Positions 1 through 64,000 of a stretch of DNA of 64,000 nt are shown here, in pieces. Source of the DNA: Pedobacter kyungheensis (GTDB lineage: Bacteria; Bacteroidota; Bacteroidia; Sphingobacteriales; Sphingobacteriaceae); the NCBI RefSeq assembly GCF_000812965.1, contig NZ_JSYN01000010.1:62001-126000 (forward strand). The letters run 5' to 3'. The stretch's first letter is position 1; the number at the start of each line of letters is the position of its first letter. A program made the translations under genes and the position numbers. The notes below the pieces were generated by a model. It was not told the origin of the DNA and searched no databases. It worked only from the letters and a program-made list of their open reading frames with translations.

Positions 1-1670
1 CTGCTATTTATGGTTCAGTTAGCTTATCGCCAGATAAGAACTACATGCTGATTGAAACCATTCGCAAGCCATTTTCTTATCTGGTTTCGGCATTTGGTTT
101 TCCATCAACTGTTTCCATTACCGATTTAACAGGCAAAACGGTTAAAGTAATTGCCGAACTGCCCTCATCAGAAGGCACGCCATCGGGCTATGATAATGCC
201 CAAAACGTAGCACACGGATTTGACTGGCGCGATGATGAAGCGGCAACACTGGTGTGGTCTAAACCTTTAGACAGTGGTTTAATTAAAAAAGATGTTCCTT
301 ATCACGATGCCGTATATGCCCTAAGTGCACCATTTACCGGCACAGAAAAAGAACTGTTTAAAACCAAAACACGTTTCCGCGGCATACAATGGGGCGATGC
401 TAACCTGGCCCTAATTATGGAAGGCCTCCGCAGTAAACAAAGCAGTACTGTAAGTCGTTATAACCCAACAACTGGTGCCGTAGAAGAGTTATACAGCAGA
501 AACCAAACCGATGCCTATGGCAATCCGGGTTCTCCGGTAACGGCTAAAAATAAGTATGGCCGTCAGGTGATTAAAACTGTAGATAACGGCACCAAATTAC
601 TGATGAATAACCCGGTTGGCTCTTCAGAAAAAGGAGATTTACCTTTTCTGGCTAAGTTTGACCTCGCTACTAAAAAAAATGAAATTATCTGGCGCAGTGC
701 CGAAGGTACCTTTGAGTATGTGAGCGAAGTAATTGACCCTGATAAACTGGTGTTACTTACCCGTAAAGAAAGTCAGAAGCTGGTTCCGAATTATTTTATC
801 AAAAACCTGATACTCCGGGTTGCCGACAGGCCGATAACGGATTTCAGCAATCCATATCCATCTTTAGCAGGTATTACCAAAGAAAAGATTTCGTACAAGC
901 GTGCCGATGGAGTTGATTTAACGGGCGATTTGTATTTACCAAAAGGATACAACAAAGAAAAAGACGGTCCCTTACCGGCTTTGATCTGGGCTTACCCACG
1001 CGAATTTAACTCTGCTGCAGATGCAGCTCAAATACGTGGATCGAAAGATAAGTTTACCACCATTAGCTGGGCTTCGCCTATATTTTGGGTAACCCGTGGT
1101 TATGCTGTTTTAGATAATGCCGAAATGCCTATCGTTGCCAAAGACGGTAAAAAACCGAATGATACTTTTGTAGATCAGCTACAGTTAAATGCCGAAGCAG
1201 CCATTAATAAACTGGCAGATTTAGGTGTAGGCGACAAAAAACGCATGGCTGTTGGTGGCCACAGTTATGGTGCTTTTATGACCGCTAATTTACTGGCCCA
1301 TACCAATCTTTTTGCAGCAGGTATTGCACGCAGTGGTGCATACAACCGTACACTCACCCCATTTGGTTTCCAAAACGAAGAACGTACCTACTGGCAGGCA
1401 CCTCAGCTGTATTACGAAATGAGTCCGTTTAGTTATGCCGATAAAATTAAAACACCTTTGTTATTAATACACGGCGATTCTGACGATAACCCCGGCACCT
1501 TCCCGATTAACAGCGAGCGTTTGTTTAACGCCATTAAAGGAGCAGGCGGCACTACCCGTTTTGTATTTTTACCTTACGAAGCACACAGCTATCGTGGCAG
1601 AGAAAACCTGTTACACATGTTGTGGGAGCAAGACCAATGGCTGGAAAAATATGTAAAAAACAAAAAATAA
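1..1670 (+). CDS. S9 family serine peptidase, 3' part (5' end outside window)
   Basis: The frame is open from the first bases, so this is the C-terminal part of a longer protein. The ATG at 45 is probably internal, because the codons before it continue the beta-propeller-like sequence. Numbering from that Met, the alpha/beta-hydrolase domain carries the nucleophile Ser407 in GGHSYGA, Asp478 in HGDSDDNPGT and His514 in EAHSYRG, the normal triad order for prolyl-oligopeptidase-type enzymes. The segment before it (about residues 1-270) fits the end of a beta-propeller. By family it should hydrolyse peptides, probably in the periplasm, but the signal peptide is outside the window. It resembles glutamyl endopeptidase/dipeptidyl-peptidase-like S9 proteins; the exact specificity is unknown. 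Confidence 0.85.
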   Translation, partial: AIYGSVSLSPDKNYMLIETIRKPFSYLVSAFGFPSTVSITDLTGKTVKVIAELPSSEGTPSGYDNAQNVAHGFDWRDDEAATLVWSKPLDSGLIKKDVPYHDAVYALSAPFTGTEKELFKTKTRFRGIQWGDANLALIMEGLRSKQSSTVSRYNPTTGAVEELYSRNQTDAYGNPGSPVTAKNKYGRQVIKTVDNGTKLLMNNPVGSSEKGDLPFLAKFDLATKKNEIIWRSAEGTFEYVSEVIDPDKLVLLTRKESQKLVPNYFIKNLILRVADRPITDFSNPYPSLAGITKEKISYKRADGVDLTGDLYLPKGYNKEKDGPLPALIWAYPREFNSAADAAQIRGSKDKFTTISWASPIFWVTRGYAVLDNAEMPIVAKDGKKPNDTFVDQLQLNAEAAINKLADLGVGDKKRMAVGGHSYGAFMTANLLAHTNLFAAGIARSGAYNRTLTPFGFQNEERTYWQAPQLYYEMSPFSYADKIKTPLLLIHGDSDDNPGTFPINSERLFNAIKGAGGTTRFVFLPYEAHSYRGRENLLHMLWEQDQWLEKYVKNKK

Positions 1671-1693
1671 ATTTCTCTCTACCTTTATCGATT

Positions 1694-1722
1694 AAAGTGC
1701 CTCCATGTGGGGCACTTTTTTT
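1694..1722 (+). terminator. Intrinsic terminator after S9 peptidase
   Basis: Stem AAAGTGCC (1694-1701) pairs with GGCACTTT (1711-1718) across a 9-nt loop, and the right arm runs into a T tract. It lies 24 bp after the peptidase stop codon. Confidence 0.8.
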
Positions 1723-1799
1723 GTTATTTTTTCCCATGGTGTCAGATATTTCTATCTAACATTGATGCATTCCAAAATCCAATATTTCAGCGGCCATCT

Positions 1800-1819
1800 G
1801 TCAGCTGGCAACAGCTGAC
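1800..1819. repeat. Short hairpin repeat, GTCAGNTG family, copy 1
   Basis: GTCAGCTG, loop GCAA, CAGCTGAC: a perfect 8-bp stem with a GNRA-type loop, followed by TGCACA. Two similar hairpins occur at 33125-33148 and 33192-33210 with a different but still paired base at stem position 6. Confidence 0.6.
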
Positions 1820-1892
1820 TGCACATCTATTCCTGCCCGCGCGCGTCACGCTAAGCTCATTGCCCTCTGCACCTTGCACAATGCCATTTCAC

Positions 1893-1923
1893 TTTAAAAC
1901 CTTACATTTATACTATAACATTG
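1893..1923 (+). promoter_or_regulatory. Candidate promoter for the cbpA-like gene
   Basis: TTTA (1893-1896), 19-nt spacer, TAACATTG (1916-1923). This is one mismatch in each box from the Bacteroidota consensus TTTG-N19-TAnnTTTG. It ends 31 bp before the ATG at 1955. Confidence 0.4.
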
Positions 1924-1954
1924 AACATTAGCCCTACTTATTTGTTAAGCCATT

Positions 1955-2848
1955 ATGGACTACATAGACTATTATAAAATTCTCGATTTAAAGAAAGATG
2001 CCACAACCGAGGATATTAAAAAAGCATATAGAAAATTAGCCCGGAAACACCATCCCGATCTTAATCCAAACAACGAAGAAGCCAACAAAAAATTTCAGCA
2101 GATTAACGAAGCCAATGAGGTGTTAAGCGATCCTGAAAAGCGGAAGAAATACGATAAATATGGCAAAGATTGGCAACATGCCGATCAATTGGATGCCCAG
2201 GAACGGCAACAAAGGCAATATCAATCGCAAGGCGGAGGTTACGGAGGCAGTAGCTACAGTGGTGGATTTGACGGAGGAGATTTTTCCGATTTCTTTTCAT
2301 CTATGTTTGGTGGCGGTGGCCGGAGTAGCAGGAATTCACCTTTTAAAGGGCAGGATTATAATGCCGATTTACAGCTAAACCTACTTGATGCTTATACCAC
2401 CCATAAGCAAACGCTAACCGTAAATGGCAAACAGGTACGGATTACTATCCCGGCAGGTGTAGAAATCGGGCAAAAAATTAAATTACCCGGCTACGGTGCA
2501 CCCGGGGTAAACAATGGCCCTCCAGGCGATTTATACATTAAGTTTAGCATAACCGATGATCCTAAATTTAAGCGGAAAGGCAACGACATTTACATACAGG
2601 AAGAAATAGATTTATATACGGCCATATTGGGTGGTGAAAAAATTATAGATACCCTAAATGGAAAAGTAAAATTAAAAGTACCGGAAGGTACCCAGCCTGA
2701 TGCCACCTTACGTTTAAAAGGAAAGGGCTTCCCCGTTTATAAAAAAGAAAACCATTTTGGCGATTTATATATCAAATGGCAGGTTAAATTACCTACGGGG
2801 CTAAATCAGGAGCAAAAAGAACTATTCGAAAAACTCTCTAAACTTTAA
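1955..2848 (+). CDS. DnaJ/CbpA-type co-chaperone
   Basis: 297 aa. An N-terminal J domain (about 1-70) carries the HPD motif at residues 33-35, which stimulates DnaK ATPase. A Gly/Ser-rich, Phe-containing linker follows (about 85-130), then a DnaJ C-terminal substrate-binding region with two beta-sandwich subdomains (about 135-290). There is no CxxCxGxG zinc finger, so it is the CbpA class rather than DnaJ. The next gene starts 5 bp downstream and looks like the CbpM modulator, which supports the call. dnaK lies nearby on the other strand at 7320-9227 but is a separate transcription unit. It probably acts in the cytoplasm in protein folding or stress response. Confidence 0.88.
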
Positions 2849-2853
2849 ACATC

Positions 2854-3159
2854 ATGGAAAATAAGCTAATTCCGGTCGAAGAAATTTGCGCTTATCATCA
2901 TGTAGAGATTAATTTTATCCAGTCTCTCGAAGATTTTGGTTTGATTCATACCACTATAAAAAAGGAAACAACCTTTTTACCTATAGCAGAATTAACAAAA
3001 CTAGAGCAATACCTCCGCCTGGCCCAGGATTTAGAGATCAATCTCGAAGGCATTTATGCCGTTTCACATCTGCTCAATCAGGTACAAGATATGCAGGATG
3101 AAATACAAGCGCTTAAAAACGAAATTAATTATTACAAGCAATTTAACCAACAACATTAA
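2854..3159 (+). CDS. CbpM-like chaperone modulator (MerR-like)
   Basis: 101 aa, starting 5 bp after the cbpA-like stop, so probably co-transcribed. The N-terminal part (about 5-60) resembles the MerR-type helical fold of CbpM. The C-terminal 35 residues are heptad-rich (LLNQVQDMQDEIQALKNEI) and probably form a coiled coil. In known pairs CbpM binds the J domain of CbpA and inhibits it. Sequence similarity in this family is low, so the assignment rests as much on position as on sequence. Confidence 0.7.
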   Translation: MENKLIPVEEICAYHHVEINFIQSLEDFGLIHTTIKKETTFLPIAELTKLEQYLRLAQDLEINLEGIYAVSHLLNQVQDMQDEIQALKNEINYYKQFNQQH

Positions 3160-3254
3160 TCAACCGTTTGTGCAGAAATTTGCATTAAAAGTGCATACCA
3201 AAACACAACCTTTTTAAGATTAGTTTCTTAAATTGGCGGTCTAATTTTATAAAA

Positions 3255-4829
3255 ATGAGCGATTTGTCTTCAAAATTCATCGAAAAAATAAAATCATCCT
3301 ATGCCCCAACGGGTTCGTACATTTATTTAGGCGCCGGAATTTTAGACGGACAGGTTTACAGTGAAGCCGAGGTTAATTTATCATTAAAAATGATGAACAG
3401 GCATGGTTTAATTGCCGGTGCAACGGGTACAGGTAAAACCCGTACACTGCAGTTACTGGCCGAACAGCTGTCTGACGCGGGCGTTCCTGTTTTTATGTTA
3501 GATGTAAAAGGCGATTTATCCGGCTTAAACCAACCCGGTACTGTTAACCCCAAAATAGAAGAAAGGGCACAACAGTTAAACAAACCTTTTAGCCCAACCG
3601 GCTTCCCGATCGAAATTTATTCGCTTTCGGGCAAAATGGGGGCACAAATGAGAGCTACCGTATTGGAATTCGGACCTACCCTGCTTTCCAAAATTTTAGA
3701 TTTAAACGACACCCAGGCTGGCGTTATGGCGGTTATCTTCAAATATGCCGATGATAATAAAATGCCAATTATCGATTTAAATGATTTAAAGAAACTCGTA
3801 TCCTATTTATCAGAAGGTACTGGTGCAGCTGAAATCAAAAGCAGTTATGGCAGCATTTCTACTGCTACATCTGGAACCATTTTAAGAAAAATTGTAGCCA
3901 TTGAGCAACAAGGATTAGGTGGTATGTTCGGCGAAAAATCTTTTGATATCGAAGATCTTTTCGAACGTGTTGATGGAAAAGGTACCATCAGCTTATTAAA
4001 TATTGCCGATGTTCAGAACCAACCCGTTTTATACTCAACCTTTTTATTGAGTTTACTGGCCGAGCTTTTTAACACCATGCCCGAAGTTGGCGATCTGGAT
4101 AAACCTAAACTTATTTTCTTTTTCGACGAAGCCCACCTTTTGTTTAAAAACTCATCAAAAGCTTTCTTAGAGCAGATTGAAACCATTATCAGGTTAATCC
4201 GTTCAAAAGGAATAGGAGTTTTCTTCTGTACACAAGCCCCTACCGATGTACCTGAAAGTGTTTTAGGTCAACTGGGTAACCGTGTACAACATGCTTTAAG
4301 GGCTTTTACGCCAAACGATGTAGATGCTTTAAAGAAAACCGTAAACACCTACCCTAAATCTGATTTCTACGAAATAGACAAGATTTTAACTTCCTTAGGT
4401 ACTGGCCAGGCTTTGGTTACCGTACTTAATGAGAAGGGTATTCCGACAGAAGTTTCGGCTACCATGCTTACACCACCAAGGGCAGTAATGGGGCCGCTTA
4501 CAGCTGCAGATTTTGATCAGGTGGTGCATGCCAGCCCAATGTTTACCAAATATAAAGACCCAATAGATCCGGAAAGTGCCTACGAAATATTAACCAAACG
4601 GATTAATGATCAGGCAGCTGCCGAAGAACAGGCGAAACAGGAAGTAGAAGCACAAAAACAAGCCGAAGCAGAAAGTAAGCCTAAACCCGGTGAAAAAAGT
4701 CTGGTAGAGCAGGTAATGGGCGCTACCATTACCCGTCAAATCGGCAAAGAAATTGTACGTGGTATATTTGGCATGCTTACCGGTAAAAAAACAAGATCAA
4801 AGTCAGGCGGCGGACTCTTTGGGTTCTAA
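3255..4829 (+). CDS. HerA-like ATPase (DUF853 family)
   Basis: 524 aa cytoplasmic ATPase of the FtsK/HerA superfamily. Walker A is GATGTGKT at residues 55-62. Walker B is FFFDEAH with D291/E292. The following stretch (IIRLIRSKGIGVFFCTQ, then VLGQLGNRVQHALRAF) fits the sensor and arginine-finger region. A Lys/Glu/Ala-rich segment near 455-480 looks like a charged helix, and the tail is Gly/Ser/Lys-rich. Bacterial relatives such as YjgR are annotated as putative helicases of unknown role. No nurA-like nuclease gene is adjacent, which argues against the archaeal HerA-NurA end-resection system. It sits 95 bp after the cbpM-like gene and may have its own promoter. Confidence 0.85.
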   Translation: MSDLSSKFIEKIKSSYAPTGSYIYLGAGILDGQVYSEAEVNLSLKMMNRHGLIAGATGTGKTRTLQLLAEQLSDAGVPVFMLDVKGDLSGLNQPGTVNPKIEERAQQLNKPFSPTGFPIEIYSLSGKMGAQMRATVLEFGPTLLSKILDLNDTQAGVMAVIFKYADDNKMPIIDLNDLKKLVSYLSEGTGAAEIKSSYGSISTATSGTILRKIVAIEQQGLGGMFGEKSFDIEDLFERVDGKGTISLLNIADVQNQPVLYSTFLLSLLAELFNTMPEVGDLDKPKLIFFFDEAHLLFKNSSKAFLEQIETIIRLIRSKGIGVFFCTQAPTDVPESVLGQLGNRVQHALRAFTPNDVDALKKTVNTYPKSDFYEIDKILTSLGTGQALVTVLNEKGIPTEVSATMLTPPRAVMGPLTAADFDQVVHASPMFTKYKDPIDPESAYEILTKRINDQAAAEEQAKQEVEAQKQAEAESKPKPGEKSLVEQVMGATITRQIGKEIVRGIFGMLTGKKTRSKSGGGLFGF

Positions 4830-4940
4830 AAAACAAATAATTAACCTTTTAAACATTCAAATTGCTATTTTCGCACCATGAGCTGTGCAGGATTTTAATG
4901 CTAATCACCTTTATCCCTAAAATAAATTAACAATAAATAG

Positions 4941-5840
4941 ATGAAACCCACCCTATTAATATTGGCTGCTGGTATGGCAAGCCGCTACGGAAGTATGAAA
5001 CAGATTGATGGCTTTGGTCCGAACGGCGAAACCATTATTGATTACTCTATTTATGATGCAATTAATGCTGGTTTTGGCAAAATTGTATTCATCATTAAAG
5101 AAGAGTTTGTAACGGAGTTTAAAGCTATTTTCGAACCAAAACTTGCCGGAAGAATTGAAACGGATTATGTTTTTCAAAACTTCGATTTAAAACAGTTTGG
5201 TATTGAAGAAGAAATTTACAGAGAAAAACCATGGGGTACCGCACACGCCATCCTTTCGGGTAGAAATGTAATTAAAGAACCTTTCTGTGTAATCAATGCT
5301 GATGACTTTTATGGTTATGATGCTTTCAAAAAAATGGTTGATTTCTTAACTACCGAAGTTACCGATAGCAACTACTCTATTATCGGTTATCAGGTAGGCA
5401 ATACACTTTCTGAGTTTGGCGCAGTTTCGCGTGGGGTTTGTAAAGTAGATGCTGCCGGCAATTTAGAAGAAATTGTAGAGCGTACTAAAGTTTACCCTAA
5501 AGATGGCAATATCTTTTATGAAGAAGATGGCGAAGAGTTCCCGTTAAGCTTTGATACTCCTGTATCGATGAATTTCTGGGGTTTTACACCAGCTGTTTTC
5601 AAAATTACTGAAGATATGTTCAGAGAATTTGCTATGGCTAATAAAGATAAACCTAAAGCAGAGTTCTTTATCCCCTTAATTGGCGAAAACCTGGTAAAAA
5701 GAAATATCGCTACCTTTAAAGTTGTACCAACTACCAACAAATGGTTTGGCGTAACCTATAAAGAAGATAAACCTTTTGTTCAGGATTGTATTGACCAATT
5801 GGTTAAAGACGGAACATACCCTGAAAAATTATGGGACTAA
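4941..5840 (+). CDS. Sugar-1-phosphate nucleotidyltransferase-like protein
   Basis: 299 aa with an N-terminal GT-A/Rossmann nucleotidyltransferase fold. LILAAGMASRYGSMKQ at residues 4-19 corresponds to the nucleotide-binding signature, and INADDFYG near 113-120 supplies the metal-binding acidic residues. By family it should join a nucleoside triphosphate to a sugar-1-phosphate. Its last 10 bp overlap the start of a sugar-kinase-like gene, so the two are translationally coupled and probably work in series: kinase makes sugar-1-phosphate, this enzyme makes the NDP-sugar. The pairing recalls AmgK/MurU cell-wall salvage, but this protein is longer than MurU and its substrate is not visible from sequence. 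Confidence 0.75.
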   Translation: MKPTLLILAAGMASRYGSMKQIDGFGPNGETIIDYSIYDAINAGFGKIVFIIKEEFVTEFKAIFEPKLAGRIETDYVFQNFDLKQFGIEEEIYREKPWGTAHAILSGRNVIKEPFCVINADDFYGYDAFKKMVDFLTTEVTDSNYSIIGYQVGNTLSEFGAVSRGVCKVDAAGNLEEIVERTKVYPKDGNIFYEEDGEEFPLSFDTPVSMNFWGFTPAVFKITEDMFREFAMANKDKPKAEFFIPLIGENLVKRNIATFKVVPTTNKWFGVTYKEDKPFVQDCIDQLVKDGTYPEKLWD

Positions 5841-6907
5841 ATTTAGCTGACGAAGTTTTAGAAGCTTACGGATACGCTAAAGAGAATATTACGATTACAC
5901 AAATAGGTACGGGTTTAATTAACCGTACTTATTTGCTTTCGCCTTTTGCTGAAGAGCATAAATACATCCTTCAGAACATCAATTCTGAGGTTTTTACTTC
6001 GCCACAAACCATTGCCAGCAACCTGCGGGCAATAGCAGATTACCTGAGTTTTGCTTACCCCGATTATCTTTTTATTAAGCCTGTTGCTACTACCGAAGGC
6101 GAAGAGATGGCTTATATCCAACACGAGTACTGGCGGATGCTTCCTTTTGTACCCAACACCATCTCTTTAGATGTTCTGGCCGACCCAAAACAAGCTTATG
6201 AGGCCGCCAAACAGTTTGGCAAACTGAGCAGGTTACTCGATAATTTTGATGCCGGTAGTCTGCAGCCAACTATCCCCGGTTTTCACGATCTGAGCTTGCG
6301 CTACGAGCAATTTAATGAGGCACTTAACCAGGCTAATGATGGCCTAAAGCATGAGGCAGCAGCACAAATTGAAAATGCGATAAACCACAGGTACATTTTA
6401 GACTACTACATTTCTTATACCCACCGGAAAGATTTCCCAAACAGGGTAATGCACCACGATACCAAAATAAGCAACGTTTTACTTGACAATGAAAGCTATG
6501 AGGGTATTTGTGTGATTGACCTGGATACCATTATGCCCGGTAAGTTTATTTCAGATCTGGGCGATATGATGCGTACTTATCTTTGCGCATATTCAGAAAA
6601 CGAAACCGATTTAACCAAGATTAAAATCCGTTTGCCTTATTTTGAGGCCACGATAAAAGGCTATTTAGCCGAGATGAAAAGTATTTTAACCGAAACAGAA
6701 AAAGAGTTAATCCTATTCTCTGGTAAATATATCATTTACATGCAGGCTTTACGCTTTTTAACCGACTTCTTAAACGGCAATAAATACTACCCTACCGATT
6801 ACCCCACCCAAAACCTCGATCGGGCTAAAAACCAGTTTAAATTGCTTTACGAAATCGCCATAAACGAGAAGGAACTGCAGAATATTATAGAAGATAATTT
6901 GGTTTAG
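5831..6907 (+). CDS. Aminoglycoside-phosphotransferase-fold (sugar) kinase
   Basis: 358 aa kinase of the APH/choline-kinase fold. A Gly-rich loop is seen in IGTGLINRTYLL near residues 22-33. The catalytic loop is VMHHDTKISNVLL (HxDxxxxN type), and the metal-binding motif is VIDLDTIMPGKFISDLGD. The ATG lies inside the last codons of the nucleotidyltransferase gene (10-bp overlap), so expression is coupled. The family includes N-acetylhexosamine 1-kinase (NahK) and the anomeric kinase AmgK, and with a nucleotidyltransferase partner an anomeric sugar kinase is more likely than an antibiotic-resistance enzyme. The substrate is inferred only. Confidence 0.75.
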   Translation: MGLNLADEVLEAYGYAKENITITQIGTGLINRTYLLSPFAEEHKYILQNINSEVFTSPQTIASNLRAIADYLSFAYPDYLFIKPVATTEGEEMAYIQHEYWRMLPFVPNTISLDVLADPKQAYEAAKQFGKLSRLLDNFDAGSLQPTIPGFHDLSLRYEQFNEALNQANDGLKHEAAAQIENAINHRYILDYYISYTHRKDFPNRVMHHDTKISNVLLDNESYEGICVIDLDTIMPGKFISDLGDMMRTYLCAYSENETDLTKIKIRLPYFEATIKGYLAEMKSILTETEKELILFSGKYIIYMQALRFLTDFLNGNKYYPTDYPTQNLDRAKNQFKLLYEIAINEKELQNIIEDNLV

Positions 6908-6915
6908 ATATTATT

Positions 6916-6996
6916 CGTCACCCTGAATTTATTTCAGGGTCTTAATTGTTGAAAAGATGCTGAAATAAATCCGATAGCTATCGGATCAGCATGACG
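6916..6996. repeat. Paired palindromic repeats, TGACG family (two inverted copies)
   Basis: CGTCA (6916-6920) and TGACG (6992-6996) bound the element. The left half, on the minus strand, is a CCCTGAA/TTCAGGG hairpin. The right half is GATGCTGAA...TCAGCATGACG, interrupted by the 14-bp perfect palindrome CCGATAGCTATCGG at 6971-6984. A third copy without the interruption is at 26016-26041. It lies just after the kinase stop codon and may also act as a transcription stop. Confidence 0.7.
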
Positions 6997-7060
6997 ATAG
7001 CAACATATAAACCTCCGCTATTCAAACCATCCCCAAAAGCATTACCCTCTCTTTCCTAAA

Positions 7061-7117
7061 CCCGACAGCAGCGACAGCCCCGATTTTTTTATGAGGGCTA
7101 TAGCGAATGGCGGGGCT
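7061..7117 (+). repeat. Dispersed repeat ending TAGCGAATGGCGGGGCT, copy 1
   Basis: Positions 7101-7117 match, in inverted orientation, 53115-53131, and the neighbouring GACAGcAGCG/GACAGtAGCG and CCGAT words also correspond between copies. The spacer 6908-7319 has no credible gene. It holds only this repeat, the TGACG pair, a 33-bp palindrome, the dnaK terminator and a 14-bp tandem duplication. Confidence 0.6.
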
Positions 7118-7192
7118 ACATTTTCCGAAAAGTACAGAACCGTTCGTTTTCATATTATTTTGAACCTTATAAGACATTTTAAATACTTTTCC

Positions 7193-7225
7193 AAACCTCG
7201 CAGGTTTTTAAAACCTGCGAGGTTT
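7193..7225. repeat. 33-bp near-perfect palindrome
   Basis: AAACCTCGCAGGTTTT (7193-7208) and its exact reverse complement (7210-7225) are separated by a single base. It is too symmetrical for a normal terminator loop and is probably a dispersed intergenic palindrome. Confidence 0.7.
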
Positions 7226-7243
7226 ATTGATCTAAAACAAAAA

Positions 7244-7276
7244 AGCGTTTCTGAAATAATCAGAAACGCTTTTTTA
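7244..7276 (-). terminator. Bidirectional intrinsic terminator after dnaK
   Basis: AGCGTTTCTGA (7244-7254) pairs perfectly with TCAGAAACGCT (7260-7270) around a 5-nt loop. A runs precede and T runs follow, so it can stop transcription in both directions. It lies 43 bp past the dnaK stop codon. Confidence 0.8.
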
Positions 7277-7283
7277 TTGTAAT

Positions 7284-7311
7284 TCAATTGAAAACTGTCA
7301 ATTGAAAACTG
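7284..7311. repeat. 14-bp tandem duplication
   Basis: TCAATTGAAAACTG occurs twice without a gap (7284-7297 and 7298-7311), directly after the dnaK terminator. It belongs to the set of word-repeat spacers seen at several places in this window. Confidence 0.75.
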
Positions 7312-7319
7312 ATAATTTA

Positions 7320-9227
7320 TTATTTCTTATCGTCTTCTTTCACTTCTTCAAAGTCAACATCAGTAACGTTATCGCCACCCTGAGCTTGTCCGTCAGCTTG
7401 TGGTTGTTCACCACCCTGAGGCTGCTCACCAGCTTTGTACATTTCTTCAGATGCTACGTTCCATGCAGCTTGTAATTCAGCCGAAGCTGCATCGATATCT
7501 GCAAAGTTACGTGAACCGTGTGCTGCTTTTAATTTCTCTAAACCAGCTTCGATAGGTGCTTTTTTATCAGCAGATAATTTATCACCAAACTCTTTTAACT
7601 GTTTCTCAGTCGAGAAAATTAAAGCATCAGCTCCGTTAATTTTATCAGCTTCTTCTTTTTGCTTAGCATCATCTGCAGCATTAGCTTCAGCTTCTTCTTT
7701 CATTTTTTTGATCTCAGCATCAGTTAAACCTGAAGAAGCTTCGATACGGATTTTTTGCTCTTTACCAGTAGCTTTATCTTTAGCACTTACGTGTAAAATA
7801 CCATTAGCATCAATATCGAAAGATACTTCTACCTGAGGCACACCACGAGGTGCTGGTGGAATACCATCTAAAATGAAACGGCCAATTGTACGGTTCTGAG
7901 CTGCCATTGGACGCTCACCTTGTAAAATGTGGATTTCTACTGAAGGCTGGTTATCAGCTGCAGTTGAGAAAGTTTCTGATTTTTTAGTTGGGATAGTTGT
8001 GTTCGACTCGATTAATTTAGTCATTACACCACCCATAGTTTCGATACCTAATGATAAAGGAGTAACGTCTAATAACAATACATCTTTCACATCGCCGGTT
8101 AATACACCACCTTGAATTGCAGCACCAATAGCTACTACCTCATCAGGGTTAACACCTTTGCTTGGCTCTTTACCGAAGAAAGCTTTAACTGCTTCCTGAA
8201 TTGCAGGAATACGGGTAGAACCACCTACTAAGATAATTTCGTCGATATCGCTTGTGCTTAAACCAGCGTTTTTCAATGCAGATTTACAAGGATCGATAGT
8301 ACGTTTAATTAAGCTATCAGCCAATTGCTCAAATTTAGCACGTGATAAAGTACGTACTAAGTGCTTAGGGCCACTAGCGTCAGCAGTAATGTATGGTAAG
8401 TTAATTTCAGTTGAAGTGGTGCTCGATAACTCGATTTTAGCTTTCTCAGCAGCTTCTTTTAAACGTTGTAACGCCATTGGATCTTTAGAAAGGTCCATGC
8501 TGTTTTCTGATTTAAACTCTTCAGTTAACCAGTCGATAATGATGTGGTCAAAGTCATCACCACCTAAGTGTGTATCACCGTCAGTAGATTTTACTTCAAA
8601 AACGCCATCACCCAATTCCAATACAGAAACGTCATGTGTACCACCACCGCAGTCAAACACAACAATTTTCATGTCTTTGTGTGCTTTATCTAAACCATAA
8701 GCTAAAGCAGCTGCAGTTGGCTCGTTAATGATACGTTTTACAGATAAACCTGCAATTTCGCCAGCTTCTTTTGTAGCCTGACGTTGTGCATCGTTAAAAT
8801 AAGCAGGTACAGTAATTACCGCTTCAGTAACTTCCTGACCTAAGAAATCCTCAGCAGTTTTTTTCATTTTCTGCAAAATCATTGCAGAAATCTCCTGTGG
8901 AGTGTATTTTCTGTCGTCGATTTCAACACGTGGAGTGTTGTTATCGCCTTTTACTACTTTATAAGGTACACGTCCAGCTTCTTTCGCACTTTCGTCGTAG
9001 CTGTTACCCATAAAGCGTTTAATCGAATATATCGTTTTGGTTGGGTTGGTTATAGCCTGACGTTTAGCAGGCTCGCCAACTTTACGCTCACCGTTTTCTG
9101 CAAAAGCAACAATAGACGGTGTAGTACGTTTACCCTCACTGTTTGCGATAACTACAGGCTCGTTGCCCTCCATTACGCTCACGCAAGAGTTTGTTGTTCC
9201 TAAGTCTATTCCAATAATTTTTCCCAT
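7320..9227 (-). CDS. dnaK: Chaperone protein DnaK (Hsp70)
   Basis: 635 aa, the usual DnaK length. The ATPase domain opens with [11 protein letters not shown] (residues 5-15), with the [15 protein letters not shown] phosphate-binding loop near 195-210 and [11 protein letters not shown] near 335-345. The conserved linker [20 protein letters not shown] leads to the substrate-binding domain, and the C terminus ends in the acidic tail EEVKEDDKK. It refolds proteins in the cytoplasm with a J-protein and GrpE. Neither grpE nor dnaJ is adjacent. The only J-protein in view is the CbpA-like gene at 1955-2848. The gene appears to be a single unit with its own terminator and a possible sigma-54-type promoter at 9278-9294. 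Confidence 0.98.
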
Positions 9228-9277
9228 TGTATTTTTATTTTCTCTTTTTAAAAGTATTATAATTTCTACTCCTATTA

Positions 9278-9294
9278 AACAATGCTTGTGCCAA
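9278..9294 (-). promoter_or_regulatory. Possible sigma-54-like -24/-12 promoter of dnaK
   Basis: On the minus strand TTGGCACAAGCATTGTT has GG and GT spaced by 10 nt, close to the sigma-54 pattern TGGCAC-N5-TTGC with T in place of the final C. It is about 50 bp upstream of the dnaK ATG. No heat-shock CIRCE repeat is visible in this spacer. Confidence 0.35.
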
Positions 9295-9360
9295 TTGGTT
9301 TTTGGCAGATAATATGGACAAAAGACTGATAAAATGTAAAAAATAACCAGACTTCATACT

Positions 9361-9463
9361 GACAGCATGACAGAAAAGACATAAGGAAGACCAAAGCAGA
9401 AAGACTAAAGACTAAAGGAGAAAAGGCTAAGGGTAAAAGACTAAAAACAGAAAGACTAAAGTG
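9361..9463. repeat. Degenerate AGACTAAAG word repeats
   Basis: AGACTAAAG and variants (AGACATAAG, AGACCAAAG, GGCTAAGGG, AGACTAAAA) recur at least seven times in about 100 bp. The 9228-9588 spacer otherwise holds the possible dnaK promoter and the alkaline phosphatase terminator. No gene is supported here. Confidence 0.65.
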
Positions 9464-9518
9464 AGTGACCTGGGCTAATGGGTTTTGAAAATGAAAATTG
9501 GAGCCTTGGGGGGAACAC

Positions 9519-9563
9519 AAAACGAAACAAATCAGTTTTTAGGCTGCTTGTTTCGTTTTTTTT
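9519..9563 (-). terminator. Intrinsic terminator of the pafA operon
   Basis: AAAACGAAACAA (9519-9530) pairs with TTGTTTCGTTTT (9548-9559). A T-rich run follows on the plus strand, and on the minus strand the structure lies about 30 bp after the phosphatase stop. Confidence 0.7.
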
Positions 9564-9588
9564 TATTTTACCCCTGTTAATCAAACGG

Positions 9589-11229
9589 TTACTTATTGGT
9601 GATCTCTGAAATAGGTTCGCCAACTGTTCCGTTTGGGGTTTGGATGTGTAACAGTGCGGCCAGGGTTGGCGCAATATCTGTCATGTAGTGCATACGGTTT
9701 GTAGTGCCCCGCTTAATGCCCCAGCCCATAAACACCAAAGGAATATGCGCATCGTAAGGGTTCCAGGTGCCATGTGAGGTTCCGGTGTTGCCACCGTTAA
9801 ACCAGTTTGGTTGTAAAACGTAATAAATATCGCCGCTCCGGCGTGCATTATAGCCGTTGGTGATCATTTTTTTCTGGATTTCCTGAAGGGTAGACTGCGA
9901 TATTTTGGCCATATCAACCGCATTCTGGAAACCATCCAATCTTTTTAAGTATTCAACAGATGCGGCTTTGATGATGTCAAAGCTAATGCTCGCTTTATCG
10001 GTTTTGCCGTGATCGAAGATAATCTGATTATTCTGCGATTTTAAAACCACATTGTTAAGCTTAAATTTGTCATTCAGATAAGTATTTAATTTATTCGCAA
10101 TGTCGCGGTCGTTTACTGTTCCGGCCGGTAACCTGTTCTCCTGCATAAAGCCGGGTACATGCGCTGCACCATGATCGGCCGTTAAAAACACCATGTAATT
10201 CGCTTTGCCAACTTTTTCATCAAGGTAATTGAAAAATGCTTCCAGATCTTTATCCAGCCTTAAATAAGTATCTTCTATTTCTATTGAATTTGGTCCATAT
10301 AAATGACCAACATGATCGGTAGAAGAACAGCTTACCGCTAAGAAATCAGTGATATTATCCTGCCCCAGATGCTCCGAAGCAATAGCCCGTTTGGCCAGAT
10401 CTAAGGTAAGGGTATTGCCATAAGGTGTACTTCTGATGGCGTCGAAATTTTTATCGATATTTTGAGTCAATTGGTGCGGAAAGGTACTTTGTTTACCTTC
10501 ATAGGCTTTCTCATCTGCGGTACTGTTTACGTAGGTATTGATGGGGTACAAAGTTTCCCAGTTTTTTGCATAAAACCTGTTGGCGAGTTTCAATTTATTG
10601 TAATCGGCTATCCAGGCAGGCACTTCTTTCATGTAATAAGTACTGGTAATCCAGTTTCCGCTACTTGCCTGGTACCAGTAAGCCGCGTTTGCAGCATGAC
10701 CGGCAGGAAGAATCGATCCCCGGTCTTTTAAAGAAATCCCGATTACTTTAGCCCTGAAATTGGTGGCCAGCCTCAGTTCGTCGGTAATGGTGGTGGTTAA
10801 CATGTTTCTGGTCGACATGTTTCCTTCTGAAGATGGTGTACTGCCCACGGTTGATACAGTAGAATCTTCTGTACAGTATACATTCTTTTTGGTTTCAGGA
10901 TCGTACCAGTCGTTACCGATAATACCGTGCACTGCAGGAACCGAACCTGTGTAGATGCAGGTATGACCACAGGCCGTGTAAGTCGGGGTATATGGGATAA
11001 ATGTATTTTCAACTGAAAAACCATCGTTGATCAATCTTTTAAAACCACCCTGAGTGTAACGGTTATAATAACGGTACAGGTAATCCCAGCGCATTTGATC
11101 CACTACCAGGCCAACCACTAATTTAGGGCGGGCCACTTCAGCAGAATATGTGTTGGGCGCATTTTTGGTCTGGGCAAATGCGGATGAAAATATAGAAATG
11201 GAAAGAATTAAACAGAAAATTTTCTTCAT
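9589..11229 (-). CDS. pafA: PafA-type secreted alkaline phosphatase
   Basis: 546 aa from the Met at 11229. I prefer this start because it opens directly with a signal peptide (MKKIFCLILSISIFSSAFAQ), while the longer frame to 11280 adds 17 unlikely residues. The sequence matches the PafA class of phosphate-irrepressible phosphatases. It has metal ligand D44 in VVDQMRWD, nucleophile T85 in PTYTACGH, N106 in GIIGNDWYD, and the K-D-R signature as K168/R170, all offset by six from the published Elizabethkingia PafA residues T79, N100, K162 and R164. Further ligands are in SSTDHVGH, TADHGA and GTSHGTW. It should cleave phosphate monoesters in the periplasm or outside the cell. It is the last gene of the FecR-SusC-SusD-hydrolase operon. 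Confidence 0.88.
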   Translation of the reverse strand: MKKIFCLILSISIFSSAFAQTKNAPNTYSAEVARPKLVVGLVVDQMRWDYLYRYYNRYTQGGFKRLINDGFSVENTFIPYTPTYTACGHTCIYTGSVPAVHGIIGNDWYDPETKKNVYCTEDSTVSTVGSTPSSEGNMSTRNMLTTTITDELRLATNFRAKVIGISLKDRGSILPAGHAANAAYWYQASSGNWITSTYYMKEVPAWIADYNKLKLANRFYAKNWETLYPINTYVNSTADEKAYEGKQSTFPHQLTQNIDKNFDAIRSTPYGNTLTLDLAKRAIASEHLGQDNITDFLAVSCSSTDHVGHLYGPNSIEIEDTYLRLDKDLEAFFNYLDEKVGKANYMVFLTADHGAAHVPGFMQENRLPAGTVNDRDIANKLNTYLNDKFKLNNVVLKSQNNQIIFDHGKTDKASISFDIIKAASVEYLKRLDGFQNAVDMAKISQSTLQEIQKKMITNGYNARRSGDIYYVLQPNWFNGGNTGTSHGTWNPYDAHIPLVFMGWGIKRGTTNRMHYMTDIAPTLAALLHIQTPNGTVGEPISEITNK

Positions 11230-11292
11230 TGGAATGGACGGTTTAAATAAAGGCATAGCGTTAAGCATCGCTAAAAACATTCGAAAGGTTAC

Positions 11293-12549
11293 TTATTTGG
11301 TTAAATAAGGGCCAAAAGTTTTAACTACTTCTAATTTTTCTTTGTTTTCATCTAAAACAAAAATTTGATAGGCATTTCCCTGATTGGTTACCCTTATCAC
11401 TACATGTCCGTGAAGGCTTTTAAATTTTTTCGTTATCCAGGCGCCAAGGTAAGCCTGGGTTTCTTGCTGCATGTGGGTATTGAAAACAGCAATACTATCA
11501 TCCCGGGTATTTTTTTCAACAAGCCGAAATGCCAAATCCTGGCCTGGTTGATCTGAGCACCAGCTCTGCTGAACTACAACATCGGGGGATAATGACTTTA
11601 TAAAAGCATCATTGTTGGCATCTCTGTTGCCATGATGATTAAGCGACATTGCTGTGATTTTACCTACGGCTTTGGCTATCGCTGGCTCAACATTTTTGCG
11701 CCCGGGAAATGCTTCACCTTCGTAACCGGTATTATCACCTCCTGTATAAAAACTAAATTTGCCGTACGTAATTTTAATGGCATTGCTTAATGGATTTTCA
11801 TTAAAATCATTTTTTGGCATAGAAGCATCAGGGAAACACTGAAAAGTTTTTTCGTCTTCTCCACTCCAAACATTATTATTGGATTTGATATTCCTGACAA
11901 CAAAACCTGGAAATGCTTTGGCATTAAACAATAAACAAATCTGCTTGCTACTTCCGGCCTGTAAAGCTTCATGTGTTAAACCATTTTTTATGCGGTGACC
12001 GATAAATTTAAGGTAGTTTGAAAAAGTAGGATTATTGCTGTAATACGTTCTTAAATCTACAGGATAATCAAGCCCCCTGTCTAACAATTTACTGATGGGC
12101 AGCTCTTCGTCAACATCGGTTAAACCAGATAGTTGGTAAGCTTTGTTAGTGGCTTCGATGCTATTGCGGTTAATCTGTCCGTAATGATCTTCATGATAAT
12201 GGGTAATCAAAGCATAATCGATACCGGCTTTCCGGTTCCCGGGCATTACCTGTTTAATGTATGAACTGATCCATTGTCCGGGTCTTTTGCTCCGGCCGGG
12301 CAAAATCGGGGTAGACTTTAGCGGAAAGAATTTTGTATCAAATAGGTTTTTATTTAGGTCGCCTGCATCTACAAGCATGGTGGTTCCGTCGGGAAAAACC
12401 ATAAAGCTGGCATTACCTGCTCCGGTTTCAATAAAATGGATATCCCAAAAGCCTTCTTTCCAGGCAGGTAAGGAGCCCTGTGCATGAGCTTGGTTCTGCA
12501 AAAGTGCAGAACCAAGCAGCAATATTAAAAATCGCTTTAACATTAACAT
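11293..12549 (-). CDS. Secreted metallo-beta-lactamase-fold hydrolase
   Basis: 418 aa with a signal peptide ending near AHAQ (residue 24). The metallo-beta-lactamase core shows LVDAGD (60-64), the metal-binding motif THYHEDH with H117, H119, D121 and H122, and a later ligand region LNHHGNRD. The layout resembles the hydrolase domain of ComEC-like proteins, many of which act on phosphodiesters or nucleic acids, but the substrate is not fixed by sequence. It starts in a TAATG overlap with the SusD stop codon and lies upstream of PafA, so it is tightly coupled to both. In this setting a phosphodiesterase feeding the phosphatase is plausible (inference). Confidence 0.75.
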   Translation of the reverse strand: MLMLKRFLILLLGSALLQNQAHAQGSLPAWKEGFWDIHFIETGAGNASFMVFPDGTTMLVDAGDLNKNLFDTKFFPLKSTPILPGRSKRPGQWISSYIKQVMPGNRKAGIDYALITHYHEDHYGQINRNSIEATNKAYQLSGLTDVDEELPISKLLDRGLDYPVDLRTYYSNNPTFSNYLKFIGHRIKNGLTHEALQAGSSKQICLLFNAKAFPGFVVRNIKSNNNVWSGEDEKTFQCFPDASMPKNDFNENPLSNAIKITYGKFSFYTGGDNTGYEGEAFPGRKNVEPAIAKAVGKITAMSLNHHGNRDANNDAFIKSLSPDVVVQQSWCSDQPGQDLAFRLVEKNTRDDSIAVFNTHMQQETQAYLGAWITKKFKSLHGHVVIRVTNQGNAYQIFVLDENKEKLEVVKTFGPYLTK

Positions 12550-13952
12550 TAATTTTGTTTAATGGATGGATCGGTATTGATCTGAGATTGAGGAATCGGC
12601 AGTTTAAGATTTTTTTCAGTAATACTGATTGGAATATTCTGCGCAGTAAACCATGCATTCATGGTACTGACAGCATTTCCATTCTTCAGTAAATCAAACC
12701 ACCTGTCGGCTTCACCTACCAGTTCAAGTCTTCTTTCCTGTTCGATTGCCGCTGAGAGTGCAGCTTTGGTTATTGCAGTTGTATTTAATAAACCTGCGCG
12801 GTTGCGCACCATATTTAAAGGATCTGCAACAGCCAAGATATTATCCAGCTTATTCTCTATTTCTGCTTTCATCAACAAAACATCGGCATACCGCAGCACC
12901 ACAAAATCGCTTCCGCCATCAACTATATTGACAGGCCTTTTCAATTTATTATTAAAAGGTATTCCGTTAGCGGTAATACCAACATAAACTGTTTTCCGTT
13001 TATCGCTGCTGCTATACAGATTATACAGTTCTTTAGTAGGGAGGTTATGTCCTTTTGCACCATCTACGGTACCCGACGGACTAAATTGCTGGTACATTAC
13101 ACTCCCTTCCGTATTTCCATTAATACCCGAAGCAAACTGTACAGAAAAAATAATTTCTTTATTATTCTCGTTATTCAGGTCAAATAATGTTTCGATAGGT
13201 ACTAAGCCGTGTACATTTGATGCAATAACGGCATCTACCTGTTCTTTGGCCAGCCTATAATTGCCCTGGGTAAGGTAAACTTTTCCGAGCAGTGTTTGGG
13301 CGGCCGTTTTAATTACCCTACCCGGCTGAGTAGCGGCCACCGGCAAATTGTCGATTGCATCCTTGAGGTCGGTAATAATCTGTTGATACACCTCGTCTAC
13401 AGGCGTACGTCCTTTTCCAAAGTATTGGTTGGGATTGGTTGTTTCGGCAGTGGCCAAAGGCACATCTCCGTACAAACGTATTAAATTGAAATAAACCAAT
13501 GCGCGGATAAATTCTACCTCCCCTTTCCGGGCATTTCTGGTTGTTGCGCTTGCATATGGAATGTTATTTATTCTATTGATCACCACATTGGCCCGTTGTA
13601 TGGTAACATAACTGTCAGACCAGTTTTTTTCTAAAATATCGTTTGTTGAGATGGTTTTGAACTGATCCAGATCCCCAAATATGCCGCTATCATTAGCTGG
13701 CACTTCATCAAAACTATTGTCCGAAGGGATTTCGGCCAATGCAGGCAGGTAAAGCCCATAAAGACCGGTAGATTGTAAGCTGGCATAAACTGAGTTTACA
13801 TACTCTTCTGTTTCCTTTTCGTTGGTTAAAAAATTGTTGATTACTTTTTCTGTGATGGGTTCCTGATCCAATTGTTTTGAACAAGAGCAAATCCCTATTA
13901 AACTACAGCATAGCATGATTATCTGTAGCCTTCTTTTATTCTCTAATAGCAT
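12549..13952 (-). CDS. SusD/RagB-family nutrient-binding lipoprotein
   Basis: 467 aa from the Met at 13952, which lies 10 bp after the SusC stop and opens a lipoprotein signal (MLLENKRRLQIIMLCC, then lipobox LIGICSC). The frame stays open further upstream inside susC, but those residues are not plausible. The TPR-like helical scaffold and C-terminal region (ERRLELVGEADRWFDLLKNG, then NLKLPIPQSQINTDP) are typical of SusD/RagB. It is an outer-membrane surface lipoprotein that captures substrate and lids the partner SusC channel. Next to PafA and a secreted hydrolase, the ligand may be a phosphorylated compound rather than a glycan. Confidence 0.93.
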   Translation of the reverse strand: MLLENKRRLQIIMLCCSLIGICSCSKQLDQEPITEKVINNFLTNEKETEEYVNSVYASLQSTGLYGLYLPALAEIPSDNSFDEVPANDSGIFGDLDQFKTISTNDILEKNWSDSYVTIQRANVVINRINNIPYASATTRNARKGEVEFIRALVYFNLIRLYGDVPLATAETTNPNQYFGKGRTPVDEVYQQIITDLKDAIDNLPVAATQPGRVIKTAAQTLLGKVYLTQGNYRLAKEQVDAVIASNVHGLVPIETLFDLNNENNKEIIFSVQFASGINGNTEGSVMYQQFSPSGTVDGAKGHNLPTKELYNLYSSSDKRKTVYVGITANGIPFNNKLKRPVNIVDGGSDFVVLRYADVLLMKAEIENKLDNILAVADPLNMVRNRAGLLNTTAITKAALSAAIEQERRLELVGEADRWFDLLKNGNAVSTMNAWFTAQNIPISITEKNLKLPIPQSQINTDPSIKQN

Positions 13953-13962
13953 GTTCCTATGG

Positions 13963-16900
13963 TTAAAAAGTAATGTTGCAGCCCAATATATAAGTACGTG
14001 CAACAGGATAATTGTTATTGTTTTCGCCGCTTGACAAAATGGATTCTGGAGAACCCTCCGGATTAAAGCCCCTAAAATTATTGAGTGTGATAAGGTTATT
14101 CCCACTAATATAAATTTTGGCGCTGGTGATACCTACCTTCTTCAATGCGTTATCAGAAAATGTATAACCTAGCTGTGCGTCTCTCAAGCGTATATAGTCA
14201 CCATTTTTATAAAAAACATCCGAAGTTCTGGTTGATCTTCTTGCTGGCGAAAAATTGCCATAATTTGCCTCTGCCAGTGTTCCATTGGGGTTATTCACCG
14301 GATCGAAGGCATTTTGATAATAATATTTGCTCGGCAGGGTAAAACCCTCTCCGGATTCTTCGCGGGTGGCCAGCTGGAAAGCATAAATGGTACGCCCTGA
14401 AATGGCTGCAATAGAGAAACCTAAGTTGAAATTTTTCCAGGTGAAATTATTGGTCAGGCCATACGAAAATTTTGGAAAATAACTGCCCATGGGCTTCCAG
14501 TCGCTTTGGTTAATAACGCCATCTCCATTGGTATCTTCTACAATATAATCGCCCAGTAAAGTTCCGGGTAATTTAGGCAGGCTGTTCAGTTCTTGCTGGC
14601 TTTTGAAAACGCCGGTTACATGGTATCCATAAATTTCAGCCAAAGGTTCGCCAACTTTGGTAATGATATTTGCAGAACTTCCGGATATAATCTGAACCTG
14701 GCCAGGTGCTAACGCCAGTACCTTGTTTTTATTGTAAGAAAGGTTGCCGCTAATATTCCAGTTCACATCGCCCAGTTTAACATTATTGGCGCTAATACTT
14801 AATTCGAAACCGTTGTTGCGCATTTTACCGATATTCTGCAGGGAGGTTTTAAAACCACTTTGATACGGGATAGGCACATTGAGCAGTAAATCTTTCGTCT
14901 CGGTATTATAATATTCGGCGGTAAGGTTTATTTTCTTAAGTATTTCGAGGTCTAAACCAAGGTTGTAAGAAGTTTTTGTTTCCCATGACAGATCGGGGTT
15001 GGCAGTGGTAGATGCAGAAAAACCCGGTGCAAGCGCATTGCCAAAAACATAGTTTGACGATGGTCCGCCAGTAACCAACGACATGGAGCCGTAATTACCG
15101 ATCTGATTATTACCCGATTTACCCCAGGTAGCCCTTAGCTTACCAAAAGAGATGAAAGCATCTTGTGGGAAAAAGTCTTCTTTGCTAAATATCCATCCCG
15201 TAGTGATAGATGGGAAAGTACCCCATTGTTTATTTAAACCAAAGCGCGAAGAACCATCGGTACGGAAAGTAAGGGATGCAATATATTTTTGATCGTACAT
15301 GTATTGCAGTCGCGCAAAATAGGAAATCTGCGCCCAACGGTACTTTCCTGAAGCCGGATCAAGCGTAAAAGCACTTGCCCCGGTAATATTCTGTAGGTTA
15401 TCGTCAGCAATGTTGGCACCGTTGATGATGGTAGTTGAACCATTTTCTTTCTGAAAAGTGTAACCCGCAAGCAGATTAAAATCGTGCTTACCCAAAACTT
15501 TAGCATAGTTTAAAGTATGCTCTATCAGGTAGTTCAGTGTCGATCCATCGGTTTCTTTTGCGCTAGCCAATTTACCGGCAACAGCTGTACGGTAAGCACC
15601 AACATCAGACGGGTTATAATAATTGAAATACCTGCCGGAATAATCACCGCCAAGGGATAATTTATAGGTAAGGTCTTTAAAAATTTTATAACTGATAAAG
15701 GTATTACCAAAAATGCGGGTATAGGCCCGGTTATTTTTAACCTTAAGCAGTGTAGCTACAGGGTTTTCGATTAAAGCCCCATCCTCTGCCCTATTCGCAA
15801 TAATCTGCTCACTAATGGCCAGGCTACCATCATTATTGTAAGGTTTAAAAAAGGGGTACATGGCAGCCGCAGCACCTAGCGGATCGTTAAAATCGCCGGT
15901 ATTATCAAATACTTTTTGTTCGTTATAAGATGGATTAAGGCTAAACCCAAAATCGAGCTTATCTGAAATTTTTGAATTCACCTTAAAATTACCGCTATAG
16001 CGTTTCAATCCATTGTTGATTACCAACCCCTGCTGATCGAGGTAATTTGCCGATGCATAATAGTTGGTTTTGGCATTCCCACCAGAGAAAGAAAGGTTAT
16101 AACTTTGCATAGGTGCATCTCTAAAAATCTCATCAAGCCAGTTGGTATTTGTTAAACCTGGGGTACCATTTAAATAAGGATCTAAATAGTTCAACCTTAA
16201 TTCCCTTATCGATGCCCCTTTGGCTAACCTGGTAGCCCGATCATCATTTATACTTCTATTACCTGGATCTTTAGATACATAACCATTATCGCGGGCGCTG
16301 GTTAAAAACCTTGCTGTTTCGTATGCATCGGTATATTCTACCTTATCGGCCCTTTGCTGAATTCCGGTGTAAACATCCAATGATATTTTGGTCTGTTCGT
16401 TCTTTCCTTTTTTTGTTGTAATCAGGATTACCCCATTAGCGGCCCTCGATCCATAAATTGCTGCCGAGGCAGCATCCTTTAAGATATCCATACTTTCGAT
16501 ATCGTTAGGGTTAATGCTATTGAGCGAGCTTCCTTCGCTTAACGGGAAACCATCTACCACAATTAGCGGATTAGTGCCTGCTGTTAGTGTACCAATTCCC
16601 CTGATCACAATTTTAGGGTCAGCACCTGGTTGTGCCGAAATATCGTTAATCACTACACCTGCCGATTTACCAGAAAGCTGCTGGGCAAAATTGCTGCCTG
16701 CATAGGTTCCCAACTGTTCGCCTTTTACACTACTCAAAGAGCCCGTAACAAATTTCTTTTGCTGCGTACCATAGCCCACAACTACAACTTCCTTTAAACC
16801 AGCGGCATCGGCCACCAGATTAACAACAATACTGCTTTGTCCTTTTAGTGCAAACTCCTGGGGCTGATAACCGATGTACGATATGAGCAAAACGGCATCA

Positions 16901-17421
16901 TCTGCTACTTGTTTCAATACAAAATCGCCATTGGGATCTGATACGGTTCCCTTATCGGTTCCTTTGATTTTTATTGATGCACCAGGGAGCGGTTGTTTCG
17001 TTTCATCTAAAACTTTTCCGGTTACATCTATTAATTTCTGCTTTTCGGCACGGGGCGAAGGAAGCTCCTTTGCCTTAATGATTACGGTGCTGTCTACAAT
17101 TTTATAGGCAAGTGGCTGGTTAAACATGCATTTTTGCAAAGCTTCCTCTACCGGTGCATTTGTAACAGAAAAACTTACCGGCTTAGCATGATCAAGCGTT
17201 TTGTTGTTGTACAGCAGGTTATAACCGCTCTGTTTTTTAATTTGGTTAAGCACCAGTTCTATTGGGGCATCCTTAACAGAAATGGTAACCTGTGCTAAAC
17301 TTGATGCATTTACCTGCATCAGTCCAATGATGAGGAAGAAGCAGACGAACTTCATTATTTTAATTAATTTAATGGGCATGGAGCATGGAAAACTGCCCAA
17401 GCTTTTATTGGTAAATTTCAT
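13963..17421 (-). CDS. SusC/RagA TonB-dependent transporter with STN domain
   Basis: 1152 aa. After the signal peptide come an STN (secretin/TonB N-terminal) domain at about 45-115, a carboxypeptidase-regulatory-like beta-sandwich at about 128-210, the motif EVVVVGYGTQ near 213-222, a plug domain to about 335 and a large 22-strand barrel ending in the terminal aromatic residue F. The STN domain is the part that signals to FecR in FecA-like transducers, so ligand capture here probably feeds the FecR/sigma pair encoded just upstream. It imports a substrate across the outer membrane using TonB energy, together with the SusD downstream. Confidence 0.95.
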   Translation of the reverse strand: MKFTNKSLGSFPCSMPIKLIKIMKFVCFFLIIGLMQVNASSLAQVTISVKDAPIELVLNQIKKQSGYNLLYNNKTLDHAKPVSFSVTNAPVEEALQKCMFNQPLAYKIVDSTVIIKAKELPSPRAEKQKLIDVTGKVLDETKQPLPGASIKIKGTDKGTVSDPNGDFVLKQVADDAVLLISYIGYQPQEFALKGQSSIVVNLVADAAGLKEVVVVGYGTQQKKFVTGSLSSVKGEQLGTYAGSNFAQQLSGKSAGVVINDISAQPGADPKIVIRGIGTLTAGTNPLIVVDGFPLSEGSSLNSINPNDIESMDILKDAASAAIYGSRAANGVILITTKKGKNEQTKISLDVYTGIQQRADKVEYTDAYETARFLTSARDNGYVSKDPGNRSINDDRATRLAKGASIRELRLNYLDPYLNGTPGLTNTNWLDEIFRDAPMQSYNLSFSGGNAKTNYYASANYLDQQGLVINNGLKRYSGNFKVNSKISDKLDFGFSLNPSYNEQKVFDNTGDFNDPLGAAAAMYPFFKPYNNDGSLAISEQIIANRAEDGALIENPVATLLKVKNNRAYTRIFGNTFISYKIFKDLTYKLSLGGDYSGRYFNYYNPSDVGAYRTAVAGKLASAKETDGSTLNYLIEHTLNYAKVLGKHDFNLLAGYTFQKENGSTTIINGANIADDNLQNITGASAFTLDPASGKYRWAQISYFARLQYMYDQKYIASLTFRTDGSSRFGLNKQWGTFPSITTGWIFSKEDFFPQDAFISFGKLRATWGKSGNNQIGNYGSMSLVTGGPSSNYVFGNALAPGFSASTTANPDLSWETKTSYNLGLDLEILKKINLTAEYYNTETKDLLLNVPIPYQSGFKTSLQNIGKMRNNGFELSISANNVKLGDVNWNISGNLSYNKNKVLALAPGQVQIISGSSANIITKVGEPLAEIYGYHVTGVFKSQQELNSLPKLPGTLLGDYIVEDTNGDGVINQSDWKPMGSYFPKFSYGLTNNFTWKNFNLGFSIAAISGRTIYAFQLATREESGEGFTLPSKYYYQNAFDPVNNPNGTLAEANYGNFSPARRSTRTSDVFYKNGDYIRLRDAQLGYTFSDNALKKVGITSAKIYISGNNLITLNNFRGFNPEGSPESILSSGENNNNYPVARTYILGCNITF

Positions 17422-17476
17422 ACATTTGGTTTGTTGGATTTGATTTAAATTGACTTAGATTGATCTGGACAAACAG

Positions 17477-17502
17477 CCGGGGGCGGTCGCAACGCTTCCC
17501 GG
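17477..17502. promoter_or_regulatory. GC-rich hairpin between fecR and susC
   Basis: CCGGG and CCCGG arms enclose a 16-nt loop in an otherwise AT-rich 107-bp spacer. It could be an mRNA processing or attenuation structure that sets different levels of FecR and SusC; this is inference. Confidence 0.4.
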
Positions 17503-17528
17503 TTATTTTCTATCCTTTTTAGAAAATA

Positions 17529-18650
17529 TTATGGCATAAGCGTTACCCTCCTCCCTTCAAGCTTAAATTTTATGGTTTCGGTTTGCGCCAGCATTTCGAG
17601 TACTTTTGCTGCATTTTCGTATTTTGATATGGTTCCTGTAAATTCCATCCCTTCAAAATCGCCCTGATAGATAATTTCGAGGTCGTACCATCGGGCAATC
17701 TGCCGCATTACACTACGGATATCTTCTTTTACAAAAACAAAATTTCCATTTTTCCAGGCCATCGCACTTTGTGCATCTACACTTTTTAGGCCGATCTGAT
17801 TTAAACCGGGATGCACCGTGCCTTGCTCACCAGGTTTCAGGTAAGCATGGTTTGTTTTATTGCTCAACTCCACAGCACCTTCAATCAAAGTGGTTTTAAT
17901 TTCGGGTTCATCTGCATAAGCCTTTATGTTAAAATGGGTACCCAGCACTTTAACCAGGGCATCGTTTCCGGAGGTTGAAGTTGAAACGACATTTACCAGA
18001 AAAGGCTGTTGTTTGTTCTTTGCCACTTCAAAATAAGCTTCGCCCTTTAAAACAACCGAGCGGTTGTTCTGACCATTAAATGAAACAGGAAAGGTTAGCG
18101 ATGAGGATGCGTTTAACCAAACGCCTGTTCCATCGGCGAGGATCACATGAAACTGGATTCCATTAGGCGTAATGATAGAACTTAAACGGTTATCCCGATT
18201 GCCTGTTGAATCCACGTAACTGATCAGACCTTTTCGTTCCGCTCCCAAAACCATTTCCTGCCCATTGGCAAATTTTAAAACAGCATGATGTTTTACTGCA
18301 TTAATCTGTGGATTAACACCGTTTTGCTTAGATAAAAACCGGTCAGCTGCATTACTGCTCAAACGGTACTGGTTAAAAATAAGACCCGCTGAAACAACAA
18401 TCAAAATTGAGGCGGCGGCTAATATCCGCGTATATAACTTTCTGGTATGGGTATTTGTCTGCGTTTTCAAACGCTGTTTAAATTTTTCATATAGTTCTTC
18501 CTCAAGTCCGTCTTTAGCTGAAGCGGGAACTGAATCACCATGATCAAAATTCAGCGACTGAAACCATTCTTCCAATTTATCGGATTCTTCCCTGGTTAAG
18601 GTTCCCTTTTCGTAACCGTCTATTAAATGCTTGAGTACTGCAGATTCCAT
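17529..18650 (-). CDS. FecR-family anti-sigma factor
   Basis: 373 aa. The cytoplasmic N-terminal segment (1-75) is followed by one membrane helix (LAAASILIVVSAGLIF, about 78-95), a periplasmic FecR domain (about 155-260, with ADGTGVWLNASSSLTFP and GEAYFEVAKN) and a C-terminal DUF4974/STN-like domain (about 300-373). It should hold the ECF sigma factor inactive until the STN domain of the SusC transporter reports substrate. The gene order sigma, FecR, SusC, SusD is the standard one for these trans-envelope regulators. Confidence 0.93.
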   Translation of the reverse strand: MESAVLKHLIDGYEKGTLTREESDKLEEWFQSLNFDHGDSVPASAKDGLEEELYEKFKQRLKTQTNTHTRKLYTRILAAASILIVVSAGLIFNQYRLSSNAADRFLSKQNGVNPQINAVKHHAVLKFANGQEMVLGAERKGLISYVDSTGNRDNRLSSIITPNGIQFHVILADGTGVWLNASSSLTFPVSFNGQNNRSVVLKGEAYFEVAKNKQQPFLVNVVSTSTSGNDALVKVLGTHFNIKAYADEPEIKTTLIEGAVELSNKTNHAYLKPGEQGTVHPGLNQIGLKSVDAQSAMAWKNGNFVFVKEDIRSVMRQIARWYDLEIIYQGDFEGMEFTGTISKYENAAKVLEMLAQTETIKFKLEGRRVTLMP

Positions 18651-18813
18651 GTATTATGCTATAATTTACCCGATCATAATCAGTGTTTTATATTGGCATA
18701 ACGCATGGGATTTAACTACCCGTTAGTCAATTTGTTTTTTTTATTTAAAAAAGTTGATGACAGCCAGAAATCGGCTTGAAAGAATTTATTTTTTTAACAC
18801 TAACAGCTGTTTT

Positions 18814-19461
18814 TCAGATGATGAAATGGATATAATCTTTAAAAGTGTTTTTCAACTGTTTTAGTGCCCTTCTGATGTGCTGTTCTATGGTATTTTCGGA
18901 AAGGCCGAGTTTGAGTCCGATTTCTTTGTTTGACAGGTGTTCTTTCCGGCTTAATTCGAAAACAAGCTGGCACTGTGGGGGTAGTTTTTTAATCTCCAGA
19001 TTAACCCGTTCTTCAAATTCTTTGGCCTCGATCTGTTCAATGGTCGAGTGATCTACATCCGCGCCGGCATGCGTAATGTGCGCAATAAATTTCTGATCAG
19101 ACGATTCCTTTCTGTAATAACTGAAAATCTTATTCTTAAGACTAACATACAGATAAGCTGGAATAGAAATTTCGGGAGGCAGGGTTGCTTTCTTCTTGTA
19201 AAAACTAATGAAGGTATCCTGTACCAGATCCTCTGCCAGTTCCTTATCGGGCAACTTTTTTTTTGCTACAGCGAGCATTGGCACAACATACTTTTTATAA
19301 AGTAATCCAAAAGCCTCCTCGTTGCCATCTTTCCACAACAAAAATAACTCAGAATCGCTATTTGAAGAATTTATCACACTATGCCCCAGTTGTTTTGGAG
19401 AAATCAAATATGAATTTAAATAATTACATATCCAAATCGTTACAAACTTTAAGCTCAACAT
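18814..19461 (-). CDS. ECF sigma-70 factor (FecI-like)
   Basis: 215 aa as drawn. Region 2 includes EEAFGLLYKKYV and the ELAEDLVQDTFISFYKK core. Region 4 has LPPQCQLVFELSRKEHLSNKEIG and a helix-turn-helix in LGLSENTIEQHIRRALKQL. The first 28 residues are unlike the family, so translation may instead start at a GTG at 19377, giving about 187 aa. It should direct RNA polymerase to the downstream fecR-susC-susD unit, controlled by the adjacent FecR. A 163-bp spacer separates it from fecR. Confidence 0.9.
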   Translation of the reverse strand: MLSLKFVTIWICNYLNSYLISPKQLGHSVINSSNSDSELFLLWKDGNEEAFGLLYKKYVVPMLAVAKKKLPDKELAEDLVQDTFISFYKKKATLPPEISIPAYLYVSLKNKIFSYYRKESSDQKFIAHITHAGADVDHSTIEQIEAKEFEERVNLEIKKLPPQCQLVFELSRKEHLSNKEIGLKLGLSENTIEQHIRRALKQLKNTFKDYIHFII

Positions 19462-19474
19462 TTTGTTCCATCGC

Positions 19475-19511
19475 AGAAAAAATGCATACAGGTAAAATCC
19501 CTGTATGCATT
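19475..19511 (-). terminator. Intrinsic terminator after the porP gene
   Basis: ATGCATACAGG and CCTGTATGCAT (within 19482-19510) form an 11-bp stem with a 7-nt loop. On the minus strand the stem is followed by six T. It separates the GDPD-lectin-PorP unit from the sigma-factor gene. Confidence 0.85.
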
Positions 19512-19541
19512 TGGTTAATACGCTGAAGAACCGTTTGGCAG

Positions 19542-20468
19542 CTACTGTTTCTTTGCAATATTTACCCTGGCATTGATCTCAAAATCGCCGTTGGTATAAC
19601 CTCCTATTGCAGCAGTAGCCATATTATAATAAGCGGTAAAGTGTAAAAAAGATTTATAGGTTGCCCCGATACCGAAGGTGATATTTTTGGTACTGTGATA
19701 CATCATTATTGCCGACAATTTATCATTTATAAATGTCGCATTTAAGCCGGCATCCCACAAGCTATCAAATCCCTTTATTCCCCTCACTACACCTTTGGGC
19801 ACTAATGTTACACTATTCATATCCGATCCCAGCAAAAAACGATAACTCACCGCAGCGTAAAATGTAGGTTTATCTACAAAGTTCAGGTCATCTTTCCTGA
19901 AAACAGAACGCAGGTTTGGAATTGCGCCTTCAACAGTTAAGTTCTCTGAGGTATACGAAAGGCCAAAATCGCCATCAAGGTAATATCCCCTTTCGTTAAA
20001 ACGGGCGATAGCAGGATCGTTAATATCACTGTTGGTGATGCTGTTTAAATCCAGTTTATCCTGACTGGTACCGAAAGAAATACCGAAATTCAGCTTTTGG
20101 CTATCGCTGTTTAAAGGTAAGTGATAGGCGAAAGTACCCACTGCTTTGGTACGCTGTATACCTCCCGATTTTTCATTATAGATATTTACGCCCCAGCCGA
20201 TCTTATCTGCCTGTTTATCTAAGGTGATGCTTTGGGTAACCGGTGCACCTGGAATATTGGACCACTGTTTGCGCAAACTTCCGTTGATGTTAAAACCCTG
20301 ATCAATACCTGCCATTGATGGATTTGCCAGATAACGGTTCTGGAAGTATTGCGCATTGAGCGGGAGTACCTGGGCCCTGGCCTGGTTGGAGAATAAAATC
20401 CCGACCCAAGCTACAAACCCTAAGTATAGTGCCAGCTGATATTTTTTAAACTTGCCCATATAGCCCAT
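19542..20468 (-). CDS. PorP/SprF-family T9SS outer-membrane protein
   Basis: 308 aa with a signal peptide (cleavage near ARAQ). The start of the mature protein, LNAQYFQNRYLANPSMAGIDQG, is the PorP/SprF hallmark. The rest is beta-rich with alternating barrel strands and GVNIYNEKSGGIQRTKA. PorP/SprF proteins work with the type IX secretion system and are usually paired with a cargo bearing a type-B (CHU_C) C-terminal domain. That cargo is the gene directly upstream, coupled by a TAATG overlap at 20466-20470. It is therefore the dedicated outer-membrane partner or anchor for the lectin protein. Confidence 0.93.
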   Translation of the reverse strand: MGYMGKFKKYQLALYLGFVAWVGILFSNQARAQVLPLNAQYFQNRYLANPSMAGIDQGFNINGSLRKQWSNIPGAPVTQSITLDKQADKIGWGVNIYNEKSGGIQRTKAVGTFAYHLPLNSDSQKLNFGISFGTSQDKLDLNSITNSDINDPAIARFNERGYYLDGDFGLSYTSENLTVEGAIPNLRSVFRKDDLNFVDKPTFYAAVSYRFLLGSDMNSVTLVPKGVVRGIKGFDSLWDAGLNATFINDKLSAIMMYHSTKNITFGIGATYKSFLHFTAYYNMATAAIGGYTNGDFEINARVNIAKKQ

Positions 20469-23400
20469 TAATTTCTGATGACGTTGATGAAACCTTTAAT
20501 TGTAGGGCTGCCATCGCCCGGATCAATCACATAGTAGTACGTTCCTTCGCTTAACAGGCTGCCATTTATACTCGCATCCCAATCGTTTGCATAACGTTTT
20601 TTACTGTATAAAACCCGGCCCACCTTATCAAATATCTTAATGCTGTTATTTGGGTAGTATTCAATGTTCTTTATAATAAATTTATCATTATTACCATCTC
20701 CATTTGGACTGACCAAAGTACTCGCCTCCAGCTGGTGTGTATCCGGATTGTTTGGAACAGACAAACTGTTTTTCATTGATAACGCAGATGTGTTTGAAGA
20801 TGAAGGAGTAGCAACGTGTGGTACCCATAGCGCACCATCCGCACCACCATAATTCCATTGAACGACGGCTGAGGAGGAGCTTGTAGAGTTATTAACTATT
20901 GCATATTTTCCTGAATTTTCGTTAGCTATCCGCCAGTAATCCTGGTTTGGAGCCGCGGCTTGAAAAATAATCCATCTGCCATTGGCGGCTGTTTGATTTG
21001 CCTGCCACTGCCATATCACTGCCCCATTATCTAGAGAGCTAAATTCAACCGCCAGAAGTTTATTCGTCATTGAATTGAACAACTGGTATTTGCCGTCGGC
21101 CTGCCGGTTTAAATTCCAGAGGTTCCAACCGAAAACCTCAAGTTCAAGAATTTGTACTGCAGCCGCTCCATTAGTTGAATTTCTCGGACTAAGATCAAGA
21201 AACATCCCGCTATGCTTATTCGAGAACCCTGCCTGGGTTAGCACCTGTCCATTCACTTTAGGAGTGATGTCAACTTCCTGGAACTGCCAGTCGCCATTTG
21301 GCCCATTCTCCCAATATTGAAATACCTGGGCACCGTAAGCTGACGACGCGTTCTGAACAACAATCGGTTTACCTGTAAGTGCATTAGAAATGTGAAAATA
21401 ACCTGGCGTGGACCTTAATTCAGATATAATCCATTTTTGATAATCATTTTGCTGCTGTTTTTTTTGTCTTAACCCAACCTCGTCAGCTGAAAGGTTAGCC
21501 ACACTATTATCCAATTGAAGCGATTTACCTGTATAAAAATTCACAATATCGTATCTGCCTTCACCATCTTTAATCAGTTTAAAAAGATGGCCGGCACCGC
21601 TAAAAGCTTCAATGTTTTGCTTGGCTGCCGTATTGTTATCATTATTAAAATCACTTAAACTCAGGTATTGTCCACTGTTCCTGTTAACAATTCTATAAAC
21701 CTTCCCCGGCGCCAGTACTGGTGTGGTATTGCTTTCCTGAAAGGACCAGGCACCATTCATGCCGTCTTCACCGGACCACTGAAAGATAGGGTCGCCACTA
21801 GTGGTAGATCCTCCTGTTATTACCATTATTTTGCCACTATTGGCATTTGCGATATAATAACAACGGTTGGAACTATTCGAATAAGAGGGCTCAAATATCC
21901 GCCACTTTCCTTGTATGTAATCACCCTGATCCCATTGGGTAATCAAAGCACCGTTATCAAACGAAGCATCGTTTACCTGGAGTTGTTTATCGGTCAGTTT
22001 GCTAATCATTTGATACAGCCCCTTATCATCTTTTTTTAGCTTCCATACCTGGGTCGCTCCCGCATAGCCATCGCTGTTCTGATTGATACCTGTACCATTG
22101 CTCAAACCATAGCTGGTAAGCGTTGTAGTTAATCCACTTCTTTTGTTTACAATGAAAAAATCCTTATCCTCGCTAAAATCAGGCAGAGATACCTCTTCAA
22201 ATATCCATTGAGAATTCTCTTCACCACTATCATACTGAATAATGTTTGCCCATTCAGTTGGAAGTGCATCTTTTACTACAGCAAATTTACCACTATATGC
22301 ATTTTGCAGTCTGAACGATCCGTTTGGCGCATCAATCAAGTGCCACCTTGCATCGGGCGTAGTCGGCGATTCCCTTTCCCATACAGATACACGTATACCA
22401 TTATCGGTAGAGTATGAGGCGAGCGCTAATAACTTCCCATTAAAAACGTTTTTAATCCTTACATTTCCGGATGACAGGGGGATAACCTGCCACAGACAGC
22501 TAGAACCGGCATAACGTTCAGGGCGTTGTACGGCATCATTATCATCAGTCCAATTGAAATCGGTCAGACTCAGGTAAAGGCCACTATTTACGTTTTTAAT
22601 CCGGTATATTTTACCGGTAACCGGGCGAGGGCTACTGCCTGGAGGCACCAGATCATTATTATGTATTTGTTGCACCTGCGCTTTGCTTACCGTGTCGCTA
22701 TACATTTTAAAATCATCCATGTAGGCGATAGCACTCCCCCCCTCCATGCTATATGCACCCAGAGTAACGATAAAATTATTGTCGATGCTTTGCGTACCCA
22801 TATAGGTCATGCCACAAACCATATTGCCATCGGGTTTGTACATATATATTCTGGTAAAGTATTGACTTGCAGTAGTAATAATATGGTACCATCCTCGTTG
22901 GTCAAATTGGATAGGTTCGTAATTCCATAAATACCAGTTTGAATAAACACCAGCTGTATTTTTAATATAACGGTCAAGGCCCAATGTAGCCCAATTTTTG
23001 GCAATGCCGTTATAGTTTAGCACTCTATTTTGGTCGTGCAGGTTAAATATTTGCTCGTAAATACTACCGGTAGGAAATGGCACAGGACCTGAAGGTATGG
23101 AATCTGCTAAATCACAATATACCCATACCGATACCGTGAATTTGGTATTATAAGCATCAGGGTATGAAGTACTCTTACTCAGTTTTATCCCTGTTCCCTG
23201 GTTAGTCTGGTTAGATGATTGAAAAAATGTAGCTCCGTTTTGTATACCAAAACGGTCGAAAGCACCCACCAGTGTTCCCGAAACTGTCCCGGTTTGGCCG
23301 GTGGTCGCATCATAAGCACTACCATCGTCAAGGTTTAGCTGATGAACAAGTGGGGGTAAAGCTTGTGCATGGCTTTGGCTTGCCACCGAAAGTATCAGAA

Positions 23401-23497
23401 AGATGAACATCAGCAGCGGGCGCATATAAATAGCCATTTTGTTATATAGTTGTATGGTCCAATTATGAACTATTCTATTTGTATTCATAACAATCAT
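20468..23497 (-). CDS. T9SS-secreted multi-ricin-lectin protein with CHU_C C-terminal domain
   Basis: 1009 aa. The signal peptide (MRPLLMFIFLILSVASQSHA) sits about 25 residues in, so the true start may be one of the internal Met codons. A LamG/concanavalin-like domain covers about 50-275. Several ricin-type beta-trefoil (CBM13-like) units follow from about 290 to 910, with repeated words such as YRIKNVNSGLYLSL, YRIVNRNSGQYLSL and IANENSGKYAIV. The end (about 925-1009) is a CHU_C/gliding-type T9SS sorting domain with SPNGDGNNDKF and the final YYYVIDPGDGSPTIKGF. No catalytic domain is recognised. It is probably a cell-surface sugar-binding adhesin, lying between GDPD and PorP. Confidence 0.85.
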   Translation of the reverse strand: MIVMNTNRIVHNWTIQLYNKMAIYMRPLLMFIFLILSVASQSHAQALPPLVHQLNLDDGSAYDATTGQTGTVSGTLVGAFDRFGIQNGATFFQSSNQTNQGTGIKLSKSTSYPDAYNTKFTVSVWVYCDLADSIPSGPVPFPTGSIYEQIFNLHDQNRVLNYNGIAKNWATLGLDRYIKNTAGVYSNWYLWNYEPIQFDQRGWYHIITTASQYFTRIYMYKPDGNMVCGMTYMGTQSIDNNFIVTLGAYSMEGGSAIAYMDDFKMYSDTVSKAQVQQIHNNDLVPPGSSPRPVTGKIYRIKNVNSGLYLSLTDFNWTDDNDAVQRPERYAGSSCLWQVIPLSSGNVRIKNVFNGKLLALASYSTDNGIRVSVWERESPTTPDARWHLIDAPNGSFRLQNAYSGKFAVVKDALPTEWANIIQYDSGEENSQWIFEEVSLPDFSEDKDFFIVNKRSGLTTTLTSYGLSNGTGINQNSDGYAGATQVWKLKKDDKGLYQMISKLTDKQLQVNDASFDNGALITQWDQGDYIQGKWRIFEPSYSNSSNRCYYIANANSGKIMVITGGSTTSGDPIFQWSGEDGMNGAWSFQESNTTPVLAPGKVYRIVNRNSGQYLSLSDFNNDNNTAAKQNIEAFSGAGHLFKLIKDGEGRYDIVNFYTGKSLQLDNSVANLSADEVGLRQKKQQQNDYQKWIISELRSTPGYFHISNALTGKPIVVQNASSAYGAQVFQYWENGPNGDWQFQEVDITPKVNGQVLTQAGFSNKHSGMFLDLSPRNSTNGAAAVQILELEVFGWNLWNLNRQADGKYQLFNSMTNKLLAVEFSSLDNGAVIWQWQANQTAANGRWIIFQAAAPNQDYWRIANENSGKYAIVNNSTSSSSAVVQWNYGGADGALWVPHVATPSSSNTSALSMKNSLSVPNNPDTHQLEASTLVSPNGDGNNDKFIIKNIEYYPNNSIKIFDKVGRVLYSKKRYANDWDASINGSLLSEGTYYYVIDPGDGSPTIKGFINVIRN

Positions 23498-23508
23498 ATT
23501 TTAAGCGG

Positions 23509-24573
23509 TTAATTATTTGTATTTCTTTTTCCGTATACTTCGAGGAACTTCTTGAGCACTTCCAGCCGATCTGAAATCACTACATTAGGACTTCCCGTAT
23601 CCATTAACCATTGCCAGTTACCCCGATTATCAGAGCCATCGAGCTTTAACACACGCCACACCGCCGCTCCCGGCGACCAGTTACCCTCGCAGGTTTCGGG
23701 CCATTCGGGAAACTGGATCACCAGTCTGTTTTTGTCCCTCAGATAGGCCAGAATATTGGTATATGATTTCCCATCTATCGTAACCGCACGGGTGAGCATG
23801 GCATCGGTTGATTTAAAATAAATCATTTCAAATCCCGGGCAGCCGGCATCGACAAAAAGTTTAATCGTATCCTGAAGACCTGTACTGGCATCATAGCGTT
23901 CGCCAAAAATGGTAGGGGTGTACATTTTGAGCAACTGATCGCCTGGCACACTGGGAAAAGCATTCTTTAAGCCCTGAGGCGTGCCAAAGGTTTGATAGGT
24001 TGTTTTAAAAGTAACCATTTGGTCCATTCCAAGCTGATGGACAAGGGTATATACCTTATCAAAAAAGCGGTCTGCCTTATCAATACTTACCAGTATACCT
24101 TTAGTTTTGCAGAGCTGTAATACCTGTCGTAAGGTTGGAATAGGTGAACTGGTTAGCACACCTTCAGTATTCCTGAGCCGCAGGTTTTTTAAATCATTCC
24201 AGCTTTTATAAAAATTCCAGTTAGCATCCCTTACCACGCCTTTGCCATTCGTCAGCCTTTCTAAGGTCCAGTCATGAAAAACGTAGAGTGTATCATCGGT
24301 TGTTAGTTTAACATCCACTTCCATCATTTCTACGCCAAAGTCTGCGGCGGCCTGAAACGCTGCCATTGAGCCCTCCGGGTAATCTTTCCAATAACCGCGA
24401 TGTGCCGATAATAAGGTGTAGTTGGGAAAGGATTTAGGACAATTAAAAAGTTTTAAATTCCGCTGTAAAGGGTCTGTGGGTAATGGCCCTGTACAATCGA
24501 ATGTTTGCGCGTAGCTTTGCTGCACAAACAAAAATAAAACAAATAATATGATAAAGTAGGCTAATTTAGTCAT
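23509..24573 (-). CDS. Secreted glycerophosphodiester phosphodiesterase
   Basis: 354 aa with a clear signal peptide (MTKLAYFIILFVLFLFVQQS). The GDPD TIM-barrel motifs are present: SAHRGYWKDYPEGS (catalytic His and Arg), then VEMMEVDVKLTTDDTLYVFHDWTLERLTNG with the Glu/Asp metal ligands and second catalytic His. It should cleave glycerophosphodiesters to glycerol-3-phosphate plus an alcohol outside the cytoplasm. The lectin cargo starts 11 bp downstream, so the three genes look like one operon. Its product would be a substrate for the PafA phosphatase about 12 kb further on the same strand. Confidence 0.9.
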   Translation of the reverse strand: MTKLAYFIILFVLFLFVQQSYAQTFDCTGPLPTDPLQRNLKLFNCPKSFPNYTLLSAHRGYWKDYPEGSMAAFQAAADFGVEMMEVDVKLTTDDTLYVFHDWTLERLTNGKGVVRDANWNFYKSWNDLKNLRLRNTEGVLTSSPIPTLRQVLQLCKTKGILVSIDKADRFFDKVYTLVHQLGMDQMVTFKTTYQTFGTPQGLKNAFPSVPGDQLLKMYTPTIFGERYDASTGLQDTIKLFVDAGCPGFEMIYFKSTDAMLTRAVTIDGKSYTNILAYLRDKNRLVIQFPEWPETCEGNWSPGAAVWRVLKLDGSDNRGNWQWLMDTGSPNVVISDRLEVLKKFLEVYGKRNTNN

Positions 24574-24984
24574 AAAATTGAATTTAAAGGTTAATATATT
24601 AGATTCGATATTGTGCTAAAAAAGGAAAGCAAGCGCATAAGAAATAGCTTAAAAAACTTTAAAAGACAGCTTTTAATGAATTTTACCCTAAACTAAAAAT
24701 AACCGGACAATGAAAAAATAGATACTAGATAGAAAGGCTATAATAAACGATGAATAGGCATAATTACTAGATGAAACATATAACTAAGAGTATTAAGAAA
24801 TAAAATAAATAATACATAAAATTATTCAATAATGATACATAATAATTCTAAATAGCTATAAATAGATTATCAATTTAAAGGCTTTTGTTTCAAACGCATA
24901 ACGTATATGATGCTGTATGATCAAAGTTTTTGTATCTTTATTAAGTTATTATGCTAATCATTTAAACCCGTGTAATTCCCTATT
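24574..24984. other. AT-rich divergent spacer
   Basis: 411 bp between GDPD (leftward) and the DUF1304 gene (rightward), very A/T-rich with no coding sequence or long inverted repeat. It must contain the promoters of both units, but I could not find a convincing TTTG-N19-TAnnTTTG pair. Confidence 0.6.
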
Positions 24985-25344
24985 ATGCAGATAGCAGCAC
25001 AAATCATGATCGGGCTTATTGCCCTTATCCACATCTATATCCTTTGGCTCGAAATGTTTGCCTGGACAACCAGAGCGCCCAGGGTTTTTAAAACCATTCC
25101 TAAAGATTTATTTGCCCCTACCAAAACACTGGCTGCAAATCAGGGCCTGTACAATGGCTTTTTAGCGGCAGGTTTAATCTGGTCGTTATGCATAAGCGAT
25201 CACCATTGGCGCCTGTATGTAGCGATATTCTTTTTAACCTGCGTAATTATTGCCGGTATTTATGGTGCAGCTACAGCCAGTAAGAAAATTTTGTATGTGC
25301 AATCTATCCCTGCACTCATTGCAATTATTTTATTGCATTTGTAA
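24985..25344 (+). CDS. DUF1304 family membrane protein
   Basis: 119 aa with four predicted membrane helices (about 5-25, 50-68, 75-95 and 100-118). The family features LWLEMFAWTTRAPRVF near 20-35 and TKTLAANQGLYNGFLAAGL near 47-65 are clear. The biochemical role of DUF1304 is not established. The neighbouring gene starts 66 bp downstream on the same strand, so co-transcription is possible but not certain. Confidence 0.88.
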   Translation: MQIAAQIMIGLIALIHIYILWLEMFAWTTRAPRVFKTIPKDLFAPTKTLAANQGLYNGFLAAGLIWSLCISDHHWRLYVAIFFLTCVIIAGIYGAATASKKILYVQSIPALIAIILLHL

Positions 25345-25410
25345 CCCTGTCTTAGCGGCTGGTGTCCGCACCAGCCGAAATAACTGCTCTACCAACCAAC
25401 ATCGTAGTAA

Positions 25411-25986
25411 ATGCCAAAATTATCAGCTCTCCTCCTCTTATTTACCTTGTTTGGTTTTAAAACAACCCACAACAACAGCATCCCTGCCGATAAAATCAAT
25501 GAGGCCTTAGCTTTTTGTAAGCAAAACAATATGGATACTTCCATCGCCATTATGGTTGATATGAGCATCCATTCTGGCAAAAACAGGCTCTTCGTTTACG
25601 ATTTTAAACAGAAAGTAATTACTGTAGAAGGCTTATGTGCCCATGGCGTTGGTGGCGGCAGCACGCCTACCAAAGTAATTTTTAGCAATAAAGTGGGGAG
25701 TTATTGTACTTCATTGGGAAAATATAAGGTACAGGGCCGTGCTTATAGCAACTGGGGCATTAATGTGCACTACAAAATGTATGGCCTGGAAGAAAGCAAC
25801 AGCAATGCCTTTAAAAGAATTGTGGTTTTACATTCGTATAGCCCCGTTCCTGATCATGAAATTTATCCTCAAACCCTGTTTGGACAAAGTGCCGGCTGTC
25901 CGGTTTTGGCAGATGCTACCATGCGAAAGGTAGACGCGTTGTTAAAAAACCGGAAAAAGCCGGTGTTGCTTTGGATATATGTTTAG
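25411..25986 (+). CDS. Murein L,D-transpeptidase catalytic-domain protein (YkuD_2-like)
   Basis: 191 aa with an N-terminal hydrophobic export segment. The catalytic region has VVLHSYSPVPDHEIYP supplying the His and SAGCPVL with the probable nucleophile Cys163. The motif GVGGGSTPTKVIFSNKVGSYCTSLGKYKV is typical of this branch of L,D-transpeptidase-like proteins. It probably acts on peptidoglycan peptides in the periplasm. No lipobox or peptidoglycan-binding domain is present. The family is mostly annotated by similarity, so the exact reaction is uncertain. Confidence 0.8.
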   Translation: MPKLSALLLLFTLFGFKTTHNNSIPADKINEALAFCKQNNMDTSIAIMVDMSIHSGKNRLFVYDFKQKVITVEGLCAHGVGGGSTPTKVIFSNKVGSYCTSLGKYKVQGRAYSNWGINVHYKMYGLEESNSNAFKRIVVLHSYSPVPDHEIYPQTLFGQSAGCPVLADATMRKVDALLKNRKKPVLLWIYV

Positions 25987-26015
25987 ATGAACAAAAATTA
26001 GCTTAAGCAGTAGGA

Positions 26016-26041
26016 GGTGCTGAAACAAGTTCAGCATGACG
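26016..26041 (+). repeat. TGACG-family palindromic repeat, uninterrupted copy
   Basis: GGTGCTGAA, ACAAG, TTCAGCATGACG. The TGCTGA/TCAGCA stem is the same as in the interrupted copy at 6955-6996 and corresponds to the CCCTGAA/TTCAGGG stem at 6921-6939. It lies between two convergent genes. Confidence 0.65.
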
Positions 26042-26056
26042 ATGAATTTTGTTAAA

Positions 26057-27244
26057 TTACAACTCCAGCAACCTTTCCAGATGGTGGTAATCAATTCCAA
26101 AATATGCTTTGCTCGCTTTAATTTTCTCTAAAACTTCCGCTTTACGCTCAGCGCTTAACGCTTTTCCCTTCACCCCTACCACAAGCACATTTTTCGGTGT
26201 ATGCGCGTCAGAAATAAACTCGAAAACCTTGGTTTTATAACCAAAATATTCTAAAATTAAAGCTCTGATGCCATCCGTAACCATCTCCGCCTGGCGTTCT
26301 AAAAAGATGCCGTATTTCGTTAAAAAAGAAACATCGTTTTTCGCTTTGTTTTTCTCCATTTCCCTGCGGATTTGTTTGTGGCAGCAGGGTGCAACCACAA
26401 TCAGCTCAGCATTGGCTTTAATACCTTTAAAAATAGCGTCATCCGTTGCCGTATCGCAGGCATGTAGCGCAATCAGCAAGTTTACATCGTTTGCCTGATA
26501 ATCTTCAATAGTTCCTTGTACAAAACGCAGTTGGGCAAAATCAGATTTAGCAGCAACCTGATTGCATAAATCTACCATATCCTGGCGGTATTCTACGCCA
26601 ATCACTTCCGTTTCCAGATGCAAAACCGAATGCAGGTAATCGTAAAGTGCAAAAGTTAAATAACCTTTGCCAGAGCCCATATCGGCAACCTTTTTAGTGG
26701 TGCCTGCAGGTAATTCCTTAATTAAGGCGCTTAAAATCTCGATATAGTGATTAATCTGACGGTATTTATCCTGTGCATTTTTAAATACCTTTCCTTCGGC
26801 ATCGGTAATTTTCAATTCCGTTAAATAAGGTTTCGAATCTGCTTTAATCAACCTTACCTTTTCCTGATCATGACTGGCCGATGGCACCGCTTTACCCGAT
26901 GCTTTGCTTTCTCTGAGCACCACTTTCCCATTATTCAGTTCTTCCAGAATCAGATCTTTATCGGTGGTAAATAAGGTTGCTATTTTAAAGCCATTATCCA
27001 GGTAAGCGGTAATTAAACTAATGGCTTCATCCAGATTGTAGTTTTTAACCACATCGCGGGTTTTATAACGATAGGTAAAGGCCAGTTTATCTTCGCGTTT
27101 AATCACCACCCTACGCATGAGGATTTGCTTTAAGGCTTCTTCTGTTCCTTTATAATTGCCAAGAGAAACCTTTACAAAAGTTCCGGCATCGAAACTTGCT
27201 TTTAAAGCGGCAATAAATTGTTCGGTATGGGCAGATACTGGCAT
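26057..27244 (-). CDS. SAM-dependent methyltransferase (Methyltransf_32-like)
   Basis: 395 aa cytoplasmic protein. The C-terminal half is a class I methyltransferase with the SAM-binding loop VADMGSGKGYLTFAL near 190-205. Further on come NLLIALHACDTATDDAI and VVAPCCHKQIRREM, the Cys-Cys-His signature of the Methyltransf_32 family. The N-terminal 150 residues include a possible RNA-binding region. Members are suspected RNA methyltransferases, but the substrate is not known. It stands alone, convergent with the L,D-transpeptidase gene. Confidence 0.8.
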   Translation of the reverse strand: MPVSAHTEQFIAALKASFDAGTFVKVSLGNYKGTEEALKQILMRRVVIKREDKLAFTYRYKTRDVVKNYNLDEAISLITAYLDNGFKIATLFTTDKDLILEELNNGKVVLRESKASGKAVPSASHDQEKVRLIKADSKPYLTELKITDAEGKVFKNAQDKYRQINHYIEILSALIKELPAGTTKKVADMGSGKGYLTFALYDYLHSVLHLETEVIGVEYRQDMVDLCNQVAAKSDFAQLRFVQGTIEDYQANDVNLLIALHACDTATDDAIFKGIKANAELIVVAPCCHKQIRREMEKNKAKNDVSFLTKYGIFLERQAEMVTDGIRALILEYFGYKTKVFEFISDAHTPKNVLVVGVKGKALSAERKAEVLEKIKASKAYFGIDYHHLERLLEL

Positions 27245-27503
27245 TGAATAAATTTAAGCTGCAAAGATAATCAAGTTTACGGGCTAATGTATAGCCTTGA
27301 AATAATGTAACAATAGAGCGACTATGCAAGGAATTTATGGAAGATGTGAGCGGGAAAAATTTAAACATTTCTATTAGAGGAACCGCTGAAGCTGCATTAA
27401 ACAAATGAATGACGTAATACGATTTAGAAACGCATAAAACTTCATTATCTATATTGATTCCAAAGAAGGCGATTGCTTTTATTTAAAAAAATTAAACTTT
27501 AGA

Positions 27504-27524
27504 TTAGATGTATTAAACATCTAA
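27504..27524. promoter_or_regulatory. Small hairpin next to the GMC oxidoreductase start
   Basis: TTAGATG and CATCTAA form a perfect 7-bp stem with a 7-nt loop, ending 9 bp before the ATG at 27534. It could be an operator or an mRNA structure masking the ribosome site. Confidence 0.35.
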
Positions 27525-27533
27525 CCATTTTAC

Positions 27534-29270
27534 ATGAGTGACTTTCAGATAAAGAAATCGCCTACCGTTTACGATGCCATTATTGTTGGCTCGGGCGCCG
27601 GTGGCGGAATGGCTGCATACGTATTGGCACATGCAGGTCAAAAAGTTTTATTGCTCGAAGCCGGCCAAAACTTCGATCCACGATTAGATTCACACCAGTT
27701 AAAATGGCCCTGGGAGTCGCCCCGCAGAGGAGCCGGTACAGTCCGCCCCTTTGGCGATTTCGATGCTTCTTACGGCGGCTGGGAACTGGAAGGCGAACCT
27801 TATACCCAGAAAAACAAAAGTGAATTCGAGTGGTTCCGCTCGCGTATGCTGGGTGGCCGTACCAACCACTGGGGAAGGATTTCTTTGCGCATGGGGCCAG
27901 ACGATTTTAAACCTAAGGATGGCTTAACCGATAGCTGGCCAATTACCTATGCTGATGTGAAGCCTTTTTATGATAAGGTTGATCGCATGATTGGTATTTA
28001 TGGTACGGTAGAGGGCATAGAAAGCGAACCTGATGGTATCTTTATGAAACCACCGAAGCCGCGTTTAAATGAATTATTCATTAAAAAAGGAGCTGAAAAA
28101 GCAGGCGTAAAGGTAATTGCCGGGCGCGGCTCGGTACTTACAGAAGCATTACCGAACAACAATGATCGTGCACCTTGTTTTTACTGCGGTCAGTGCGGCA
28201 GAAGCTGTAAAGTTTACGGCGATTTTTCTTCCTCTTCATGTTTGGTAAATCCGGCTATAAAAACAGGTAACCTTACTGTAATTACCGATGCCATGGTACG
28301 CGAAGTAATTACCGATAAAGATGGTTCGGCAAAAGGCGTATCTTATGTAAACCGCAAAGATCTGCAGGAATATCAGGTTAATGGCAAGCTGGTTATTTTA
28401 GGCGCCAGTGCCTGCGAATCGGCAAGGATCTTATTAAATTCAAAATCAACTTCACACCCCAATGGTTTAGCCAATAGCAGTGGCGTAGTAGGTAAATACC
28501 TGCACGACTCTACTGGAGCCAGTGTATCGGGTTTTTTACCGCAATTGATGGACCGGAAACGCTACAACGAAGATGGTCTGGGTAGTGTGCACATTTACTC
28601 GCCATGGTGGCTGGATAACAAACGCTTAAACTTCCCGCGTGGTTACCACATCGAATATTGGGGCGGCATGGGTATGCCTGCTTACGGTTTTGGAGGTGGC
28701 GTTGCCGAAATGAATGGCATGGTACCTGGCAGAGATGGCAAAATGAAAGAAGCTGGCGGTTACGGAAAATCTTTAAAAGATGATTACCGTCGCTTTTATG
28801 GCACTGGTGTAGGTATGGCTGGTCGTGGCACTGCAATAGCCAGAGAAAGCAATTATTGCGAAATCGACCCGAATATGGTAGATAAGTATGGTATCCCTGT
28901 TTTAAGATTTAACTATAAATGGGATAAAGATGAAATTCTTCAGGCCAAGCACATGCAGGAAACTTTCTTAAACATTATGAAAGAAATGGGTGCTGTGGTA
29001 ACTTCAGAAATACAGGGTGCTGATACCAATTATGGTTTATTGAATCCTGGTAAAATTATCCACGAAGTTGGCACTATCCGCATGGGCGATGACCCTAAAA
29101 AATCGGCACTGAACAAATACTGCCAGGCACACGATTGTAAAAACCTGTTTGTGGTAGATGCCGGTCCGTTTGTGCAACAAGGCGATAAAAACGCCACATG
29201 GACTATCCTGGCACTTTCTATGCGTACTGCCGAATACATTTTAGCTCAAAAGAAAAAACAAAACATTTAA
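27534..29270 (+). CDS. GMC-family FAD oxidoreductase
   Basis: 578 aa. The FAD-binding motif is VGSGAGGGMAAYVLAHAGQKVLLLE at the N terminus (about 18-42). The GMC pattern continues with MLGGRTNHWGRISLRM near 105-120, and the C-terminal region has HEVGTIRMGDDPKKSALNKYC and VVDAGPFVQQGDKNATWTI with the usual catalytic His/Asn. A Cys cluster FYCGQCGRSCKVYG near 216-229 recalls those in membrane-linked GMC dehydrogenases. The next gene is the subunit 3 type partner, so this is the catalytic subunit of a periplasmic sugar or alcohol dehydrogenase. No cytochrome c subunit is adjacent. Confidence 0.85.
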   Translation: MSDFQIKKSPTVYDAIIVGSGAGGGMAAYVLAHAGQKVLLLEAGQNFDPRLDSHQLKWPWESPRRGAGTVRPFGDFDASYGGWELEGEPYTQKNKSEFEWFRSRMLGGRTNHWGRISLRMGPDDFKPKDGLTDSWPITYADVKPFYDKVDRMIGIYGTVEGIESEPDGIFMKPPKPRLNELFIKKGAEKAGVKVIAGRGSVLTEALPNNNDRAPCFYCGQCGRSCKVYGDFSSSSCLVNPAIKTGNLTVITDAMVREVITDKDGSAKGVSYVNRKDLQEYQVNGKLVILGASACESARILLNSKSTSHPNGLANSSGVVGKYLHDSTGASVSGFLPQLMDRKRYNEDGLGSVHIYSPWWLDNKRLNFPRGYHIEYWGGMGMPAYGFGGGVAEMNGMVPGRDGKMKEAGGYGKSLKDDYRRFYGTGVGMAGRGTAIARESNYCEIDPNMVDKYGIPVLRFNYKWDKDEILQAKHMQETFLNIMKEMGAVVTSEIQGADTNYGLLNPGKIIHEVGTIRMGDDPKKSALNKYCQAHDCKNLFVVDAGPFVQQGDKNATWTILALSMRTAEYILAQKKKQNI

Positions 29271-29282
29271 AAGAATTACAAC

Positions 29283-29915
29283 ATGAACAGACGTGATTCC
29301 ATAAAAGCATTGGGTTTAACCGCCATTAGCACTGCAGTGATCCTGGAGGCTTGTAAGCAACCCGAAAATAAAACAGAAGCGGTTGCAACCGAAGAAACAG
29401 CAAAAGATGCCGGCAGGGAGCAATGGGAAGTAGACCGTGATAAAAACCTGAAAGCAGAAACATTTTTTACCAAGCACGAGATGGCAACGATTACGGTTTT
29501 AGCCGATATCATTATCCCTAAAGATGATGTATCGGGCAGCGCATCGGATGCCAAAGTGCCTGAATTTATCGAATTTATTGTAAAAGATATTCCCGAGCAT
29601 AAAGTGCCTATGCGTGGCGGCTTAAAATGGCTGGATGTATATTGTTTCAATAAATTCCAGAAACCGTTTATAGAGGCTTCAGCTGAGCAACAGATTTCAA
29701 TTGTAGACGAAATTGCCTACCCTAAAAAAGCCAAACCGGAAGTAAGGGCAGGCGTAACATTTTTTAACCGCATGAGAGATTTAACTGCATCGGGCTTTTA
29801 CACCACCGAAATGGGCGTTAAAGATATTGGTTATGTAGGTAACGCACCAAACCAATGGGCTGGTGTGCCTGCCGATGTATTGAAGCAATACGGCATGGAA
29901 AATGTGAAAGTATAA
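29283..29915 (+). CDS. Gluconate 2-dehydrogenase subunit 3 family protein
   Basis: 210 aa, beginning 12 bp after the GMC stop. The N terminus MNRRDSIKALGLTAIS has a twin-arginine pattern followed by a hydrophobic stretch and a Cys in ILEACK, so it may be a Tat-exported lipoprotein. The core (about 58-200) matches the small subunit of flavin dehydrogenase complexes. This subunit probably helps the GMC partner fold and leave by the Tat route. A strong terminator lies just downstream, so the operon ends here. Confidence 0.85.
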   Translation: MNRRDSIKALGLTAISTAVILEACKQPENKTEAVATEETAKDAGREQWEVDRDKNLKAETFFTKHEMATITVLADIIIPKDDVSGSASDAKVPEFIEFIVKDIPEHKVPMRGGLKWLDVYCFNKFQKPFIEASAEQQISIVDEIAYPKKAKPEVRAGVTFFNRMRDLTASGFYTTEMGVKDIGYVGNAPNQWAGVPADVLKQYGMENVKV

Positions 29916-29929
29916 TTCATCCATTAAAA

Positions 29930-29965
29930 AAAGCTCAGGGTTTAAACCCTGAGCTTTTTTTTGTT
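29930..29965 (+). terminator. Intrinsic terminator, 28-bp perfect palindrome
   Basis: AAAGCTCAGGGTTT (29930-29943) is followed directly by its reverse complement, then by a T run. It lies 15 bp after the subunit 3 stop codon. Confidence 0.9.
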
Positions 29966-30014
29966 ATCGCATCAGTAAGTGTTTCCACGTACCGAAAATT
30001 ACATGTCCAAATGC

Positions 30015-30038
30015 ATGGTTCGTGCAGACACAAACCAT
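30015..30038. repeat. 24-bp hairpin
   Basis: ATGGTTCGTG, loop CAGA, CACAAACCAT: a 10-bp stem with one mismatch, between two convergent genes. Probably one more dispersed intergenic palindrome. Confidence 0.45.
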
Positions 30039-30049
30039 GGCACGTAGTA

Positions 30050-33019
30050 TTACTCCACAATCAGAATCAAACCTTTTCCTTTTTCAACAGGAACCGATTT
30101 TCCATCAGCATAATTACCCGCCGTTTGGAACTTATCAATTGCCGGAGCGGTTATTTTAACCTTAGCAGCATCCAGTCCTAATTTTGCCCAATCAATAGTT
30201 AAATTAACCTTTGTATCGCCTTCGGCCCAGCTGGCTAAGGCCACCATGGTTTTTCCTTGTTTTTTGTAAACAGTGGCTAAAACTTTTGGATTATCTGTTT
30301 TAACCGGGCAGTTTTCGCTCCAGTAACCAAGCATTTCAGAACCTTTGATCCCGAAATTATCCCAGGCTTTCCATAACGGTCGTGGGTCGCTCTTCTCCGA
30401 CCAGCCTAAACGGCTTGTCATGCCATAAATCATACCACGCCATGGATTTCCATCATCCTGCAACATTTCGCCCATTAAACCAAATGGAATACCACTCACT
30501 TCGGTTAAGAAGAAATCGGGGTTGTTTTTTTGATAATCGAAATACTCGCCAAACCATAAACGGTTCAGGTAAGGGAAATGCTCCATGTATAAAATGGCGC
30601 TGTTGTTAAAACCATCACTCTTGTTGTACTGGTTGGCTGAGTGCAAATCGATAATACCCGGGTGGTTATTTTGGGTTAATACACGCTTAATCCGCTTCAT
30701 CGTAACACGATCGAAAGCCACATCATCTAAATAAACACCATCAATACCTACGTTATTTACCAGCCAGTTCATCCCCTCCACATAGTAATTGTGCCAACGG
30801 TTCATTCCACTGTTAATTACGGCTGCATCTTTAATTTCGGGTACAAACCAGGCCGCAATGTAATTAGAATCCAAATGCTCCTGCAACCAGCTAAATCCTC
30901 CCCCCTTTCCAGGCGAATATACTTCTGTACCCAGGCTTCTTAAAGCAGGTAATTCATAAGCGTGGTTAGAAAGCTCCCGAACGGTATTGTAGATTTTAAC
31001 TTTCAAACCTTTGCTGTGTGCATCGTCGATATAGCTTTTCATCTTTTTCCATTCGATAAACGGATAGTTGATCCACGGATTAATCGGCGTAGCATGGTGG
31101 ATATTTACCACACTTGCACCAGCAGTTTTAATGGCATCTAAATCGCCATATTTATGGTAAAAACGGTTATCCCACTGAAAATCGGTATCGAGCAAGTGAA
31201 ATGGCGTAATCAGCAAATTAAAGTTATAATACAATACATCGCCTTTTTTCATGCTTCGTGCGCCGGTAAAGTTATCGGCCAGCATCGAACTGCCTTTAAC
31301 ATTAATCTGGATTCCTCCTTTATCATCGTTACCCCACGATTTAGGCAGTAATAAAGGCTTCTGAAGGTAAAAATTGGTGTTTAACGGACGAACATAGCGC
31401 TCATCTCTTAAGTTGTAGTACAACCCTGCATTTACGTTACCAATCCAAACTGCATCCTGGTTTTTATTGGCTACATCCCACTTCCATTTAACGGTATCTG
31501 GTCTTACGCCACCTTTTTCTCCCAATCCCATTAAATATTTGGTTGAACCTTTATCAAACGGGATATGAAAATCAACATTGCTGAAATCTACATCCTTTAA
31601 AGCAGTAACCTTAACCACATAATGCACGTAACCATCAAATTCCAGGGCGCCTTCCAAATCCATTTTCAAATTTTCGGAAGTACTGGTAGCTGTCCATTTT
31701 ACAGTACCTGCCTCTTTGCTGGTAATCTGCAAGTTGGCAGGAACAAATTTCTCTTGTGTTTTTGGGGTGTTAAAAAAGTGAAAGTGAATAGGCTCAGCTA
31801 AGATATTGTTAGGTTTATCGGTATAAGCCGTCATTTCGGCATTAAAGAAAGTCTGGATTTGCTTAGGGAAACCATCTGCATTAATCTCAAATTTACGACC
31901 TAAAAGCGAAATTACATTTCCAGCAACTGTTAGCGGCGTGTAAGGTGCAACCACTGTATTAGGTTGCGCTAAAGTGGAGTTTAACCAGGTTAAACGAGTT
32001 TGTTTATCGGGCGATCCTACACCAGCATCGGCTAAAACCTGGTTACCAACCGTAATTTTAGCGGCAATTACTTTCGATTTACCATTGGCTTTAACTACAA
32101 AATTACCAGTATATAGGCCTGGAGCTGTAGTTTTAGGAATATCAATGGTAATCCACATGGGTTGAACCTTACCCGAAGCTACATTCACCACTTCTACCAG
32201 CGGTTTATTGTCATAGCTTGTTCCTTTGGTATTTAAACAGTTAATAAATTTCGAAGGGATAACTTTTCCAGTAGCTGTTTTTAAATCGCCAAAGCTTACA
32301 GTTAAATTGTTTAAGTCTTTTAAGGCAAATACTCCGAGTTGAAAAGCATAATTTTCCCCTTTGCTTGCTGTACCTGTAAATGTACTGGCAGCTCCTCTCT
32401 GGATCCAGCGGTAAGGTAAATCGCTTTGCATTTTGATTGGAAACATCCTGTCCTCAGGAAACACCACAAAAGCATCTGTAGCGTATTTGGCTTTAACCGC
32501 GGCTGTTTCTTTCGCTGTAGCAATCACTTCCATTGGATAGAAGCTATTAAATGCATCAACAGACTGGATTTCAACTACCGAAGTATTTACAGCTGTACGT
32601 TTAGCCTGGTTTAACCAGTTCTGATCAACCGGCTTTGGTTTTAAATAAACACCTTTAGGGTAATTGCTTCTACCCTCGTTTTTATACGCCAGGTAATAGA
32701 TATAATATTTTCCGGCACCATTAGGTTCAAAATAAATATCGGCGCTTTCGCGATTTAATTTATCAGCACCAAAAATGGCTACATTTTTACCATTTGCATC
32801 CTGGATAATGAGTCCTTTGGCTTCCGGATGCTCATCTCTTCTGCGCCAGTCAATTTTGGCATGTGCAATTTTGCCCGCACCCGAAAATTGTACCACTGCC
32901 CTATGGTTACCCAGCGAATCGGCATTCCATGAGTTGTTACCGTTGGTATATTTTAGTGTTTGTGCATGGAGAGTTGACTGCCACAGAAGACAGGAGAATA
33001 GAAAAAACCTAAATTTCAT
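30050..33019 (-). CDS. Large secreted glycoside-hydrolase-like protein
   Basis: 989 aa from the Met at 33019, which opens a signal peptide (MKFRFFLFSCLLWQSTLHAQ). The frame is open for 17 more codons upstream, but those residues look non-coding. The N-terminal part (about 20-400) is beta-rich, the middle resembles a galactose-mutarotase-like sandwich, and the last 380 residues look like a TIM barrel with WINYPFIEWKKMKSYIDDAHSKG and GIDGVYLDDVAFDR, where the Asp pair is a candidate catalytic site. It recalls uncharacterised glycoside hydrolase families (DUF6067-like). Substrate unknown. It is not next to a SusCD pair and seems to be monocistronic. Confidence 0.65.
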   Translation of the reverse strand: MKFRFFLFSCLLWQSTLHAQTLKYTNGNNSWNADSLGNHRAVVQFSGAGKIAHAKIDWRRRDEHPEAKGLIIQDANGKNVAIFGADKLNRESADIYFEPNGAGKYYIYYLAYKNEGRSNYPKGVYLKPKPVDQNWLNQAKRTAVNTSVVEIQSVDAFNSFYPMEVIATAKETAAVKAKYATDAFVVFPEDRMFPIKMQSDLPYRWIQRGAASTFTGTASKGENYAFQLGVFALKDLNNLTVSFGDLKTATGKVIPSKFINCLNTKGTSYDNKPLVEVVNVASGKVQPMWITIDIPKTTAPGLYTGNFVVKANGKSKVIAAKITVGNQVLADAGVGSPDKQTRLTWLNSTLAQPNTVVAPYTPLTVAGNVISLLGRKFEINADGFPKQIQTFFNAEMTAYTDKPNNILAEPIHFHFFNTPKTQEKFVPANLQITSKEAGTVKWTATSTSENLKMDLEGALEFDGYVHYVVKVTALKDVDFSNVDFHIPFDKGSTKYLMGLGEKGGVRPDTVKWKWDVANKNQDAVWIGNVNAGLYYNLRDERYVRPLNTNFYLQKPLLLPKSWGNDDKGGIQINVKGSSMLADNFTGARSMKKGDVLYYNFNLLITPFHLLDTDFQWDNRFYHKYGDLDAIKTAGASVVNIHHATPINPWINYPFIEWKKMKSYIDDAHSKGLKVKIYNTVRELSNHAYELPALRSLGTEVYSPGKGGGFSWLQEHLDSNYIAAWFVPEIKDAAVINSGMNRWHNYYVEGMNWLVNNVGIDGVYLDDVAFDRVTMKRIKRVLTQNNHPGIIDLHSANQYNKSDGFNNSAILYMEHFPYLNRLWFGEYFDYQKNNPDFFLTEVSGIPFGLMGEMLQDDGNPWRGMIYGMTSRLGWSEKSDPRPLWKAWDNFGIKGSEMLGYWSENCPVKTDNPKVLATVYKKQGKTMVALASWAEGDTKVNLTIDWAKLGLDAAKVKITAPAIDKFQTAGNYADGKSVPVEKGKGLILIVE

Positions 33020-33124
33020 GTTTAATTTGTTTGAAGCTAATTTATGCATAGCTGCTCGAAATAAAACCATGTAATGAAAAAATGAGACAAACGTTTGCCT
33101 TATTGGTTCATTGCTGGGCTTGTG

Positions 33125-33148
33125 GTGTCAGTTGTTTCCAACTGACAC
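33125..33148 (-). repeat. GTCAGNTG-family hairpin, copy 2
   Basis: On the minus strand GTCAGTTG, loop GAAA, CAACTGAC, followed by ACCACA. The stem is perfect and extends to GTGTCAGTTG/CAACTGACAC. Loop and 3' flank resemble copy 1 at 1800-1819. Confidence 0.6.
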
Positions 33149-33190
33149 AGTGTTGTACATTCTTAAATTGCGTTAGTTTCAGCAATAACC

Positions 33191-33210
33191 TTCAGATGTT
33201 AACATCTGAC
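33191..33210 (+). repeat. GTCAGNTG-family hairpin, copy 3
   Basis: TTCAGATG, loop TTAA, CATCTGAC, followed by GGCACA. Seven of the eight stem pairs are intact. It lies 42 bp from copy 2 in the opposite orientation. Confidence 0.55.
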
Positions 33211-33244
33211 GGCACAGCAATGACGATCAAATGGTTAGAAAAAC

Positions 33245-33280
33245 AAAAAAGTCCTGCTCTTTCGAACAGGACTTTTTTTA
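33245..33280 (-). terminator. Intrinsic terminator of the ribosomal operon (after rplQ)
   Basis: AAAAAAGTCCTG (33245-33256) pairs with CAGGACTTTTTT (33267-33278) across a 10-nt loop. On the minus strand the stem ends in a T run 20 bp past the rplQ stop. The stem word AAAAGTCCTG is shared with the rpsJ terminator at 63582-63609. Confidence 0.85.
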
Positions 33281-33297
33281 TTTTAAGGTGAATAAAA

Positions 33298-33837
33298 TTA
33301 TTCGCCTTTTGGTTCTTCAGTAGCTGGAGCTTCTTCAGCAGGAGCAGCTTCTGGTGCAGCCTCTTCAGCAACTTCAGCTTTCGCTTCAGCAGCTTTCTTA
33401 GGAGCAGCAGCAGATTTGCTTCTACCACGACGAGTAGTTTTCTTCTCTTCTTTAGCTTCTACTTCTTTACCGTAAACTTCGTTATAATCTACCAGTTCAA
33501 TTAAAGCCATCTCAGCGTTATCACCTTGACGATTGTTTAATTTAATGATACGAGTGTAACCACCTGGACGGTTAGCAACTTTCTCAGCCACTTCGCGGAA
33601 CAAAATAGTGATTACTTCTTTATCCTGTAGGTAAGAGAAAACTGTACGACGTGAGTGAGTGGTGTCATTTTTCGCTTTAGTGATTAATGGCTCAACATAA
33701 GTACGTAAAGCTTTAGCTTTAGCTAAAGTTGTAGTAATTCTTTTTGCTTTAATAAGTGAAGTAGCCATGTTAGCTAACATCGCTTTTCTGTGGCTGTCGG
33801 TTCTGCCTAAGTGATTAACTTTTTTACCGTGTCTCAT
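33298..33837 (-). CDS. rplQ: 50S ribosomal protein L17
   Basis: 179 aa, longer than the usual L17 of about 120 aa. The conserved core is at residues 1-125 ([20 protein letters not shown], then [22 protein letters not shown]). The extra 50 residues form an Ala/Glu/Pro tail preceded by the basic word [10 protein letters not shown]. It binds 23S rRNA in the large subunit. It is the last gene of the S10-spc-alpha operon, 104 bp after rpoA, and is followed by a strong terminator. The tail is likely flexible and its role is unknown. Confidence 0.97.
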
Positions 33838-33850
33838 TGTTCTTGGATTA

Positions 33851-33888
33851 AGTGTATACCGTCTCTGTCTCAGAGGGAATTATACACT
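33851..33888. repeat. Nested hairpin in the rpoA-rplQ spacer
   Basis: AGTGTATA (33851-33858) pairs with TATACACT (33881-33888), and inside it CTCTG/CAGAG (33863-33875) form a second stem. It lies 13 bp upstream of the rplQ start on the transcribed strand. Confidence 0.5.
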
Positions 33889-33909
33889 GTTATAAATTAT
33901 TTTATTCAA

Positions 33910-33937
33910 CGCTTAGCGCTAAGCGCATGGCGCCATG
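33910..33937. repeat. Two abutting perfect palindromes in the rpoA-rplQ spacer
   Basis: CGCTTAGCGCTAAGCG (16 bp, 33910-33925) overlaps GCATGGCGCCATGC (14 bp, 33924-33937). Both are perfect and far more GC-rich than the surrounding spacer. They begin 4 bp after the rpoA stop codon. Confidence 0.7.
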
Positions 33938-33941
33938 CTTT

Positions 33942-34934
33942 TTATTCTTCGTCTAATTTAAATTTAGACAGGTTCATACCAAATGATAAACCTTTTGATT
34001 TTACAAGTTCCTGAATCTCTGTTAAAGATTTTTTACCGAAGTTTCTGAATTTTAACATATCAGCAACATCGTAAGAAACTAAATCAGCTAAAGTACGGAT
34101 ATCAGCAGCTTTTAAGCAATTTAATGCTCTAACTGATAAGTCCATATCTACCAATTCAGTTTTAAGGATTTTACGCATGTGTAAAATTTCCTCGTCAACT
34201 TCTTTAGTTTCTTCTTTAGCCTGAGATTCTAATACTAAATTCTCATCAGAGAATAGCATAAAGTGTTGGATAAGGATCTTAGCCGCTTCTTTTAATGCTT
34301 CTTCAGGATGAATTGAACCGTCAGTAGAGATATCCAATACTAATTTTTCATAATCCGTTTTTTGCTCAACACGAAAGTTTTCGATCGTGTATTTTACATT
34401 TTTCATCGGAGTATAAATCGAATCGATCGCAATAACACCTACAACAGCATCAGCAACTTTATTTTCTTCAGCAGGTACATAACCACGTCCTTTATTGATG
34501 GTTAATTCCACTTCCAAAGTAACAGATTTATCCATGTTGCAGATTACGTGCTCAGGGTTTAAAACTGTAAAGTTGTTAGAGAATTTAGTGATATCACCAG
34601 CTTTGAACTGATCCTGACCATTAACGATGATGAAAACTTTTTCAGAATCACCTGAATCGCCTGTTTTCTTAAAACGAACTTGTTTTAAGTTCAAGATGAT
34701 ATCAGTTAAATCTTCTACAACACCTTTCATGGTAGAAAACTCGTGAGAAACGCCTGAAAAACGAATAGTAGTAATAGCATAACCTTCTAACGAAGAAAGT
34801 AAAATTCTTCTTAAGGCATTACCAATTGTTACACCGAAACCGGGCTCTAAAGGACGAAATTCAAATGTGCCATCGAAATCAGTTGATTTCTGCATGATCA
34901 CTTTGTCAGGTTTCTGAAATGCTAAAATTGCCAT
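33942..34934 (-). CDS. rpoA: RNA polymerase subunit alpha
   Basis: 330 aa, normal length. The N-terminal assembly domain includes [23 protein letters not shown] near 33-55. The C-terminal domain (about 255-320) has [21 protein letters not shown] and [12 protein letters not shown] for promoter DNA and activator contacts. It dimerises to start core polymerase assembly. It lies 85 bp after rpsD, with an intrinsic-terminator-like hairpin in between, so its expression may be set apart from that of the upstream ribosomal genes. Confidence 0.99.
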
Positions 34935-34973
34935 TTATAATTTTTTAAATTCGTTATTGAATATATAGTAACA

Positions 34974-35009
34974 AGAAAAAAGTTAATTACCCTTTTGAGG
35001 TAATTAACT
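34974..35009 (-). terminator. Terminator-like hairpin between rpsD and rpoA
   Basis: AGTTAATTACC (34981-34991) and GGTAATTAACT (34999-35009) form a perfect 11-bp stem with a 7-nt loop. Read on the minus strand it is followed by six T (AAAAAA at 34975-34980). It is 10 bp after the rpsD stop. AT-rich, so probably a partial stop or attenuator. Confidence 0.6.
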
Positions 35010-35019
35010 AGCTTATTTA

Positions 35020-35628
35020 TTACTTTGAGTACAACTCGATGATTAAGTTTTCCTTGATGTTTTCAGGAATCTCATCACGTTGAGGGTAAGTTAAGAATTT
35101 ACCGGTTAATTCACCAGCGTTCCACTCTAACCATGCGAACTTGTTAATTGTTCTGCCTGCAACTGAGTTACTAATTGATTCTAATGATTTAGATTTTTCA
35201 CGAACAGCAACCACATCACCAGCTTTTAACTGATATGAAGGGATATTTACAACTTCACCATTCACGGTTACGTGTTTATGGCTAACTAACTGGCGTGCAC
35301 CAGAACGGGTTGTTGCAATACCTAAACGGTATACTGTGTTATCTAAACGTGCTTCTAATAACTGAAGTAAGTTATCACCGGTAATACCAGCACGAGAAGA
35401 TGCTTTTTTAAACAAGTTACTGAACTGCTTTTCTAATACACCATAAGTATATTTTACTTTTTGTTTCTCCATTAACTGGATTGCATACTCAGATTGTTTT
35501 CCTCTTCTTTTAGACACACCGTGTTGTCCAGGAGGATAATTTTTTCTGTCTAACACCTTATCAGGACCGAAGATTGGTTCTCTGAATTTACGGGCGATTT
35601 TTGATTTTGGGCCTGTATATCTTGCCAT
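35020..35628 (-). CDS. rpsD: 30S ribosomal protein S4
   Basis: 202 aa, normal length. Starts [21 protein letters not shown]. The S4 RNA-binding domain is near 93-155 ([34 protein letters not shown]). It nucleates assembly of the 30S subunit, and in other bacteria it also represses its own operon. Gap of 62 bp from rpsK. The hairpin between this gene and rpoA would be a natural place for attenuation. Confidence 0.99.
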
Positions 35629-35690
35629 TTTTTTTCTGTTTTTAAAGTATCATCCAACCTGTAGCTGGAGATTCTTAGCTTTAAAATTAA

Positions 35691-36080
35691 TTAAACTCTT
35701 CTCTTTTTAGGAGGACGACATCCGTTGTGAGGAAGTGGAGTAATATCTTTGATAGATGTTACTTCAAGACCTGCTACCTGTAAAGTTCTGATTGCAGATT
35801 CGCGACCTGAACCCGGACCTTTTACAAATACTTCAACTTTACGTAAACCTAAGTCAAACGCAACTTTACCGCAATCTGAAGCTGCTTGACCAGCTGCATA
35901 AGGCGTGTTCTTTTTAGAACCTTTAAAGCCCATTTTACCAGCAGAAGACCATGAAATAGTCTGTCCGTTGTTGTTTGTTAAGGTAACGATGATGTTGTTG
36001 AAAGTAGCATTGATATGCGCCTGACCAACAGGCTCAATTACAACGATACGTTTTTTTGTTACTTTTTTACTTTTAGCCAT
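35691..36080 (-). CDS. rpsK: 30S ribosomal protein S11
   Basis: 129 aa. Contains the conserved [19 protein letters not shown] near 20-38, [18 protein letters not shown] near 85-102 and the C-terminal [13 protein letters not shown]. It lines the mRNA exit region of the 30S platform. It is separated from rpsM by a 151-bp spacer that contains a large imperfect hairpin of repeated words. Confidence 0.99.
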
Positions 36081-36098
36081 TTTCTTGTATTAGATGCT

Positions 36099-36223
36099 AG
36101 ATATGAGAATTGAGATATGAGAATTGCTCTACCTCGGTACTTTATATCTAATTATTATCTTTAATCCAGATTGAGTAGAGTTAAAGATATGGTCTCATAT
36201 CTAAAATCTCATATCTCATATCT
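36099..36223. repeat. Word-repeat hairpin between rpsM and rpsK
   Basis: AGATATGAGA occurs in two close copies on the left (36099-36121), and its complement TCTCATATCT occurs in several copies on the right (36193-36223). The pair CTCTAC/GTAGAG lies inside. The whole spacer can fold as one long imperfect hairpin within the ribosomal mRNA. Confidence 0.65.
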
Positions 36224-36231
36224 ATCAATTT

Positions 36232-36609
36232 CTATTTAGTAGCTTTTTTCTTGTTAGCAACTGTTTTTCTCTTACCCTTACGAGTACGTGAGTTGTTTTT
36301 AGTACGCTGACCACGAGAAGGTAAACCTTTTCTGTGACGTAAACCACGGTAACAACCGATATCCATTAAACGTTTGATGTTTAACTGAACCTCTGAGCGT
36401 AAAGCACCTTCTACTTTAATCTCATCGTTAATCATAGTACGGATTGCCGATAACTCATCATCAGACCAGTCTTGTACTTTTTTGTTTAAATCGATTCCTG
36501 CAGTAGTTAAAATACGTTGTGCAGTTGTTCTACCGATACCATAGATATAGGTTAAACCGATCTCTCCTCTTTTGTTTCTTGGTAAATCAATACCTGAAAT
36601 CCTTGCCAT
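36232..36609 (-). CDS. rpsM: 30S ribosomal protein S13
   Basis: 125 aa. Starts [26 protein letters not shown] and has the rRNA-binding [27 protein letters not shown] near 90-117. It contacts the P-site tRNA and the subunit bridge. The gap from rpmJ is 70 bp. Confidence 0.99.
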
Positions 36610-36679
36610 ATTTATTGTTGTTTTGAAGTAATCCCGAACGGCGGGCCACCGTTGTACGGTAAATTACAATATTTTCTAA

Positions 36680-36796
36680 TTACCCTTGACGTTGCTTGTA
36701 TTTAGGATTTTTCTTGTTGATAACGTAAAGTTTACCTTTACGGCGAATAATCTTGCAATCAGCGCTACGTTTTTTAATTGATGATCTAACTTTCAT
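36680..36796 (-). CDS. rpmJ: 50S ribosomal protein L36, zinc-free form
   Basis: 38 aa, short but complete: it starts [17 protein letters not shown] and ends KYKQRQG. In zinc-binding L36 three Cys and one His bind the metal. Here only one Cys remains (residue 14); Ser11, Asn27 and Tyr33 occupy the other regions, so it is the C-minus form. It starts 1 bp after the infA stop, in the normal infA-rpmJ-rpsM order. Confidence 0.95.
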
Positions 36797-36797
36797 T

Positions 36798-37016
36798 TTA
36801 TTTGTATCTATAAGTGATGCGACCTTTTGTTAAATCATACGGCGACATCTCTAGTTTCACTTTATCACCAGGAAGAATTTTGATGTAGTGCATCCGCATC
36901 TTTCCTGAAATGTGCGCAATAATTTCATGTCCATTTTCGAGTTCAACTCTGAACATCGCATTAGACAATGCTTCTCTTATTACTCCGTCTTGTTCAATTG
37001 AGGCTTGTTTAGCCAT
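36798..37016 (-). CDS. infA: Translation initiation factor IF-1
   Basis: 72 aa, the standard size. S1/OB-fold sequence [20 protein letters not shown], then [27 protein letters not shown] and the end RITYRYK. It occupies the A site during initiation. It is placed between map and rpmJ, as in many Bacteroidota and Firmicutes operons. Confidence 0.99.
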
Positions 37017-37087
37017 ATTTTATTGATTGTTACTTAATTAGCTGCTTCTAAACAGGGTTGCAAAATTAAATAAAAAATTTTAATTAT

Positions 37088-37873
37088 TTATTTTTTTTGT
37101 TGTAAAACTTCTTCTATAATAGAAAACGTCGATAAAACATCTGCTTTGCCCTTTTTTATAGCCACTGTGTGTTCAAAATGTGCCGATGGCTTATTGTCTT
37201 TACTCGTTACTGTCCATCCGTCTTTATGGAATTTAACACCGGCAACGCCTGCATTAATCATGGGCTCAATTGCAATCACCATTCCTTCTTCAAGTTTTGG
37301 TCCTGCCCCACGCTTTCCATAATTGGGAACTTCTGGTTTCTCATGAAGCTTTACACCTACGCCATGTCCAACCAGTTCTCTTACTACACCAAATCCGTTA
37401 GTTTCTGCATGTTGCTGAACTGCAAAAGCGATATCACCGATCCGCATGCCAGCTACTGCTTTTTCAATGCCTAACTCCAGGCAACGCTTGGTAACTTCAA
37501 CCAGTTTTTGTTTTTCAGCATCAACCTCCCCTATAGAGAAAGTATAAGCCGAATCGCCAAAATAATTGTTTTTAATTACGCCGCAGTCAACCGAAATTAA
37601 ATCTCCTTCCTGTATTACATATTCGCCCGGAAAACCGTGAACAACCTGTTCATTTGGCGAAATACACAATGAGTAAGGGAAACCATTGTAGTTTAAAAAT
37701 GCAGGAATTGCTCCGTGATCACCAATAAACTCATAAGCTAACTTATCTAACTGAATAGTAGTCATGCCTGCTTTTATCACCTTAGCCACTTCGGCTAAAG
37801 TTTTAGAAACAAGCATGGAACTTTCTCTTATTAACTCGATCTCTTCAAGAGACTTGTAATAAATTTTAGACAT
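37088..37873 (-). CDS. map: Methionine aminopeptidase, type I
   Basis: 261 aa without an N-terminal zinc-finger extension. The five metal ligands are recognisable in SVDCGVIKNNYFGDSAYTF (two Asp), GHGVGVKLHEKPEVPNYG (His), IAIEPMINAG (Glu) and FEHTVAIKKG (Glu). It removes the initiator Met from nascent proteins. It lies 8 bp after secY and 71 bp before infA. Confidence 0.98.
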   Translation of the reverse strand: MSKIYYKSLEEIELIRESSMLVSKTLAEVAKVIKAGMTTIQLDKLAYEFIGDHGAIPAFLNYNGFPYSLCISPNEQVVHGFPGEYVIQEGDLISVDCGVIKNNYFGDSAYTFSIGEVDAEKQKLVEVTKRCLELGIEKAVAGMRIGDIAFAVQQHAETNGFGVVRELVGHGVGVKLHEKPEVPNYGKRGAGPKLEEGMVIAIEPMINAGVAGVKFHKDGWTVTSKDNKPSAHFEHTVAIKKGKADVLSTFSIIEEVLQQKK

Positions 37874-37881
37874 CCTTTACA

Positions 37882-39222
37882 CTACAACGCAGCGTTGCTA
37901 CTTGCAGCAGGTACACCTGTTCTGCCAGTAACCCTACCGGTTTTCATTAAACCATCATAATGACGCATCAATAAATAGCTTTCGATTTGTTGTAAGGTAT
38001 CCAAAACAACACCAACCAAAATCAATAAAGATGTACCACCAAAGAAGTGAGCAAACTCTTGTTTAATACCGAACTTAACCGCAATAGATGGCAAAATAGC
38101 AATGATCGCTAAAAATACTGCACCTGGGAAAGTGATTTTAGAAATTACATCATCAATGAAAGTTGATGTTGCTAAACCCGGTTTAATACCTGGGATAAAA
38201 CCACCGTTTTTCTTCATATCATCGCTCATTTGAGTTGGGTTAACTGTAATGGCAGTATAGAAGAAAGTAAAGGCAATAATTAAAAATGCGAACGTTAAGC
38301 TATAAGCCAACGATGTAGTGTTGCTAAACTGAATTAACCAAGAACCTTGTAATGAAGGAACAAATTGCATAATTGCACCTGGAATGAACATTAACGCCTG
38401 AGCAAAAATGATTGGCATAACACCGGCAGCATTAACCTTTAACGGAATATACTGACGAACACCACCAAACTGGCGGTTACCCACAATTTTCTTAGCGTAT
38501 TGTACAGGCACTTTACGTACACCCTGAACAATTAAAATGGTGAACATTACAACTGCAAATAAGGCAACAATTTCTAAAACTAATGCTACCGGACCTCCAC
38601 CTTCACTTGACGAACCCACACGTGCACTAAACTCCTGAGAAATTGCAACAGGTAAACGGGCAATGATACCAACCATAATGATTAGTGAGGTACCGTTACC
38701 AATTCCTTTATCAGTAATTTTTTCACCTAACCACATTACAAATAAGGTACCTGCCGTTAATACAAACGTAGATAACACCAGGAATAAAGTGTTTGGTAAT
38801 AAAATAGCTTCTGCCGGAACCTGTGTTTTAACATAACCAACAGACTGAACGATTGTGATCGCTACCGTTAGGTAACGGGTAATCTGGTTCATTTTTTTTC
38901 TACCACTTTCGCCTTCTTTCTGCATTTTTTGGAAAGAAGGAACAGCAATACCCAATAGTTGCACCACAATTGATGCAGAGATATAAGGCATTACCCCCAA
39001 CGCCAAAATAGACACACGAGAGAAAGAACCTCCGGCAAACATATCCAGTAAGCCTAAAAGTCCTGATTTTTCGTTATTGCCTAAAGCAGTTGCATCTACA
39101 CCTGGTAAAACCACGTGAGAAACGAAACGGTATACCAAAAGAATTAAGAGCGTAAACAATATACGCTCTTTTAATTCCTGAATTTTCCAGATATTACTTA
39201 AAGTAGTAAATAGCTTCTTCAT
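37882..39222 (-). CDS. secY: Preprotein translocase subunit SecY
   Basis: 446 aa with ten predicted membrane helices. Recognisable features include the plug and early loop region (GGSFSRVSILALGVMPYISASIVVQLL, about 63-90) and cytoplasmic loops with GEKITDKGIGNGTSLIIMVGI. It forms the protein-conducting channel in the inner membrane with SecE and SecG. It begins 7 bp after rplO, as in the classic spc operon. Confidence 0.99.
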   Translation of the reverse strand: MKKLFTTLSNIWKIQELKERILFTLLILLVYRFVSHVVLPGVDATALGNNEKSGLLGLLDMFAGGSFSRVSILALGVMPYISASIVVQLLGIAVPSFQKMQKEGESGRKKMNQITRYLTVAITIVQSVGYVKTQVPAEAILLPNTLFLVLSTFVLTAGTLFVMWLGEKITDKGIGNGTSLIIMVGIIARLPVAISQEFSARVGSSSEGGGPVALVLEIVALFAVVMFTILIVQGVRKVPVQYAKKIVGNRQFGGVRQYIPLKVNAAGVMPIIFAQALMFIPGAIMQFVPSLQGSWLIQFSNTTSLAYSLTFAFLIIAFTFFYTAITVNPTQMSDDMKKNGGFIPGIKPGLATSTFIDDVISKITFPGAVFLAIIAILPSIAVKFGIKQEFAHFFGGTSLLILVGVVLDTLQQIESYLLMRHYDGLMKTGRVTGRTGVPAASSNAAL

Positions 39223-39229
39223 TTAATAA

Positions 39230-39676
39230 TTACAATTTTACAATAGAACCACCTGCAGCTTCAATAGCTTTTTGTGCGGTTGCAGAAAACGCATGTGCTG
39301 TAACTTCTAATTTTGCTTTCACTTCACCACGACCTAAGATTTTAACCAAGTCGTTTTTTGAAGCTAAACCATGCGCCTGGAGAGCGGCGAAATCGATAGT
39401 TGTTAAGCTGAATTTTTCAGCTAAGTTTTGTAATACGTCTAAGTTTACACCAACGTATTCAGTACGGTTGATTGGTTTGAAACCAACTTTAGGCACACGA
39501 CGTTGTAAAGGCATTTGACCACCTTCGAAACCGATTTTGGTTGAGTGACCTGAACGAGAACCCGCACCTTTGTGACCACGAGTTGAAGTACCGCCACGAC
39601 CTGAACCTGTACCACGACCAATTCTTTTGCTGTTTTTTGTAGAACCTTTTGCAGGTTTTAAATTACTTAAATTCAT
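39230..39676 (-). CDS. rplO: 50S ribosomal protein L15
   Basis: 148 aa from the Met at 39676 ([20 protein letters not shown]). The frame extends 15 codons further upstream, but the family begins here. The Gly/Arg-rich N-terminal arm ([24 protein letters not shown]) binds 23S rRNA. The gap to rpmD is 105 bp and contains a hairpin at 39736-39771. Confidence 0.97.
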
Positions 39677-39735
39677 TTTTTTGAATTTGTGTTGCCCTTC
39701 GCTTTCACTAAACAGGTACAACGATTAAACATATA

Positions 39736-39771
39736 TAAAGGTAATACGGATTTTACCCCATATTACCTTTA
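39736..39771. repeat. Hairpin between rpmD and rplO
   Basis: TAAAGGTAATA (39736-39746) pairs perfectly with TATTACCTTTA (39761-39771) across a 14-nt loop. The T run follows it on the plus strand, the antisense direction, so it is not an obvious terminator for the operon. Confidence 0.55.
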
Positions 39772-39781
39772 ACTTTTTTTA

Positions 39782-39961
39782 TTAGATTGCTTCGATAGCT
39801 ACCAGGTGATTCACTTTACGAATCATACCGATAATTTGCGGTGTAGCTTCAACCTCAACACTTTGGTTCAATTTAGATAAACCCAAAGCCTGAACGGTTC
39901 TTTTTTGGCGCTCGCTTCTGTCGATAACGCTTTTTACTTGTGTTATTTTGATCTTAGCCAT
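39782..39961 (-). CDS. rpmD: 50S ribosomal protein L30
   Basis: 59 aa: MAKIKITQVKSVIDRSERQK at the start and the end MIRKVNHLVAIEAI. The central QALGLSKLNQSVEVEATPQI matches the L30 ferredoxin-like fold. It starts 4 bp after rpsE, in the normal rpsE-rpmD-rplO order. Confidence 0.96.
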   Translation of the reverse strand: MAKIKITQVKSVIDRSERQKRTVQALGLSKLNQSVEVEATPQIIGMIRKVNHLVAIEAI

Positions 39962-39965
39962 GATA

Positions 39966-40484
39966 TTATCCGTTAAATACTTTGTTTAAATCGATACCAC
40001 GGGTTTGAGCTACTGTATAAGCGTCGCGCATTTTAGTTAATGCATCAACAGTTGCTTTTACCACGTTGTGTGGGTTAGATGAACCTTTAGATTTTGCCAA
40101 TACGTTGTGTACACCGGCACTCTCTAATACAGCACGCATCGCACCACCTGCAATTACTCCGGTACCTACTGCAGCTGGTTTGATTAATACAAAACCACCT
40201 GAGAATTTACCGATTTGCTCGTGAGGAACAGTACCGTTTAAAATTGGAACTTTTACCAAGTTCTTTTTGGCATCATCCACACCTTTTGCAATAGCTTCAG
40301 TTACCTCTTTCGCTTTACCTAAACCGAAACCTACAATACCGTTTTCATCACCTACAACAACAATTGCCGAGAAGCTGAAAGTACGGCCACCTTTGGTTAC
40401 TTTGGCAACACGTTGTATACTAACCAAACGATCCTTTAATTCGATATCGGTGGTTTTTACTCTTTTTATATTAATAGTTGACAT
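39966..40484 (-). CDS. rpsE: 30S ribosomal protein S5
   Basis: 172 aa. Double-stranded-RNA-binding-like N-terminal domain with [20 protein letters not shown], and a C-terminal domain with GAVGT-type residues in [23 protein letters not shown] and [15 protein letters not shown]. It works in decoding fidelity on the small subunit. Gap of 17 bp from rplR. Confidence 0.99.
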
Positions 40485-40501
40485 CTTACTTTTTCTTCAG
40501 A

Positions 40502-40855
40502 TTAAAATACTAAACCAGCTTCGCGGGCACCCTCTGCCAACGATTTTACACGACCGTGGTATAAATAGCCATTTCTATCGAAAACAACTTGTTTAACACC
40601 AGCAGCAATTGCTTTTTCAGCAACTAATTTACCTACTGCAACTGATTGGTCGCTTTTGCTTCCTGTACCTGCAAAATCTTTTGATAATGATGATGCCGAA
40701 GCAATTGTTGTACCGGTTACGTCGTTAATTACCTGCGCATAAATCCCTTTATTGCTTCTAAATACAGATAACCTTGGACGCTCTTCCGAACCGGTAAGTC
40801 TTTTTCTGATCCCTTTTTTAATACGATCTCTTCTTGATAATTTTTTACCTGCCAT
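40502..40855 (-). CDS. rplR: 50S ribosomal protein L18
   Basis: 117 aa. Basic N terminus [19 protein letters not shown], then [22 protein letters not shown] and the C-terminal [26 protein letters not shown]. It binds 5S rRNA with L5. It starts 5 bp after rplF. Confidence 0.99.
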
Positions 40856-40860
40856 GATTA

Positions 40861-41418
40861 CTATTTTTTAGATGCTGATTTACCTGCTTTTCTTCTTAAC
40901 ACTTCACCCACAAACTTGATACCTTTACCTTTGTATGGCTCTGGTGCACGTAACGAACGGATTTTCGCTGCTACCTGACCAATCAATTGTTTGTCGATAC
41001 TCTCTAAAATGATTTTAGGAGTCTGACCTTTTTCTGATTGCGTAGTTACTTTAATCTCTGCTGGTAACTGGAATACATAGTGGTGAGAATAACCTAAAAC
41101 CAGGTCTAATGTATTACCCTGGTTTGTAGCACGGTAACCAACACCCACTAATTCTTGAGTTAATGTATAACCTGCTGTAACACCAACAACCATGTTGTTA
41201 AGCAAAGAGCGGTATAAACCGTGTAATGCTTTGTGTTTCTTTTGATCTGATGGACGTTGAACTGTTAAAATTCCATCTTCCTGACTTACAGTGATATCTT
41301 TATCAACTGCTTGTGATAATTCACCTTTAGGGCCTTTTACAGTTACAACGTTATCGTTAGATACTGTAATGGTTACACCTGCAGGGATTGTAATTGGGGC
41401 TTTTCCTATTCTTGACAT
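40861..41418 (-). CDS. rplF: 50S ribosomal protein L6
   Basis: 185 aa with two L6 repeats. [19 protein letters not shown] at the start, [21 protein letters not shown] in the middle and [25 protein letters not shown] at the C terminus. It sits near the factor-binding site of the large subunit. Gap of 19 bp from rpsH. Confidence 0.99.
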
Positions 41419-41437
41419 TGTGTTGTTCTCCTAAATA

Positions 41438-41836
41438 TTAATAAACGTGACACAATACCTCACCACCAATGTTTAATTTGGCTGCTTCTTTATCGGTCAT
41501 TACACCTTTTGAAGTAGATAAGATTGCGATACCTAAACCGTTTAATACTCTTGGCATATTTTCAACGCCTGCATACTGTCTCAAACCTGGTTTACTTACT
41601 CGCACTAATGTACGAATAGCAGGAACTTTAGTAATCGGATTGTATTTCAAAGCAATTTTAATGGTGCCTTGAACTGTAGTATCTTCAAACTTATAGTTCG
41701 CGATGTAACCTTTATCAAAAAGTACTTTAGTGATTTCCTTTTTAAGGTTTGATGCAGGAATTTCTACAACTCTGTGGTTGGCCTTAATGGCATTCCTTAC
41801 TCTTGTTAAATAATCTGCTATTGGATCTGTATTCAT
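41438..41836 (-). CDS. rpsH: 30S ribosomal protein S8
   Basis: 132 aa. Starts MNTDPIADYLTRVRNAIKANH and ends with STSKGVMTDKEAAKLNIGGEVLCHVY, the rRNA-binding C-terminal motif. In other bacteria S8 represses the spc operon. A 152-bp spacer separates it from rpsN, with a strong 16-bp hairpin at 41926-41969. Confidence 0.99.
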   Translation of the reverse strand: MNTDPIADYLTRVRNAIKANHRVVEIPASNLKKEITKVLFDKGYIANYKFEDTTVQGTIKIALKYNPITKVPAIRTLVRVSKPGLRQYAGVENMPRVLNGLGIAILSTSKGVMTDKEAAKLNIGGEVLCHVY

Positions 41837-41924
41837 TATTTATTGTTTTTGATAGTGGTTTCCTTCTGCTACCCAGCTGTGGGACCTGCTATCGGTTAAA
41901 ATTCTTTTTCTAGTAATAAGACAT

Positions 41925-41984
41925 AAGTATCAGGTATCAAGAAACCATTCCGTCTTGATACCTGATACTCTGTACCTGATACTT
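41925..41984. repeat. Strong hairpin of repeated GATACCTGATAC words between rpsN and rpsH
   Basis: AGTATCAGGTATCAAG (41926-41941) pairs perfectly over 16 bp with CTTGATACCTGATACT (41954-41969). A second TACCTGATACTT at 41973-41984 can pair with the same left arm (41925-41936), giving two mutually exclusive folds. Confidence 0.75.
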
Positions 41985-41988
41985 TATA

Positions 41989-42258
41989 TTACCAAGATGC
42001 TTTTTTAACACCTGGTATTTTACCGTCTAGTGCCATTTCGCGGAATGTTACCCTTGAAATACCAAAGGTACGCATATATCCACGAGGACGACCAGTTAAT
42101 TTACAACGGTTGTGTAAACGTACCGGAGATGAGTTCTTTGGTAATTTATCCAAACCCTCGAAATCTCCTGCAGCTTTTAATGCTGCACGTTTTTCAGCGT
42201 ATCTAGCTACCAATTTTTGGCGCTTAACTTCGCGTGCTTTTACACCTTCTTTTGCCAT
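41989..42258 (-). CDS. rpsN: 30S ribosomal protein S14, zinc-independent form
   Basis: 89 aa, the longer form without the CxxC zinc sites. Starts [24 protein letters not shown] and has the conserved [30 protein letters not shown]. It overlaps the rplE stop by 1 bp, so it is translationally coupled. Confidence 0.99.
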
Positions 42259-42821
42259 TATTCTGCTGTTTTTTGATTTTTAAATGGTAATCCGAATTGT
42301 TTCAATAACTCAAGTGCTTCAACGTCAGATTTTGCCGAAGTTACGAAAGTTATATCCATCCCTAAAATTTTATTGATTTTATCTATATTAATCTCAGGAA
42401 AGATGATTTGTTCAGTAACACCTAAAGTGTAGTTACCTTTACCATCGAAACCTTTATCGTTAATACCTTTGAAATCACGGATACGTGGCAAAGCAACAGA
42501 GATCAAACGATCAAGGAACTCGTACATGTTGTTATCACGTAATGTTACGCGTACACCAACCGGCATACCTTTACGTAATTTAAAGTTAGAGATATCCTTT
42601 TTTGATTGTGCCGGAACCGCTTGCTGACCAGTAATGGTAGTCAACTCAACGATTGTAGTATCCATAATCTTTTTATCAGTAACAGAAAAACGACCTACAC
42701 CCTGATTGATACAGATTTTTTCCAATTTAGGAACCTGCATAACAGTTTTGTACTGAAATTTCTCTTTTAATGCATTTACAACTTCTTCTTTGTATTTGCT
42801 TTTTAATCTAGGTGTAGCCAT
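42258..42821 (-). CDS. rplE: 50S ribosomal protein L5
   Basis: 187 aa. Contains [11 protein letters not shown] near 31-41, [26 protein letters not shown] near 85-110 and the conserved [15 protein letters not shown]. It binds 5S rRNA and contacts P-site tRNA. Overlaps rplX and rpsN by 1 bp each. Confidence 0.99.
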
Positions 42822-43159
42822 TATTTAATCTCCTCCCCTGAAATTTTAGCAACTCTAACGATTTTACCATCAGCGTTTAGTTTACGACCAACGCGGGTAG
42901 TTTTACCAGATTTTGGATCAACCAACATCAAGTTAGAAATGTGAAGAGCAGCCTCTTTTTTAATAATACCACCGTTAGGATTTGCAGCATTTGGTTTAGT
43001 GTGTTTAGCAACTAAGTTGATGCCTTCTACAATGGCTCTGTTTTTATCTGTTTGTACTGAAAGTACTTTTCCTTGTTGACCTTTTGAATCGCCAGCAATT
43101 ACTTTAACTAAATCTCCAGTGCGGATTTTAAGTTTTGGTGTATTTACTTTGTTTCCCAT
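42821..43159 (-). CDS. rplX: 50S ribosomal protein L24
   Basis: 112 aa. KOW motif in [22 protein letters not shown] near 14-35. It is an early assembly protein at the peptide tunnel exit. One base separates it from rplN, and it overlaps rplE by 1 bp. Confidence 0.99.
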
Positions 43160-43160
43160 T

Positions 43161-43529
43161 TTATAATACCTCCGGTGCTAATGATACGATTTTCATGAAT
43201 TGTTTTTCACGTAGTTCTCTCGCAACCGGGCCAAAGATACGTGTACCTCTTGGCTCATCCTGTGCGTTCAATAATACAGCCGCATTATCGTCAAAACGGA
43301 TATAAGAACCATCTTTACGACGGATTTCTTTTTTAGTTCTTACAACAACTGCTTTAGAAACTGTACCTTTTTTAATGTTACCCGAAGGTAAAGCGCTTTT
43401 TACGGTAACAACTATTTTATCACCAATTGAAGCATAACGTTTGCCGGTTCCACCTAACACACGAATTACCAATACTTCTTTCGCGCCGCTGTTATCAGCA
43501 ACGTTTAATCTCGATTCCTGTTGTACCAT
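43161..43529 (-). CDS. rplN: 50S ribosomal protein L14
   Basis: 122 aa, exact family length. Starts [27 protein letters not shown] and includes [39 protein letters not shown]. It forms part of an intersubunit bridge. One base gap from rpsQ. Confidence 0.99.
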
Positions 43530-43530
43530 C

Positions 43531-43785
43531 TTATTTAGCCCTCTCTAAAATTTGTACCAATCTCCAGTTCTTGTTTTTACTCAAAGGACGAGTTTCCATA
43601 ATCAATACGGTATCGCCGATACCGCATTCGTTTTTCTCGTCGTGAGCCATAAATTTGGTAGTTTTCTTTACGAACTTACCATAAATCGGGTGTTTCACTT
43701 TACGCTCCACGCTCACCACAACAGATTTATCCATCTTGTTGCTTACCACTAACCCGGTTCTTGTTTTTCTTAATTGTCTTTCCAT
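43531..43785 (-). CDS. rpsQ: 30S ribosomal protein S17
   Basis: 84 aa from the Met at 43785 ([11 protein letters not shown]); a Met four codons earlier (43797) is possible, but the family usually begins as chosen. OB fold with [25 protein letters not shown] and the C-terminal [17 protein letters not shown]. An early 16S rRNA binder. The choice of start leaves a 13-bp gap after rpmC. Confidence 0.97.
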
Positions 43786-43798
43786 GTCGACTCTCAAA

Positions 43799-44011
43799 TT
43801 ATTTGGTTTCAGTAGCTGACTCGCTGTTTTTCACTTTAGTCAACTGAGTGTTTAAACGGGCTATGTCTTTCCTTACTTTTGCAATACGCGAAGGATTTTC
43901 GATAGCTGAAATAGTGTGAGCGAACTTCAATTTTGATAAGTTCTCTTTTTCTTCCGCAATCTTAGCTACTAATTCTTCTTTTGAAAGCCCTGTGATTTCT
44001 GAATTTTTCAT
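43799..44011 (-). CDS. rpmC: 50S ribosomal protein L29
   Basis: 70 aa helical hairpin: [21 protein letters not shown], then [28 protein letters not shown]. It sits at the tunnel exit near L23. Gap of 72 bp from rplP, the longest in this part of the operon. Confidence 0.98.
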
Positions 44012-44083
44012 TTTTCTTTTCTTTTACGTTGAGTGTAGCGGTTATAATAAACAAGTATTTACAACATTCACCTCAACACTTTA

Positions 44084-44506
44084 CTATGCTTCTACGTAAT
44101 CTCTACGTACTACGAATTTGGTTTGGATTGGTAATTTCTGAGCTGCTAAACGTAATGCTTCTTTAGCAACTTCTAAAGGCACACCTTCAGCTTCGAAAAT
44201 TACACGTCCAGGTCTTACAACTGCTACCCAATACTCAGGAGCACCTTTACCTTTACCCATACGTACCTCAGCAGGTTTTTTAGTTACCGGTTTGTCAGGG
44301 AAAATTCTGATCCATACCTGGCCTTCACGTTTCATGAAACGTGTTACCGCAATACGGGCAGCCTCTATCTGGCGACTTGTGATCCAAGTTGCTTCTAAAG
44401 ATTTGATACCGAAAGATCCGAATGCTAATTCAGCTCCACGAGAAGCTAAACCCTTCATTCTGCCTTTTTGCATCTTCCTGAACTTCGTTCTTTTTGGCTG
44501 TAACAT
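44084..44506 (-). CDS. rplP: 50S ribosomal protein L16
   Basis: 140 aa. Begins [19 protein letters not shown] and has [48 protein letters not shown], diagnostic of L16. It helps position tRNA at the A site. Gap of 40 bp from rpsC. Confidence 0.99.
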
Positions 44507-44546
44507 TTTATTTTGTTCTAATCGTTAAACGATGTTAATAAATCAA

Positions 44547-45383
44547 TTATTTACGAGGACCTCTGTTAGCGCCTGCGCCACCACCTCTGTTTGCACCACC
44601 TTGACCTGGGCGACCGCCTTGGTTTCCACCACGTCTGTCGTTACCGCCACGGTTATCTCTTCCACCACCTCTGTTATCTCTTCCACCGAATGCTGGTTTC
44701 TCTGACTGGCCTTTTGGACCGTTGTTTGTCGAACCGATGTTTGGAGACAAATCACGTTTTCCATAAACCTCACCTTTACAGATCCATACTTTAATACCGA
44801 TTTTACCGTAAGTGGTTAAAGCTTCAGCTAAAGCATAGTCGATATCAGCACGCAAGGTATGTAAAGGCACTCTTCCTTCTTTGTACTGCTCAGTACGTGC
44901 CATCTCAGCACCACCTAAACGACCAGAAGTCATGATTTTGATACCTTCAGCACCCATACGCATAGTTGATGCGATAGAAGATTTCATTGCTCTACGGAAT
45001 GAGATCCTTGCTTCTAATTGTTTTGCAACACCTTCTGCAACTAATTGTGCATCAAGTTCAGGGCGTTTAATCTCAAAGATGTTAATTTGAATTTCCTTTT
45101 TAGTTAATTTCTTTAACTCTTCTTTGATTTTATCAACCTCAGCACCTGCTTTACCGATTACGATACCCGGACGAGCTGTGTGGATAGTTACAGTGATACG
45201 TTTTAAGGTACGCTCAATAACTACTTTTGCAACACCGCCTTTAGCGATACGGGCAGAAAGGTATTTTCTTATTTTCTCATCTTCAACTAATTTATCGGAG
45301 TAGTTGTTGCCACCGAACCAGTTAGAATCCCATCCTTTGATAATTCCTAATCTGGCACCTATTGGATTTGCTTTTTGTCCCAT
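44547..45383 (-). CDS. rpsC: 30S ribosomal protein S3 with Gly/Arg-rich tail
   Basis: 278 aa; the usual S3 is about 210-240. The KH domain (about 40-110, with [20 protein letters not shown]) and the C-terminal S3 domain to about 208 are normal. The last 65 or so residues are low complexity: Gly, Arg and Asn in words such as [15 protein letters not shown] and ending GANRGPRK. Such RGG-like tails bind RNA in other proteins, and here it would project from the mRNA entry side of the 30S head. Gap of 7 bp from rplV. Confidence 0.98.
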
Positions 45384-45390
45384 TTCCTAA

Positions 45391-45753
45391 TTAGTTTTGA
45401 GTTGTTTCTGTGTTTTTACTATCTACAATCAGCGTAACGTGGTTAGAACGTTTGCGAATTCTATATCCACGGCCTTGAGGAGCTGGACGTAAGCGTTTTA
45501 ACTGACGGCCACCATCAACCATAATTGTTTTAACAAAAAGTTGACTTTCTTCAGGGCGGGCACCTTCATTTTTAGCTTCCCAGTTTTTGATAGCAGATAA
45601 TAATAATTTCTCAACTTTTATTGCTGCTTCCTTGTTGGTAAACTTTAAAATGCTTAATGCTTTCTCTACACGTTCACCTCTGATAAGATCTACAACCAAA
45701 CGCATCTTACGCGGTGAGGTTGGACAATTGTTTAATTTTGCTATTGCTTCCAT
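45391..45753 (-). CDS. rplV: 50S ribosomal protein L22
   Basis: 120 aa. [24 protein letters not shown] near 10-33 and the extended loop [32 protein letters not shown], which lines the peptide tunnel. Gap of 7 bp to both neighbours. Confidence 0.99.
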
Positions 45754-45760
45754 TGTCTAA

Positions 45761-46027
45761 TTATTTTTTCTTTTCAGCGTGTCCTCTGAATGTTCTGGTT
45801 GGAGCAAATTCTCCCAACTTGTGACCAACCATGTTTTCTGTTACGTACACAGGAATAAATTTATTACCATTGTGTACTGCAAATGTATGATTAACGAAAT
45901 CTGGTGAAATCATTGATCTGCGAGACCAAGTTTTGATTACAGACTTTTTGCCTGAATCATTCATAGAGTTTACTTTTTTCTCTACGTTATGGTCAATATA
46001 AGGTCCTTTTTTTATCGAACGAGCCAT
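45761..46027 (-). CDS. rpsS: 30S ribosomal protein S19
   Basis: 88 aa. [19 protein letters not shown] at the start and [49 protein letters not shown]. Starts in a TAATG overlap with the rplB stop. It forms the 30S head with S13. Confidence 0.99.
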
Positions 46028-46851
46028 TATTTCTTCCTTCTCTCTATGATGTAACGATTAGAATATTTTTTAAGTTCTCTGGTTTTGTAGCCTTTAGCTA
46101 AAACGCCATTTCTTGAACGTGGGTGACCACCTGATGATCTACCTTCACCACCACCCATTGGGTGATCAACTGGGTTCATCGCTACCGGTCTAGTTCTCGG
46201 ACGACGGCCCAACCAACGTTTACGACCTGCTTTACCTAATACTTCGTTTGCGTGATCTGAGTTAGATACCGCACCGATTGTAGCTAAACAAGTAACTAAA
46301 ATTAAACGGGTTTCGCCTGAAGGCATTTTTAAAGTAGCATATTTACCATCGCGGGCAGCTAATTGTGCGTAAGCACCTGCACTACGAGCCAATTGTGCTC
46401 CTTTTCCAGGGTGAATCTCCACGTTGTGGATGATAGAACCTAATGGAATGTTTGATAATTTTAAAGTGTTACCTACTTCTGGAGCTGCAGTATCGCCCGA
46501 TAATAATACCGAACCAACTTGCAATCCTTCAGGAGCAATGATATAACGCTTCTCGCCATCAGCATAGTTTAACAATGCGATGCGGGCAGTACGGTTTGGA
46601 TCGTATTCTACAGTAGCAACTGTAGCAGGAATATCGAATTTATCGCGTTTGAAGTCGATAATACGATAAGATTTTTTGTGACCACCACCGATATAGCGCA
46701 TAGTCATCTTACCTGTATTGTTACGTCCACCAGACTTTTTTGATGATACAACCAATGATTTTTCGGGCTTGGTTGCTGTAATCTCCGTAAAGCTAGCACC
46801 AACTCTGAAGCGGGTACCTGGAGTAACTGGTTTAAATTTTCTTAAGCCCAT
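46027..46851 (-). CDS. rplB: 50S ribosomal protein L2
   Basis: 274 aa. OB and SH3-like domains, then the conserved C-terminal region [22 protein letters not shown] close to the peptidyl-transferase centre, including the functional His of DHPMGGG. Gap of 20 bp from rplW. Confidence 0.99.
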
Positions 46852-46871
46852 AGTTATAATGAATTATTAAA

Positions 46872-47162
46872 TTAAAGAGTTGCGTAATAATCTATTGTTT
46901 CGCCGTCTTTTAACGTTACGATTGCTTTTTTGTATTTCGGGCTACGGCCAGATACAAAACCTGCTTTAGTGTAACGAGATTTAGCTTTTCCATCAACAAC
47001 CATGGTGTTAACTGCAACGATGGTTACACCGTACAATTTCTCAATAGCTGCTTTGATCTGGATTTTGTTAGCCTTGTGGTTAACGCTAAAAGTGAAACGG
47101 TTAGATTTCTCAGTTAAAGCTGAAGCTTTTTCGGTTAATATTGGTTTTTTTAAAATTTCCAT
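46872..47162 (-). CDS. rplW: 50S ribosomal protein L23
   Basis: 96 aa from the Met at 47162 (MEILKKPILTEKASALTEKSN). A Met 4 codons earlier would overlap rplD by 11 bp and is less likely. Conserved NRFTFSVNHKANKIQIKAAIEKLYGVTIVAVNTM. It docks trigger factor and SRP at the tunnel exit. Confidence 0.98.
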   Translation of the reverse strand: MEILKKPILTEKASALTEKSNRFTFSVNHKANKIQIKAAIEKLYGVTIVAVNTMVVDGKAKSRYTKAGFVSGRSPKYKKAIVTLKDGETIDYYATL

Positions 47163-47163
47163 A

Positions 47164-47793
47164 TTACTTGGCAAATGCCTCCTCCAAAGTTTTAACAGAA
47201 TCAGCAGTTAACACAAGTACTCCAGCGTTTAATACATCATAAGTATTCAAATCTGAAGCTGCAATTACTTTAGTTTTCTGAACGTTTCTGCTTGATAAAT
47301 AGATATTATTATTTTGTGCAGGTAAAACCAACAAAGTTTTTTGAGTATCTACTTTTAAAGCAGCCAATAAACTTGTAAAGTTTTTAGTTTTAATGGTATC
47401 GAAGCTGAAATCTTCTAAAACTACCACGTTGTTATCTTTTGCTTTATAAGCTAAAGCCGATTTACGTGCTAATGATTTTAATTTCTTGTTCAATTTAAAA
47501 CTGTAATCACGTGGCTGAGGACCGAAAACACGACCACCACCGTTAAATAACGGAGATTTAATGCTACCAGCACGGGCACCACCTGTACCTTTTTGTTTGT
47601 ATAGTTTACGGGTCGAACCAGCAATCTCATTACGTTGTTTAGATTTGTGAGTACCTTGACGTTGGTTAGCCAAATACTGTTTAACATCTAAATAAATCGC
47701 GTGGTCGTTAGGCTCGATACCAAATACCGATTCAGGAAGTTGCACCTTGGCACCTGTTTCTTTACCTGAAATGTTTAATACTTTAACTTCCAT
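47164..47793 (-). CDS. rplD: 50S ribosomal protein L4
   Basis: 209 aa. Contains the extended loop [49 protein letters not shown], which reaches the tunnel constriction. In Escherichia coli L4 represses the S10 operon through its leader; whether this applies here with a rearranged leader is an open point. It starts 4 bp after rplC. Confidence 0.99.
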
Positions 47794-47797
47794 CTGA

Positions 47798-48415
47798 TTA
47801 TTTGTCTAAGATTACGTAAGAACCTTTAGCTCCTGGAATGGAACCACTAACTACTAATAAGTTTTGCTCAGCGTAAACTTTCAAAACCTGTAAGTTTTGA
47901 ATTTTCACTCTGTCTCCACCTGTTCTTCCTGCCATGCGCATTCCTTTGAATACACGTGATGGGAATGATGATGCTCCCAATGAACCTGGGGCACGTAAAC
48001 GGTTATGCTGACCGTGAGTCTGCATACCAACACCGGCAAATCCGTGGCGCTTTACAACACCTTGAAAACCTTTACCTTTTGAGGTACCTACAACATCAAC
48101 AAAATCGCCTTCTGCAAATGCATCTACAGTTACAACATCACCTAAGTTAAGTGCAGTTGTAAATGAGTTGAATTCTACCAGCTTGCGTTTTGGAGTTGTG
48201 TTTGCTTTCGCGAAATGGCCTTTTAACGGTTGAGATGTGTTTTTCTCTTTTTTCTCATCGTATCCTAACTGAACAGCTGAATACCCGTCTTTTTCTTCGG
48301 TCTTTACTTGTGTAACTACACAAGGCCCAGCTTCGATTACAGTACAAGGAATGTTTCTTCCTTCTGCATCGAAAATACTGGTCATTCCTACTTTTTTTCC
48401 AATAATTCCTGACAT
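47798..48415 (-). CDS. rplC: 50S ribosomal protein L3
   Basis: 205 aa from the Met at 48415 ([20 protein letters not shown]), the normal family start; 30 further codons upstream are open but unlike L3. Conserved [55 protein letters not shown]. It is the first gene of the operon in this window: rpsJ, normally directly upstream, is 15.2 kb away. A good promoter at 48493-48523 fits this position. Confidence 0.99.
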
Positions 48416-48440
48416 TTTATCTTTTCTTTTTAACACCCAT

Positions 48441-48458
48441 CGAAGCAGTAGGGCTTCG
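48441..48458 (-). promoter_or_regulatory. Hairpin in the rplC leader
   Basis: CGAAGC and GCTTCG form a perfect 6-bp stem with a 6-nt loop, 25-43 nt upstream of the rplC ATG and inside the leader that would run from the promoter. It might take part in L4-type feedback control. Confidence 0.4.
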
Positions 48459-48492
48459 TTCAAGGTGGTTGTACATCCCCCGAAAGGGACGG

Positions 48493-48523
48493 CAAAGATA
48501 GACAAGAATTATTAATTTTCAAA
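48493..48523 (-). promoter_or_regulatory. Bacteroidota-type promoter for rplC operon
   Basis: On the minus strand TTTG (48520-48523), 19-nt spacer, TATCTTTG (48493-48500): a perfect match to TTTG-N19-TAnnTTTG. It gives a leader of about 70-75 nt before rplC. Confidence 0.8.
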
Positions 48524-48587
48524 TAGTTAGCGAAATATTTTTTCAAATAAATTGCTGATATGATGCGATTTAACTTTAAAAGTAGTG

Positions 48588-48983
48588 TTAATGTGCTAAA
48601 CCACCATTTAAACTGATGGTTATAATCGCCAAAATGATAAATCCGATCAGCACGTAGAGGTAATCACGCTCAACCAAAAAGCTAAAAATGGCGAACACAA
48701 TCCGGGCTATTGGCGTGAATATCAGCATCAATATGCCGAACTGTACTACCGCGTCGCCCTGTAAAGTAAGCACACCTTTAAATATGGCTGAGATAGAAGA
48801 GAATTTGGCCAGCTCGGGTTTAAAAACTTTATAATCGGTAATAACACCTTTGTTATGGATCAGGAAAATTACCCCACCAACAAGTACAATACCCATCGAA
48901 ATAATTACGCCTGCACGCAAAAGCGTACCCAGTATCAACTGAATATCTTTATCCTTTATATTTTCTTTATTGGCTAAATTCAT
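48588..48983 (-). CDS. DUF1634 family membrane protein
   Basis: 131 aa with three predicted membrane helices (about 24-48, 75-98 and 102-125). It overlaps the TauE/SafE-type permease gene by 1 bp. DUF1634 proteins are often encoded next to such permeases, and this one is probably an accessory subunit of the transporter. No catalytic motif is seen. Confidence 0.85.
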   Translation of the reverse strand: MNLANKENIKDKDIQLILGTLLRAGVIISMGIVLVGGVIFLIHNKGVITDYKVFKPELAKFSSISAIFKGVLTLQGDAVVQFGILMLIFTPIARIVFAIFSFLVERDYLYVLIGFIILAIITISLNGGLAH

Positions 48984-49816
48984 TACAATCCGCTTATTCC
49001 TTTATAAATCATCTGCAACGCCAGGAACGCAACAACTACAGCAAATACAATTTTAAGCTTATCGGTTTTGGTTTTCAATAAAACTTTCGAGCCCACAGTA
49101 GCACCGGTTAAAACCCCAATACAAACCGGCATGGCTATCCCCGGATCTATCTGACCGCGGTGCAGATAAACCACTGCACTCGCTGCTGCCGTAACCCCCA
49201 TCATAAAATTGCTGGTAGTAGTAGATACTTTAAAAGGAAGGCGCATAATATTATCCATGGCAATTACTTTTAAAGCCCCGCTCCCAATTCCAAGCAAGCC
49301 CGATAAGGTTCCGGCAAAAAGCATCATAAAGAAACCACCTGGAATATGTTTTACGGCATAAGGATGATCTTCGCCCCTATCGGGATAAGAGCCGTTGAGT
49401 TTAAAAAATCTGGCCCATTTATCGGTATCATCCAAAGTGGTATGGTCTACTTTCTTTTTGAGGGTCATGATGGCCGAAAAAATGAGAATACAACCGAACA
49501 GAATGGCAATATAGTTGGCATTTAAATAAACGGCCACAATTGCACCACAAATGGCACCTATTGTAGTGGCAATCTCTAAAAACATGCCGATACGGATATT
49601 GGTGATCCCTTCCTTCACATAAGCTGCCGCCGACCCTGATGAGGTAGCAATAACCGAAACAATAGAAGCACCAATGGCATAATGAATATCTACCCCCAGG
49701 GCAAGCGTAAGTAAAGGAATAATAATTACTCCCCCGCCCAGCCCTGTTAATGAGCCCAATAAACCGGCTAAAAAAGCTCCAGATAAAACAATAATGGTAA
49801 ACAGCAATACCGACAT
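48983..49816 (-). CDS. TauE/SafE-family permease
   Basis: 277 aa with about eight membrane helices. Both family repeats are visible: GLLGSLTGLGGGVIIIPLLTLALG near 18-41 and GLLGIGSGALKVIAMDNIMRLPFKVSTTTSNFMMG near 175-210. The family exports sulfite, sulfoacetate or related organic anions; the substrate is not clear here. Coupled to the DUF1634 gene downstream by a 1-bp overlap. Confidence 0.9.
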   Translation of the reverse strand: MSVLLFTIIVLSGAFLAGLLGSLTGLGGGVIIIPLLTLALGVDIHYAIGASIVSVIATSSGSAAAYVKEGITNIRIGMFLEIATTIGAICGAIVAVYLNANYIAILFGCILIFSAIMTLKKKVDHTTLDDTDKWARFFKLNGSYPDRGEDHPYAVKHIPGGFFMMLFAGTLSGLLGIGSGALKVIAMDNIMRLPFKVSTTTSNFMMGVTAAASAVVYLHRGQIDPGIAMPVCIGVLTGATVGSKVLLKTKTDKLKIVFAVVVAFLALQMIYKGISGL

Positions 49817-49923
49817 GCGGGCAAATATAATGTACTGTTTTTGGGGAAACGAAGGATTAAAGGAATAAAATAAAGTCTATATGGTATATGGAATATGTAA
49901 AATGGGGGATGGAAAAAACTTTG

Positions 49924-50214
49924 TTAATAATTTAAAGGAGATTGACTGGTATGACGTAAACGCACTATTCGGATTTGATTTGAAGTAATTTTATACGAAA
50001 TTCTGTAATGATATTTTTCAAATGCCCTCCAACTGCCATCATTGTTTATTTTATATTTATCAAGCGCGTACTTTTCAGGGTGTTGGCCAAGTGCAATGGT
50101 TAGATCGATAATTTCATCACGAACCATCGCTGCATACTTTAATGAATCTAAAGCAATGTAATCAAAAACTTTTTTTAGTTCCAATTTTGCTTTATGACTC
50201 CAAACAACTACCAT
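49924..50214 (-). CDS. RelE/ParE-family toxin
   Basis: 96 aa. VVWSHKAKLELKKVFDYIA at the start and RAFEKYHYRISYKITSNQIRIVRLRHTSQSP at the end are ParE-type (RHTSQSP is typical of the C-terminal strand). The 3' end of the antitoxin gene overlaps its start by 7 bp. ParE toxins block DNA gyrase and RelE toxins cleave mRNA; the sequence looks closer to ParE. Confidence 0.85.
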   Translation of the reverse strand: MVVVWSHKAKLELKKVFDYIALDSLKYAAMVRDEIIDLTIALGQHPEKYALDKYKINNDGSWRAFEKYHYRISYKITSNQIRIVRLRHTSQSPLNY

Positions 50215-50414
50215 TTACCGGCTTCGGTTTTCAATTGATCTGCGGAAATAAAATTACCTTTCTCTATTTCGGCATTTCCTTCGTCAAGGTCGGCATTATA
50301 CTGCTCCAAGGTTTGAGGTTTGTCTATACTATAATTTAAACCCAAGGCATCCAAAACGGCCTTAACAGCCTTTTCAGTCTTTTTATCGTTGATGTTTACA
50401 GTTAGAGTTGTCAT
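50208..50414 (-). CDS. Antitoxin of the ParE-type pair
   Basis: 68 aa, acidic and small, directly before the toxin with a 7-bp overlap. The C-terminal half (YNADLDEGNAEIEKGNFISADQLKTEAGKW) resembles the toxin-wrapping tail of Phd/RHH-type antitoxins. No clear DNA-binding motif is seen. Assigned by position and size. Confidence 0.75.
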   Translation of the reverse strand: MTTLTVNINDKKTEKAVKAVLDALGLNYSIDKPQTLEQYNADLDEGNAEIEKGNFISADQLKTEAGKW

Positions 50415-50535
50415 AATAATAAAGTTAATAAATTAAACACAGAATTGCCTGATGGTTTTAATCATCAAAAGCCGTTTTATTGTCAATTTGTTGTTTAAGC
50501 TTTAATTATGCTTCTATCGTTATTTTGTGACAACA

Positions 50536-50847
50536 TTAAGCATCAAATTCTGCATAATAAATAACTCTATTCACGATATCCTTATCGGAATAATATTCAT
50601 TTGCTTCTTTTAACCCCTCCCAAAAATCCTGAATGATAAACATTTCTAAAAAATAAGTATATCCAGGGCATTTTGAATTCGATATATGACCTACTTTCAG
50701 TTCCAATTCTTCTGGCGATAATTTTAAAACTACTGCTTCAGAAGATGATTGAAATTTATTATCAATTTTTTTCGCGAAAACCATATGAATTGACTCATCC
50801 ACATCAACATATTCATTACAGTTTAAAATAACATCACTTAAATTCAT
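50536..50847 (-). CDS. Hypothetical protein
   Basis: 103 aa, acidic, no signal peptide or membrane segment. I do not recognise a family. It has ILNCNEYVDVDESIHMVFAKKI at the N terminus, and aromatic residues are common near the end (FEMFI, DFWEGL, YYSDKD, YYAEFDA). It is flanked by the toxin-antitoxin pair and the prephenate dehydrogenase gene, with its own spacers of about 120 and 60 bp. It could be an immunity-like small protein, but no partner toxin is visible. Confidence 0.6.
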   Translation of the reverse strand: MNLSDVILNCNEYVDVDESIHMVFAKKIDNKFQSSSEAVVLKLSPEELELKVGHISNSKCPGYTYFLEMFIIQDFWEGLKEANEYYSDKDIVNRVIYYAEFDA

Positions 50848-50907
50848 GAACTATTAACAACAGGAAATAACATTTATAATTTTGGATTCACCATCATCCA
50901 TTTTACA

Positions 50908-52164
50908 TTACTTACCCAACCTTTTAATCATCTCTGCACTCAAATCCCTGCCATCATTCAGCCGGTTGGCGAAAAATGATTTAGCGGCTTCAAAATGTGC
51001 TTTATAACCATTAATATCCCCATAACCGATAATCGAGGCCCACTCATGCACCGCCGTATGAAATTCGAGGTCATCCCCACGGATAGATTTATCATACAAT
51101 GCCGTTTGGATCGACTCTTCGAGCATTTCCTGGTTTTTGAAAAGATACTCGGCAATACCCAACCTTAATTTAAAAGGCGGGGTTTGGCAAATCAGGTTAT
51201 CATACGGATTTACGCCCATTTTATACCAGGCATACACCATACTCAGTAGACTTAAATGCGAATTGGGTTTCTGTTTATGATCGGCATCCGAAAGACTGAA
51301 TTCTTTCATGATGTTATCATCAAGCAGCAGCAGCTGGCGGCTTTCGTGAAAAACAAAATCGCGCGCAGCATAAATTTTCTCCCTGAACTCAACTTCATTT
51401 TCGCAGATCATGAGTTTATAAAGCTCAGACTCGGCCTGGGCATAATATTTTACCTGCTTTTGCGCATAAGGATTTAAGATGGCCAAACCGGCATAAATGT
51501 GCGATTTGTAGCTAAAAATCCGCAAGGTGGTTAAAATTTTTACGTTATCGATCCCTCCAGCATAGGCTGGATTATCCCAGGGAAAAAAACCAGCGTTCTT
51601 CCATGCTGAGCCCATGCTTTCGAAACCCATGTGCGTAACAGCTTGCGTATCGGCCACAATGCGGTCATGCTCACGGTAATCGTCCATCTCGATGATGTTC
51701 GATTTTAAAGATTGATAAACTTCCAATGCCCGGGCATAAACTTCGTCTGTAGCGCGGTGGCGCACCACTACCAGGGTTTGCCCCTCCGGACTAAAAGCCG
51801 GGCCATGCAAAGAATGGCATGTTACAATCTGGGTATCATGCGGAAGGTGTTTTTCAAAAGCTGCAATTTCGGGATGCTTAACCGATGTTTGGCCCGAAAC
51901 AATTGCACCGTACTTGGTAGAGCGTGCAAAAGTAGCCACTACTTCATCAATTTTTTCGGCTTCAACGCAGTAAATTATAAAATCAGATTTGCGCGCGACC
52001 TCATGGCCATCAATTAAAACTTCAATTCCTTTAGGTTCAAGCTCATTTTTTAAATCCGAAAAACGCAAGGGCATATCGGCCCCACATACTTTATAACCAG
52101 CGTTTACAAACGATACAGCGTACAATTTGCCCATATCGCCTAAACCAATAATTCCTATTTGCAT
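50908..52164 (-). CDS. Prephenate dehydrogenase (Tyr1-like)
   Basis: 418 aa. N-terminal Rossmann domain with GIIGLGDMGKLYAVSFVNAG (4-23) and the acidic D after beta-2, then SGQTSVKHPEIAAFEKHLP and HSLHGPAFSPEGQTLVVV, corresponding to the substrate-binding region of prephenate dehydrogenases. Length and sequence resemble the fungal NADP-dependent Tyr1 more than the short bacterial TyrA. It oxidatively decarboxylates prephenate to 4-hydroxyphenylpyruvate in tyrosine synthesis. No other aromatic-acid gene is adjacent. Confidence 0.8.
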   Translation of the reverse strand: MQIGIIGLGDMGKLYAVSFVNAGYKVCGADMPLRFSDLKNELEPKGIEVLIDGHEVARKSDFIIYCVEAEKIDEVVATFARSTKYGAIVSGQTSVKHPEIAAFEKHLPHDTQIVTCHSLHGPAFSPEGQTLVVVRHRATDEVYARALEVYQSLKSNIIEMDDYREHDRIVADTQAVTHMGFESMGSAWKNAGFFPWDNPAYAGGIDNVKILTTLRIFSYKSHIYAGLAILNPYAQKQVKYYAQAESELYKLMICENEVEFREKIYAARDFVFHESRQLLLLDDNIMKEFSLSDADHKQKPNSHLSLLSMVYAWYKMGVNPYDNLICQTPPFKLRLGIAEYLFKNQEMLEESIQTALYDKSIRGDDLEFHTAVHEWASIIGYGDINGYKAHFEAAKSFFANRLNDGRDLSAEMIKRLGK

Positions 52165-52335
52165 GAAACAAATGTAACCTATCGCAAATAATTTTATAAT
52201 AAAACTTCGATAAAATTGTTATTTAACATGTTAAACACAAACATTTTTGTCTTTCATCCCTAAACTTCACATAAAATTATTACCCGGAAAATGGATAAAA
52301 ATGTAGTTTTACACCATAACACCTATATTTAAACT

Positions 52336-52947
52336 ATGCAAAAAATTAAACACACCCTACTGTTTTTAGGCGCCATGCTATTTCTAAATGCGGCATTTGC
52401 GCAAACTTTACCAGACACGACTAAGAATACCGACCCGTCCTTAAATGGCCAGTATCAGTTCATGTTAAAGAAATCTAAAAGCTTTAACGGCGCAAGGCTG
52501 ATTAACCCCAACCGGTTATCATCTTTATGGAAAAGTGTTAACGATACGCTGAGAAAGGAGCGCAAGCAATTGCAGGAGGCCAGGCAGGAAATTAAAGCAC
52601 AGGCCGGCAATATTTCGAGTTTAAAAGGCGAAGTAAGCGGAAAAGAAAGCTCGCTGGCTAATGCTACCGCTTCGGTTAATGAAATTAAGTTTTTAGGAAT
52701 TTCTTTTGATAAGGGCACTTACAATACCATTGTTTGGACCATTATTATTGTGCTGGGCCTTGGTTTGGCATTTGTTATTTTCCAGTCGGGCAAATTAAGG
52801 CACGAAGCCAAATACCGTACAGAACTTTACCAGGAAGTGGCCGATGAATTTCAGGCGCATAAGGTAAAAGCCAAAGATAAAGAAATGAAGCTGGCCCGCG
52901 AGCTGCAGGATGAGCGCAATAAATGGGACGAAGGCCGCGGCCGATAG
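52336..52947 (+). CDS. Hypothetical membrane protein with coiled coil
   Basis: 203 aa. Signal peptide (MQKIKHTLLFLGAMLFLNAAFAQ), a polar segment with a coiled coil (about 72-115, RKERKQLQEARQEIKAQAGNISSLKGEV), one membrane helix (about 130-150, YNTIVWTIIIVLGLGLAFVIFQ) and a charged cytoplasmic tail with another helix. No catalytic motif. Topology suggests a small envelope-anchored scaffolding protein. Function unknown. Confidence 0.7.
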   Translation: MQKIKHTLLFLGAMLFLNAAFAQTLPDTTKNTDPSLNGQYQFMLKKSKSFNGARLINPNRLSSLWKSVNDTLRKERKQLQEARQEIKAQAGNISSLKGEVSGKESSLANATASVNEIKFLGISFDKGTYNTIVWTIIIVLGLGLAFVIFQSGKLRHEAKYRTELYQEVADEFQAHKVKAKDKEMKLARELQDERNKWDEGRGR

Positions 52948-52958
52948 GCAAGCCAAAG

Positions 52959-53010
52959 GATTGAATTTTGAATGATTGATTATTCAGTCACTCAAAATTC
53001 AATCATTCAA
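52959..53010. repeat. ATTGAATTTTGA word-repeat hairpin
   Basis: GATTGAATTTTGA (52959-52971) pairs perfectly over 13 bp with TCAAAATTCAATC (52992-53004), and TGATTGA/TCATTCA words extend it. It lies 12 bp after the membrane protein stop and may also end transcription. Confidence 0.6.
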
Positions 53011-53015
53011 AACAT

Positions 53016-53055
53016 AGATCTCTCCATTTGCTACGCTCAGTCGAGATGACGATCT
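53016..53055. repeat. Dispersed repeat with CTACGCTCAGTCGAGATGACG
   Basis: AGATCTCTCCA...TGACGATCT spans 40 bp, with terminal AGAT/ATCT symmetry and the core word GCTACGCTCAGTCGA. I recall similar sequence in intergenic regions of other Bacteroidota genomes, but no second copy occurs in this window. Confidence 0.5.
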
Positions 53056-53114
53056 TTCTATTAAAAACTGTCACTTTCATTTGAAAAGCAGTGCTTGTGC
53101 TAATCAGTTGTACC

Positions 53115-53165
53115 AGCCCCGCCATTCGCTATTTCCGATGAAGGATCGGAACCGCTACTGTCTGG
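53115..53165 (-). repeat. Dispersed repeat ending TAGCGAATGGCGGGGCT, copy 2
   Basis: Read on the minus strand it shares the 17-nt word with 7101-7117. It also has GACAGTAGCG (GACAGCAGCG at copy 1) and the hairpin CCGATCCTTCATCGG. The spacer 52948-53230 has no gene and is filled by these three repeats. Confidence 0.6.
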
Positions 53166-53230
53166 TTTATTTTACTCCAGGTAGTGCCTTGTAGGCTGCT
53201 AAACCCCATCACAAACCTAACGAACGATAG

Positions 53231-54118
53231 CTAATTCTTCAAGCTATACTTTAACCCTACCTCAAACTCTCCATTACTGTAATTCTGCATTTTTGAGGTA
53301 TTGGTGGTGTATTGGAACAAAATCGAAAATTGATTCTTATAGTTGGCACCAAAACCTCCGGTAAAACTGTTGGTACTGTGGTATATGCCATTAAGCATTA
53401 ATTTCTGATCTAAAAACTGAAGATTTACGCCTGCATCAAAAATACCATCGTAGTTCTGTACCCCGCGGTAAACCAGTTTGGGCTCAATGCTATTAATCAA
53501 CTTATCGGTAGTAAATTTATAACCTGCAGCCAGGAAATAGATAGAGCGATCTACCACATTTCTGATCTGATCTCTTTTAAAAAACCTTTTCAGATTAGGC
53601 AAAGCACCCTGAATAGTGAGCTTATCATTACGGTATGCTACACCAAAATCGCCATCCAAATACAATCTGCGGTCGTTAAAACTATTCAGTACATCATCAT
53701 CCAGGTCGCCTTTTACTTTGCCAAAATCTACCCACTCATTCATAATACCTGCCGAGAGACCGAAATCGATAAATTCGGTGCCCCCATTTAAAGGTAAATG
53801 GTAAGCATAGGTTACCGTTGCCCTTGTACGGTTAATAGCGCCTGCACCTTCGTTATAAAAAAGTATGCCCAGACCTACCTTATCATTTTGCAGACCATAA
53901 TCGCCAGTTAAATATTGAATCCTGGGTCCGCCCTCTACTCCAGTCCACTGGGTCTTTAATGCTGCGTTAAGGTTCAACCCCTTTTCTATGCCTGCCATAG
54001 CCGGATTGGCTAAAAACTGGTTCTGATAATAAATACTGCCCATCGGGTTAAGCTGGGCTAATGCCGGTATTCCTAATAAAACCAACAGCCCTGTTATTAT
54101 GCTTTTCCTGCTGCTCAT
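53231..54118 (-). CDS. PorP/SprF-family T9SS outer-membrane protein
   Basis: 295 aa from the Met at 54118 (MSSRKSIITGLLVLLGIPALAQ, a signal peptide). The frame is open 18 codons further into the upstream gene, which I consider spurious. The start of the mature protein, LNPMGSIYYQNQFLANPAMAGIEKGLNLN, is the PorP/SprF hallmark. It shares length and features with the protein at 19542-20468 (GLGILFYNEGAGAINRTRA, LYLDGDFGVAY). It starts 4 bp after the stop of a small CHU_C-domain protein, its probable secretion cargo. Confidence 0.93.
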   Translation of the reverse strand: MSSRKSIITGLLVLLGIPALAQLNPMGSIYYQNQFLANPAMAGIEKGLNLNAALKTQWTGVEGGPRIQYLTGDYGLQNDKVGLGILFYNEGAGAINRTRATVTYAYHLPLNGGTEFIDFGLSAGIMNEWVDFGKVKGDLDDDVLNSFNDRRLYLDGDFGVAYRNDKLTIQGALPNLKRFFKRDQIRNVVDRSIYFLAAGYKFTTDKLINSIEPKLVYRGVQNYDGIFDAGVNLQFLDQKLMLNGIYHSTNSFTGGFGANYKNQFSILFQYTTNTSKMQNYSNGEFEVGLKYSLKN

Positions 54119-54122
54119 GCCG

Positions 54123-54626
54123 TTACTTTTTATATAAAATAGAAATAAACCCTTTAACTGTACCTTCGCCACCTAAATCGAGGATGTAATAGTAGGTATC
54201 TTCGGCAAGCGCCGATCCGTTCACATAACCATCCCAGTTGTTTTTGTAGTTTACGGCAGAGTAAAGCATCCGCCCTCCCCTGTCAAAAATGGTAAGCTTG
54301 TGGTTTGGATATTTATCAAGGCCTTTAATAACAAAAAAATCGTTTTTGCCATCGCCGTTTGGCGTAAGAATGTTATTTACAATGCTTACTTCTGCCTGTG
54401 TATCGATAATTAAAAAGGGCTGCAAAAATCCTTGTGTTAAGCTGGTATTGCTCGCCTGAAAAGTTTGCACCAGGGTCATTTCGCCAATACTGAAGTCGTA
54501 GAGCTGGTTATTGATTTTACCTGAGCCACTGGCGGAATTAAGTACGTAAGGCAAACTCTGCGCCTTAACCTGAGCCCCAAAACAGAGCAATAGCAAAAAA
54601 ACAAACAGGGAATATATCCTTTTCAT
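54123..54626 (-). CDS. Small T9SS CHU_C-domain protein
   Basis: 167 aa from the Met at 54626 ([19 protein letters not shown], a signal peptide). A beta-rich segment of about 55 residues follows. The last 90 residues are a CHU_C/gliding-type T9SS domain with [20 protein letters not shown] and [20 protein letters not shown]. So the sorting domain forms most of the protein. It lies 5 bp after the collagen-like fibre gene and 4 bp before porP. It could be a surface anchor or adapter for the fibre protein (inference). Confidence 0.88.
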
Positions 54627-54631
54627 CGTGC

Positions 54632-57112
54632 TTAATTTAAAGAGATCCACGATGAGCCATCGCTTTGGATGGTTAATGTTTTGTTACCGGTAATCGTAGT
54701 AAGCGTGGTATCATCATTCATCGTAATGGCATTGTTTAAAGTAACATTGCCCGTTGATAATGCTTTTACAATCACATAAATCCTGCCTTTGCAGGTAACC
54801 GGTCCGGGTAGATTTAAAGTAACGGCCAAACCTGTATTTTTTAGTCTAACAGTATAATGACTGGCATCTAGTGTTAAAGTTCCACCGGTGGTATAAGTTA
54901 AGATACTTGCCGAAACTGAACCATTTACATTGAGCGTGCTTGCATTTGCCGGCGCATAAGTAGTTGATGTAGCTGCATTACTGCCGTTAAGCGTTAAAGT
55001 ACCGCCATCGGTAGTCATACTGCCTGCAATTAGCGGATAGGTGGTATTGGTATTGGCAACAACTAAAGTATTGTTCACACCGGTACTTGTACTGCCTGCA
55101 TTGCTGCCAATAAAAATATTGCCAGAACCATTGTTTTTTGATCCGGCTGCATAGCCTAAAGCAGTATTGTTATCGCCGTTACTGGCTTCTAATGTTAAAC
55201 TTCCTATTGCCGTATTGTTTATACCCGTTCCATTCGCCATTAAAGTATGGGTACCAAATGCACTGTTATTAGAACCTACCGTACTAACACTTAAAGCCTG
55301 CGAACCAAAGCCACTGTTGTTAATACCACTGAAACTCCTTTGCAGTACCATGTGACCAAAAGCACTGTTTTCGTAGCCTGATATGTTTACCGAAAGTGCT
55401 TCTTTACCAAATGCACTGTTGTAAAAACCCGAAACATTGCTGGCAATGGTTTTATAACCGTAAGAAACATTGGTTTCGCCCGAATTACCTAAACGACCAG
55501 ATTTTTGCCCGTTTACTAAAAAATTGATGGCGACATCATCAGTATTGCCTAAAAAATTATTGGTTTGATCGACATTACCCGTATTTCCTTTTAATGCCCA
55601 GGCGTTGGCATTAGCAAATAAGGTGCGACTAATAAGCTCGGGTTTACCGGTAATGGTATTGGTAATATATACTTTATTGGCATCGGCTACACCCGCTGTA
55701 GTTAATTTTGCCAATGTTACCGAGGCATCAGCAAGTTTAGGCGTGGTTACCGCACCATCTGCCAGTTGCAGGGTATTTACAGCGGCATCGTCGATATTGA
55801 TATTTTTAACTTCTTTATTCCCGATTTTGATTGAGGTAACTGCCCCATCGGCTAGTTTTGGCGTAGTAACCGAAGCATCTGCCAGTTGCAGGGTATTTAC
55901 AGCGGCATCATCGATATTGATATTTTTAACTTCTTTATTCCCGATTTTGATTGAGGTAACGGCTGCATCGGCCAGTTTTGGCGTGGTAACCGAGCCGTCT
56001 GTCAGTTGTAAGGTATTTACAGCGGCATCGGCAATATTTACATTTTTAACTTCTTTATTCCCGATTTTGATTGAGGTAACGGCTGCATCAGCCAACTTAG
56101 GGGTAGTAATGGCTCCATCGGTTATTTTTACTGTGGTAACAGCCGCATCTGCAAGTTTAACAGTTGTTACGGCACCGGTATTGATATCAATAACCACATC
56201 TTTGAGCAGCGCAGTGGCACCATTGGCACTTATGGCTAAATCGGTAGAAGTTAAACCTTTTGCTCCTGCCAGTTGGGCAACATCTAAGGTAACTGGTTTC
56301 CAAACGGCGCCATCGAACAATAACACCTGATTGTTAACCGGTGTGCTGGCACTTAAGGTTTTTCCCTGGATGTTGGCAAGGGTTGGATTTGGATAATTAC
56401 CGGTTAAATCGCCACCTGCAACTCCGGTTGATGGTCCAACTGGCCCGGTGGCACCTGTATCACCTTTATCGCCCTTATCTCCTTTTACACCTTGTGGACC
56501 CTGAACTCCGGCAGGGCCTGTAGCTCCTGTATCTCCTTTTACACCGGCTGGTCCTTGAGCACCAACCGCGCCCGTTAAACCAATAGGCCCCTGGGCGCCT
56601 GTTGCTCCGGCAACACCTGCAGGTCCTTGCGGTCCGGCAACGCCAGCTACACCTTGTGCACCAGCAGGGCCTATAGCTCCTGTATCGCCTTTTGGTCCGA
56701 CCGGGCCATTAGTTGCATATAGCGCGTAAGGAACGCTCAATAGCTGCGCAGTTCCGGCCAAACTGAAATTGGTTCCATTATCGGGATCGATTTCGACTTT
56801 AACAAATTTTAATCCACTGGCCCAGGTTACGCCAGCAATAGTTCCACTCACCGAAGTTGCACCACTTGAGCCTATAGCGATTGCATAAAGGCCATAGGCA
56901 TTGGTTACTACATTTCTGACCTCGCTATACTGAGCTGTTCCGGTTGAAGATCCATCCAGAATACTGATACGCAAAGAAATGTTCTTGTTGACCATTGGTG
57001 TGCCGTTGGCATTCCTGGCTGCTCCCTGATAGTTAAATTGTTGTGGTGCCTGTGCCTTAACAGTCAATGCCAGGGCAAAGCTCAGCAGTGTGATGAGTAG
57101 AAATTTTTTCAT
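54632..57112 (-). CDS. Collagen-like and beta-roll fibre protein
   Basis: 826 aa. Signal peptide [20 protein letters not shown], a beta-rich N-terminal domain (about 25-130), collagen-like GXY repeats (about 135-228, with [13 protein letters not shown] and [20 protein letters not shown]), a 20/40-residue repeat region with [20 protein letters not shown] (about 335-470) and a head-like region of NNSAFG/NTALG motifs (about 540-690) like the trimeric-autotransporter/tail-fibre beta-roll. A beta-rich end region closes the protein. It lacks its own T9SS sorting domain. It is the first gene of a three-gene cassette with the small CHU_C protein and PorP, so it is probably a secreted or surface fibre. 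Confidence 0.75.
55741..56100. repeat. Three 120-bp tandem repeats inside the fibre gene
   Basis: Units 55741-55860, 55861-55980 and 55981-56100 align position by position, each encoding 40 residues ([20 protein letters not shown] and so on). They differ mostly at the AADG/ADAS positions. The unit is divisible into two 20-residue halves. Confidence 0.85.
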
Positions 57113-57391
57113 GAACCGGGACGAGATCTAAGTTGACAGGCCTAAAAAATTATGGCCTTACGTTCAAATCTACAAATTAGTATATCCGGCGGGGGCTACT
57201 TTACACAAAAGACGATCTGCAAATACAAGACAACTCGTAAAATACTGACAATCAACAAAATAAACAATATCTTATTTTGTAATTTTACACCAACACCCTA
57301 TTTTCGCAATATTTATAGCCATAAAACAGAAGAAAAAATGCCCCTAATACAGGTTCAGGCTAAAATTATATATCCCTGAAATTACTGGTGA

Positions 57392-58735
57392 TTAAGTTTC
57401 TGACGGAAAAGATATGCCTTTAATATTGCGGTACAAATCGACCGCGTACAAATCGGTCATGCCCGAAACGAAATCGAGCACACTTTGAATAATCGAATAA
57501 ATATCAGTTAAATCGGTATGATATTGTTTAGGAATAAGCTTAACCAGTTTACGATAGTAATGTGTATTATTATGAATAAGCGCGGGCACAAACTCTTCTA
57601 ACAAACCAGCCATAATTTTATAACCAGCTACTTCTTTTTGTATTACTGATGAGAAATTATAAATGCGCTCTATCGAAACCTGCTCAATCGCTTTCCAGGC
57701 CGATAAATAAGGTTCAGGAATCATATCAGTTAAACTCTGATTCAATTCACCTTTCAACAACCTTTCCTGCTCCTTAAAAAAGATACCGGCACATAAATTG
57801 GTCAATGTATTGATTGCTTTTGCCCTTAGCAAACCAATTTTGGCATCATCATCTTCATAATCATTTTTCAGGCGATCTTCGATCGTTGTTGAGTTTGAAA
57901 AAGGCAATAGATAATTTTTCACTTCCTCATACGAAAGGATTTTTAAGCGGTGTGCATCTTCCAGGTCGATAATGCTGTAACAAATATCATCGGCTGCTTC
58001 AACCAGGTAAACCAATGGGTGGCGTTTGTAGATAAGGTACTCATTATCTTCCTGTGCCAGCTGAAGTTCTGCAGCAATCTTTTTAAAACTCTCTTCTTCT
58101 GACTGAAAGAAACCATATTTTTTACGGTGCAACAAACCTTTTTGCTTACCGGCAATAGAGGCACAAGGATATTTGGCTATAGAGGCCAAAGTAGAATAGG
58201 TAAGCGCATAAGCATCATTCCCTTTTCCTTTAAGCGGGTGGGTAAGAATGCGGATGGCGTTGGCATTACCTTCAAAATTAATCAAATCGTGCCATTGCGC
58301 CTCGCTCATTTCATTCTGGTAAACCTTACCATCGCCATCGGTAAAATAGCGCGAAATTGCGGCTTCGCCAGAATGGCCAAATGCCGGGTTGCCCAAATCG
58401 TGAGCTAAAGCTGCCGCGGCCACAATATTGCCTACCTCATTAATTAACGGAACTTCTTTAATCAGGCTGGGATTATGCTCTTCAACGCTGTTGAGGAAAA
58501 TATTGGCCATAGAGCGGGCCACACTGGCTACTTCTAAACTATGGGTTAAACGGTTGTGTACAAAAACACTTCCGGGCAATGGAAAAACCTGGGTTTTATT
58601 CTGCAATCTTCTAAAAGGCGATGAAAAAATCAGGCGGTCGTAGTCGCGCTGAAAATCTGAACGTGCCCGATCGGTGCTTGCACCATACTGTTCCTGTCCA
58701 AACCTTTTATTCGAAAGTAAATATTTCCACTCCAT
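57392..58735 (-). CDS. dgt: dGTP triphosphohydrolase
   Basis: 447 aa HD-domain enzyme. NRLTHSLEVASVARSMANI supplies the first His, AAAALAHDLGNPAFGHSGE is the HD pair, and the later YLVEAADDICYSIIDLEDAHRL is the remaining Asp motif. The N-terminal segment SSPFRRLQNKTQVFPLPG is also typical. It hydrolyses dGTP to deoxyguanosine and triphosphate, controlling dNTP pools. It lies alone, with 279 bp to the fibre operon start. Confidence 0.93.
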   Translation of the reverse strand: MEWKYLLSNKRFGQEQYGASTDRARSDFQRDYDRLIFSSPFRRLQNKTQVFPLPGSVFVHNRLTHSLEVASVARSMANIFLNSVEEHNPSLIKEVPLINEVGNIVAAAALAHDLGNPAFGHSGEAAISRYFTDGDGKVYQNEMSEAQWHDLINFEGNANAIRILTHPLKGKGNDAYALTYSTLASIAKYPCASIAGKQKGLLHRKKYGFFQSEEESFKKIAAELQLAQEDNEYLIYKRHPLVYLVEAADDICYSIIDLEDAHRLKILSYEEVKNYLLPFSNSTTIEDRLKNDYEDDDAKIGLLRAKAINTLTNLCAGIFFKEQERLLKGELNQSLTDMIPEPYLSAWKAIEQVSIERIYNFSSVIQKEVAGYKIMAGLLEEFVPALIHNNTHYYRKLVKLIPKQYHTDLTDIYSIIQSVLDFVSGMTDLYAVDLYRNIKGISFPSET

Positions 58736-58832
58736 TGCTCAGTTTAATTTTGGGCGAAGTTAAGGATTAGCAGGATTTAATAAAACCCGACCAGAAAACT
58801 TTCTAAGCAGGTTTCCATTGTTGCCGGATCTT

Positions 58833-59603
58833 TTATTGCTCCTCGTAGTGATAAGTCAATCCGCCATCCACAAAATAAGTAGAACCCGTAACATATTTCG
58901 CATCATCAGAAGCCAGAAAAGCCACAATAGCTGCTACATCTTCGGGCGTACCCAGTTTTTTCATCGGAATATTCTCCAGTAACTTCCCTAATTTTTCCTC
59001 ATCATTAAGCAACGATTTATTAATTGGTGTAGCAATGGCACCTGGCGCTACATTGTTTACCCTGATGTTGAAGGGAGCCAGCTCTGTAGCCAAATTACGG
59101 GTTAGCATTTTCAATGCCCCTTTACTGGCGCAATAAGCTGCAAAATGCGGAAAAACAATTTCCTCATGTACTGAGCTCATATTTACAACAACACCAGCTA
59201 CCTTGCTGTCAATACAATGTTTAACAAAAGCCTGGGTACCAAAAAATACGCCTTTCAAATTGGTATCCATCACGAGATCGAAATCAGCTTCAGTAACCTC
59301 CCAAAAGTTGTGGTTCTTTTCAACCCCGGCATTGTTTACCAAAATATCGAGCCTGCCATAGGTTTGAATCGCCTGCGTAATCAGATGGTTTACACCTTTT
59401 ACCTGACTAATATCTGCTTCTACAAAGACTGCCCGCCTGCCCATTTGCTCAATAGCAGCAATCAGCTTTTCGCCACGTTCATCCAGTTTTCTTCCGTTTA
59501 AAATAATATCGGCGCCCTCGCTTGCCAAACGCAAGGCGCATGCAGCGCCAATTCCCTGACTGCTACCGGTAACCAGTGCTATTTTGTCTTTAAATCTTTC
59601 CAT
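58833..59603 (-). CDS. SDR-family dehydrogenase
   Basis: 256 aa short-chain dehydrogenase. NAD(P)-binding TGSSQGIGAACALRLASEG near 12-30, NNAG near 90, catalytic Ser in VVNMSSVHEE and the YxxxK motif as YCASK near 156-160, then PGAIATPINKSLL. It resembles glucose 1-dehydrogenase-like SDRs. It follows the GH63-like glucosidase gene after 17 bp, so it may oxidise the released sugar, though SDR substrates cannot be read from sequence. Confidence 0.85.
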   Translation of the reverse strand: MERFKDKIALVTGSSQGIGAACALRLASEGADIILNGRKLDERGEKLIAAIEQMGRRAVFVEADISQVKGVNHLITQAIQTYGRLDILVNNAGVEKNHNFWEVTEADFDLVMDTNLKGVFFGTQAFVKHCIDSKVAGVVVNMSSVHEEIVFPHFAAYCASKGALKMLTRNLATELAPFNIRVNNVAPGAIATPINKSLLNDEEKLGKLLENIPMKKLGTPEDVAAIVAFLASDDAKYVTGSTYFVDGGLTYHYEEQ

Positions 59604-59620
59604 TGTTTATCATTAACTGA

Positions 59621-62230
59621 TTATAAAAGGGCTACTAAGGCTGTCCAACCGGTTTGGTGACTGGCTCCCAATCCTTTTCCATTATCGCCATTAAAATATT
59701 CATAAAACAAAATATAATCGCTAAAGTGTTCATCGTGATTAAACTTTGCACACGCACCAAAAACAGGTCTTTCTCCCTTTTCGTTTTTTAAAAAGATACT
59801 TTTTAATCTTTTTCCGAGCATATCAGCTATTTCAGCAAGCGAAAAATAGCTATTGGAGCCAGTTGGATATTCTACCCTAAAATCGTCGGTATAGTATTCA
59901 TGAAAATGTTTCAGCGCATCAATCAGTAAATAATTAATGGGAAACCAAATGGGGCCCCGCCAATTGCTGTTGCCCCCAAACATTCCGGTATCGCTTTCGA
60001 CCGGAATATATTTAACGGAATAATCACTACCGTTTAACCAATAACTATAAGGCTCAGCTTCATATTTCTTCGAAATAGAACGCACCCCAAAATCAGATAG
60101 AAACTCACTTGTATCAAGCATGCGCCGCAATAACATTTTCATGCGGTGGCCACGCAACAAGGAGAACAGATGTTTATCGTTACCACTTTTATCAGCCCAA
60201 TGGCTTACCAGCTGAACCAAATCCGGCCGTTGCAGCATAAACGACTCTAGCCTGTTTTTAAGTTTGGGTAAATCTTTCCAATCCTGATCGCTAAAAACGA
60301 TTACGGCGAACATTGGGATCAAGCCTACCAATGTCCTGATTCGCAACCTATCCCAACCTCCATCAGGCTTTCTTAATAAATCATAGTAAAAACCATCTTG
60401 CTCATCCCACAAACCAATATGATATTCGCCCATATTATCGATAGAGCCTGCAATAAACAGGAAGTGCTCGGAAAATTTAATGGCCATATCTTCGTAAACG
60501 GGATTATGCAGCGCCAGTTCGATACTTATCTGCAACATATTTAAAGCATACATGGCCATCCAGCTGGTACCATCGGCCTGCTCTAAAAAACCACCTCCGG
60601 GTACCGGCTCGCTCCGGTTAAATACGCCTATGTTATCCAACCCCAGAAAGCCACCTTCGAAAATATTATTGCCCTCGCTATCCTTTTGGTTTACCCACCA
60701 GGTAAAATTAAGCAGCAGCTTCTGGAAAACTTCTTCAAGAAATTTCAGATCACCAACGCCTTTGTTCTTTTTATCGGTAAGGTAAACCTTATAGGTGGCC
60801 ATGGCATGTACCGGCGGATTAGTATCCGTAAAATCCCATTCGTAAGCTGGCAACTGCCCGTTGGGGTGGATGTAGTTATTGTTTACCAGTAACCGGAGTT
60901 GCTGTTTGGCAAAATCGGGATCGATAGGCGCCAGTGCAATACAATGAAAGGCGAGATCCCAGGCGGCAAACCAGGGATATTCCCATTTATCGGGCATGAG
61001 GATAATATCGGCTGCCATAAAATGACTCCAGTGAAAGTTGCGTCCGCAAGCTCGTTGTGCTGATGGCTTGGGTAAACCGACATCCCCCTTTAGCCAAACA
61101 TTTACATCGTAGTTGTAATATTGCTTATTCCAAAGCAGACCCGCCCAGGCCTGGCGTTGCAACAGCTGCTCCTCAACGCTACTCTTGTCTTTATACTTAC
61201 CTGCATAAAACTCATCTGCTTCGTTTTTCCGCGATTCAAAAATCCGTTCAAAATCTTCAAAAGGTTTTTCAATTGGCTTATCAGACAGCCTTAACTTAAA
61301 AGTAAGAATTTGCTTAGCAGGTACTTTCTCATGATAGTGCACTGCCACCTTAGTTCCACTTTTAGCGGGATTTACTTTATCTTTTTCTCCGTTAACAATG
61401 TAATTATGGATGCCATCTTTTACATAGGGTGAAGCATTGGCTGACTGATACAGGAGTTCATTATTGGTTTCGTTATTGGTGAATAAAAAATCAGGAGCGC
61501 CATCAACATAAGCATACATTTTTCCTTCCTTTTCGGAATGAAAAAGCAGTTGATTTTCGCCAAGATAATTGATAGTGGGTTTAACTTCACTTCCTTCCCA
61601 ACTCCAATTGTTACGGTACCAGCATTGGGGTAACAGGTGAATTTCGGCATCTTCGTTACCGCGATTAATAACCGTATATTGAATTAAAATATCTTCTTCT
61701 TCATTTTTAGCGTAACTGATCAATATATCGAAGTATTTGTCCTGATCAAAAATGCCGGTATCCATCAATTCAAATTCTGCTTCGTTCCGGCTGCGTTTGG
61801 CATTTTCTTCCACAAGCCGGGCATAGGGAAAGGGTGATTGCGGATATTTATACAACATTTGCATATAGCTATGCGTTGGTGTATTATCCAGATAGTAATA
61901 AACTTCTTTTACATCTTCACCATGGTTGCCTTCGCCATTATTGAGCCCAAAAAGCCGCTCTTTTAAAATGGCATCTTTACCGTTCCAAAGGGCCAGCCCT
62001 AAACATAACAGTTGCTGATCATCGCTTATGGCAGCAAGCCCCTCTTCGCCCCATCTAAAAGCCTTACTCCGGGCCGTATCGTGTGTGGTATATGCCCAGG
62101 CATCACCATTATTGCTGTAATCTTCGCGTATGGTTCCCCATTGCCTTTCTGATACATATGAACCCCATTTAAGCCACTTTGCACCTTGCTGGTATTGTGT
62201 GTCGATTCTTTTTTGTTCGGCATTTGCCAT
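59621..62230 (-). CDS. GH63-like glucosidase (MGH1-like domain)
   Basis: 869 aa without a signal peptide. The (alpha/alpha)6 barrel part includes WEYPWFAAWDLAFHCIALAPIDPDFAKQQL with the proposed general-acid Asp region, EQADGTSWMAMYALNML, GGNSNWRGPIWFPINYLLIDAL and the C-terminal GLGASHQTGWTALVALL. This is the layout of GH63/MGH1-like alpha-glucosidases. It probably acts on cytoplasmic alpha-glucosides or glucosylated compatible solutes. It is the first gene of a likely two-gene operon with the SDR. Confidence 0.82.
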   Translation of the reverse strand: MANAEQKRIDTQYQQGAKWLKWGSYVSERQWGTIREDYSNNGDAWAYTTHDTARSKAFRWGEEGLAAISDDQQLLCLGLALWNGKDAILKERLFGLNNGEGNHGEDVKEVYYYLDNTPTHSYMQMLYKYPQSPFPYARLVEENAKRSRNEAEFELMDTGIFDQDKYFDILISYAKNEEEDILIQYTVINRGNEDAEIHLLPQCWYRNNWSWEGSEVKPTINYLGENQLLFHSEKEGKMYAYVDGAPDFLFTNNETNNELLYQSANASPYVKDGIHNYIVNGEKDKVNPAKSGTKVAVHYHEKVPAKQILTFKLRLSDKPIEKPFEDFERIFESRKNEADEFYAGKYKDKSSVEEQLLQRQAWAGLLWNKQYYNYDVNVWLKGDVGLPKPSAQRACGRNFHWSHFMAADIILMPDKWEYPWFAAWDLAFHCIALAPIDPDFAKQQLRLLVNNNYIHPNGQLPAYEWDFTDTNPPVHAMATYKVYLTDKKNKGVGDLKFLEEVFQKLLLNFTWWVNQKDSEGNNIFEGGFLGLDNIGVFNRSEPVPGGGFLEQADGTSWMAMYALNMLQISIELALHNPVYEDMAIKFSEHFLFIAGSIDNMGEYHIGLWDEQDGFYYDLLRKPDGGWDRLRIRTLVGLIPMFAVIVFSDQDWKDLPKLKNRLESFMLQRPDLVQLVSHWADKSGNDKHLFSLLRGHRMKMLLRRMLDTSEFLSDFGVRSISKKYEAEPYSYWLNGSDYSVKYIPVESDTGMFGGNSNWRGPIWFPINYLLIDALKHFHEYYTDDFRVEYPTGSNSYFSLAEIADMLGKRLKSIFLKNEKGERPVFGACAKFNHDEHFSDYILFYEYFNGDNGKGLGASHQTGWTALVALL

Positions 62231-62382
62231 AGCGATGTTTTAATTAGGTAAACAATTTACAGGAGTTAAATATCAAATATTTAGCGCATTTAAATATTAA
62301 ATTTATGTCAGCAAAACACCAACAAAAATCAAACCTTTTACCTGATGAAGGGTTTTATATACACATATTTAATGTTAAGATT

Positions 62383-62763
62383 ATGAAAACCAGCATCTAT
62401 AATAAAGCAGAGCACCTGGAAGGTTATATTGGCAAGGAAGGTAATAGTGAAGAGAAATCGGAGGTACAGAAAGCTTACGAGGCCGGAAACGAGGGCAATG
62501 AGGTAACCAGCTTTGGCAGAGACACTATTGCCAAATACAACGCCGAAACCATGCACCTGGATAAAACAACACCTCGTGATGGTTTGGATAACACCGGCAC
62601 GCAAGGTGCTGATTCTTTAAGCGACGATGCCTACAATAGTGCCGACAAGCACCCTACCCTAAAAAGTGCCGAAAGCCATACGGGCAGTTCGTCTGATGAT
62701 TTTAAAACAAAAACGGGCATTAATGAAGCCGATGAGGATCATGCGCTCGACACGGGAATATAA
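62383..62763 (+). CDS. Hydrophilic small protein, function unknown
   Basis: 126 aa from the Met at 62383 (MKTSIYNKAEHLEGYIGKEGN). The frame opens 26 codons earlier, but that part looks non-coding. Rich in Asp, Glu, Lys, Gly, Thr and Ser with almost no hydrophobic core (DTIAKYNAETMHLDKTTPRDG, GADSLSDDAYNSADKHP). Such composition is common in stress or desiccation-related disordered proteins (inference). The next gene starts 11 bp downstream. Confidence 0.65.
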   Translation: MKTSIYNKAEHLEGYIGKEGNSEEKSEVQKAYEAGNEGNEVTSFGRDTIAKYNAETMHLDKTTPRDGLDNTGTQGADSLSDDAYNSADKHPTLKSAESHTGSSSDDFKTKTGINEADEDHALDTGI

Positions 62764-62774
62764 AACATAAAGCC

Positions 62775-62969
62775 ATGGGATTATTAAAATATGCCATTTT
62801 AGGCGCGGCAGCAATTTACGGGTTTAAATATGCTACCAGAAAAAGAAGTTCAGACGGCAAATCGATGGTAGATGATTTTAAGGTGAAAGCCACTCAATAT
62901 CTCGACGATGTCAATGATTTTGGAGAAAGAATAAGACATGATTACAGACAAACCAGTGATCTATACTGA
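62775..62969 (+). CDS. Small membrane protein (YtxH-like)
   Basis: 64 aa. One membrane segment (LLKYAILGAAAIYGFKYA, about 3-20), followed by a charged helix (KRSSDGKSMVDDFKVKATQYLDDVNDFGERIRHDYR). The shape fits YtxH-type small stress-associated proteins, but the similarity is weak. It lies 11 bp after the hydrophilic protein gene. Confidence 0.6.
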   Translation: MGLLKYAILGAAAIYGFKYATRKRSSDGKSMVDDFKVKATQYLDDVNDFGERIRHDYRQTSDLY

Positions 62970-63284
62970 CAAAATTTGAAATTTTAAAGACACAAAAAAT
63001 TGATATAAATCAAGATATTTATCTGATAGTACTTGTAAATTCATCAGCTGTTTGTGAAATTTGCAAGGCTATAGGATTCGCGACTAAGATTAACTAAACG
63101 ATCATTAACAACTAAAATTTAAGGGCATTTGCTACTTGATTAACGCATTCAGTTGTGGAATTCTACTTAATTTCCATCTACCGGAAAAGCATTAAAGATT
63201 TAAAAGGGATTATTCTTTATGGATATTCCCTTTTTAATTTAAGGCCACTTAATATTGCATCAATATCTGTTAATAAGGTCTTCA
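62970..63284. other. Gene-free spacer with a possible short transcript
   Basis: 315 bp. TTTG near 63049, 17-nt spacer and TAGGATTCG give a weak promoter-like start, and AAAAGGGA/TCCCTTTT (63202-63209 and 63227-63234) form a terminator-like hairpin. No protein-coding stretch is convincing between them, so a small RNA or just the 3' end of the preceding unit is possible. Confidence 0.3.
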
Positions 63285-63530
63285 TTATTTTACGCCTTTG
63301 CTCTGATTGCTTCTGCTACTGTTATCCACATCATCTTTATCAGAACCGTTGTTTACTCTATGCTGAGGTGGATTTTCCATCCTGCTTTTTTCGAGCTCAG
63401 AAAAATCACCACCTTTTTGATTAGCCACTTCACCATGCGATGGCTGTTTTTTATTTACCTCTTTATCCGGATTGGCAAAATCCTGCCCAATTACTGATGG
63501 TTCGTTCTCTGTTTTTACTTGCTTTTTCAT
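63285..63530 (-). CDS. Small hydrophilic protein, function unknown
   Basis: 81 aa from the Met at 63530 (MKKQVKTENEPSVIGQDFANPDKEVNKKQP). Strongly charged and Asn/Ser/Gly-rich (RMENPPQHRVNNGSDKDDVDNSSRSNQSKGVK), with no hydrophobic region. It resembles disordered stress proteins in composition. It lies between the rpsJ terminator and the membrane protein spacer, on the strand of the ribosomal genes. Whether it is translated is uncertain. Confidence 0.5.
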   Translation of the reverse strand: MKKQVKTENEPSVIGQDFANPDKEVNKKQPSHGEVANQKGGDFSELEKSRMENPPQHRVNNGSDKDDVDNSSRSNQSKGVK

Positions 63531-63581
63531 ATCAGTAGAACCAATGAAATATCGCTTTTGTTCTAAAAATACGGGCATAAA

Positions 63582-63609
63582 AAAAGTCCTGGCTTACACC
63601 AGGACTTTT
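63582..63609 (-). terminator. Intrinsic terminator after rpsJ
   Basis: AAAAGTCCTGG (63582-63592) pairs with CCAGGACTTTT (63599-63609) around a 6-nt loop, with a T run next on the minus strand. It ends rpsJ transcription, which would otherwise continue toward rplC in the ancestral arrangement. The stem word is the same as in the rplQ terminator. Confidence 0.85.
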
Positions 63610-63627
63610 CGTTTCTTTTAAAATCAA

Positions 63628-63933
63628 TTAAACTTTAATTTCAACTTCAACACCGCTAGGTAATTCAAGTTTCATTAAAGCATCAACTGTTTTAGAGTTA
63701 GAGCTATAAATATCCAATAGACGTTTGTAAGCGCATAATTGGAATTGCTCTCTAGCTTTTTTGTTTACGTGTGGAGAACGCAATACAGTAAAGATTTTTT
63801 TCTCTGTAGGAAGTGGAATCGGACCACTTACAACTGCACCCGTAGGCTTAACAGTTTTTACGATTTTCTCAGCAGATTTATCTACTAAGTTGTAATCGTA
63901 AGATTTTAATTTAATTCTGATTCTTTGGCTCAT
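63628..63933 (-). CDS. rpsJ: 30S ribosomal protein S10
   Basis: 101 aa. [28 protein letters not shown] at the start, [29 protein letters not shown] in the middle and the C-terminal [13 protein letters not shown], all S10 hallmarks. In most bacteria this gene is directly before rplC; here it has its own terminator and lies about 15.2 kb from rplC. The region upstream (beyond 64000) is likely to hold fusA and the rest of the str cluster, but this is not visible. Confidence 0.98.
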
Positions 63934-64000
63934 CTTGTTTTTAATTATGGTTTCCTGTTAGAGCTATTAACAACAGAAACCGGATTTATCTTTTGTAGAT

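Follow-up and report, generated by a model that had tools for sequence, protein, structure and literature searches.

What does a SusC/SusD pair import when the enzymes encoded around it are phosphoesterases? The question is raised by nine genes in a 64,000-nucleotide stretch of Pedobacter kyungheensis DNA (the window), in which a sequence-only reading had placed a candidate phosphoester-scavenging SusCD locus. All nine genes lie on the minus strand where that reading located them, and Pfam and NCBIfam profiles agree with the identities of all but the metallo-hydrolase, which is assigned by its predicted fold. With reasonable, though not high, confidence, we propose that they serve to take up and dismantle organophosphates joined by phosphodiester links; glycerophosphodiesters, or polymers and lipid headgroups of this kind, are the most likely ligands.

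A nine-gene island between dnaK and a methyltransferase gene

The nine-gene block is an acquired island. The spacing between dnaK and the methyltransferase gene is 16,832 bp here versus 165 to 2184 bp in all 51 measurable genus relatives, from which the whole block is absent at this site; we therefore place between the two genes an insertion of about 15.5 kb (9418 to 24920, no strand assigned). The flanking DNA aligns with seven relatives up to positions 9375 to 9417 and then again from 24921 to 24985, and the whole island may have arrived in one step. Two results take the observation beyond chance: the insertion itself and the clustering of the phosphoesterase label across the SusD tree (see below).

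By spacing, the genes form two runs. The first opens with a secreted GDPD of the glycerophosphodiester phosphodiesterase family (23509 to 24573), followed after 11 bp by a large T9SS-secreted lectin (20468 to 23497), which overlaps by 1 bp a T9SS outer-membrane protein of the PorP/SprF family (19542 to 20468; PF11751 164.7 bits, TIGR03519 153.7). The lectin combines a weak laminin-G-like region, whose Laminin_G_3 match falls under the cut-off, with ricin-type trefoil repeats (eight RicinB_lectin_2 stretches) and a T9SS type B sorting domain (CHU_C 83.8 bits; TIGR04131); its ricin-type domains may bind sugars. An 80-bp gap separates PorP from a Bacteroidetes-type ECF sigma factor (18814 to 19461; TIGR02985 138.8 bits, cut-off 126.4), beyond which lie, after 163 bp, a FecR-type anti-sigma factor (17529 to 18650; PF04773 47.8 and PF16344 67.2 bits) and, after another 107 bp, a SusC TonB-dependent transporter with an STN signaling domain (13963 to 17421; TIGR04056 884.5 bits, PF07660 41.1). 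The SusD surface lipoprotein (12549 to 13952; PF07980 97.3 bits) overlaps by 1 bp a secreted metallo-enzyme (11293 to 12549), and 63 bp further on stands a PafA phosphatase (9589 to 11229). The 10-bp gap between SusC and SusD was recalculated by hand for the likely ATG start of SusD at 13952, read from the sequence, which replaces the GTG at 14105 given earlier; the likely PafA start, read in the same way, is the ATG at 11229, where its profile match begins. These distances (10 bp, an overlap of 1, and 63 bp, versus 11 bp between GDPD and lectin) bear out the earlier description of a tightly spaced SusCD-hydrolase-PafA operon next to a separate GDPD-lectin run.

The SusD clade and its GDPD neighbors

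In 301 family genomes, 14 SusD orthologues besides that of the window score at least 529 bits, the next score being 467. A phosphoesterase gene lies in the run of each of them. GDPD adjoins SusD in 11 of them (G781, G690, G751, G772, G011, G001, G587, G654, G732, G754, and G540) and lies one gene away in two (G653 and G759); G048 (locus L016) is without GDPD at SusD, and its run holds an Exo_endo_phos protein, the metallo-enzyme, and PafA. Six orthologues were first met via the metallo-enzyme and eight via SusD, and GDPD is found in all eight of the latter loci. PafA occurs within the SusD run in two of the 14 loci (G754 in L128 and G048 in L016), in addition to the window. SusC, SusD, GDPD, and PafA form a single run in G754, which encodes the sister (97/95) of the window SusD, and the order FecR-SusC-SusD-GDPD-metallo-enzyme also occurs in Pseudarcicella hirudinis, a member of a different family.

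On the SusD tree, the phosphoesterase label requires 3 changes versus 14.5 in shuffles, none of 500 shuffles being as low, a contrast that is inflated by near relatives. GDPD was found within 8 kb of none of 40 control SusD loci. A weak PF01663 match lies within 8 kb in two of these controls, and three further SusD matches, outside the 40, have a stronger PF01663 match at a distance of about 1 kb; phosphodiesterase-family neighbors of SusD are therefore not limited to the island clade. In gene content, this SusD clade is associated with GDPD and PafA. The co-occurrence suggested by the sequence-only reading is thus conserved for SusD and GDPD (13 of 14, adjoining or one gene off), favoring its view of a phosphoester-scavenging locus, and is found for an in-run PafA in 2 of 14.

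The window departs from this pattern: its SusCD operon lacks the in-operon GDPD typical of the orthologues, and the nearby GDPD is of a different, rarely found type. This protein scores 71.9 bits against PF03009 (gathering score 23.6), with only profile positions 1 to 102 of 244 aligned, matches the GDPD structures 3i10 (1.9e-23) and 3mz2 (3.1e-19), and carries a signal peptide and the HR/ExD/H catalytic motif, as read from the sequence. No close relatives were found beyond its own genome among 60 genus genomes (E ≤ 1e-30) and 395 phylum genomes (E ≤ 1e-40), and its identity with the GDPD in the Pseudarcicella operon is about 30%. The earlier claim that this very GDPD acts with SusCD therefore stands in part: location in one insertion raises the likelihood of joint function, but a window-type GDPD turned up in none of the other searched genomes, so its pairing with SusCD is not a conserved one.

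Two unrelated units may have come by chance to share one site, a surface-adhesin/GDPD unit and a SusCD-hydrolase-PafA unit. The separation of the two runs by 80 bp and the sigma gene and the restriction of the window-type GDPD to its own genome (1 of 60, 1 of 395) speak for this, and the idea is compatible with our preferred explanation for the second unit. Against it stand the absence of the entire block from relatives, the common strand of all nine genes, and the regularity with which GDPD accompanies the island SusD clade. We regard two units as a serious possibility, albeit the lesser one, and the lectin operon may be functionally linked to the SusCD operon.

A predicted route from phosphodiester to phosphate

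The metallo-enzyme is probably a phosphodiesterase, since it is nearest to the ComEC nuclease domain and to Pce. Its score against Lactamase_B (PF00753; 20.6 bits) is below the gathering score of 22.7, and the metallo-beta-lactamase fold is assigned through its predicted structure alone (AF2, pLDDT 91.6). The closest solved fold is the ComEC metallo-beta-lactamase domain (PDB 9ic4; Z 27.9 over 259 residues, 21% identity), which is part of a DNA-uptake channel, whereas the island enzyme is free-standing and secreted. By profile search, Pce (1.5e-9) is nearer than ComEC (5.9e-5). Pce/CbpE, the pneumococcal teichoic acid phosphorylcholine esterase (PDB 2bib and 1wra), shares the fold (Z 22.8; range 22 to 23) and the aligned HxHxDH, GGD, and NHH motifs, but it is 18 to 19% identical, and the island-type enzyme, of predicted activity, adjoins SusCD in Bacteroidota. 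Residues H117, D121, H122, D272, H305, H306, and H382 are invariant in 25 of 25 metallo-enzyme sequences, and H119 is nearly so.

The island PafA scores 802 bits against NF042991, well over the curated cut-off of 650, and aligns near full length with the PafA of Elizabethkingia (PDB 5tj3; 3.7e-177); the PafA of Flavobacterium is the other close known counterpart. Its TxTAxGHT, GNDWYD, and SLKDR stretches align with the active-site Thr, Asn, and Lys/Arg of 5tj3, which we take to be the catalytic residues. It is a second, genus-type copy in the tree, distinct from the ancestral copy in the same genome (G000:C33).

From these gene identities, which, like the predicted fold of the metallo-enzyme, are assigned from sequence, we infer the following route. 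SusD and the TonB-driven SusC would bind and import the ligand, and loaded SusC would signal through its STN domain to FecR and the ECF sigma factor, switching the locus on. The Pce/ComEC-like enzyme would cleave the phosphodiester in the periplasm, and PafA would strip phosphate from the remaining monoester. GDPD, the secreted lectin, and PorP might act on or hold the same material outside the cell or in the periplasm, providing glycerol-3-phosphate for PafA.

A glycan utilization locus overlaps with this proposal, and the two are not exclusive. Its target would be a phosphorylated polymer, either teichoic acid or a polymer decorated with phosphocholine or modified with phosphonate, which lectin and SusD would hold while the enzymes strip its phosphoesters. 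Taken as such, we judge this reading rather unlikely. SusCD systems usually take oligomers, the island encodes a T9SS lectin, and Pce is by name a teichoic acid phosphorylcholine esterase. Phosphonate breakdown genes also adjoin related metallo-enzymes: PbfA belongs to the L025 run, with a PhnX-like gene in the vicinity, and L024 has a PhnX-like gene (under its cut-off) with HpnW downstream. However, the island has no backbone-cutting glycosidase, and the window GDPD is not found with other SusCD pairs of the clade in the searched genomes (60 genus, 395 phylum).

Import of nucleic acids or nucleotides, with a ComEC-like nuclease, PafA as nucleotidase, and purines or phosphate as the prize, appears improbable. 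The closest fold is that of ComEC, L022 places the metallo-enzyme between a TBDT and adenosine deaminase, a DeoD phosphorylase, and a nucleoside permease, and the L016 run includes an Exo_endo_phos protein. Yet Pce is nearer by sequence, the recurrent partner of the SusD clade (13 of 14) belongs to a glycerophosphodiester-acting family, and Pfam detects no nucleoside gene among the nine island proteins.

The phosphodiester route that we favor also draws on the wider distribution of the metallo-enzyme. Among 24 other loci, 16 have GDPD (10), PafA (1), or an alkaline-phosphatase-superfamily gene (5) at most three genes away on the same strand. The remaining eight (L022, L023, L030, L031, L032, L036, L038, and L039) are without these partners and some resemble ordinary SusCD loci, so the metallo-enzyme need not always signal an organophosphate. 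A polysaccharide utilization locus is recognized by at least one glycan-cutting enzyme with SusCD, and among the nine island proteins Pfam detects no family of glycoside hydrolases, polysaccharide lyases, or carbohydrate esterases. An ordinary locus of this type with PafA as a chance neighbor is very improbable: further SusD relatives sit in other loci (the hand-picked L131 to L141, for example with a BNR_4 protein), the metallo-enzyme occurs in generic-looking loci, and PafA is found in 58 of 60 genus genomes, but the island holds a second, nonancestral PafA, no glycan-cutting enzyme, and a SusD whose clade is associated with GDPD and PafA.

Relation to known SusCD systems

The best solved SusC homologue by sequence, 8aa4 (443.6 bits over almost the entire protein), and 9sje (SusC, with 9sje_B for SusD, profile 296.6 bits) share the SusC/SusD architecture of the island; we take the 8aa entries to be levan/dextran systems, and a glycan system as the best match would speak against an organophosphate ligand. 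The predicted SusD model is poor (pLDDT 65).

The sequence-only reading considered a SusCD system for an organophosphate unusual. This view has to be revised, as a 2020 study of Flavobacterium described PusCD systems for organic phosphorus, whose clusters include phosphatases, phosphodiesterases, and genes for FecR and ECF sigma factors (main text of PMC8115612). Organic-phosphorus SusCD is thus already known, and the island differs in its gene set. Like PUSI and PUSII of Flavobacterium johnsoniae as presented there, it has a SusC/SusD pair (TIGR04056 884.5 and PF07980 97.3 bits) beside phosphomono- and diesterases (PafA, GDPD, and the probable phosphodiesterase) and no glycan-cutting enzymes. 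It also has both a sigma factor and FecR, the former described in PUSI and the two together in PUSIII. However, the F. johnsoniae enzymes named in that text are Fjoh_4172/4173 (pf00149, pf16670) or PhoA1 (pf00245), and its main text contains none of the terms "lactamase," pf00753, and pf03009 (PMC8115612). PusD is described there as polyphyletic, with six forms.

More speculatively, the SusD clade could define importers dedicated to glycerophosphodiesters that transfer has spread through Bacteroidota, with the Pce/ComEC-like enzyme as a new periplasmic phosphodiesterase family serving such importers, from glycerophosphodiesters to phosphonates and nucleotides. Here, pafA and the T9SS lectin-GDPD unit would have been captured, completing an island that binds, imports, cuts, and dephosphorylates its ligand, perhaps a phosphodiester polymer of the teichoic acid kind. 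We find this larger picture possible but doubtful. SusCD pairs of this clade, tied to GDPD, a new phosphodiesterase-like enzyme, and PafA, are candidates that can be tested as the missing import route, and the clade offers a sequence marker for finding such importers in genomes; a glycan importer is not a safe default reading of a SusCD pair.

Regulation may set the island apart as well. Low-Pi induction is demonstrated for the F. johnsoniae PUS, according to the main text of PMC8115612. In the same account, the PafA of F. johnsoniae is listed among orphan genes, in contrast to the second copy within a SusCD operon here, and Flavobacterium PafA is expressed at any phosphate level (PMC8115612); the island may therefore respond to its substrate rather than to phosphate.

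Two operons inserted between dnaK and a methyltransferase gene

The nine genes named in the sequence-only reading of this locus are all present on the minus strand, and their families were confirmed by Pfam/NCBIfam-type profile matches. They encode a GDPD (glycerophosphodiester phosphodiesterase family, 24573-23509), a lectin (23497-20468), PorP/SprF (20468-19542), an ECF sigma factor (19461-18814), FecR (18650-17529), SusC with an STN domain (17421-13963), SusD (13952-12549, with 13952 as the likely start), a secreted Pce/ComEC-like protein of the metallo-beta-lactamase fold, hereafter the metallo-enzyme (12549-11293), and PafA (11229-9589). From SusC through SusD and the metallo-enzyme to PafA, the gaps are 10, -1, and 63 bp (the first worked out manually for SusD beginning at its likely start), while the GDPD-lectin-PorP run has spacings of 11 and -1 bp; the two runs are set apart by 80 bp and the sigma gene. 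PorP/SprF is usually paired with a type B T9SS protein.

Both operons lie on an insertion. Among 60 genus genomes, dnaK and the methyltransferase gene share a contig in 52, including our own; the other eight were unmeasurable, three having the genes on separate contigs and five lacking one match. The gap between the two genes is 165 to 2184 bp (median, 399) in the 51 relatives versus 16,832 bp here. In DNA alignments with seven relatives, the flanks match up to 9375-9417 and resume from 24921-24985, with about 265 bp between the matching flanks in the relative G050. The flank matches and gap sizes therefore indicate that the insertion spans GDPD to PafA. Junction repeats are limited to A-rich copies (9393-9461) and one inverted pair (9514-9564), and none was found at the other end of the island.

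A domain search of the nine island proteins found no glycoside hydrolase, polysaccharide lyase, or carbohydrate esterase family. Outside the island, a glycoside hydrolase 123 protein is encoded near by at 30050-33070 (PF19543, 1504 bits), and an 826-aa protein at 54632-57112 contains collagen triple-helix repeats (PF01391, 44 bits). Scans for promoters (44 found versus 41.2 expected) and terminators (18 versus 15.4) gave counts near chance, and the SusD structure model is poor (pLDDT 65).

The SusD clade and its phosphoesterase neighbors

Using a profile built from eight SusD proteins, with at most five candidates scored per genome, we recovered from 301 family genomes the window SusD and at least 14 others scoring no less than 529 bits, the next match scoring 467. 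GDPD adjoins SusD in 11 of the 14 neighborhoods read and lies one gene away, after the metallo-enzyme, in two; in the G048 locus, an Exo_endo_phos protein, the metallo-enzyme, and PafA take its place. The co-occurrence with GDPD and PafA by which the sequence-only reading proposed to judge the locus is seen in 13 of the 14 orthologue loci for GDPD and in two of them (G048 and G754) for PafA. Six of the 14 SusD proteins were first met through the metallo-enzyme and used in the profile, and GDPD is present in all eight loci met only through SusD. The arrangement extends to another family: Pseudarcicella hirudinis carries a FecR-SusC-SusD-GDPD-metallo-enzyme run, with 55% (SusC), 61% (SusD), and 65% (metallo-enzyme) identity to the window proteins.

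The SusD next in rank (G613, locus L130) also has a GDPD. Eleven further loci (L131-L141) were chosen by hand among lower-ranking SusD matches. On the SusD strand, no phosphoesterase lies within four genes in any of them; in L141, PafA lies two genes from SusD on the opposite strand. When 43 SusD proteins were placed on a tree, the label for a phosphoesterase neighbor required 3 changes, compared with 14.5 for shuffled labels, and none of 500 shuffles came out as low; this contrast is inflated by related sequences and was drawn with the window labeled by hand and L141 labeled as having none. In G011 (L123:280-14203), SusC and a PF01663 enzyme (181 bits) stand tail to tail with SusC-SusD-GDPD, and the 474-aa protein between that SusC and the PF01663 enzyme is presumably, by eye, a SusD. 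At G008:C1:565193-568081, a PF01663 gene (260 bits) is followed by two GDPD genes.

The window GDPD itself shares only about 30% identity with the in-operon GDPD of Pseudarcicella. Other GDPDs exist in these genomes, our own having six PF03009 matches. Since the two operons share the island and GDPD is the usual partner of the SusD clade, a joint function of the GDPD-lectin operon with SusCD, as the sequence-only reading had supposed, is likely. No close relative of this GDPD was found in the rest of the 60 genus genomes (E <= 1e-30) or of 395 phylum genomes (E <= 1e-40).

A predicted phosphodiesterase and its genomic settings

The metallo-enzyme is uncommon, occurring (own genome included each time) in 5 of 148 relatives and, in genome searches that scored four to six candidates per genome and may have missed members, in at least 7 of 395 phylum genomes and at least 15 of 301 family genomes. 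Its nearest solved relative by sequence is Pce/CbpE, which is a phosphorylcholine esterase of teichoic acid (7.7e-6 by phmmer and 1.5e-9 by profile), followed by ComEC (5.9e-5 by profile). AlphaFold2 gave a model of good quality (pLDDT 91.6), and VIA-align ranks ComEC (Z 27.9) ahead of Pce (22.8) and RNase J (17.5). All 25 sequences compared share H117, D121, H122, D272, H305, H306, and H382. Further down the fold list come the beta-lactamase/RNase-like PNGM-1 (Z 16.6) and an arylsulfatase (Z 15.0), and Foldseek matches include the hydroxylase CmlA; a true beta-lactamase is nonetheless less likely, the best solved relatives being ComEC and Pce. Because the ComEC domain, Pce, and RNase J all cleave phosphodiesters, the metallo-enzyme is most likely a phosphodiesterase, as predicted by analogy.

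Outside the window, SusC or another TonB-dependent transporter is near the metallo-enzyme in 22 of 24 loci, and 16 have a phosphoesterase encoded on its strand no more than three genes away: GDPD in 10, PafA in one, and an alkaline-phosphatase-superfamily protein in five. The other eight (L022, L023, L030, L031, L032, L036, L038, and L039) have none of the three; L008-L015, remote or partial matches (23-31%), had a tblastn pass only. As a control, we took 40 SusD loci at random from 100 among the PF07980 matches listed for nine genus genomes (own included), a source that favors high-scoring SusD and in which a few stretches stop at contig ends. No phosphoesterase neighbor was found by the same profiles in these 40. 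Since those profiles had been built partly from metallo-enzyme loci, a second round of the control relied on Pfam models, giving 0/40 for GDPD within 8 kb and 0/40 for PF01663 at 60 bits or more; weaker PF01663 matches above the family cut-off (25.9 and 27.7 bits) lay within 8 kb in two loci. As the PF01663 score of the 362-aa L018 enzyme is itself no higher than 35.5 bits, the clean contrast is that of GDPD (10/24 versus 0/40), although the 24 loci span a wider taxonomic range than the controls and include near relatives (L018-L020; L033-L035).

In L025 (4565-17936), PbfA (NF049939; 725 bits, cut-off 525) lies between the metallo-enzyme and a phosphatase, and the neighborhood also includes a PhnX-like gene (229 bits, cut-off 219); in L024 (3438-13958), the PhnX-like gene is under the cut-off (180 bits) and HpnW lies downstream (419 bits, cut-off 285). 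By gene content, both place SusCD and the metallo-enzyme inside predicted phosphonate-breakdown clusters. The neighbors of the metallo-enzyme in L022 include adenosine deaminase, DeoD, and a nucleoside permease. L027:190-16274 and L037:3330-15836 combine SusCD, GDPD, the metallo-enzyme, and a sodium:solute symporter (PF00474), DUF6772 also scoring in L037; downstream genes that we take by eye to be mannitol dehydrogenase (L027) and fructokinase (both) hint at a sugar-alcohol phosphodiester. In G606 (L032:8795-11243), the metallo-enzyme follows SusCD as a tandem pair, preceded by what is presumably, by eye, a calcineurin-type phosphoesterase. Beyond the 40 controls, inspection by eye showed SusD with a gene of the PF01663 phosphodiesterase family (72-76 bits) roughly 1 kb away at G000:C34:155601-158279 (own genome), G003:C6:327957-330634, and G002:C31:88769-91450, candidates for another organophosphate SusCD type.

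Origin of the island PafA and relation to PusCD systems

PafA is present in 58 of 60 genus genomes (E <= 1e-100), and our genome has two copies. The copy on contig C33 has the ancestral neighborhood, with a gene order common to G050, G057, and G048. That the island PafA is a mere ancestral neighbor is rejected, given the C33 copy (G000:C33) and a gap of <=2184 bp in 51 relatives. In the PafA tree, the island copy falls inside the genus, beside that of G050 (modest support, 88/85) and apart from C33, on a longer branch (0.15 versus 0.02). The island pafA is therefore a genus-type copy captured by the operon.

In G754 (L128:5111-14233), whose SusD is sister to the window SusD (97/95), the place of the ancestral pafA is occupied by a same-strand run in which SusC-SusD-GDPD immediately precedes pafA. 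This suggests a route by which pafA joined SusCD. SusC appears there as two separate frames, and the genes ahead of it are presumably, by eye, sigma and FecR. G754 itself is ruled out as the donor, since its PafA shares 80% identity with the island copy and several others share 87-88%. A second, distant SusCD type now stands beside PafA in G048 (L074:8328-18747), where a FecR-SusC-SusD-GDPD-GDPD run directly precedes the ancestral pafA. A SusCD-PafA run of this kind may later have moved to the dnaK site.

The organophosphate uptake reading is well backed by comparative genomics. The accompanying claim that such a SusCD would be unusual was not borne out, leaving the sequence-only interpretation partly supported: PMC8115612 describes SusCD-like PusCD complexes that are induced by phosphate depletion and adjoin phosphodiesterase, phosphatase, and phosphonate genes; some of the clusters also include genes for an ECF sigma factor and FecR. 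It describes PusD as polyphyletic and PafA as an orphan gene expressed at any phosphate level; the terms "lactamase," "pf00753," and "pf03009" are absent from its main text, and "glycerophosphodiester" appears once. Among the titles and abstract openings listed from the open-licence literature, we found no report of SusCD with such a metallo-enzyme. The principle of SusCD beside phosphoesterases and ECF sigma/FecR is therefore already known from PusCD as described there. The locus differs from those systems, as they are described, in its other enzymes, perhaps in its SusD lineage, and in being an island with a captured pafA.
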